DNA of 29,040 nt from a virus, in the IMG/VR virus record IMGVR_UViG_3300021246_000037, positions 1 through 29,040 of that record. One strand, written 5' to 3'. This document shows positions 1-29,040 of this stretch, one piece after another (positions within the stretch are counted from its first letter, which is position 1; each line of letters starts with the position of its first letter). Position numbers and translations under genes: made by a program. The notes beneath the pieces were generated by a model. The model was not told where the DNA came from and did no database searches. It was given only the letters and a program-made list of their open reading frames with translations.

Positions 1-1
1 A

Positions 2-190
2 ATAGGAGATACTAAACTAATGAAGCCAGGGAAAAACTATAAGTTTAAAGGAAAAAAGGTTACAGAGTTTCCTATGGCTAAGAATGGATTAAGACAAGAA
101 CAAAAAGGTTTGGTTAATTTAGACAATCTACTTAACTTTACAAACTATAACAAACCACAACCAGGTGGATGGTTGAGCAAATATGAATAA
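2..190 (+). CDS. C-terminal end of a virion-type protein (5' partial)
   Basis: An open frame runs from the left edge of the window to TAA at 188-190, giving at least 62 residues. An internal ATG at 20 could be a start, but the frame stays open upstream, so this is probably the tail of a longer gene. The visible part is basic and polar (MKPGKNYKFKGKKV) and ends in PGGWLSKYE. An aromatic, Lys-rich ending of this kind is something I associate with structural proteins of Bacteroidota phages, but that is recall rather than proof. The stop overlaps the start of the HNH endonuclease gene at 183 by eight bases. The position before a large virion gene supports a structural role. Function not recognised. 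Confidence 0.55.
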   Translation: MGDTKLMKPGKNYKFKGKKVTEFPMAKNGLRQEQKGLVNLDNLLNFTNYNKPQPGGWLSKYE

Positions 191-193
191 TAT
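182..193 (+). repeat. Left junction copy of the TATGAA...TAATAT sequence flanking the HNH gene
   Basis: TATGAATAATAT holds the last codons of the upstream gene (SKYE, stop) and the ATG of the HNH gene. A near-copy with three extra A's, TATGAAAAATAATAT, lies at 828-842, where the HNH gene ends (NNYEK, stop) and the next gene starts. The pair brackets the inserted gene. The sequence is AT-rich and short, so chance similarity is possible. Confidence 0.4.
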
Positions 194-839
194 GATAGAA
201 TTTAAAGTTTGCAAATTATGCAAAGAAAAATTATCTATTAATAATTTCTGGAAGAATCCAAGTATTAAAGATGGATATTTTAATAAATGTAAAATTTGTG
301 CAACTAAAGTATCAGATATAAATGCTTTAAAAGAACAAAAATATTTACAAGATAATTTATGGACTTGTTCAATTTGTAATATTACATTATCTTTAACTAA
401 AGAAAATTTTCACAAAAGAAATGATTCTATTACAGGATTTCAACATAGATGTAAAAAATGTTTAAATGCAGTGTCATCAAGAACAACAAGAAAAATAAAT
501 CATTCAAATTTAGATTTATTTTTAAAAGACATATTTCGCTTAGCTACTTATAGAAGTAAAAAGTCAAATAGAGAAAATGATATTTCTATAAAATTTTTAA
601 AAGAGTTGTGGGAAACTCAAAAAGGATTATGTGCATTAACTAATTTACCAATGCAACATTCTATAAGTAAAGGAAAATTATTTAATAACCTTAGCATAGA
701 TAGAATAGATTCTTCAAAAGGATATACAAAGAATAATATTCAATTGGTATGTAGCGTAGTTAACAGAATGAAATCAGATCTCTCATCAGAAGAGTTTTAT
801 AATATATGCAAATTAATAACAAATAATTATGAAAAATAA
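183..839 (+). CDS. Free-standing HNH homing endonuclease with N-terminal zinc fingers
   Basis: A 218-aa protein likely to cut double-stranded DNA at a specific site and spread its own gene by recombination. Two Cys4 clusters are visible: C10/C13 with C36/C39, and C62/C65 with C90/C93, probably zinc-binding DNA-recognition fingers. A divergent HNH (beta-beta-alpha metal) core follows at about 141-200: KGLCALTN, then SIDRIDSSKGYTKNNIQLVC. The DRID...KGYTKNN pattern is the usual form in phage HNH enzymes where the first His is replaced. It lies between two virion genes. Its start overlaps the stop of the upstream gene by 8 bases, and its stop overlaps the start of the next gene at 829 by 11 bases, so expression is probably coupled to the late transcript. 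Cleavage activity and target are not known. Confidence 0.85.
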   Translation: MNNMIEFKVCKLCKEKLSINNFWKNPSIKDGYFNKCKICATKVSDINALKEQKYLQDNLWTCSICNITLSLTKENFHKRNDSITGFQHRCKKCLNAVSSRTTRKINHSNLDLFLKDIFRLATYRSKKSNRENDISIKFLKELWETQKGLCALTNLPMQHSISKGKLFNNLSIDRIDSSKGYTKNNIQLVCSVVNRMKSDLSSEEFYNICKLITNNYEK

Positions 840-842
840 TAT
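828..842 (+). repeat. Right junction copy of the TATGAA...TAATAT sequence flanking the HNH gene
   Basis: TATGAAAAATAATAT is the right-hand partner of TATGAATAATAT at 182-193. It contains the end of the HNH reading frame (TAA at 837-839) and the ATG at 829 of the 1218-aa virion gene. It would let the inserted gene replace the upstream stop while preserving the downstream start. Confidence 0.4.
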
Positions 843-3800
843 AAGTAATAAATTTATAAAAATTGCTGGTGTAAAGAACATCAAAGATTTCTACGCAAAA
901 TATCCAACAGAAGCAGCTTTCTTTAAAGCTCACCCTGAAGCAAAGGCATCTATTAAGAAAGCCCAGATTGGTGCTTATATAGGAGGTGGACGTACAACTA
1001 CTCCTAAACCAATTAGTTATCAGGATATGTATGATGAAGTGGACAAAGAACTTACTGGTACTACAGCAGCAGAAAGATTAGATATAGCAGAAAAGCAAGC
1101 AGCAATTGCTGCAGCATCTAAATCTTCTAGTTCTGAAAAATCTGGTGGAGGTGGTTTTGATATTGGTAGTCTTGCTTCAATGTTTGGTGGAGGTGGTGAA
1201 GGTGGTAAAGGAGGAGGTTCTGTTGGAGAAGGAATTATGTCAAGTGGTGGTTTTGGAGCTATAGGTGGAGGTATTGGAAGTGGAGGTATTAGTGGTGGTA
1301 GAAATGGAAAACATATTCCTAAAGCTCAAGTTGGAACAGATGTTAATGGTAATGGTATTCCAGATTATTTAGAAAACTCTCAATCAGTAGGTCAGTCACA
1401 GATGGGTCCACAAAATCAACCTGCTTCAATGTCTGGAATGCTACAACCTGCAGGATTAGCAAGTCTTCCTAAACAACAACCAAGTGCAGCAGTACCTACA
1501 GCACAACAAGTACAAGGTGGTAGTGGTAAGAGTGGTAGTTTAATGGACAGTATAGGAAAATATATTGGACCAGCTGCTGGAGTAATAAAAGGATTTGAAG
1601 CTATTGATAAACAAAGAGATGCAATGCATTCTGCTCAACAAGCAGAAAAGCTGACTGGTCTTGCATTACAAGCAGAAAAAAGTAAAACTAACAAAGCAAC
1701 AATAAATGAAAGAAAATACGTTAGACCAGAAGATAATATAATACAAGCTGGACAAATGTTTCCTACATATGGTGTAGGTACAAATGTACTTGGTAGTGCT
1801 AGAAATGGTATGAGGTTACAAGGTGGTGGAGAAATACAAAATACATATGCTCCTGATTATTTATATGATGATCTTGGTTATGAACCATTAAATGATTCTA
1901 ATGTAAAACAATATTATCATGGAGGAGGTATTCCAAGAGCAGAAGGTGGTGGTGGTTTTTCAAATTTTATGGGAGCAGGAGGTACAGATATTGCAACACA
2001 AGCTATTGGTCAAGGATTTGACAACAATGCAGGATACCAAATAGGTTCGTCTGTTGGAAACATTGTAAAGATGATTCCTGGTGTAGGAAGTGTAGTTGGA
2101 GCTATTGCTGCTCCAGTATTAGGTGCTATAGGAGGAACAATAGATAATGTTTTTGGTGATGGACGTGCTACAGCAAAAGCTGCTAACCAAGCTAAAAGAA
2201 ATATGGGAGCTATAAGCAATATGAAAACAGCCAGTGGAATACAAGCTGCTAATACTAGTGTAATGGAAGATGGTGGATGGGTTAGCAATGATTGGCAACC
2301 ACAAGTTATATCTTCATTTGGTGGTCTTAGTGAACAAGAAGTGTATGACTATGCACATGATGGAATGGAATCATTAAGAGCAGGAGGTCATATAAGAGGA
2401 GAATATCAACCTATTAGTAATAGAGGTATGGAACAATATGCTATGGGTGGTGAAGTGCAAACTACTTGGGGTGGACATGCTGAAACTATTTCACACAATC
2501 CATACATGCCAGGATCAGGTGAAACTATTATGTTCAGAGGAAAATCACATGATGAATCTGATGGTAATGGTAACACAGGTATAGGTGTTAAATATGGCAA
2601 GGGTGGACATGATAGTTATACAGACTATGCTGAATATGGAACTCAAGAAGCTGATGCTGATGTAGAAGTTGAAAGAGGAGAGCCAGCTGCAGAATTACAA
2701 GATGCTAATGGTGAAAAGAATTTAACAGTGTATGGTAATTTAAAAATCCCTAATCAATATATAGATCTTTTAGGAGATCCAAAAGCTAAAGGTAAGAAGT
2801 TTAAAAACTATATAGCTGAAATTTCTAAAGATGAAGCTAAGCAAAATAAAATTATAGAAGCATCTACAAATAAACTTAATGCATTAAAACCACAAACTCA
2901 ATTTGATAAATTAAAATTAACTTCTTTACAAGCTAGTATACAAGGAGCTAATATGAAACTTAAAGATATAGCTGACAAGAAAATTAATGCAGCTCATTTA
3001 CAAAATGCTATTAATGATACAGCAGAAGAAAATGGATTAGTTGCTGATGATCTTGCAAGAGGTAAAGTGAAGTTTGATAAAGAAGCTTTACAAGATTATG
3101 CTGAATATGGTAAGACAATTAAAAAAGCTAAAGATGGTGTAACAACAGATGATGATGGTAAAAAAATTAGCAAAGCTGAAAGAGATAGAAGACTTAAGTC
3201 AGGTAAATGGAAAGTTGATCCTTCTAATCCTAATAGAATTTATTCTGTAGAATCTAAAAGTGGTACTAGTGATAAAAAGAAATCTGCAACTGCTATGGAT
3301 AAGATTCCTGTACAGAAATTAGATAAAAATACAGGATTTGCAGGAGGAGTAACAAAAGAAAAATTTGAAGAATTTAAAAAAAGATTTTCTGATTATCCTG
3401 GCATAGATAAGTTAGATCAAAAAGATCCAATGAGCTTACAAGACTTTAAAACTTGGGCTAATAATAAAGCTAAAGAAACAGGATCAACAGCTCGTATATT
3501 AGATGATCCTAAAACTAAAAGTAACCCACAAGGACTTCCTATTTTTGGTGATCAATTTCTTAGCTTTACTTTAGATGAATCTGAAAAAGAAACTCCAGGA
3601 TCTTCTACATCAGATTATGTAGACGTAGAAGATGAAGATAAAGTGTATGATGTAAATGCTCAAAAAAGAAATCCTTGGGTAGATCTTGCAGGACAAGTGC
3701 TTCCTTTCTTTAGACCTACAGATCAAGAACCATTTGATTATGCACAACTATATCCAGAAATGTATGCTTTAGGAAGTAATCAACTAGAGCCTGTACAAGC

Positions 3801-4485
3801 ACAAGGTTATCAACCTGAACTTGCTACACCATATGATATTTCATATCAAGATATGTTAAATGCAAATCAAGCTGATTATAATGCAACGCAGAAACTAGTT
3901 GGATATAATCCAGCTGCTCAATCAATATTGAATGCTCAGAAATATGCTGCTAATGAAAAAGTTCTTGGAGAACAGTTTAGAGCTAATCAAGCAATGCAAA
4001 TGGGTGTATATGATGAGAATAGAAAAACATTAAATGATGCTAAACTTAAGAACTTAGCAATCTATGATAAACAATATGAAAGACAAGCACAAGCTAAGAG
4101 TAATACAAAAGCTGTTACACAAGCTGCATTGAATTCTATTGCTGATAAATATGCTAAACATAAACTTGAGAATAGAACACTTGGTGTATATGAAAACTTA
4201 TACAACTACAGATATGATCCATCAGGAAGAGCTATAAATATGAATGCTCCTTGGCAAGCTAACCTTCCTAATCTATACGATAAAGGTAACAGAACTGCTA
4301 ATATGCGTGCTGTATATGATAGCCAAGGAAACTTTTTACGATACGAACCTATTGAGGAAACTAAAACAGTTACTGATGAAACATTAGAAGCTGCAGGTAA
4401 AACTCCTAACACTGTTGCTAAAAAGAATGGTGGTTCTACAAAAGCTAAAAATGGTTCTATTGTAAGTGCATACAAAAATTTATAA
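829..4485 (+). CDS. Large Gly-rich virion structural protein, crAss-like type
   Basis: A 1218-aa protein, probably part of the particle. No enzyme motif is visible. After a short N-terminal part with FYAKYPTEAAFFKAHPEA (about 19-36) comes a Gly-rich low-complexity stretch (about 105-160). Next is an EF-hand-like loop, DVNGNGIPDYLE (171-182), that could bind calcium. A hydrophobic Gly/Ala-rich segment lies near 400-440. A module GETIMFRGKSHDE (about 564-576) follows, then VEVERGEP and NLTVYGNLKIP (about 612-645); I recall this pattern from virion proteins of Bacteroidota phages. The rest is mainly helical and charged, rich in Gln/Asn/Ala toward the end, and finishes in NGSIVSAYKNL. The start at 829 overlaps the HNH stop, and no Shine-Dalgarno sequence precedes it. 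A terminator follows 15 bases after the stop. The structural role is inferred from context and recall; the exact place in the virion is unknown. Confidence 0.7.
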   Translation: MKNNISNKFIKIAGVKNIKDFYAKYPTEAAFFKAHPEAKASIKKAQIGAYIGGGRTTTPKPISYQDMYDEVDKELTGTTAAERLDIAEKQAAIAAASKSSSSEKSGGGGFDIGSLASMFGGGGEGGKGGGSVGEGIMSSGGFGAIGGGIGSGGISGGRNGKHIPKAQVGTDVNGNGIPDYLENSQSVGQSQMGPQNQPASMSGMLQPAGLASLPKQQPSAAVPTAQQVQGGSGKSGSLMDSIGKYIGPAAGVIKGFEAIDKQRDAMHSAQQAEKLTGLALQAEKSKTNKATINERKYVRPEDNIIQAGQMFPTYGVGTNVLGSARNGMRLQGGGEIQNTYAPDYLYDDLGYEPLNDSNVKQYYHGGGIPRAEGGGGFSNFMGAGGTDIATQAIGQGFDNNAGYQIGSSVGNIVKMIPGVGSVVGAIAAPVLGAIGGTIDNVFGDGRATAKAANQAKRNMGAISNMKTASGIQAANTSVMEDGGWVSNDWQPQVISSFGGLSEQEVYDYAHDGMESLRAGGHIRGEYQPISNRGMEQYAMGGEVQTTWGGHAETISHNPYMPGSGETIMFRGKSHDESDGNGNTGIGVKYGKGGHDSYTDYAEYGTQEADADVEVERGEPAAELQDANGEKNLTVYGNLKIPNQYIDLLGDPKAKGKKFKNYIAEISKDEAKQNKIIEASTNKLNALKPQTQFDKLKLTSLQASIQGANMKLKDIADKKINAAHLQNAINDTAEENGLVADDLARGKVKFDKEALQDYAEYGKTIKKAKDGVTTDDDGKKISKAERDRRLKSGKWKVDPSNPNRIYSVESKSGTSDKKKSATAMDKIPVQKLDKNTGFAGGVTKEKFEEFKKRFSDYPGIDKLDQKDPMSLQDFKTWANNKAKETGSTARILDDPKTKSNPQGLPIFGDQFLSFTLDESEKETPGSSTSDYVDVEDEDKVYDVNAQKRNPWVDLAGQVLPFFRPTDQEPFDYAQLYPEMYALGSNQLEPVQAQGYQPELATPYDISYQDMLNANQADYNATQKLVGYNPAAQSILNAQKYAANEKVLGEQFRANQAMQMGVYDENRKTLNDAKLKNLAIYDKQYERQAQAKSNTKAVTQAALNSIADKYAKHKLENRTLGVYENLYNYRYDPSGRAINMNAPWQANLPNLYDKGNRTANMRAVYDSQGNFLRYEPIEETKTVTDETLEAAGKTPNTVAKKNGGSTKAKNGSIVSAYKNL

Positions 4486-4500
4486 CTATTTTAATTATAA

Positions 4501-4545
4501 AGAATTACCAGTATTTATTATAAGTATTGGTAGTTCTAATTTTTT
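4501..4545 (+). terminator. Rho-independent terminator
   Basis: Bases 4501-4516 (AGAATTACCAGTATTT) pair with 4522-4537 (AAGTATTGGTAGTTCT) over 16 positions around a 5-base loop, followed by T's at 4540-4545. Three of the pairs are G-U wobbles in the + strand RNA and would be A-C mismatches in the other strand, so the hairpin is built for the + transcript. It lies right after the 1218-aa gene. Confidence 0.85.
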
Positions 4546-4557
4546 CTATTAAATTTG
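4527..4557 (+). promoter_or_regulatory. Candidate Bacteroidota-type promoter for the giant-gene operon
   Basis: TAAATTTG at 4550-4557 fits the Bacteroidota -7 element TAnnTTTG. TTG at 4527-4529 lies 20 bases upstream and can serve as the -33 element; it is inside the right arm of the terminator hairpin. Transcription would start near 4562-4565, leaving a leader of about 35 bases before the ATG at 4598. A small hairpin GCATG/CATGC (4564-4568 with 4576-4580) would then sit at the very 5' end of the mRNA. Not tested experimentally; AT-rich DNA makes chance matches common. Confidence 0.55.
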
Positions 4558-4597
4558 CTAATGGCATGTGACAAGCATGCAATAAAATAAAAAGATT

Positions 4598-7156
4598 ATG
4601 GCATCATTTACAGATAATCCTCAAGCACTTACCAATTTTAATCCATATGTAGCTCAACTTCCTGTTGAAGCAATGGTTCAAGTTGGTATGCAAAAACAAA
4701 AACAATACGATGAGGGTATACAAAAGATACAAACAAACATTGATAACATTGCAGGACTTGATATTGCTAAAGATTCAGATAGAGCATATTTACAATCAAA
4801 AATTAATCAATTAGGTAATGACACAAGAATTTTTGCAATGTCAGATTTTTCTAATGCACAATTAGTTAACTCTGTAAATGGAATGACAAATCAAATTATA
4901 AAAGATCCTAATGTTCAAAATGCTGTATCTTCTACAGCAAAGCTTAGAAAAGAACAATCATTTATGGAAGAACAAAGAAAGGCTGGAAAGTCTTCTCCTG
5001 CAAATGAATGGGATTTTAACTTACAAGCAAACGATTGGTTAAACTCTTCAAAAGTAGGAGAGTCTTTCTCAGGTAGATATACTCCTTATACAGATGTTCA
5101 AAAAAAATATTTTGAAGTTTTAAAATCATTACATTCTGATTTAACAGAACAGGATATTCCTTATGTTATTGAGAATGGTAAAGTTAATTACGATAAAACT
5201 GCTGCAGCAATGCAAAGGATAAGTAAGGAAACTGTATCAAAAGAAAAAATAGAAAATGCTTTACGTTCTAGTTTAACACCAACTGAATTACAACAATTAT
5301 CTATAGATGGTAGATATACATTTAAAGATGATACACCTGAACAATTAGCTAATCAAGCTACAAAAAAATATTCATTAGGTATAGAAAAGAATAATGAAAA
5401 AATTAAAGAGTTACAAGGTTTTGCAAATTTAAATACTGCTAGACCTGCAATAAGAGACAAAGCTTTAAAAGTAATTGCAGAACTAGAAAAAAACAATGAG
5501 CAATTAAATTTACAATTAATTGAAGAACATGACTATGCAATTTCTAATCCAGAGAATGCAAAGATTTTATTATATAAAAACAGTTCAATTGAACAGTTTG
5601 CTACAGCAAATGCATGGGAACATAATAAAGAAAATGTTATGACTAACCCAATACAACAACAAGATAACTGGGAAAGAACTTTTGCACAAGAACAAACTAA
5701 ATTAAATCTTCTTATTTCTGATTCTGCTTGGGATAAGAAAATGGATATTCTTAATTATAATTTAAAAGTACAAGAAGCAACTACAGCTGCTGCAAAAGCT
5801 AAAGCTAAAGAAAAAGGAGAGGTGGGAGAGTTTGCTACTTTTATGGGAGTTGATACTGATCTTGGAGATCCTTTTAAAACTGCAGCAAGTAGTTTAAATA
5901 ATTTAAAACAAAGTGGAGATGATATATATAACTCTCTTATGCAAAAGACTGGTGCAACTAAAAATCAAATTAGAAATGCAGTGAATGCTTATCAATCTGG
6001 AGACAAGATGAAATATGCAGAAGCAGTAAAAGTTATACCTGTTCAATATAGAAATCAAGTTGAAAAACTTGTAAATATAAGAGAAGGTATAAGAATTTCT
6101 TCATCAGCATTAACTACAGCAGAAACAATTGCAAATAATTCTAAAGAAGTAAGAAATTTAAAATTAAAATTTGATAACGAAACTAAGAGTTTAGGAAATA
6201 TAACAATTAATACAAAATCAGGAGCTGTATCGTTTACACCAGAAGAAATTGCTTCTTTTTTAGCTAAACAAAAAAGAGTAGGATATGGAGGCAGCCCTTA
6301 CACAGGACAAGCTTTTGGTTATACTGAATACACTTCTCCTTTAAATGATAAAGAGAAAAAATTATCTACTCATAAATTTACAACAGAAGAAACTAATAAA
6401 TACAATAAATTTAGAGCTATTATAGAAAAAACTAATTCTGATTTAATTACTACTAGAGAAAGAATAAAATATCAAGAATTCAATAAGCTTAATCAAAAAT
6501 GGATGCCAAAATTAGCTGATATTAATGTAGGTAGTGGAGAAGATGATAACTCTAGACAGTTTTATGAAAATGTTGCAACTAACTTATTAATGGGTAACCT
6601 TAAAGAATTTGCAGGAATACAAGGAGGAAATAGATATTCTACTGAAGATGAAAGAGAAACATTGATGGGAATTTATGGTACAGATGGTAAAAAGAATTTA
6701 CAATATAAATTATTTGAACAAGGAGATGACAAGGTGTTAGTTGTAGTAAATGGAAATGATGTATATAGATTACCTATGAGAGAAGAGCAATACAAACAAC
6801 TTCCTATTGATACAGATACTAAATATAGAGATGTTAGAAATGCACAAAAAGCTCAAGGTGGAACAACAAATAACACAGGACTTTTCCAAGACTCTTGGTA
6901 CAAAAAAAGCAGTTTTCCTAAAACCACTTTAAACGTTAAAGGAGATTTAGTAACTGGAGATGGTGAAAATCAATTTGTTACATTGAGAATAAATACACCT
7001 AGAGGAGTGGCTGTTATTTCTCTTGATTCTGAATTTGATTCAGCAGAAAATGCTGAATTGTTTTTTAAAAATATCACAGATAAAGATTTAATAAACGCAG
7101 TCATGAGATCATCAGATGATGTAGTTTCCCCACAAATAAAAGCATTGTTTAAATAA
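4598..7156 (+). CDS. Putative virion cargo or internal structural protein (852 aa)
   Basis: No catalytic motif is seen. The N-terminus (NFNPYVAQLPVEAMVQVGMQ, then YDEGIQKIQTNIDNIAGLDI) resembles a family I recall just upstream of the giant RNA polymerase genes in crAss-like and related Bacteroidota phages. The first 550 or so residues are mainly helical and rich in Gln, Lys and Glu, with coiled-coil-like stretches (about 255-300). The last 200 residues look more beta-rich (KVLVVVNGNDVYRLP near 710). It is the first gene after the terminator and candidate promoter, and is followed after 17 bases by the 4463-aa gene, so the two are probably co-transcribed. The leader before its ATG is A-rich (AATAAAATAAAAAG) with no Shine-Dalgarno sequence. 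A packaged, internal role is an inference from the neighbours. Confidence 0.6.
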   Translation: MASFTDNPQALTNFNPYVAQLPVEAMVQVGMQKQKQYDEGIQKIQTNIDNIAGLDIAKDSDRAYLQSKINQLGNDTRIFAMSDFSNAQLVNSVNGMTNQIIKDPNVQNAVSSTAKLRKEQSFMEEQRKAGKSSPANEWDFNLQANDWLNSSKVGESFSGRYTPYTDVQKKYFEVLKSLHSDLTEQDIPYVIENGKVNYDKTAAAMQRISKETVSKEKIENALRSSLTPTELQQLSIDGRYTFKDDTPEQLANQATKKYSLGIEKNNEKIKELQGFANLNTARPAIRDKALKVIAELEKNNEQLNLQLIEEHDYAISNPENAKILLYKNSSIEQFATANAWEHNKENVMTNPIQQQDNWERTFAQEQTKLNLLISDSAWDKKMDILNYNLKVQEATTAAAKAKAKEKGEVGEFATFMGVDTDLGDPFKTAASSLNNLKQSGDDIYNSLMQKTGATKNQIRNAVNAYQSGDKMKYAEAVKVIPVQYRNQVEKLVNIREGIRISSSALTTAETIANNSKEVRNLKLKFDNETKSLGNITINTKSGAVSFTPEEIASFLAKQKRVGYGGSPYTGQAFGYTEYTSPLNDKEKKLSTHKFTTEETNKYNKFRAIIEKTNSDLITTRERIKYQEFNKLNQKWMPKLADINVGSGEDDNSRQFYENVATNLLMGNLKEFAGIQGGNRYSTEDERETLMGIYGTDGKKNLQYKLFEQGDDKVLVVVNGNDVYRLPMREEQYKQLPIDTDTKYRDVRNAQKAQGGTTNNTGLFQDSWYKKSSFPKTTLNVKGDLVTGDGENQFVTLRINTPRGVAVISLDSEFDSAENAELFFKNITDKDLINAVMRSSDDVVSPQIKALFK

Positions 7157-7173
7157 AACTAAAAAATATTATT

Positions 7174-10100
7174 ATGCCAGATTTTGATAAGTTATTAAAT
7201 CCTATCATTAAAGAAAATAACACATCTCTTCCTGAAATTAACATTCAAGAAGCAAAAAGATATTCTTCTATACAATTTCCAGATTATAATGATAACATTG
7301 TATCAGGAACACCTAATAACGAAGACTTAGAAAGTAAAGCTGAATTATTTGCAAGCATGCCTGCTGATAAACTGAAAGGTATGCCTGTTGGATATGATGT
7401 GCTAGCTGCAAATCAAAGATATGATGCTTATAATCCATTATTGAAAAGTAATGAAGATTTTGCTGCCTATGGTCAAGGGTGGGGATCTAAAATGGTTAAT
7501 GGTGTTTCTAAAGGATTATTACTTACAGGAACAACTTTTTTACAAGGTACTGTAGGACTTGTTAATGGTTTAGTACAATGGGGGAAAGATGGAAGATTTG
7601 CATCTTTTTATGATAATGATTTCAATAGAAACTTAGATAAAATATTAAAAGAGGCTGAAGACAATGCTCCCAACTACTACACTGATATAGAAAAAAATGC
7701 TAAGTGGTATTCTCCTGATTATTTTATGACAGGAAACTTCTTATGGGATGGAGTTGTAAAAAATTTAGGATTTGCTGCTGGAGCTTATTTAACAGGAGGA
7801 GTTTATTCTGCTGGATTAAAAGGACTTGCAGCTCTTCCAGGAGCTGCTAGATTATTATCTATGGGTAGAGCTGCTGAAGCAGTTGCTGCATCTGAAGAAG
7901 CTTTATTAGCAGTGGATAAAGGAACTGAAGCTTATGGTAAGATAAAAGCATTATCTGATTCATATTTAAGAACTTACAATGTTCTTGATAAAGGACATAG
8001 AGCTGTTGTTGCTGGTTTATCTACTAGTGGTGAAGCTGGATTTGAAGCATATCAAAATCTTAATTCATTTAGAGAAGGGAAAATACAAGAATACAAAAAT
8101 ACACATGGTGGTGCTGAACCAACAGGTTCTGCTCTTGAAAAAATTAATAGAGCTGCTGATGATGTAGGTAATGCTTCCTTTTTAGGAAACGTTGTTCTTC
8201 TCACTGCAACTAACTATATTCAATTTCCAAAAATATTAGGAAGTTCTTATAAAGCAGAAAAAGGAATTATAAATAATGTCACTAGAGAAATAGAAGATAT
8301 AACTACAGATGCTGCAGGTAAGTATGTTGTAAAATCTCCTAAGAGTAAAATATTAAACACTTTAAATAAAATAAGACCTTACACCTTTTCTGCATCAGAA
8401 GCTTTTGAAGAGGGAGCGCAGTTTTCAATTGGTGTAGGTGCGAATGATTATTATAATAAAAAATATAATAATGAAGCCACTAGTTGGTTAGATGCTGTAT
8501 ATACAGGAATTACAGAAGGATTTTTATCTGATGAAGGAGCTAAAAATGTTTTAATAGGAGGATTGTCTGGTGCAATAATGATGGGGAAAAGTAGATTCCA
8601 AGAAGCAAAAGAAAAATCATTAAATACAGCAACAGCAGTTAAACAATTTAGTGAATATCAATTATCTGATTTTACTAAAGAAACAAAAGACTCTGTTAAT
8701 AGAGGAACTGTTCTACAACAAGAAAGAGAACAATTATTAAAAGAAGGAAACATCACTGAAAGTAAAGATAAAGAAACAGATTATGTTATTAACTATCTAA
8801 CACCAAGAATTAAATTTGGAAGATTTGATTTAGTTAAATCAGATATTGATGATTTAAGAACTCTTGCTACAAGTGACTTTAATCAATTAGTAAAAGAAGG
8901 AAAAGCTCTTCCTACTGATACCAAAGAAGGATATTTAAAAAGACTGAATGAGTTTGAACAAACTGCTAATAATGTAAAATCGTTATATCAAACTTTGAAT
9001 TTACGTTATAGTGGTCAAGTAGATGAACAAAAAAATCCTATATATACATCTGCTGTAATTGATAAAATGGTATATGCTGCAACTAAAATTTCAGACTATG
9101 AGCAAAGAATACCTTCTTTAACAAGTAAACTAGTAGGAAGTGTAGATAACATAGCTGAAATTTTACAAGATGTTTCTGAAGGAAATTTAGATACGTTCAA
9201 TGCTGCTATTGCTAATCTTGAAGCAAGTGATTTTGTTAATAAAGAAGAACTTGTTGAAGCATTAGATGATTCTGCTTTTATGACTGCTAAAAGAAAATTT
9301 CTTTTAAAGCAATATAGTGATATAAAAAACAATCCAGAAAAATATAAAGAAAAGAAACGTACTGATATAAGTGAAGAAGATCAAGATCTTGGAACAGTTA
9401 AAATTAAAACTAAAGATGGAGAATCTGATTATGTTATAGGAAAAAAATATTTCTTAGGAGAAGTTATAGAATATACAAAAGATGGACAGCCTGTATTTAA
9501 AACTCCTACAGTTAAAATTTTAGGAAAAAATGAAGATGGTACTATACAGATGTATGATGTTAAAACCAAAGAAACATTTAGTGTATCTCCAGAGAAATTA
9601 GAATCTTATAATTTACAAGGATTAGAAGAAACTCTTGCTAACCCTCTTGCAAAATTTACAATAAAAAATAGAAATAAATTATTTCAACACAAAGGATTTA
9701 AAGATAAAGATGGTAATCCTGTACAAGGTAGAGTTAGATATAATGCTGAAAAAGATACGTTAGAGTTTTATTACACTGATGCTAGGGGTAAAGAAAGAAG
9801 TAAACCTGTTACTACAAAACAATTTGAAAAGCAAAAAGGGTTTTCTTTACCAATGATTGAGGCTCTTGAAAAATATGATTCTGAAACACAAACATCAATT
9901 AGAGAACTTCTTGAAGCTTTAGCTACAGACAATGCTGCTCAATATAGAGAAAGTGTTGAAGCAAGAAATAAGATTATAAAAGATCTTTATGAAGATGCTG
10001 TAGAACAAGTTGAATCTATTAATAATAAACTTCAAGCTAATAAAGAAAAGATTCAAAAAATTGCTCAAGAAATAGATGATCTTAAATTAACAAAAACAGG

Positions 10101-13100
10101 TAAGCCTAGAGCTAGAATTAGTAAAACTTTACAGAAAACTTTAGATTCTTTAGCAAAACTTAGAGAAGATATTCAGTTAGAAAATGAAGTGTTGTTAGAT
10201 AGAAAAGCTGATCTTGAATATAACATTCCTTACTTTGAATCTTTAATTGAAGAATATAAAGACTTTCAAGGAGGTAGTCAAGATTTTATTGATCAATTAA
10301 ATAATGATCTTAAAGTGTTAAGTGATTTATATGATGTAACTGATAAAGCTATTACTGACAATAAAAAAATGACAGAACTTATTGATGAGTTATATAAAAA
10401 AGCATTAGAAGGTTTCAATGAATATATTGATAATTTAAGAGCTAGTGTAAAGAGAACAGATAATGTAGTTGTTCCTTTATACTTAGATGAGTTACAAGAG
10501 AGAGTTGAAAAAATGCTAGGAGAGGAAGGAGCTAAATATTACATTGCTAATAAAGAAGGCCTCACTGAACTTGTTTCTAGTTTACAAGATGCTATATATG
10601 ATTATCAAGAAAAGCATGATCTTCCAGAACTAACAAGAAAGGTGGAAGCTCTTCCTAGAGAATTAGAAGAACTTATACAAGGATTGGATGATCTTGTAAA
10701 TAGATATATTGCTACTGGTAAAGTGTTAGATAAGTTCCAATCTTTTGTAGAAGAACAAAATCGTTTAGAAGAAGAGCAAAGAGCTATGGCTACTAACAAA
10801 GAGCGCAAAGCAGAACTCGAAGCAACTAAAGATGTAAAGGCTATACAAAACAAAAGACAAGGAGGGAAGTATGAACCAGTTGCTAAAAAACCAAGTCAAG
10901 TAATTGGTAGAGCTACAATGGCTCCTAATACAGGAAAACCACATCAAGTTAGAGCAAATAACTTTGGAGCAAGATTAGATAGTCTTCCTGAAGGATCTGT
11001 ATATGGTGTATATATTACAAAGAATAATCAGGATGAAAAGATTCCTGGGTTAATGGATCATTTAAGAACAAATGAAAGAGGTAATATAGATGATAGCATA
11101 GACACTGATTCTACAGTGGCTTTATTAATGGTTAATGAAGAAGGTATTCCTGTAGATGAATTTGGGCAAACAATTAGTAATCCAGCAGATTATATTAGCA
11201 AAGGTATATACCAAGTATTTGCTGATGATAAACTTACGTGGGATGCTAAGTGGAGCAAAGATGGCAAGACTGAGGAGAGCATGTTTAGAAAAGGTACTCC
11301 TGAAAATATTGAAAAAGCAGTCAGAAAAGCATATGCTGAGTGGAAAGAAAGTGTTTTAAAATCAAAAGAAATAGGACAGCTACATACTATAGCAGCTTCT
11401 TTTGGTATTCCTCAATATGTGTTAGATGAAAACAATGAACCTGACTATAATACTAGAACTAGTGCTCAAGATGCAGGATTAGTATCTGCACAAGATCTTG
11501 AAACAAAGATAGTGTTGAGAGTTCCAAAAACAGAAGCAGAAGGTTCTCAAGGATTAACATCTTATGAAAGTGCTACAGGTAAAGTGTTTATACAATTACC
11601 AAATGCAATTGTTCCTGTACAAAATAGAAAGCATACAGAAGAAGAAGCCTCATCAATATTTGATGCATTGGTTAAACTAGCTGAATATGCTAATGATATA
11701 TATCAGGATATGAAAGATCCTGAACCTACACGTATATTAGAATATTTAAAATCTGTTGTTTATTGGGGTATTCCTTTGGATGCTCAAGGTAATAAAAAAC
11801 CTGCTGGGTACAATAGTATATTCTTTGAGACTGATCAAAAAACTGGTGCACTTAAATTAACAATCTCTAAAGAAGGGTTAGACTTCACATTCACTCCAAC
11901 AGAACTATTAAGAAATAAAAATTCTGTTATAGAAAAAATCATGAACATTTATGGGAATGTTAATTCTCAATTGCTTGATGATATTAATCGTGAGTATGAG
12001 CAAATAATTTCTATATCAGAAGATGGTCAAGTTGAATCTATAAAATGGCAAAACTACCAAACATATCTTCTATCTAATACATCACCAACAGGTGAAACTA
12101 GAGATACACCATTATCTATAGCAATGAGACCTTTGAATGATGCAGAAGATGTAAATAGATCTGGTATATACTTCTATACAACAGACAATGCTGATGATTA
12201 TGCATTTGCTGAAACTAAGAAAGCTGCTAAAAAAACTAGTAAAAAAAGAGCTCCAGTCAATACAAAAAAATCTACACGTAAAAAACCTACATCTAAGAAA
12301 CCAGCACCAAAGAAAGCTTCGAAAGAGGAAGAGGAAGAAATAGATAACACTGACATAGATCCAGATGGAGAAACTATTAACACATTTACATTTCCTGATG
12401 GAAAGAAAATTAGTTATGTAGTTCATCCTAATATATTAAATATGAAAGGTAAGGGTGTTATCATCCTTAAAGATGAAGAAGACTACGATGCTGTTGTTGA
12501 GAAAATTGGTGCTAATCCTGCAAACAAAGGTAAGAATGCTGAACAGCTTTTATTAAGAACTATTACAAAACATGCAACAACTGTTCTTGAAACTAGAGAG
12601 GAAGAAACAGTTGAAGAAGAAGAAGGTGATGAAGATTTTGACACCTTGTTCACTAAAGGAGTAACAGTTGGTAAAACAACTCCTAAATCTAAAAAATCTT
12701 TAAAAGAAGAAGAAGGAGAAGAAGCACCTGTTAGTAATAACTTAAAAAAGTTAATGGATGCTGCAAAGAATGAAGATGAAGATGAAGAAGCATTGCGTGA
12801 AAAAATATTAAATTCTGTTGATGAAATTGAAACAGAAGATTGGAATAGTATAGAAGAGTTTATTAAAAAAGTTCTTCCTATAATTCCTTTCTATAGAGTT
12901 AAAAATTTAATCAAAGCTACTAATGGAAGACAAGCTTATGGTATGTTTAAAGATGCTGCAGTTTATGTATATGAAAATGCAGAGGTTGGAACAACATACC
13001 ACGAAGTATTCCATGCTGTTTGGAGAATGTTTACATCTCCACAAGAACAACAAGCAATCCTTAATGAATTAAGAAATAGAAAAGGAACTTTCTTTGATAG

Positions 13101-16100
13101 AAAATCAAGAACAGATATTTCTTTTTCTGATGCTACAGATATTCAATTAGAAGAACATTTAGCAGAGCAGTTTAGAGATTATGTACAAGAAGGAAAAGTT
13201 CCTAGTAAACCAGCTGAAGGAAAACCTTTTATAGTAAAACTATTTGCTGATCTTGTTAAGTTCATTAAAGAAATGTTCTTGGGACCAAATGCTCAAAGTA
13301 ATACAGATAAACTATTTGAAAAAATAACATCAGGATATTTTGCTAAAGCAACTCCTTATGCTGCAGAATTATCTTTTGCTAATAAAGGATTTATTGAAAT
13401 AAATGAAGTTACAGATACAGAAGGTGCTCAATTTAGTGAAGTGGTTAGACTGTCAGATAAGATACGTCATGAAGTTATAGAACATATGACTTACTCTACA
13501 TTATTAAAATTAACTGAGAATGATGCTAGTTTATTTCAAGATCCTAAAATATCTAAATTAGATTTATATGATGGATTAAAACAAGACATTTTAACTAGGA
13601 TAGCTAAAGATGCTGTTGTTGTAGAAAAATTATATAATGAAGAGAAAATAGGAAAGAGAGTTAGAAATGAAGAACTACAAAGAATTGATGGTCTCACTAC
13701 AGAAATACAAGAAGGTTGGGATTCTATTGTAGATCAATATGAAGACTATCTAAGAGGATATAATGTAGAGTTTGATGAAAATGATAATATACAACTTAAT
13801 GATGACAACATCGTTAAAGAAAGTGATAAGTTTGATGCAACTAAAATAGATGCATTTAAAAAAGCAAACAGAGCTATTAAACTTTTACTTTCTACAGTTC
13901 CTTATTTAAATGAAAAAGGTAAACTAGATAAGTCTTCTATCAATGGAGCTAGACTTATTCCTGTAAGTCAAGTTAATATTACATTATTAAATACGTTATC
14001 AGACGCAAGAAATATAGATGAGATGTTAGAGAAACTAAAAACTCTAGCAAAGAATGATCCTAATTATAAAACATTATATAAACGTATCACTAAGAAAGAC
14101 GTTATTGAAGATGGACTTGCTTTAAACAAAGTTAAAACAAGAGGTAATTTACAATTGATCAGTTCTATATGGTCATTGTTTAAAAAATATAATTCTACAG
14201 TTAAAGTGGTAAGTGTCCTTGAGAATGGTGAAGTTATTCTTAAGAATGCATTTCTATCTAATGCTGCAGAGCAATTAAGACAAACCTATCTTAATTCTAT
14301 TACAACATCAGCTAAATCAGGAAAAGGATTGTTTAAATATTCTCCAAAAGCCAAAGGTTATTTTGTTAATAGAAAGAAATTAAATGACACTAGTTTAGTT
14401 TCAAAAACAGGAATGGTTAAATTCTTAAACGAATTGGGCGTTACATTCACTGTTAGTGAATTAAACAGATTAGAAATAGAAAATCCTAAAGAATATGCAA
14501 AGTTTAAATCAGCTGTAGGAGGATTAAAAAGTAGTCTTTATTCAATAGGTAAGGTTTCTTCATTCTATATGTCCACTCTATCTATAGGTAATAGACTTTA
14601 CGAACTTGCAGAGATTAAAAGTTTAGTTAGTAATCCAGAAACAGATAGTACATTTTACAATATCAATGGAGAAATGACTCAGAGTTATATTGGTCCTAAT
14701 GCAGCAAGTCAATTGTTTGAAACATTAGATCAAATAAATGCATTAACTGCAGAAGAGTTATCTACCACTCCTCAATTCTCTTATTTGTTATCAGATTCAT
14801 TTGTAAAAGGATCTACTATTCTTAAAAAACTATTTGCATCAAACTTTGCTAAAAAAGAATCTAAATCAGAAACTCCATTATTTACTGTTGGTTATGTTGG
14901 AGGATTTGAAAACAATATGACAGGTAAGAAAAAACAATCTTCTAAATTAAATTATAAAGATAGATTGTTACAAGAACTCAATCTTAACATCAAAGGATGG
15001 TTTTTAAACCTTGTTCCTGGAGATGCTTCTATTGAACATATGATTTATATGGGCAATGAGTTTGATTACAAGATGTTATCAACTGGAATGGGTGCTATAC
15101 ATAAAGTGTTTAAAGATTATTTCCTTTCAGAATTAGCTGTATCTCAAGAAAAAGACAGACCTTTTGTAGAAGCTGAAGGAAGAAAACGTACAGATTTACG
15201 TTTCTTTAAATCTATATTAGCTAATACAAAAGAATCTGAAGAGGATAAAAGAAATAAACTTCATGATGCAATTGTTGAATATGCTAAGACAAATTCTTTT
15301 GAAGAAACATATTCAAAATTTGAGAAACAAATAAATAGTGCAATTGATAATTATATATCTACTAGTTCAGAAAGCTTAAAAGAAACACTAGAATCTTATG
15401 GATTAATTGGTGTAAATGATTTTGGAAAATTAACAATCCAAAATACAATGTTCCCTAAAGGAATGTCTGAGAAAGAGATGGGCTTACAGTTAAAAGTTGT
15501 CACTGCTAACTACATGGTTTCTAATATTGAGATGCATAAGCTTCTTTATTCTGATCCATATCAATATGCAGATGAGTTAAAGAGAACTAAAAGTTTTAAC
15601 TCTCCTAGACAATTAATAATTGGTGGAAAAGATTCTATTAATCAATTGTTCAATGCAATTTGGAATAAAGGATTCAAAAAAGGAGATATAGGATATACAG
15701 ATTTCACAAGAGGTTATTTTAGAACAGTGACACATCAAGATGTTATTGGAGAAATAGATCTTCCAGGATATGAACCTTATACTGAAACAGATGGTGCAGG
15801 TATTATATCTTATCCTGCATATCGTCATTTTAGAATTAGAGCAGCACAATGGTCTGATGGAGATGAGAGACAATATAAATATGAAATGGCTTGGGAGAAG
15901 CAAGACAAAGCAATGAAAGCTGAGAAAGCAGGTGATAAAAAACTTGCTGATGAGTTATATGATTCTCTTTCTTTAGAAGAAATACAAATATTAGATGCAG
16001 GAAATCCTAAAGTGCAATCAGCATTTACAGACTTAAAACCTATTGTGTCTGGTAACAAAGCAGATGGTAATACATTCAATGATGTTGTCTTAGACAAGTT

Positions 16101-19100
16101 TGCATTATATCCACTATCTTATAGATTAATGAGTGAATTAAATCCTAATTCAAATGCTGTTAAGCTGTATAATAAAATGCAAAATGAAAATGTAGATTAT
16201 ATAGTGTTTAATTCAGGAAGAAAGGTGGGAGCAATGAATGATCATCCAACATATGATTCTGAAGGAAACTTTAATAATGCTGCTTATATAGCTAAAGGTA
16301 AGAAAAGAAATATAATAAATGTTCCTTTTGAAATAATGTCTGTTCAATCAGAAGTTCCTTCTAAAGAAAAAGATGAAATTAAAAGAGCAACACAAGTTAC
16401 AAAACTTGTTACATTAGATACATTAGAAGCAGGAATTCCAACAGACTTTATGACTGATGAAACTTTTGAGAATAGATATGAAGCTTGGTATAATTTAGAT
16501 GAGAATGCTAAAAAAGAAGCATCTCCTTTATTTAAAGAAATACAAAACAATCAAGCTCTTCTTGAATCTATTATTAATAAAGGATATAATAACTTATTAA
16601 AATCATTAGGGATACAAGAAACAATCACTACATCTAAAGAAGGTGTAAAAACTAAAGCATTTAAAATTGTTAATTTTTCTTCAGCTGCTACCACTTTACG
16701 TAATGAGATTTTAAAAAGACACGTTAATAGTAATATTATAATGGCTTTAAATGATTTCATTAAAGGTGAATCAGTGCTAGAAGCTACACCAGCATACCAA
16801 CAAATCAGAAACATTCTATATTCTATTGCTGATAGAGAAGTTATTTCTGGAAAAATAACAGGAGGTATGAAGGTGCAAATTTCTTCTACAATGTTAGAAG
16901 AAAATAAAATCAAGCCTATCACTAGAAAAATAAAAGGTAAGAATACGTTAGTGTTTCAATCTGATGTCTTAGATTTTTATTCTATGAAAGAAGGAGATAA
17001 AGAAATCAATGTATGTCAAATGATGGTGGGAAGATGGTTTAAGAGTCCTCTATCAGATAAAGATCTTTTAGACTATTTAAATAATACACCTGAAGGACAA
17101 GAGATACTTAAAGGATTTGCATATCGTATTCCTACACAGAAACAAAACTCTATTGACGTATTCAAAATAAAACAATTTCTTCTTGAAGAGTTCAAAGACT
17201 CTGTTGTAGTTCCTTCTGCTTTAGTTGCTAAGGTGGGATCAGATTTTGATATTGATAAACTTTCTATGTATTTTAAAAATGTAAAAGTTAATAGTAAAGG
17301 TTATCCTCAACTAATTAAATTTACAACAGGTGAAGAAACTTTAAAAGATCGTTACTATGACTGGGTATTGGAAAATTCTAATAGAGATACAAAGAATTAT
17401 ATCCAATGGTTGGCTAAACCTTCAGTGAAAGAAATCAAAGAAAAATTCAATGATTTAAGAAATCAAATTAAAGATAAATACAAAGGAGATATTAGAATAA
17501 AAAGAGAAGAGCTTTATAATTCATACCAAGAGAATATATCTGTAGCAAAAGAAAAGCTTACAGATCAAGAATTATATATCAAAGAATTATTTGCTGAATC
17601 TTCAACAGTGTTCTTTAATCTTCCTCAAGAAGAAATAGATGATTATTTTAATTTAAAAAATGAATTACGATTAAGAGGATTGGATGGTCCTGTAGAATTA
17701 GAAAACTATTTAGGACTAACATTATTAAAAATACAATCTTCAGAAAATGCTGAAGTGATTGATACATTAAATGATCTTGCTGAATATTACAAACAGCAAC
17801 TAGTGGCTATTGGTGCAAAACAAGAGTATGTAAATACTATTACAAAAGATGCACTAGCTATGTTTAAACAAGATAAAAATATTTCATTATCACAAATCAC
17901 TTCAAAAATGAACATTATTAGAGATGAAGTTGAAGAAAGATATGGAATAGAAATGATGAGTAATAATTTAGAAGTTGCTAAAGAGATAGCAGAAACTGAT
18001 GAATTACCTACATTGGAAGAATTTTCTAAACTATCAGAGTATGAGCAAAACACTAGAAAAGCTGTTGAGAATGCATATATAAAATCATTGCAAGACATTA
18101 CAGTACATAAGTCTAATTATGCAAGGTTGATTCAACCTAACTCTGCAGAGGATATGAAATCTCTTTCTAAAAAAATTGCTACAAAAGTTTCAGGAAGTAC
18201 ATTCAATTACAAAGATGCAGGAAACATGTTAAACAGAATGTTTATGTCTTCTCTAAGACATGCATTTGTTACAGGTAAGTATGCTATTGGTATTGCTGCT
18301 GTGAATCAAACTAATCATTCCTTAAATCAAAGACAGTTAGTTTATATAGATAAAAGAAAATTAGCTGATGTTGATGAAAAAGATGCATTATGGTTAGCTG
18401 ATGCTTCTATACATTTTAGAAACTACAATTCTGTAGTGACAAAAGATAAAGGAAGCGTAGCTACATTATCAAAAATTAGAAATGCTGAAAGAAGTAAAAA
18501 GTTTCCAAATGGTCAAGACATCTCTGATATCATTGGACAATTTATAGATGGATATGTAGATATCTCTAAGGGGCCTTGGATTATGGAATTAGGAGCAACA
18601 CCTAACGTAGCTTCTACTTGGTTGTTTTTAGTTAAGATAGGAGTTCCTATTAATGAGATTGCCTACTTTATGAATCAACCTATCATAAGAGATTATTTAA
18701 AATCAATTGAGAAAGCTGGGTATTCTTATTTATTCATGCCTAAGTTTGTTACAAGCATGCTAAATGAATACAATCCTAAAAAAGAATTAGATGCTAAAAA
18801 ACTATTTAACGATAGAAAAGGATATAGAATTCCAAGTGAATCTGAACTTGAAGGAATGTTAGGAAAAACTACTAGTGAGTTAACTAGAGCTGAAAAATAC
18901 AATCAACAAATGATCTTGTTAGAGTTTATGAAATATGCTAAACTAGGAGAACAATTGTTTCACGTAACACAAGGAACTAACTTTGATACATCCAACTTTA
19001 ATGATCCTTATCTTGTTTGGAAGAAATCAAAACAATTAGAGAAAGCTCGTAAGACAGTGATATCTGATGTTGATGAAATTCTTGATAATTCCTTCTTAGG

Positions 19101-20565
19101 AGATTTACAAGACAAAATTGGAGATTTTAGAAATGCTCTTTCTGAAATATTAAAATCAGATAAACGTAGAACTAGAACTATTATACAAAAAGTTCTTGAA
19201 CCTTACGTTGATACTAATGATAATGATTTTGTTAAACTTTCTCGTAAAGCTGTAAATGATTTCTTTGATTGGGCAGTACAATGTAAATCAGGAAATGAAT
19301 CTATCAATAAAGATATTGCTAGAATATTATTAGAAGAAGGTGGAATTGGTGAGGAAGTTATAAGTTTTGTTAAATCTGTAAAAAGAAATCCAGAACATCC
19401 TCTTCATGATAATGAAATAATTAATATTATTGAAGTGGTTCCTTCTAAGTTATCTGGAGAAGGTCATCCTACTAATATTAAAATTAAGGGGTTAGATAAC
19501 AAAGTATATGATCAAAATAATATCATATTTGCTTTTAGAGAACTTCGTGATTATTTAAAAGGACAAAAGAAATCAGAGTCTAATATATATGACAAACTAA
19601 AACTATTGGCAGTTTTACAATCTGGATTATCCACTTCTCCTATATCGTTCACTAATCTTATTCCTTATGAAGATTTTTCAGAAATATATGGTAAAGTGTT
19701 AGATAGATTAGAGGAGCTACCTAACATGGAAGATTTCTATAACCTAGGAGTGTTCCAAAGAAACAATTGGAATAATGATGACATTGTTCCAACTAAAGCA
19801 GCTATTAAAACATTCATGGGAGTATATAATCCAGCAATGAAGTATTTACCAAAGAATGTAAAAGCTGAAGTTGAAAAAGGAAATATTCCTCCAGTGGTAT
19901 CTATATCTACATTATCTCCAGAAGGTAAAAGCGAATACATTGTATATACATGGAAAGAAATACCTAAAGGGAAAAAAGAATCTCAGATGAGAGAAGAAGG
20001 TGATTTCTCTTTCTTGAAAAAAGGATTGTTTAAGAAGATGTATGATATTAGAGATTTAGAATATATACAGTCATCAAATGACAAAGACTATTTTGTTTAC
20101 AAAGCTGTTAATGCTTGGGGAGATGGATTTAGAGCTCAAGAATTCTATGATGAAGCTCGTGAATCAGTTATAGAGAATGGATTTATTAAAGTTGAAGAAA
20201 CACCAGACAGTGTAGTTATAAATACATTTGGTAAAACTGGTAAGAAAAGTTTAGGTGATAAGTTAAAGGATGCTTCTAAAAGTAAACGTAAACTTCAACA
20301 AAATTTATTTGAACAAAAAGATGAAGATATTCCATTATCAGATGTAGATGATTCTTCAGACGATAAACTTTTTTCACAAATTAATAATGTAAATGTTCTA
20401 TCTTTACAATTGAAAGATGGAAACACATATTTAGTTAGTGATATAACAAATCAAATGATGACAGATATGGGATATACACCTTCAGAAATTGGTAAATTTA
20501 TAAAACAATATAGAAATAGTCCTGAAGGTTTACCAAGTATTAATAGAACTAGTAAAAAATGTTAA
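7174..20565 (+). CDS. Giant virion RNA polymerase of crAss-like type fused to a zincin metallopeptidase
   Basis: A 4463-aa protein with several regions. Residues about 1-560 hold hydrophobic segments (110-129, 196-225, 315-330, 460-470) that could touch or cross membranes. About 900-1240 is coiled-coil-like. Residues 1682-1717 are a Lys/Arg/Ala/Pro tract followed by Glu-rich stretches to about 1876. HEVFH (1943-1947) with LEEHLAEQF (1992-2000) marks a zincin protease. The polymerase core follows. IVFNSGRKVGA (K3017) and TQVTK (K3077) are candidate beta-type active-site lysines. YRIPTQ (3317-3322) matches the RxPT of beta-prime, and GSDFDIDKLSM has the three metal-binding aspartates of the DxDxD motif at 3357, 3359 and 3361. 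TGKYAIGIAAVNQTNHS (3700-3716) and YVDISKGPW (3794-3802) are further motifs I recall from this family. Known family members are packaged and transcribe early genes after injection. The metallopeptidase suggests processing of the giant chain, which is inference. The C-terminus meets the next gene in the same frame after TAA-GCT. Confidence 0.85.
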   Translation: MPDFDKLLNPIIKENNTSLPEINIQEAKRYSSIQFPDYNDNIVSGTPNNEDLESKAELFASMPADKLKGMPVGYDVLAANQRYDAYNPLLKSNEDFAAYGQGWGSKMVNGVSKGLLLTGTTFLQGTVGLVNGLVQWGKDGRFASFYDNDFNRNLDKILKEAEDNAPNYYTDIEKNAKWYSPDYFMTGNFLWDGVVKNLGFAAGAYLTGGVYSAGLKGLAALPGAARLLSMGRAAEAVAASEEALLAVDKGTEAYGKIKALSDSYLRTYNVLDKGHRAVVAGLSTSGEAGFEAYQNLNSFREGKIQEYKNTHGGAEPTGSALEKINRAADDVGNASFLGNVVLLTATNYIQFPKILGSSYKAEKGIINNVTREIEDITTDAAGKYVVKSPKSKILNTLNKIRPYTFSASEAFEEGAQFSIGVGANDYYNKKYNNEATSWLDAVYTGITEGFLSDEGAKNVLIGGLSGAIMMGKSRFQEAKEKSLNTATAVKQFSEYQLSDFTKETKDSVNRGTVLQQEREQLLKEGNITESKDKETDYVINYLTPRIKFGRFDLVKSDIDDLRTLATSDFNQLVKEGKALPTDTKEGYLKRLNEFEQTANNVKSLYQTLNLRYSGQVDEQKNPIYTSAVIDKMVYAATKISDYEQRIPSLTSKLVGSVDNIAEILQDVSEGNLDTFNAAIANLEASDFVNKEELVEALDDSAFMTAKRKFLLKQYSDIKNNPEKYKEKKRTDISEEDQDLGTVKIKTKDGESDYVIGKKYFLGEVIEYTKDGQPVFKTPTVKILGKNEDGTIQMYDVKTKETFSVSPEKLESYNLQGLEETLANPLAKFTIKNRNKLFQHKGFKDKDGNPVQGRVRYNAEKDTLEFYYTDARGKERSKPVTTKQFEKQKGFSLPMIEALEKYDSETQTSIRELLEALATDNAAQYRESVEARNKIIKDLYEDAVEQVESINNKLQANKEKIQKIAQEIDDLKLTKTGKPRARISKTLQKTLDSLAKLREDIQLENEVLLDRKADLEYNIPYFESLIEEYKDFQGGSQDFIDQLNNDLKVLSDLYDVTDKAITDNKKMTELIDELYKKALEGFNEYIDNLRASVKRTDNVVVPLYLDELQERVEKMLGEEGAKYYIANKEGLTELVSSLQDAIYDYQEKHDLPELTRKVEALPRELEELIQGLDDLVNRYIATGKVLDKFQSFVEEQNRLEEEQRAMATNKERKAELEATKDVKAIQNKRQGGKYEPVAKKPSQVIGRATMAPNTGKPHQVRANNFGARLDSLPEGSVYGVYITKNNQDEKIPGLMDHLRTNERGNIDDSIDTDSTVALLMVNEEGIPVDEFGQTISNPADYISKGIYQVFADDKLTWDAKWSKDGKTEESMFRKGTPENIEKAVRKAYAEWKESVLKSKEIGQLHTIAASFGIPQYVLDENNEPDYNTRTSAQDAGLVSAQDLETKIVLRVPKTEAEGSQGLTSYESATGKVFIQLPNAIVPVQNRKHTEEEASSIFDALVKLAEYANDIYQDMKDPEPTRILEYLKSVVYWGIPLDAQGNKKPAGYNSIFFETDQKTGALKLTISKEGLDFTFTPTELLRNKNSVIEKIMNIYGNVNSQLLDDINREYEQIISISEDGQVESIKWQNYQTYLLSNTSPTGETRDTPLSIAMRPLNDAEDVNRSGIYFYTTDNADDYAFAETKKAAKKTSKKRAPVNTKKSTRKKPTSKKPAPKKASKEEEEEIDNTDIDPDGETINTFTFPDGKKISYVVHPNILNMKGKGVIILKDEEDYDAVVEKIGANPANKGKNAEQLLLRTITKHATTVLETREEETVEEEEGDEDFDTLFTKGVTVGKTTPKSKKSLKEEEGEEAPVSNNLKKLMDAAKNEDEDEEALREKILNSVDEIETEDWNSIEEFIKKVLPIIPFYRVKNLIKATNGRQAYGMFKDAAVYVYENAEVGTTYHEVFHAVWRMFTSPQEQQAILNELRNRKGTFFDRKSRTDISFSDATDIQLEEHLAEQFRDYVQEGKVPSKPAEGKPFIVKLFADLVKFIKEMFLGPNAQSNTDKLFEKITSGYFAKATPYAAELSFANKGFIEINEVTDTEGAQFSEVVRLSDKIRHEVIEHMTYSTLLKLTENDASLFQDPKISKLDLYDGLKQDILTRIAKDAVVVEKLYNEEKIGKRVRNEELQRIDGLTTEIQEGWDSIVDQYEDYLRGYNVEFDENDNIQLNDDNIVKESDKFDATKIDAFKKANRAIKLLLSTVPYLNEKGKLDKSSINGARLIPVSQVNITLLNTLSDARNIDEMLEKLKTLAKNDPNYKTLYKRITKKDVIEDGLALNKVKTRGNLQLISSIWSLFKKYNSTVKVVSVLENGEVILKNAFLSNAAEQLRQTYLNSITTSAKSGKGLFKYSPKAKGYFVNRKKLNDTSLVSKTGMVKFLNELGVTFTVSELNRLEIENPKEYAKFKSAVGGLKSSLYSIGKVSSFYMSTLSIGNRLYELAEIKSLVSNPETDSTFYNINGEMTQSYIGPNAASQLFETLDQINALTAEELSTTPQFSYLLSDSFVKGSTILKKLFASNFAKKESKSETPLFTVGYVGGFENNMTGKKKQSSKLNYKDRLLQELNLNIKGWFLNLVPGDASIEHMIYMGNEFDYKMLSTGMGAIHKVFKDYFLSELAVSQEKDRPFVEAEGRKRTDLRFFKSILANTKESEEDKRNKLHDAIVEYAKTNSFEETYSKFEKQINSAIDNYISTSSESLKETLESYGLIGVNDFGKLTIQNTMFPKGMSEKEMGLQLKVVTANYMVSNIEMHKLLYSDPYQYADELKRTKSFNSPRQLIIGGKDSINQLFNAIWNKGFKKGDIGYTDFTRGYFRTVTHQDVIGEIDLPGYEPYTETDGAGIISYPAYRHFRIRAAQWSDGDERQYKYEMAWEKQDKAMKAEKAGDKKLADELYDSLSLEEIQILDAGNPKVQSAFTDLKPIVSGNKADGNTFNDVVLDKFALYPLSYRLMSELNPNSNAVKLYNKMQNENVDYIVFNSGRKVGAMNDHPTYDSEGNFNNAAYIAKGKKRNIINVPFEIMSVQSEVPSKEKDEIKRATQVTKLVTLDTLEAGIPTDFMTDETFENRYEAWYNLDENAKKEASPLFKEIQNNQALLESIINKGYNNLLKSLGIQETITTSKEGVKTKAFKIVNFSSAATTLRNEILKRHVNSNIIMALNDFIKGESVLEATPAYQQIRNILYSIADREVISGKITGGMKVQISSTMLEENKIKPITRKIKGKNTLVFQSDVLDFYSMKEGDKEINVCQMMVGRWFKSPLSDKDLLDYLNNTPEGQEILKGFAYRIPTQKQNSIDVFKIKQFLLEEFKDSVVVPSALVAKVGSDFDIDKLSMYFKNVKVNSKGYPQLIKFTTGEETLKDRYYDWVLENSNRDTKNYIQWLAKPSVKEIKEKFNDLRNQIKDKYKGDIRIKREELYNSYQENISVAKEKLTDQELYIKELFAESSTVFFNLPQEEIDDYFNLKNELRLRGLDGPVELENYLGLTLLKIQSSENAEVIDTLNDLAEYYKQQLVAIGAKQEYVNTITKDALAMFKQDKNISLSQITSKMNIIRDEVEERYGIEMMSNNLEVAKEIAETDELPTLEEFSKLSEYEQNTRKAVENAYIKSLQDITVHKSNYARLIQPNSAEDMKSLSKKIATKVSGSTFNYKDAGNMLNRMFMSSLRHAFVTGKYAIGIAAVNQTNHSLNQRQLVYIDKRKLADVDEKDALWLADASIHFRNYNSVVTKDKGSVATLSKIRNAERSKKFPNGQDISDIIGQFIDGYVDISKGPWIMELGATPNVASTWLFLVKIGVPINEIAYFMNQPIIRDYLKSIEKAGYSYLFMPKFVTSMLNEYNPKKELDAKKLFNDRKGYRIPSESELEGMLGKTTSELTRAEKYNQQMILLEFMKYAKLGEQLFHVTQGTNFDTSNFNDPYLVWKKSKQLEKARKTVISDVDEILDNSFLGDLQDKIGDFRNALSEILKSDKRRTRTIIQKVLEPYVDTNDNDFVKLSRKAVNDFFDWAVQCKSGNESINKDIARILLEEGGIGEEVISFVKSVKRNPEHPLHDNEIINIIEVVPSKLSGEGHPTNIKIKGLDNKVYDQNNIIFAFRELRDYLKGQKKSESNIYDKLKLLAVLQSGLSTSPISFTNLIPYEDFSEIYGKVLDRLEELPNMEDFYNLGVFQRNNWNNDDIVPTKAAIKTFMGVYNPAMKYLPKNVKAEVEKGNIPPVVSISTLSPEGKSEYIVYTWKEIPKGKKESQMREEGDFSFLKKGLFKKMYDIRDLEYIQSSNDKDYFVYKAVNAWGDGFRAQEFYDEARESVIENGFIKVEETPDSVVINTFGKTGKKSLGDKLKDASKSKRKLQQNLFEQKDEDIPLSDVDDSSDDKLFSQINNVNVLSLQLKDGNTYLVSDITNQMMTDMGYTPSEIGKFIKQYRNSPEGLPSINRTSKKC

Positions 20566-20568
20566 GCT

Positions 20569-23500
20569 ATGCCTTGTAAAATTCAAATAAAAGAAAATAT
20601 TACTCAAGATATTGAAAACAAAACAGATTATGCTTTTAATAAATCTTTAAAAGATGCACAAGATATTGCTAGAGATGTTAATGCAGAGTATGGTATAAGC
20701 ATTGTAAAATTTGTACAAAGTGCTTCAGATTTTATAGATAGGATAATTAATATTCCTCAAGATCTTATTGATAGATATTATAATCATGAACTATCTCTTG
20801 AGGAAGAAGATGCTCGTAAAGCTCAACAAGAAGACGCTGAAAGGACTGGTGAAGAATACAAAGATGATTACATGTTTCAAAAAGAAACTGAAGAACTTCC
20901 ATCATCTAGAGCATCAGAAGAAACTTTAAATAAAGTGAAAGCACTTATTGCTAAAATGGGTGTTAAAATACAAGACCTTCAAGACTATCTAAAAGGAAAC
21001 CCTGATGTAAATACAACTGATGTAAATGGTTTAGCTGATCTTGTAAGAGGTATTGTTGCCATTGCTGAAGGTAAAGAAGAGGTAGCTCTTACAGAAGAGA
21101 TGGTACACATTGCTACAGCTATTATAGAGAAGGTAGATCCAAAGTTTGTAACAGAAATGATTTCTAAAATAGACAGATTTGCTATTTATAAAAAAGTTCT
21201 TAATGCTTATAAAGACGATAAGAACTATCAACTACCTAATGGAAAACCTGACATTAGAAAGATTAAAAAGGAAGCTGTAGATAAACTTATAGTTGAACTT
21301 ATAATCAATAAGTCTGAGGGCTCTGTAGAGTTTCCTGAACTAATGGAAGAACTTCCTAGAACAATGATTCAAAAAATATGGAATGCTATTCTTGATTTCT
21401 TTTCAGGAAGATATAGAAAAGCTAACATAGATATATTTGAGCAAGTAACAGAAAGAATTTTAGAAGGAGAAGTTGAGAACATTGAAAACATTTCTGATAT
21501 GGAAGGAATTTTTCTTCAGAAGAAATCTTCTAAACTATCTGAAAAACAAAAAGAATTACAAGAACTAATTCTTGATACAAAAGATAGAATCAAAAAGAGA
21601 GAGAGTAAAGAAAAGGTTGATCCTTTATTAGCAGATAGTGAAGAAGCTTCTAATTTTTATGTAGAATTAGAAACTAATGGCAATGAAAGAAAAATTACCA
21701 AACGTGTTACTGATAGAGTTAAAGCTTGGTATGAACAAAGATTTGGAAAGAATAAAAAGTTTACTAAAGAAGAAGAGTTCATTAATGACTTCAAAAGAGA
21801 CAATGGTATAAAGTATCATTTCTATTTTGAAGACATACATGATAGATATTTTAAAGAAGATGGAACTAGAAGAGAAACTCCTCTTTCTAGAACTGTAGAT
21901 GTGGTTGGTTCTGATGAAGAAATCTATGAAAGACTTGAGCAATATTATGTTGATTTAGTTAAGAAGTTTTCTGAAGGTAAAAAGAATCCTTTAGTATTCT
22001 CAGAAGTAGTTGTATATGATCCTAAAGAACAAGAAGCTGGAACCATTGACCTTTTAATAATAGAAGAGAATGGTAAAGCTAATATATTTGATTGGAAATT
22101 TATGACTGTATCTGCCACTGCAGAAGATGTAGCTTGGTATAAACAAGGAGCATATAATATACAACTTGGAAGATATAAAGATATACTAAGAGATTCTTAT
22201 GGGGTGAAAGAGTTTGGACAGATGCGAGCTATTCCTATACTAATGGATGTTAAACGTAAGAATTGGAGAAATCCAGATTCTGATTTAGTAGTTAAAGGAA
22301 TTGAGATTGGTTCTGTAAATGTTAGTAAAATAAAAGATTTTACATTAGTTCCTGTTTCAGAAGAAACTGAATCAACTGGTAATGAGGAATTAGATGAAGC
22401 AATTACACAATTAAATGCAGTGTTAAAACAAGTAGGGAAAGAAGATGTCACTAATGAAGATGAGAAAAGATTCAAAGGTGAAAGAATGAATGCTCTTTCT
22501 AAAGCTATACGTGCTGCACAAAGTGCTAATAATCTTGTTCCATTGATTCAAGTAATTAAATTGATGCGAAAAGAAGGGCAAAATTTAATCAATGATTGGG
22601 AAACAATTTATAATAAAAAAGCAGCTTCTGCTGATGATATAAATGATGCACAACTTTCTGAATATGCAGATAGCCTTAGAGAGTATATGGCCATATCACA
22701 AGTTTTTGGCTCTATGAATGACTTAATAGGAAATTTAATATATGATAAGTCTGAAATAAAAAATGCTAAAACTGATAAACAAAAAGAAGATTTAGCTAGA
22801 CGTAAAGCTTATTTAGAAAATATAGACAATGAAGCAAAACTTATTCGTCTATCTTCTAAAAAGGTAGAAAAGATCACTGGAAAGTTTGCAGATAAGTTTA
22901 TGGGAGAAAGAAATCTTGTACAAGGTTTATTATCTCCACAAGCTGTTTGGTCTGGAATAGGTTCTTTCTTTAGAGGGGCATCAGAGGTTCCTTTACCTTC
23001 TGTTAGTATATTGTTTAAATTAGTTACAAACGCTAAGGGTAGAGCTAGAAGAGATGCATTGAAAGAAGTAGAAGAGTTAATGGCTATCAGAAAAAGAATA
23101 ACTGATAAAGGAGGAGATGTTAGAAAGTATATACAACAACTGTATCAAAAAGATGATAAGAATAAATTAGTTAATAAAATTATATATAAATATAAAAAAG
23201 AATTTACTGATCTAGTTGATAAAAATGCTGCTGAAGAATTCCCTAGTAAAGAATGGTTATACAATAATATAGATAGAGAAGGTTATCAAAAAGAAGCAAA
23301 TGAAGTTTTAGAAAAAAGAATAGAAAGACTTAAACGAATCTATTCTGAAGATAAGGAAATGATGAACAAACTTATTCTTCAAGAAAAAAGAATGTTTGAT
23401 GTTACTAGAAATGATTTTACAGGTTGGAATAATTATATCATCAAGAGAAATCCTGCAAGGTCTATAGACAAAAATGGAATTGAAACTTCTCCATGGTTAT

Positions 23501-25719
23501 CAGATGAATATAAAAATATTCAAAATGATAAAGAACTTCTTGATTTATATAATTTTTTAATTAAAACAAATAAAAAAGCATCTGATGTTGGTTATTTAGA
23601 AAACAAAGTTCATTCTACATTTCTACCATTTGTTAGAAAATCAATGGCTGAAAGTCTTGCATGGGATTTTTCTCTTTCTTCTATAATGAATTTTGGTAAT
23701 GGATTATCTCTACAAGCAGATGATATTGGTTTTGGTAATGTAAATGAATTAACAGGTGAAATACAACATAGTATACCAAAGTATTACACTTCAGATTTTT
23801 CAATGAAAAAAGATGAAGCAGGTAACACTATACATGACTATACAGATGTAAGTGAAGACTTGTTTAAGAATATGATTTTATATATAAATCATATGCACAA
23901 CTATAAATATCTTTCTGAAGTTGAAGGTCAAGCACAGCTTATTAAAACTGTTGAGGGTTTTAAAAAACATTTAGCTACAACAAGATCAGGAGATGTTATA
24001 ATAAAACCTAATGGTGAGCCAGAAGAATTAAAAGGGAATGAACAAAATACTAAAATATTTGATGACTTCCTAAGAGCTTTATTGTATGAGCAAAAGTATC
24101 CTCTTTCTGATACAGATACTTCTATAAGCACAGGTCTTGTAAAACAAATGAAAAAACTTATAAATGGTGTTTCAAAAGCTGCAGGAGGTAAAGAAGTTTT
24201 TACAGATCTTGATAAACCTAGTGCCACTTCTTTGTTTAAATCAATGGATAGTTTAAATAGAGCTTTTCAATTAAAAACATTAGGATTGGACATTGTATCA
24301 GGAGCAGTGAATTTATTTGGTGCAAACATTCAAGTTATTACACAGGCAGGTAATTATTTTACTAAATGGGATTATTTTAAAAACTTCAATGGTTTAATAG
24401 GAAGTAGATTTAAAAACGATGATGATCGTAAAATGTTTTTAAAATTAATAGACACTTTCATGCCTCTTAAAGATGATCCTACATATGACAAATTAAAAGA
24501 AGCAGGGCTATCAAAAATAACTCAACAAAACTTTTCTGATTGGTTAATGTTATTTATGAGAGAACCTGAACAACATGTTGAGAAATCTATATTTCTAACT
24601 CTATTAGATAATTCAATGATTGTTGATGGAAAAATTGTTAACATTAGAGAATTTGTAAAAAGTAAATATAAAGATAGATGGAACTCTGCAAGTGATTATG
24701 CAGGTTCATCTAAAAAAATAGAAGATGAAATAAAAGAATTAAAGAGTACAAGTTCTATAACTAATACAATGAAGTTAGAAAATGATGAACTTGTTATTCC
24801 TGGTCTTGATTTAAACAATTTTAAAGAAATTGATAGAGTTACAAAGCTTAGTAGACGTATTTCTAGAAATGCAGTGGGGGGTATGTCAGATTCTGATATA
24901 AATAGAATGTCAATGAGTGTTTGGGGAAGATCTATGATGGTATTTAAGAACTGGATTCCTAAACTTCTTGATACACGTTTTGGAGAATTAAGAAAAATAT
25001 CAGATGATTTCTCTGTAACAATAGATGAAAATGGTTTAACTGAAGGGGAGAAATATGATATTGGTAGAGTTAGGCTTTGGTGGGGAGTGTTAGCATCTTC
25101 TATAAATGATAAAAGTTTTAATGTTTTAAATATATTACAAGTTAATGATAAGGGTCTTCTTTTATTAGATAAAATGTATATAGATTATAAAGCATCTTAT
25201 GAGAAAAGAACAGGTGAAAAATTTACCATGACAAAAGAAGATTTCAATGAAATGATTAGAACAAATTTAAGAAATCAAGTACAGGAGTTAACAATGCTAC
25301 TTATTTTATTTGGTTTAAAATTATCTATGGGAATGTTACCTCCTGATGATGATGAAGATAGAGCTAGTAAGAACTTTTTTAGATATTCTCAAAGAGTTGT
25401 AGATAAATTTGTTGGAGAGCTTTCATTCTTTTATAATCCATTAGAAGCAGAACATCTTTTAAGTGGTTCAATGTTCCCTGCAATTGGAGTTTTCTCAGAT
25501 GTAATAAAGTTCACTTCACATTTTTCTAGTCAAGTTTTAGGTTTTGAAATATCTGATCCAACTCTATCTGAAGAAGATGTTAGAAAGAAAGCACAGCCTG
25601 TTAAATATTTAGCTAAAATGTTACCTGTAACAAAATCGTTAATTACATATGGAGCTATATTTAATGATGACTTTGCTAAAGAATTTGATATTACAATACA
25701 GAAAAATAATAATAGATAA
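20569..25719 (+). CDS. Giant virion-associated protein with degenerate zincin and PD-(D/E)XK nuclease domains
   Basis: A 1716-aa protein, probably packaged with the polymerase. The N-terminal part (about 140-300) reads like the zincin of the preceding giant protein, but HExxH has become EEMVH (176-180), so zinc peptidase activity is probably lost. The tail WNAILDFFSG...DIFEQVTERILEGE (271-301) parallels the zincin tail there. A PD-(D/E)XK nuclease centre of RecB/Cas4 type follows: E479 in FSEVVVYD, D494 in GTIDLL, D508 and K510 in IFDWK, then QLGRY (532-536). The remaining 1150 residues are mostly helical with hydrophobic stretches (about 1238-1264 and 1570-1590) and conserved-looking MVFKNWIPKLLDTRFGEL. 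The start MPCKIQIKENIT sits one codon past the stop of the upstream gene, in the same frame, suggesting termination-reinitiation. The nuclease target could be host DNA, phage DNA ends or RNA; the sequence does not say. Confidence 0.75.
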   Translation: MPCKIQIKENITQDIENKTDYAFNKSLKDAQDIARDVNAEYGISIVKFVQSASDFIDRIINIPQDLIDRYYNHELSLEEEDARKAQQEDAERTGEEYKDDYMFQKETEELPSSRASEETLNKVKALIAKMGVKIQDLQDYLKGNPDVNTTDVNGLADLVRGIVAIAEGKEEVALTEEMVHIATAIIEKVDPKFVTEMISKIDRFAIYKKVLNAYKDDKNYQLPNGKPDIRKIKKEAVDKLIVELIINKSEGSVEFPELMEELPRTMIQKIWNAILDFFSGRYRKANIDIFEQVTERILEGEVENIENISDMEGIFLQKKSSKLSEKQKELQELILDTKDRIKKRESKEKVDPLLADSEEASNFYVELETNGNERKITKRVTDRVKAWYEQRFGKNKKFTKEEEFINDFKRDNGIKYHFYFEDIHDRYFKEDGTRRETPLSRTVDVVGSDEEIYERLEQYYVDLVKKFSEGKKNPLVFSEVVVYDPKEQEAGTIDLLIIEENGKANIFDWKFMTVSATAEDVAWYKQGAYNIQLGRYKDILRDSYGVKEFGQMRAIPILMDVKRKNWRNPDSDLVVKGIEIGSVNVSKIKDFTLVPVSEETESTGNEELDEAITQLNAVLKQVGKEDVTNEDEKRFKGERMNALSKAIRAAQSANNLVPLIQVIKLMRKEGQNLINDWETIYNKKAASADDINDAQLSEYADSLREYMAISQVFGSMNDLIGNLIYDKSEIKNAKTDKQKEDLARRKAYLENIDNEAKLIRLSSKKVEKITGKFADKFMGERNLVQGLLSPQAVWSGIGSFFRGASEVPLPSVSILFKLVTNAKGRARRDALKEVEELMAIRKRITDKGGDVRKYIQQLYQKDDKNKLVNKIIYKYKKEFTDLVDKNAAEEFPSKEWLYNNIDREGYQKEANEVLEKRIERLKRIYSEDKEMMNKLILQEKRMFDVTRNDFTGWNNYIIKRNPARSIDKNGIETSPWLSDEYKNIQNDKELLDLYNFLIKTNKKASDVGYLENKVHSTFLPFVRKSMAESLAWDFSLSSIMNFGNGLSLQADDIGFGNVNELTGEIQHSIPKYYTSDFSMKKDEAGNTIHDYTDVSEDLFKNMILYINHMHNYKYLSEVEGQAQLIKTVEGFKKHLATTRSGDVIIKPNGEPEELKGNEQNTKIFDDFLRALLYEQKYPLSDTDTSISTGLVKQMKKLINGVSKAAGGKEVFTDLDKPSATSLFKSMDSLNRAFQLKTLGLDIVSGAVNLFGANIQVITQAGNYFTKWDYFKNFNGLIGSRFKNDDDRKMFLKLIDTFMPLKDDPTYDKLKEAGLSKITQQNFSDWLMLFMREPEQHVEKSIFLTLLDNSMIVDGKIVNIREFVKSKYKDRWNSASDYAGSSKKIEDEIKELKSTSSITNTMKLENDELVIPGLDLNNFKEIDRVTKLSRRISRNAVGGMSDSDINRMSMSVWGRSMMVFKNWIPKLLDTRFGELRKISDDFSVTIDENGLTEGEKYDIGRVRLWWGVLASSINDKSFNVLNILQVNDKGLLLLDKMYIDYKASYEKRTGEKFTMTKEDFNEMIRTNLRNQVQELTMLLILFGLKLSMGMLPPDDDEDRASKNFFRYSQRVVDKFVGELSFFYNPLEAEHLLSGSMFPAIGVFSDVIKFTSHFSSQVLGFEISDPTLSEEDVRKKAQPVKYLAKMLPVTKSLITYGAIFNDDFAKEFDITIQKNNNR

Positions 25720-25731
25720 CAATGCTATATT

Positions 25732-26244
25732 ATGGGCAAAACTTTAAATATCATGGAAAATAATAATAGAGAAATGTCTATTTTTGCTTATACTAAAGAT
25801 TATAAAATGAAATCATTCTTTCTGAACGTGTTAGCAGGACTAACGTTGTTCTTTGCCCCTATCACTGGACTAATTGTAGCAGTTGGACTTGTAATTATAT
25901 TTGACACATTCACAGGAATTTATAAATCTGTGAAGCTAAAAGGTTGGTGTTCTATTCGTAGTAGAAAACTTTCTCAAATAATTAGCAAACTAGTTCTTTA
26001 TGAGCTATCAGTTTTAGTATTATTTCCAATAGATAAATTTTTATTAAATGAATTCTTTTTAACTTTTGTTTCAATTAATTTCTTTGCCACAAAACTTGTA
26101 TGTATATTTCTTATTGTTGTAGAAATAACATCAATTAAAGAGAATATCGAAGAGGCATTGAATATTGATATATTGAAATCTGTTAAACGTTTTCTTAGTA
26201 GAGCAAAAGAATTCTCTAACGATGTTGATGATATAAAAAATTAA
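25732..26244 (+). CDS. Phage holin
   Basis: A 170-aa membrane protein with hydrophobic segments at about 28-57, 83-100 and 105-131. The first is followed by DTFTGIYKS (58-66), and the last runs into EITSIKENIEEAL (131-143). This D-x-x-TG plus E-x-x-SI-x-EN pattern is that of the phage_holin_4 / toxin-secretion holin group. Holins form lesions in the inner membrane that let the lysozyme reach the cell wall. The C-terminus is charged and likely cytoplasmic. It starts 12 bases after the giant gene and is followed one base after its stop by the possible spanin, with the lysozyme next, a normal lysis cassette. In-frame ATGs at 25753, 25774 and 25807 are alternative starts; the last would begin just before the first membrane segment, so the true start is not certain. 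Confidence 0.75.
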   Translation: MGKTLNIMENNNREMSIFAYTKDYKMKSFFLNVLAGLTLFFAPITGLIVAVGLVIIFDTFTGIYKSVKLKGWCSIRSRKLSQIISKLVLYELSVLVLFPIDKFLLNEFFLTFVSINFFATKLVCIFLIVVEITSIKENIEEALNIDILKSVKRFLSRAKEFSNDVDDIKN

Positions 26245-26245
26245 T

Positions 26246-26830
26246 ATGAAATTTGATTTAAAATATATAGTTATAATTACTCTAGTAATCATCATCATAT
26301 TAATGAGAAGTTGTGAGTCTACAATTGTTCCTAAAGAACCAGTTGTCATAACTAAATATGACACTATATGGAAAGAAACACATGACACAATCATCAAGAA
26401 GGTCACTATAGATAAAATAGAATACGTTCCTTTTGAGAAAATTATATTTGCTAATGTAGAAGATTGCATGAAAGAATATAACAAAAGAACAACATACAAA
26501 GATACAATAGCTTTAGACAGTCTTGGAACAATAATAGTGATAGACACAGTGTTTCAAAATAGTCTTAAAGAAAGAACCATCTTCAAAAACTATAAGATAC
26601 CTCTTGTCACTAAGACAGTTACAATTATAAAACAACCAGATCCTAAAAGACAATTGTATATAGGAGGTAACTTGTTTGGTGACAGGAGAACCCTACAATC
26701 ATTCACTCCTGGATTATTATATAAAGACAGGAAAGATAGAATTTTTCAAGCTAATGTTGGTGTAGATTTTGATGGTACATTGATATTTGGTCTTGGCACA
26801 TATTGGAAAATCAACTTAAATAAAAACTAA
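26246..26830 (+). CDS. Membrane-anchored protein of the lysis cassette, possible spanin
   Basis: A 194-aa protein with one strong hydrophobic segment (about 7-20), then RSCES. A periplasmic part follows that alternates Thr/Lys/Ile strands (about 33-70), holds a short charged stretch (about 70-110), and ends in a glycine/aromatic beta-rich part (about 136-192: RQLYIGGNLFG ... IFGLGTYWKINL). The place between holin and lysozyme suggests a role in outer-membrane disruption, as with Rz-type inner-membrane spanins, but the fold looks more beta-rich than the coiled coils of lambda Rz and no partner lipoprotein gene is seen. C23 after the hydrophobic stretch could be a lipidation site, although Arg at -2 makes the lipobox poor. 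If lipidated, it would be an outer-membrane lipoprotein instead. Function is inferred from the neighbourhood only. Confidence 0.5.
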   Translation: MKFDLKYIVIITLVIIIILMRSCESTIVPKEPVVITKYDTIWKETHDTIIKKVTIDKIEYVPFEKIIFANVEDCMKEYNKRTTYKDTIALDSLGTIIVIDTVFQNSLKERTIFKNYKIPLVTKTVTIIKQPDPKRQLYIGGNLFGDRRTLQSFTPGLLYKDRKDRIFQANVGVDFDGTLIFGLGTYWKINLNKN

Positions 26831-26836
26831 TAAACC

Positions 26837-27328
26837 ATGAGAACAAGTGCATGTGGTCTTAATCTGATTAAAGAGTTTGAATCTCTACATGATGGAGATG
26901 CTTCTATGATTGGGCTTCAACCTAAGATGTGCCCAGCTCAAGTTTGGACAGAGGGATATGGAAGAGCTATGAGAAACAAGAATGGTCAGTTCTTAAAAGG
27001 AACTAAAGACAAGCAAGAAGCTTATGCTAATATTACAATAGATAATAAACAAGAAGCTGAGAAAGCACTTGCTGAAGATCTTGGTGTATTTGAAAGAATA
27101 GTTTCATCTAAAATAAAAATTCCACTAACACAAAATCAATTTGATGCTCTTGTTAGTTATACATATAATACAGGAGGATCAGATACATTATTCAAACTAA
27201 TCAATCAAAAAGCTCCCAAAGAGCAAATACAAAAATGGTTTGAAACAAAATACATTACAGCTGGTGGTGTTAAACTGGCAGGACTTGTTAGACGCAGAAA
27301 AGCAGAATCAAATTTATATTTTAAATAA
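26837..27328 (+). CDS. Endolysin, GH24 (T4-type) lysozyme
   Basis: A 163-aa muramidase that would cut the beta-1,4 bond between MurNAc and GlcNAc in peptidoglycan. LIKEFESL (10-17) holds the catalytic glutamate, E15. CPAQVWTEGYGR (32-43) matches the CPAGVWTIGYGHT form found in many phage lysozymes, with T38 as the active-site threonine. LTQNQFDALVSYTYNTG (about 96-112) and LVRRRKAESNLY near the end are the other family signatures. The length is normal for a one-domain enzyme, with no cell-wall-binding domain. There is no signal peptide or signal-anchor, so release should depend on the upstream holin. It starts six bases after the possible spanin gene. Its TAA overlaps the ATG of the next small gene (TAATG), which allows translational coupling. 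Confidence 0.9.
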   Translation: MRTSACGLNLIKEFESLHDGDASMIGLQPKMCPAQVWTEGYGRAMRNKNGQFLKGTKDKQEAYANITIDNKQEAEKALAEDLGVFERIVSSKIKIPLTQNQFDALVSYTYNTGGSDTLFKLINQKAPKEQIQKWFETKYITAGGVKLAGLVRRRKAESNLYFK

Positions 27329-27465
27329 TGGCAAAGGTAACCAACACAGTACAAAAACGTGTAATACCAGACATCAGTCGTCCTGGTATACATGCTAAAT
27401 CACAAACATCTAACTTAAAATCTTCTAAAAACTACAAGAAAAAAAATGTTGGTCAAGGTAGGTAA
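27328..27465 (+). CDS. Small basic protein (45 aa), conserved-looking in crAss-like phages
   Basis: A short frame starting at the ATG that overlaps the lysozyme stop (TAATG). The product is very basic, with RPGIHAKSQTSNLKSSKN followed by YKKKNVGQGR at the C-terminus. I recall small proteins with the same GIHAK...SKNYKK...GQGR pattern beside late genes of crAss-like and related phages, which supports it being real. Its function is unknown; the charge would suit nucleic-acid binding or a small virion part. The coding frame has sound codon use and is bounded on the left by coupled translation. The GIY-YIG gene has been inserted directly after it. Confidence 0.65.
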   Translation: MAKVTNTVQKRVIPDISRPGIHAKSQTSNLKSSKNYKKKNVGQGR

Positions 27466-27477
27466 TATTTATTATAG

Positions 27478-27497
27478 TTTTGTATATTTGTACAAAA
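27478..27497 (+). promoter_or_regulatory. TATATTTG promoter element within an inverted repeat, upstream of the GIY-YIG gene
   Basis: TATATTTG (27483-27490) matches the Bacteroidota -7 consensus TAnnTTTG; no good -33 element is seen 19-21 bases upstream. It overlaps a perfect 7-bp inverted repeat, TTTTGTA (27478-27484) and TACAAAA (27491-27497), which could be an operator or a weak hairpin. The ATG follows ten bases later. This may let the homing endonuclease be expressed on its own. Confidence 0.4.
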
Positions 27498-27506
27498 TAA
27501 GTAATT

Positions 27507-28181
27507 ATGTTAGTTTATTTAGCAACCAATTTAATAAATGGTAAACAGTATATAGGATACACAACTAAAACTTTACCAGAAAGAATAAAAACTCATGTAC
27601 ATAAATCAAGATGTAAATTAAATAAACATTATTTTTATTTATTTAAACAGGCATTGAGAAAATATGGTACTGATAATTTTAAATGGGAAATATTAGAAGA
27701 CTGCTTTTCAAAAGAAGAATGTTGCAAAAGAGAAATCTTTTATATTTCTAAATATAATACCATCTCACCTAATGGGTATAATTTAACAAAAGGAGGAAAT
27801 GGTGGTGTACAATCAGACGATACTAAATTAAAAATATCAGAATCTGTAAAAAGATATTGGAAAAATAATAAAGAATCAAATACTTTTGTTAGAGCTTCTA
27901 AAGAAGATAGAATTACTTGGGCTAAGCAGAGCTGGGAAATAAAAAAACAAAAAGGATACATTAAACCTTCTTATTTACATAAAGAAGATTCTAAAATTAA
28001 AATGAGTTTAACAAAAAACAAACTCAATAAAATAGAATGGATTAATGTATATACTTTAGAAACAGTAGAACTATCTTTAACTGATATGTCTAAAAAAACA
28101 GGATTATCAATAGGTGTATTTAATCATTTAAAACAAGGAAGACAATTGCAAACAAAATGTGGTTGGAAAATAATAAGGTAA
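27507..28181 (+). CDS. GIY-YIG homing endonuclease
   Basis: A 224-aa site-specific DNA endonuclease. The GIY-YIG fold is shown by LVY (2-4), YIG (15-17) in QYIGYTT, R26 and H30 in ERIKTH, and E76 in REIFYISKYNT, all expected active-site positions, followed by PNGYNLTKGGNGG (88-100). The middle, LKISESVKRYW, resembles a NUMOD3-type DNA-binding helix. The C-terminal part, SLTDMSKKTGLSIGVFNHLK, resembles the helix-turn-helix repeat (NUMOD1/IENR1) of such enzymes. It lies between two small conserved-looking genes (45 and 49 aa), with a possible promoter of its own just upstream, so it is a free-standing mobile gene rather than part of a visible intron. Both the 45-aa gene and this gene end in AGGTAA, a possible mark of insertion at the stop codon. 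Confidence 0.9.
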   Translation: MLVYLATNLINGKQYIGYTTKTLPERIKTHVHKSRCKLNKHYFYLFKQALRKYGTDNFKWEILEDCFSKEECCKREIFYISKYNTISPNGYNLTKGGNGGVQSDDTKLKISESVKRYWKNNKESNTFVRASKEDRITWAKQSWEIKKQKGYIKPSYLHKEDSKIKMSLTKNKLNKIEWINVYTLETVELSLTDMSKKTGLSIGVFNHLKQGRQLQTKCGWKIIR

Positions 28182-28183
28182 AT

Positions 28184-28215
28184 AATGGAATGGCAATTAC
28201 AAATAGCATTCCATT
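28184..28215 (+). repeat. Inverted repeat enclosing the start codon of the 49-aa gene
   Basis: AATGGAATG (28184-28192) and CATTCCATT (28207-28215) form a perfect 9-bp stem with a 14-base loop in the RNA. The ATG at 28185-28187 lies in the left arm, so a folded message would hide the start. It begins three bases after the GIY-YIG stop. Confidence 0.5.
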
Positions 28216-28334
28216 GGCCACATGATAGACTAGCTTTAGGTTGGGAGATCATGCATGCTGATGAAAAATATAATTTTGACACATATGTTTTATATGTTGG
28301 AATTATGACAATGACACTAGACGTATGGAAGTAA
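28185..28334 (+). CDS. Small protein (49 aa), conserved-looking, function unknown
   Basis: A frame starting three bases after the GIY-YIG stop. The product contains LQIAFHWPHDRLALGWE and TYVLYVGIMTMTLDVWK, rich in Trp, His and hydrophobic residues. I recall small phage proteins with the IHWP-DR-AIGW pattern in Bacteroidota phages, so I take it as a real gene, though no function is known. Its 3' end overlaps the next gene by ten bases (ATG at 28325, stop at 28332-28334), the compact spacing seen throughout the window. Its start codon lies inside a strong inverted repeat. Confidence 0.6.
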   Translation: MEWQLQIAFHWPHDRLALGWEIMHADEKYNFDTYVLYVGIMTMTLDVWK

Positions 28335-28627
28335 TATATCAAGGTAATGTAGCAATAGATTGTAGTACAAAAATAACTTGTACCACTACCTCATTGACTA
28401 TAACTAATATTATTATTAATAATCTTGATTCAAATTATGTATTCAACCTGAATAGATTTATGTCAGGTCCTGGTATACATAAGATTCCTATATATGAATT
28501 ATCTTTAAACGCAGGAGATTCTATACAAGATACACAATCATATATTCTCTTCAAAGGTGATTACCTACAACTTATATCTGATGTACCTGGAACAACATAT
28601 TATATCAAAGCAACACAAGAAACATAA
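28325..28627 (+). CDS. Small beta-rich protein, probably tail-associated
   Basis: A 100-aa protein of alternating hydrophobic and Thr/Asn-rich strands: KITCTTTSLTITNIIINN, then KIPIYELSLNAGDSIQD and GTTYYIKATQET at the end. There is no signal peptide or membrane segment. The pattern (neutral, beta-rich, with YELxLNAGDxI and GTTYYI) fits small virion proteins next to fibre genes in Bacteroidota phages as I recall them. The last base of its TAA is the first base of the tail-fibre ATG (TAATG), so the two are translationally linked and may act together. The exact role is unknown; a baseplate, fibre-attachment or head-decoration part are all possible. Confidence 0.6.
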   Translation: MEVIYQGNVAIDCSTKITCTTTSLTITNIIINNLDSNYVFNLNRFMSGPGIHKIPIYELSLNAGDSIQDTQSYILFKGDYLQLISDVPGTTYYIKATQET

Positions 28628-29040
28628 TGTATGAGTTCATAGATAAGAATGGAAACATCTCAGCTAACTCTGCTAAACTTGTTGTAATAGATAAGTATGG
28701 AAAAGTAAAAGAAGTTGGCACAGGGGGAGGAGGTTCTCCAACAGGCCCTGCAGGTGGTGACTTATCTGGAACCTATCCTAATCCATCAGTTGTATGGAAC
28801 AATGGAGCTTCAACATACAATCTTCTTTATTATCCTCTTTCTAGTAACCCTGCTGGTTATATTACTTCTGCAGCATTAACAGGGTATGTTCCAACATCAA
28901 GAACATTAACTATTAATGGAACTACATATGATCTTTCTGCTGATAGAAGTTGGACCATTGCAGCAGGTGTAACATCTGTAAGTGCAACAAGTCCTATAAC
29001 ATCATCAGGAGGAGCTACCCCTGTTATTTCTACATCTATG
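28627..29040 (+). CDS. Tail fibre or receptor-binding protein, N-terminal part (3' partial)
   Basis: The frame is open from ATG at 28627 to the window edge (138 codons). It begins MYEFIDKNGNISANSAKLVV, then a Gly-rich linker and GPAGGDLSGTYPNPSV (about 41-56), a motif repeated in fibre and adhesin proteins of Bacteroidota phages. LTINGTTYDLSADRSWT (about 93-109) and VTSVSATSPITSSGG follow, the Ser/Thr/Gly-rich repeats typical of long trimeric fibres. It would recognise the host surface. The host-specific tip lies outside the window, and a C-terminal chaperone domain cannot be assessed. Confidence 0.8.
   Translation, partial: MYEFIDKNGNISANSAKLVVIDKYGKVKEVGTGGGGSPTGPAGGDLSGTYPNPSVVWNNGASTYNLLYYPLSSNPAGYITSAALTGYVPTSRTLTINGTTYDLSADRSWTIAAGVTSVSATSPITSSGGATPVISTSM

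What the first reader, a model, noticed from the sequence alone, without database searches (positions are those of the whole stretch)
13000..13170. Zincin metallopeptidase fused in front of the virion RNA polymerase
HEVFH (1943-1947) with an acidic partner in LEEHLAEQF (1992-2000) gives the ligands of a zinc peptidase, about 1400 residues before the polymerase active site in the same chain. A protease in cis with a packaged polymerase suggests self-processing of the 4463-aa chain, for example to release the polymerase after injection or during assembly, or cutting of a host protein on entry. If processing occurs, the mature virion should contain fragments rather than the whole chain.
Basis: partly seen in the sequence, partly recalled or inferred. 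Interest (0 to 1): 0.72.

Follow-up and report, generated by a model that had tools for sequence, protein, structure and literature searches.

The report
Zinc-protease domain in phage RNA polymerase
A gut-type phage carries a real zinc-protease-like domain inside the giant protein that also holds its injected RNA polymerase, but it is probably not there to cut the polymerase free; in relatives its metal site flips repeatedly between two matched forms, which nobody appears to have described.

Summary
HEVFH lies at residues 1943-1947 (nt 13000-13014) and LEEHLAEQF at 1992-2000 of a 4463-aa ORF, 1414 residues before the polymerase DFDID. Homologues, two structure models and fold comparison make it an M34-like (PPEP/ATLF-type) zincin domain. 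The chain is a fusion of the crAss-like phage proteins gp47 (cargo, with the zincin at its C-end) and gp50 (virion RNA polymerase). A zincin beside the crAss RNA polymerase is already annotated in GenBank.

Self-processing is not supported. Phages with cargo and polymerase on separate chains keep the zincin intact. Some fused chains have a degenerate zincin or none detectable. phi14:2, whose polymerase was shown active, lacks it.

New here: in an RNAP-anchored sample, 60 of 76 close relatives carry HExxE instead of HExxH, always with Lys/Arg in place of Glu just before the third ligand (residue 1993). The two sites switch together in 11 of 11 independent pairs on the polymerase tree and about 7 of 7 on the domain's own tree. 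The HExxE form shows no relaxed constraint. The site is under selection in both forms. I favour an injected peptidase acting in trans; a structural role is nearly as likely. Experiment must decide.

The parts
7174..20565 (+). 4463-aa chain: gp47-like cargo module + zincin + gp50-like virion RNA polymerase, fused
7174..12123 (+). N-terminal cargo module (aa 1-1650); aa 101-745 match phiCrAss001 gp47 92-845 at E 3e-28
12151..12828 (+). Variable linker (about aa 1660-1885), Lys-rich then Glu/Asp-rich, the most indel-rich internal stretch of the chain
12850..13353 (+). Zincin domain (about aa 1893-2060); aa 1901-1950 is among the most conserved 50-aa blocks of the whole chain (mean identity 0.69; polymerase catalytic block 0.73)
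13000..13014 (+). HEVFH (aa 1943-1947): zinc ligands H1943 and H1947, general base E1944; residue 1947 is the position that switches H/E in relatives
13147..13173 (+). LEEHLAEQF (aa 1992-2000): E1994 probable third ligand; E1993 is the coupled switch position (E/K/R); E1998 second acidic residue
13771..20223 (+). Virion RNA polymerase module (about aa 2200-4350)
17242..17256 (+). DFDID polymerase metal-binding motif (aa 3357-3361)
20569..25719 (+). 1716-aa ORF, homologue of phiCrAss001 gp49 (third RNAP-associated cargo protein)
   Evidence: E 1e-6 to gp49; closer to ORFs next to the RNAP in L114 and L154

Best explanation
[quoted passage not shown] here the two modules are one chain. Shown: motif, homology, module order, predicted fold, and strong conservation of the active-site block. 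In this phage the site is complete for zinc binding and hydrolysis. In close relatives the site exists in two co-adapted forms, HExxH+Glu1993 and HExxE+Lys/Arg1993, exchanged many times with no loss of constraint. Inferred: the domain is a metal-dependent peptidase, at least in its HExxH form, that is packaged and injected with the polymerase and acts in trans on a host or co-injected protein. Freeing the polymerase by cutting its own chain is not its general job.
For: Homology and module order. Two models from different alignments give the same topology, with HExxH on one helix and the E motif on a later one; both match PPEP and ATLF-type M34 zincins best (Z 7.0 for PPEP-2 and 6.6 for PPEP-3). 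Sequence profiles independently rank PPEP-1 as the nearest real protease, aligned from the HExxH onward, though not significantly (E 0.09). PPEPs share the Glu-Glu tandem whose second Glu binds zinc (PMC12828418). H1943, E1944 and E1994 are kept in 159 of 159 parsed domains. aa 1901-1950 is as conserved as the polymerase core. At matched polymerase divergence, zincin identity is the same within the HExxE and HExxH classes (0.498 v 0.496; 0.264 v 0.262). HExxE is compatible with activity: CLCA1 is a zinc-dependent, self-cleaving protease with HEXXE (PMC6851300). Split lineages keep the intact site. gp47, gp49 and gp50 are virion proteins in phiCrAss001.
Against: No activity, metal or substrate has been shown. 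The PPEP match is modest (Z about 7; unrelated best matches can reach 7-8) and Foldseek alone gives nothing significant in the PDB. The M34 catalytic Tyr (7 residues before the third ligand) has no equivalent by spacing (A1987). Some members are clearly degenerate (WExxR) or absent, so catalysis is dispensable in some phages. E1944 survives even in the degenerate clade, so its conservation does not prove catalysis.
Confidence: 0.42

Rival explanations
1. The domain is mainly structural: a zincin-fold adaptor that joins the cargo module to the polymerase, held together by zinc in the HExxH form and by an E1947-K/R1993 salt bridge in the HExxE form. Catalysis is incidental or lost.
For: The switch is repeated and charge-coupled and parsimony prefers reversals (17 changes v 27 irreversible losses), easiest if the forms are near-equivalent. 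A clade with WExxR keeps the domain in about 5500-aa chains. Non-catalytic ATLF-like domains are among the structural matches (that they are non-catalytic is my own knowledge).
Against: The active-site block is more conserved than the rest of the domain. H1943, E1944 and E1994 are invariant in both forms. L271 appears to swap ligands (HExxE...H), which suggests metal binding is retained (one sequence).
Confidence: 0.35
2. One reading: the zincin cuts its own chain near the seam, releasing the polymerase during assembly or after injection.
For: It sits at the seam, next to a variable linker. Where the genes are split after the zincin, the gene boundary lies just downstream of it. L114 lost fusion and zincin together.
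Against: Intact zincins in split lineages; fused chains with degenerate or undetected zincin; no association after correction for relatedness.
Confidence: 0.13
3. The HExxE form is the start of decay of an unneeded protease, and HExxH phages are those that have not yet lost it.
For: HExxE and degenerate forms are common.
Against: All HExxE forms carry the same K/R partner, H1943/E1944/E1994 stay invariant, and no relaxation of the domain is seen.
Confidence: 0.08

Closest known systems
crAssphage ZA QAU03812.1, annotated 'putative RNAP associated protein fused to zincin protease' (and Rudgehvirus jaberico YP_011108629.1, note ZnMc_tr)
   Same: A zincin at the C-end of the RNAP-associated cargo protein next to the crAss virion polymerase.
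   Different: In these Intestiviridae the polymerase is a separate gene; the crAssphage ZA motif is LHESLH...EEFLVES and is not matched by the family profile at E<1.
phiCrAss001 gp47 and gp50 (Steigviridae)
   Same: Homologous cargo module, zincin (HEAFH...LEENMAE) and polymerase (DFDVD); all virion proteins.
   Different: Two genes on opposite strands with different timing (PMC8375218); in the window they are one chain.
Pro-Pro endopeptidases PPEP-1/-2/-3 and ATLF-type domains (MEROPS M34)
   Same: Best structural matches; HExxH plus a Glu-Glu tandem with the second Glu as zinc ligand.
   Different: Secreted bacterial enzymes; catalytic Tyr not found here by spacing; sequence similarity not significant (E 0.09).
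P23-45 gp96 tail tape measure protein
   Same: Virion RNA polymerase and a metallopeptidase domain in one giant ejected chain (PMC10770324).
   Different: Polymerase at the N-end, peptidase domain in a tape measure protein; no homology tested.
CLCA1
   Same: HEXXE zinc-dependent metalloprotease, shows that the second His can be Glu in an active enzyme (PMC6851300).
   Different: Animal secreted protein; no relation claimed.

Membership tests
Gluzincin-type metallopeptidase (HExxH + E) | HExxH on a helix | tested here: met
   HEVFH 1943-1947 in predicted helix 68-81 of the model, pLDDT about 88
Gluzincin-type metallopeptidase (HExxH + E) | Third ligand Glu on a later helix | tested here: met
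   E1994 in predicted helix 117-134, pLDDT about 89-96; invariant in 159 parsed relatives
Gluzincin-type metallopeptidase (HExxH + E) | Zinc binding and E1944-dependent peptide hydrolysis | not testable with these tools
   needs protein
M34 (PPEP/ATLF) | Fold like solved M34 domains | tested here: inconclusive
   best VIA-align rows are PPEP-2 Z 7.0, rmsd 3.5, 125 aligned and ATLF domains; second model 6.6 to 8.1; below the safe level
M34 (PPEP/ATLF) | Significant sequence similarity | tested here: inconclusive
   PPEP-1 E 0.088 with profile A2; no Pfam family of this kind hit
M34 (PPEP/ATLF) | Glu-Glu tandem with second Glu as ligand | tested here: met
   E1993-E1994; PPEP-1 Glu184-185
M34 (PPEP/ATLF) | Catalytic Tyr 7 residues before third ligand | tested here: not met
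   A1987 at that spacing; nearest aromatic is F1984. Judged by spacing only. So not filed as an M34 member
crAss-like virion RNA polymerase | DxDxD region homologous to phi14:2 RNAP | tested here: met
   profile A3 v 6VR4 E 3.9e-28
crAss-like virion RNA polymerase | Present in virions | not testable with these tools
   shown for phiCrAss001 homologues only
crAss gp47-type RNAP-associated cargo protein with zincin | N-module homology and zincin at its C-end, next to the polymerase | tested here: met
   aa 101-745 and 1870-2042 match gp47 in order
Self-processing polyprotein | Protease intact wherever the parts are fused | tested here: not met
   degenerate in fused L219, L220, L222, L223; no zincin detected in fused L236, L243, L287
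Self-processing polyprotein | Cleavage at a fixed site | not testable with these tools
   needs virion proteomics

The most novel reading that the evidence does not exclude
The zincin site of this virus family is a selected two-state module. HExxH with Glu before the third ligand and HExxE with Lys/Arg there are interchangeable, co-adapted forms that lineages exchange repeatedly. Either they are two active metal sites with different ligand sets (2 His + 1 Glu v 1 His + 2 Glu), or a zinc site that evolution replaces by a salt bridge and restores.
Probability: 0.5. Interest if true: 0.7.

Novelty: new variant of a known kind. Interest (0 to 1): 0.5.

Why it matters
crAss-like phages dominate many human gut viromes, and how their giant packaged polymerase is delivered is open. 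A conserved peptidase-like domain at the joint between delivery module and polymerase is a direct handle on that question. The repeated, charge-coupled replacement of a zinc-ligand His by Glu would be a rare natural experiment on what a zincin active site can tolerate.

Tried and rejected
Motif-anchored sampling made HExxH look universal. That was ascertainment bias: the search patterns required YHE[AV]FH or EExxAExFR. The polymerase-anchored sample corrected it. Fusion predicting presence of the zincin: raw Fisher p 1e-8, but 2.7 pairs for, 0.6 against and 8.7 tied after correction for relatedness, p about 0.6: rejected as evidence. Domain swapping as cause of the H/E switching: the domain's own tree, with the two switch columns masked, still needs 14 changes, at least 7 on well-supported branches. 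Pfam, PHROGs and NCBIfam gave no family for the domain. Foldseek against the PDB gave nothing significant; against viral models it found only crAss-like and other uncharacterised phage proteins. Plasmids: no match. phmmer of the raw polymerase half against the PDB found nothing; a profile was needed. The papers on the crAss-like gene survey (2018) and on the phi14:2 polymerase (2021) are not in the library, so what they say about a zincin could not be read.

Full report
What was checked. The window is a 29,040-base virus record, listed by the tool as a virus record of exactly that length. ORF 7174-20565 encodes 4463 aa. HEVFH starts at residue 1943 (nt 13000) and LEEHLAEQF spans 1992-2000. Of 2000 shuffles of the chain, 25 contain any HExxH and none contains HExxH...EExxAE.

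What the chain is. BLAST of the chain against proteins of named crAss-like phages shows three blocks in order: aa 101-745 match phiCrAss001 gp47 (E 3e-28), aa 1870-2042 match the C-end of gp47 (E 7e-12), and aa 3209-3375 match gp50 (E 2e-8); the next ORF matches gp49. A profile of the DFDID region hits the solved phi14:2 virion RNA polymerase at E 3.9e-28. So the window protein is a fused gp47+gp50 and the virus is crAss-like. Fused chains also occur in Suoliviridae (cr50_1, cr118_1 and cr1_1). Steigviridae have the two as separate genes on opposite strands. All three proteins are found in phiCrAss001 virions (PMC10172136; PMC6235969, with gel bands at 150, 270 and above 300 kDa against predicted 154.5, 262.5 and 276.9 kDa).

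What the domain is. A 66-sequence alignment gave a model with the core at about pLDDT 88 or more: a beta hairpin, the HExxH helix, and a later helix with E1994. VIA-align ranks Pro-Pro endopeptidases PPEP-2 and PPEP-1 first (Z 7.0 to 6.2), then ATLF-type domains and PprI. A second model, from an alignment made only of HExxE relatives, has the same topology and the same neighbours (ATLF-type Z up to 8.1, PPEP-3 6.6). A sequence profile puts PPEP-1 as nearest real protease, aligned from the HExxH onward, at E 0.09. PPEPs share the Glu-Glu tandem whose second Glu binds zinc (PMC12828418). Each line is weak alone; together they make an M34-like zincin fold likely. The M34 catalytic Tyr is not found by spacing, so I do not file it as an M34 member.

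Is it known? The presence of a zincin next to the crAss polymerase is therefore prior knowledge at annotation level. I found no full-text paper in the library that discusses its function.

A control that changed the picture. Loci found through the zincin motif nearly all had HExxH, but the search patterns favoured it. Sampling by the polymerase motif instead (80 contigs) gave 77 with the domain: 60 HExxE, 16 HExxH, 1 truncated. Every HExxE form has Lys or Arg at 1993, the residue before the third ligand; HExxH forms have mostly Glu. Over all parsed domains the counts are HExxE 61 of 61 with K/R, and HExxH 87 E, 4 K, 7 other. Residue 1951, one helical turn after 1947, also tracks the state.

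Repeated, coupled switching. On a polymerase tree of 129 rows the H/E state needs 17 changes (at least 11 forced by well-supported branches), and in all 11 independent pairs residue 1993 changes the matching way (sign test p about 0.001). On the domain's own tree, with the two columns masked, it needs 14 changes (at least 7 forced) and about 7 of 7 pairs are coupled (p about 0.016). A bootstrap tree of 59 close relatives needs 13 changes (bootstrap range 11-13; at least 6 forced), with about 6 of 6 pairs coupled (p 0.03). Irreversible loss would need 27 changes against 17. The window and its near twin L010 are HExxH; their sisters L115 and L133 are HExxE. At equal polymerase divergence the zincin is as conserved among HExxE pairs as among HExxH pairs. 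The HExxE form does not look like decay.

Decay does occur elsewhere. Five loci (L219, L220, L222, L223, L226; four of them with chains of about 5500 aa) have WExxR and no third-ligand Glu. L271 has HExxE...H where its sister L264 has HExxH...D, a possible ligand swap. No zincin was found in 42 of 183 distinct polymerase-anchored loci, about a quarter of them because the contig ends too soon.

Self-processing. The idea predicts an intact protease wherever the parts are fused and no need for it when they are split. The data show intact zincins in split Steigviridae, degenerate or undetected zincins in some fused chains, and a split phage with a studied polymerase (phi14:2) without a detectable seam zincin. 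L114 is one clean example in favour: in the window's own clade, it has two ORFs and no zincin. Across the tree the association is not significant once relatedness is counted. I put self-processing at about 0.13.

Mechanism I commit to. Shown: a zincin-like domain with a complete site, at a fixed place between cargo and polymerase modules, with its active-site block (aa 1901-1950, mean identity 0.69) as conserved as the polymerase catalytic block (0.73), behind a variable charged linker. Inferred: it is packaged and injected with the polymerase and works as a metallopeptidase on another protein. Nearly as likely: it is a structural joint in which zinc and a Glu-Lys salt bridge are interchangeable. 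HEXXE in CLCA1, an active zinc-dependent self-cleaving protease (PMC6851300), shows that the HExxE form need not be dead.

Limits. Models are of domains without metal and no coordinates could be inspected, so ligand geometry rests on secondary structure and homology. Tree depth and long branches make the exact number of switches uncertain. HMM absence may hide very diverged domains.

Noticed in passing
L007 ORF from 21723 (aa 519), L055 ORF from 2228 (aa 1115), L073 ORF from 2095 (aa 1230), L056 aa 1445, L091 ORF from 15311 (aa 336), phi14:2 gp076 (L350): A second zincin-like motif type, [LTV]HExxHxxT...EF[AVI][AS]E, turns up in other cargo ORFs of crAss-like phages, including phi14:2; it looks like a different family from the seam zincin.
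   Followed up: partly
L077, L044, L068, L037 (C-terminal part of the same chain): A further HEFGH/HEFAH domain lies downstream of the polymerase motif in these chains and is weakly similar to the seam zincin, perhaps a duplicate.
   Followed up: no
L060 and L090, about 10 kb into the locus: Insertions of roughly 450 and 170 aa between HEAFH and EEKLADEF inside the zincin; inteins or inserted domains are possible.
   Followed up: no
L264 and L271: Sister chains with HExxH...D and HExxE...H: a possible swap of His and acidic ligands between positions.
   Followed up: partly
window 12211-12783: Lys-rich (KKTSKKRAPVNTKKSTRKKPTSKKPAPKK) then Glu-rich linker before the zincin, the most length-variable internal stretch of the chain among relatives.
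   Followed up: partly
MT774375 (cr50_1) QOR58058, MT774379 (cr118_1) QOR58373: GenBank names these fused cargo-zincin-polymerase proteins 'DNA helicase'; they carry the polymerase DFDxD motif and the zincin, so the name looks wrong.
   Followed up: yes
window 183-839 and 27507-28181: Free-standing endonuclease-like ORFs: zinc-ribbon/HNH-looking (by eye) and GIY-YIG (Pfam E 1e-9).
   Followed up: no
L114: ORF1 tail has repeated PTQ/QPTSE-type linkers where the zincin would be; the polymerase ORF starts right after it.
   Followed up: partly

What the first reader, a model, noticed from the sequence alone, without database searches (positions are those of the whole stretch)
21094..21471. The next giant protein carries what looks like a dead copy of the same zincin
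Around residues 140-301 of the 1716-aa protein the sequence follows the same plan as the active zincin. There is a hydrophobic lead (LADLVRGIVAIAEG), then TEEMVH where the other has YHEVFH. About 110 residues after the motif (about 100 in the other copy), both have an aromatic helix (WNAILDFFSG versus ADLVKFIKEMFLG) and DxFExxTxxxxxG-like endings (DIFEQVTERILEGE versus DKLFEKITSGYF). The first zinc-binding His is Glu. An active and a pseudo-protease in adjacent co-injected proteins suggests a regulatory, scaffold or dimer-partner role for the inactive copy.
Basis: partly seen in the sequence, partly recalled or inferred. Interest (0 to 1): 0.7.

Follow-up and report, generated by a model that had tools for sequence, protein, structure and literature searches.

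The report
Rewired metal site in phage cargo
A protein that a crAss-like phage probably injects with its RNA polymerase carries a protease-like domain in which one metal-binding histidine is a glutamate, and relatives keep the rest of the site so strictly that it is probably a rewired working site, not a dead copy.

Summary
Residues about 110-306 of the 1716-aa protein form a zincin-fold domain related to the HExxH domain of the neighbouring 4463-aa protein. The first zinc-ligand His is Glu (E176-E177-x-x-H180, with E235 as the expected third ligand). 'Dead copy' does not hold. In 94 non-redundant relatives the site residues are among the six most conserved of 201 columns: 86 are EExxH+E and 5 HExxH. 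Copies that lose the second His also lose the third Glu, which is what real decay looks like. The supposedly active partner is odd too: 60 of 86 relatives have HExxE and 26 HExxH, never a third residue there, with at least 8 switches on its own tree although each needs two base changes. So two related domains in adjacent, probably co-injected RNA-polymerase-associated proteins show reciprocal His-to-Glu ligand swaps. I favour a retained but rewired metal site (one His, two carboxylates), perhaps Mn/Fe/Co-using and hydrolytic, over a scaffold-only pseudoprotease. Metal binding and activity are untested. It is a new variant of a known kind: the 1716-aa protein is the counterpart of crAss001 gp49, a virion cargo protein.

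The parts
20569..25719 (+). 1716-aa ORF, counterpart of the crassvirus virion RNA-polymerase-associated protein (crAss001 gp49, phi14:2 g065)
   Evidence: tblastn to cr108_1 (C-terminal part 9e-6), cr108_1 to crAss001 (3e-8), shared N-terminal domain
20896..21486 (+). zincin-fold domain with altered ligand (residues about 110-306)
   Evidence: HMM survey; AlphaFold model; structure matches
21094..21108 (+). EExxH motif, E176-E177-M-V-H180 (first zinc-ligand His replaced by Glu)
21226..21228 (+). Y220, most conserved residue of the domain (88 of 89); possible catalytic-type Tyr (inference)
21271..21273 (+). E235, expected third metal ligand on the second helix
   Evidence: invariant in A8; 90 of 94; in helix 142-163 of the model
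21739..22266 (+). PD-(D/E)XK-like nuclease segment of the same protein (residues 391-566)
   Evidence: phrog_298 exonuclease, E=1.3e-4; GTIDLL 491 and DWKFM 508
7174..20565 (+). 4463-aa ORF: paralogous zincin plus two-barrel RNA polymerase core
   Evidence: RNAP core profile matches 6vr4, 3e-127
12838..13353 (+). paralogous zincin domain (residues about 1889-2060)
13000..13014 (+). HEVFH motif H1943-H1947 (HExxE in most relatives)
13153..13155 (+). E1994, third metal ligand of the large-protein zincin
   Evidence: 85 of 86
17242..17256 (+). DFDID motif of the RNA polymerase

Best explanation
[quoted passage not shown] The site (E176, H180, E235, with E177 as general base) most likely still binds a divalent metal, now through one His and two carboxylates, perhaps preferring Mn, Fe or Co to Zn. 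It probably still serves a hydrolytic or metal-structural task in the RNA-polymerase-associated protein that is packed in the virion and ejected with it, for example processing or ordering the giant cargo proteins as they refold in the host. Shown here: homology, fold prediction, the swap, its fixation, and reciprocal swaps in the paralogous domain. Inferred: virion delivery of this particular protein, metal binding, chemistry, substrate.
For: E177, H180 and E235 are the only invariant columns in 78 aligned sequences and E176 is nearly so; in 94 non-redundant copies they rank 2, 3, 5 and 6 of 201 columns. The general base E177 is not a metal ligand, and a pure scaffold need not keep it. Position 1 is E or H in every copy that keeps the second His (91 primary copies plus the L121 second copy). 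Where the second His is lost, so is the third Glu: 0 of 6 such copies keep it (L061, cr111, L057, and second copies in L066, L068, L139). HExxH at the same place in L005, L014, L015, cr1 and phi14:2 ties the site to true zincins. In the paralog the second ligand is E in 60 and H in 26 of 86, nothing else; codons are only GAA/GAG or CAT/CAC, so each exchange costs two base changes; at least 8 changes on the domain's own tree without motif columns (5 forced by starred branches) and 11 on the RNAP tree (7 forced). Precedents: CLCA1 is described as a zinc-dependent metalloprotease with HEXXE (PMC6851300 passage); EEXXH in place of HEXXH in the transporters ZIP8/ZIP14 is reported critical for Mn transport (PMC10457451 passage); ArdC, with a zincin domain, is stabilised by Ni, Mn or Co but not Zn (PMC7213743 passages).
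Against: No metal, activity or substrate was measured. AlphaFold places no metal and I saw no coordinates, so ligand geometry is unchecked. Foldseek E-values against the PDB are weak (best 0.22) and VIA Z-scores stay under 8. Conservation can also reflect a structural hydrogen-bond network. cr111 keeps the domain with the whole site lost, so the fold can persist without it. 6 of 21 named phage loci examined show no such domain (cr116, p-crAss, crAss002, cr50, cr3, cr113). L057 has E at position 1 with the rest of the site broken.
Confidence: 0.55

Rival explanations
1. A conserved pseudoprotease: the domain no longer binds a catalytic metal and works as a docking, scaffold or regulatory module for the RNA polymerase or for the paralogous zincin of the 4463-aa protein; the charged residues form a structural network.
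For: Loss of a canonical ligand; most phages keep both domains (85 loci with both seen, 83 of them EExxH plus HExxE or HExxH). Anthrax lethal factor is a fold-level precedent: the model matches both its catalytic part (601-776) and its N-terminal part (59-263); that the latter is a motif-less zincin fold used for docking is recalled, from no call.
Against: Conservation of the general base and all other site residues; coupled loss of the site in real decays; HExxH/HExxE switching in the paralog; domain kept where no HExxH/HExxE partner was seen (DAC15, cr106).
Confidence: 0.35
2. A relic under no constraint (a simple dead copy).
For: One canonical ligand is missing; cr111 and the copies in L061, L066, L068 and L139 show that decay does happen.
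Against: Site columns are among the most conserved of the domain over 94 diverse sequences, and EExxH is also found in phi17:2, outside Crassvirales in the record's taxonomy.
Confidence: 0.03
3. The two domains complement each other: EExxH in one protein and HExxE in the other form a joint or exchanged metal site at an interface.
For: 59 of 85 loci with both domains carry exactly this reciprocal pair.
Against: 24 of 85 have EExxH with a full HExxH, this window among them; EExxH persists with no partner found in DAC15 and cr106; in known zincins the ligands come from one chain (general knowledge).
Confidence: 0.05

Closest known systems
Zincin-like metallopeptidase domains of phage and plasmid polyvalent proteins (Iyer et al. 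2017, PMC5512222, section on peptidases read)
   Same: Core of one helix, three strands and two C-terminal helices, motif on the first and a Glu on the second; sits in giant co-injected proteins, including N4-type virion RNA polymerases.
   Different: That section describes HEXXH and HEXXXH forms; EExxH or HExxE are not mentioned in it. No Pfam or PHROGs family names these domains (Pfam both; PHROGs for the EExxH domain).
Crassvirus gp49-type RNA-polymerase-associated cargo protein (crAss001 gp49, phi14:2 g065, C-terminal part of p-crAss KP06_gp44)
   Same: Same protein family and gene neighbourhood; 12 of the 15 named phage loci that have the domain carry EExxH.
   Different: The window protein is longer and has a PD-(D/E)XK-like segment; phi14:2 and cr1 keep HExxH and cr111 lost the site.
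Zincin of crAss001 gp47 / p-crAss KP06_gp45 (annotated 'RNAP associated protein fused to zincin protease')
   Same: Counterpart of the 4463-aa protein's zincin (crAss001 gp47; the p-crAss protein only by its annotation).
   Different: HExxH in crAss001; HExxE in most of the window's relatives.
CLCA1 (HEXXE metalloprotease) and ZIP8/ZIP14 (EEXXH metal transporters)
   Same: His-to-Glu exchange in a zinc motif with metal use retained (PMC6851300, PMC10457451, passages).
   Different: No homology claimed: analogies of chemistry only.
Anthrax lethal factor, PPEP-1, IrrE/PprI (zincin fold, PDB)
   Same: Best structural matches of the model: Z 7.9, 6.2 and 6.2.
   Different: Different motif, 6-14% identity, unrelated biology; a fold-level likeness only.

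Membership tests
Zincin-like metallopeptidase (HExxH + Glu) | Core fold: N-terminal helix, three strands, motif helix, Glu helix | tested here: met
   Model core pLDDT 87-95, order helix 30-42, strands 46-49/65-70/75-78, helix 83-102 with the motif, helix 142-163 with E235; matches to lethal factor, IrrE, PPEP-1
Zincin-like metallopeptidase (HExxH + Glu) | HExxH motif with both zinc-ligand His | tested here: not met
   EEMVH here; HExxH in only 5 of 94 relatives at this place
Zincin-like metallopeptidase (HExxH + Glu) | General-base Glu in the motif | tested here: met
   E177: 92 of 94
Zincin-like metallopeptidase (HExxH + Glu) | Third ligand Glu on the next conserved helix | tested here: met
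   E235: 90 of 94; invariant in A8
Zincin-like metallopeptidase (HExxH + Glu) | Zn-dependent peptidase activity | not testable with these tools
   needs protein
Dead copy (unconstrained pseudo-protease) | Relaxed constraint on the former site | tested here: not met
Crassvirus gp49-type cargo protein | Sequence homology and place next to the RNA polymerase gene | tested here: met
Crassvirus gp49-type cargo protein | Presence in the virion | not testable with these tools
   Mass spectrometry exists for crAss001 gp49 (PMC10172136), not for this phage

The most novel reading that the evidence does not exclude
Crass-type phages carry a pair of cargo metallohydrolases whose metal sites were rewired from two His and one Glu to one His and two Glu in opposite ways (EExxH+E and HExxE+E), repeatedly and reversibly, giving enzymes that use Mn, Fe or Co and are tuned to metal supply in the host or held inactive in the virion until they refold in the cell.
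Probability: 0.3. Interest if true: 0.82.

Novelty: new variant of a known kind. Interest (0 to 1): 0.6.

Why it matters
Substitution of a metal ligand is routinely read as proof of a dead enzyme. Here it is fixed across most relatives of a virion-delivered protein family and goes back and forth in a paralog, so the rule can be tested directly. It also gives the RNA-polymerase-associated protein of crassviruses, labelled only 'subunit' or 'unknown', a candidate biochemical function at its N-terminus.

Tried and rejected
Chance motif: rejected by conservation and profile tests with shuffles. Naming by Pfam, PHROGs or PDB sequence: no meaningful hit for the domain. Foldseek against the PDB with the large zincin gave no zincin that I recognise among the 50 rows shown; the second look by VIA listed PPEP-1, lethal factor and ArdC (Z 6.8, 6.7, 4.7), but that model is weaker (mean pLDDT 71.5). 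Relatives in bacterial genomes: 2 distant loci of the polymerase region, which served only as unlabelled rows of the tree. A search of viral contigs with the cr108 N-terminus found nothing. The masked test masked a wrong column for the third Glu; one search repeats it correctly. The Fisher value used a table typed by hand (92,0/0,6), counting cr1's Glu, shifted by one column, as kept; relatedness is ignored, so I do not use the p-value. One search read cr113 proteins in a wrong frame; one search covers all frames (no domain hit in L035). Paper searches that joined crassviruses with zincin found nothing; crAss-like with metalloprotease listed four papers, judged by title and abstract only; with metallopeptidase eight, of which two were opened for passages; with 'RNA polymerase' and 'protease domain' none. 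That is no proof that it is unpublished: the library lacks most subscription papers.

Full report
What is there. The window is a 29,040-base virus record. It codes for a 4463-aa protein (7174-20565) and, directly downstream, a 1716-aa protein (20569-25719), followed by a holin (Pfam 4.7e-11), an endolysin-like ORF (8e-29) and a homing-endonuclease-like ORF (6.1e-31). The large protein contains the two-barrel RNA polymerase core: a ten-sequence profile including the window matches PDB 6vr4 at 3e-127. The 1716-aa protein matches cr108_1 gp052 (C-terminal part, tblastn 9e-6; N-terminal part, 0.01), which matches crAss001 gp49 at 3e-8. crAss001 gp47, gp49 and gp50 were detected in virions by mass spectrometry as RNA-polymerase-associated cargo (PMC10172136, passages read). 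Co-injection of the window's proteins is inferred from this.

The domain. An AlphaFold model of residues 88-336 from 78 sequences has a confident core (pLDDT 87-95) in zincin order, with the EExxH motif on helix 83-102 and E235 on helix 142-163. Foldseek E-values against the PDB are weak (best 0.22), but the top rows are enriched in lethal factor and include IrrE; VIA puts lethal factor at 7.9, IrrE 6.2 and PPEP-1 6.2. All Z lie under 8, which the tool warns can be common; what counts is that most of the upper rows belong to one fold class. Among viral predicted structures the matches below its own family include a virion RNA polymerase protein (E 0.048) and several large polyvalent proteins.

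The relation to the neighbour. With EExxH sequences only (86) against the large zincin (101), hhalign scores 44.9, motif on motif; 60 shuffles reach at most 20.1, the reversed profile 27.3. With the motif and third Glu masked: 36.5; 100 shuffles at most 19.3; reversed 27.9. Two polymerase-core profiles give 17.9 and 12.7. The aligned stretch runs from the first helix to the motif helix. A profile of the large zincin did not retrieve the EExxH domains at 1e-4.

The survey. Domain copies were collected by an iterated profile at E<=1e-5. 118 primary copies reduce to 94 at 95% identity: EExxH with the third Glu 86, HExxH 5 (one of them, cr1, with the third-Glu column shifted in the alignment), and three broken: L061 QQ..E/K, cr111 DR..D/R, L057 EE..I/A. 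The window itself is represented there by L008, its own record. Four second copies: L121 EEAAH with Glu kept; L066 and L068 QQAGK and L139 GEAAY broken. So copies with the second His always have E or H first, and the 6 copies without it have all lost the third Glu. L061 carries a separate HEIIH zincin upstream in the same ORF, a hint that the site is released when another zincin is present. Of 21 named phage loci fetched, 15 have the domain: 12 EExxH (cr108, crAss001, cr128, cr112, bajarodcaudo, cr85, Dulem 41, DAC15, cr126, cr106, cr118, phi17:2), 2 HExxH (cr1, phi14:2), 1 lost (cr111); 6 have no hit. On a FastTree of the rest of the protein, position 1 needs at least 3 changes between H and E; long branches make the deep part unsure.

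The paralog. In 101 copies of the large zincin, 86 at 95% identity, position 1 is H 86 of 86, the general base E 86 of 86, the third ligand E 85 of 86, and the second ligand E in 60 and H in 26. The codons at that place are GAA/GAG or CAT/CAC only, two base changes apart. At least 8 changes are needed on the domain's tree without motif columns (5 forced by starred branches) and 11 on the polymerase tree (7 forced). The near neighbours L002 (HExxE) and L003 (HExxH) are 88% identical in the rest of the domain. Recombination of domains could account for some switches. In 85 loci with both domains seen, 59 are EExxH+HExxE, 24 EExxH+HExxH and 2 HExxH+HExxH, these two being near-identical contigs (ten re-fetched contigs left out before the count).

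Reading. A two-base exchange that always ends in Glu, and never in the one-base neighbours of His, together with strict retention of the general base and the other ligands, fits a metal site that accepts Glu as ligand. Nature has parallels: HEXXE in the zinc metalloprotease CLCA1 (PMC6851300, passage), EEXXH instead of HEXXH as a determinant of Mn transport in ZIP8/ZIP14 (PMC10457451, passage; PMC5661630, passage), and the plasmid protein ArdC with its zincin domain, stabilised by Ni, Mn or Co but not Zn (PMC7213743, passages). Polyvalent-protein zincins are proposed to process giant injected proteins (PMC5512222, section 8 read). I therefore rank 'rewired, probably metal-binding and perhaps hydrolytic' above 'scaffold pseudoprotease', and both far above 'dead relic'. 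DAC15 and cr106 keep EExxH without any HExxH/HExxE in ORFs of 250 aa or more of their loci, which weighs against a role only as partner of an active copy.

What is not shown: metal, activity, substrate, virion presence in this phage, and ligand geometry. The first-stage distances are slightly off (95 and 82 residues to the aromatic helix).

Noticed in passing
window 21739-22266: Residues 391-566 of the 1716-aa protein match a phage exonuclease family (phrog_298, 1.3e-4) with GTIDLL...DWKF, a PD-(D/E)XK-like signature; weak matches in L001 and L002 too. A nuclease inside an RNA-polymerase-associated cargo protein is unexpected.
   Followed up: partly
L061:1147-3624; L066:13764-20651; L068:8536-15459; L121:13932-20609; L139:13899-20444: Tandem copies of the zincin domain at the N-terminus of the gp49-type protein or just upstream; in L066, L068, L139 and L061 one copy has lost its site, in L121 both are EExxH.
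   Followed up: partly
L016:12484-23774 (crAss001 gp50, gp49): The DFDxD polymerase motif lies in gp50, not gp49, while PMC10172136 calls the protein with a solved structure a homologue of gp49; a numbering slip seems possible.
   Followed up: partly
L022:10535-14410 (cr111): Domain kept, all site residues replaced (DRYVD, third Glu to Arg): a natural true pseudo-zincin for comparison.
   Followed up: partly
window 27507-28181 and 183-839: A GIY-YIG/homing-endonuclease-like ORF and an endonuclease VII/HNH-like ORF flank the cargo and lysis genes.
   Followed up: no
window 829-7156: Two large ORFs (1218 and 852 aa) upstream of the cargo proteins without a significant family; by gene order they may be the muzzle and C1/C2-type cargo genes (inference).
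   Followed up: no
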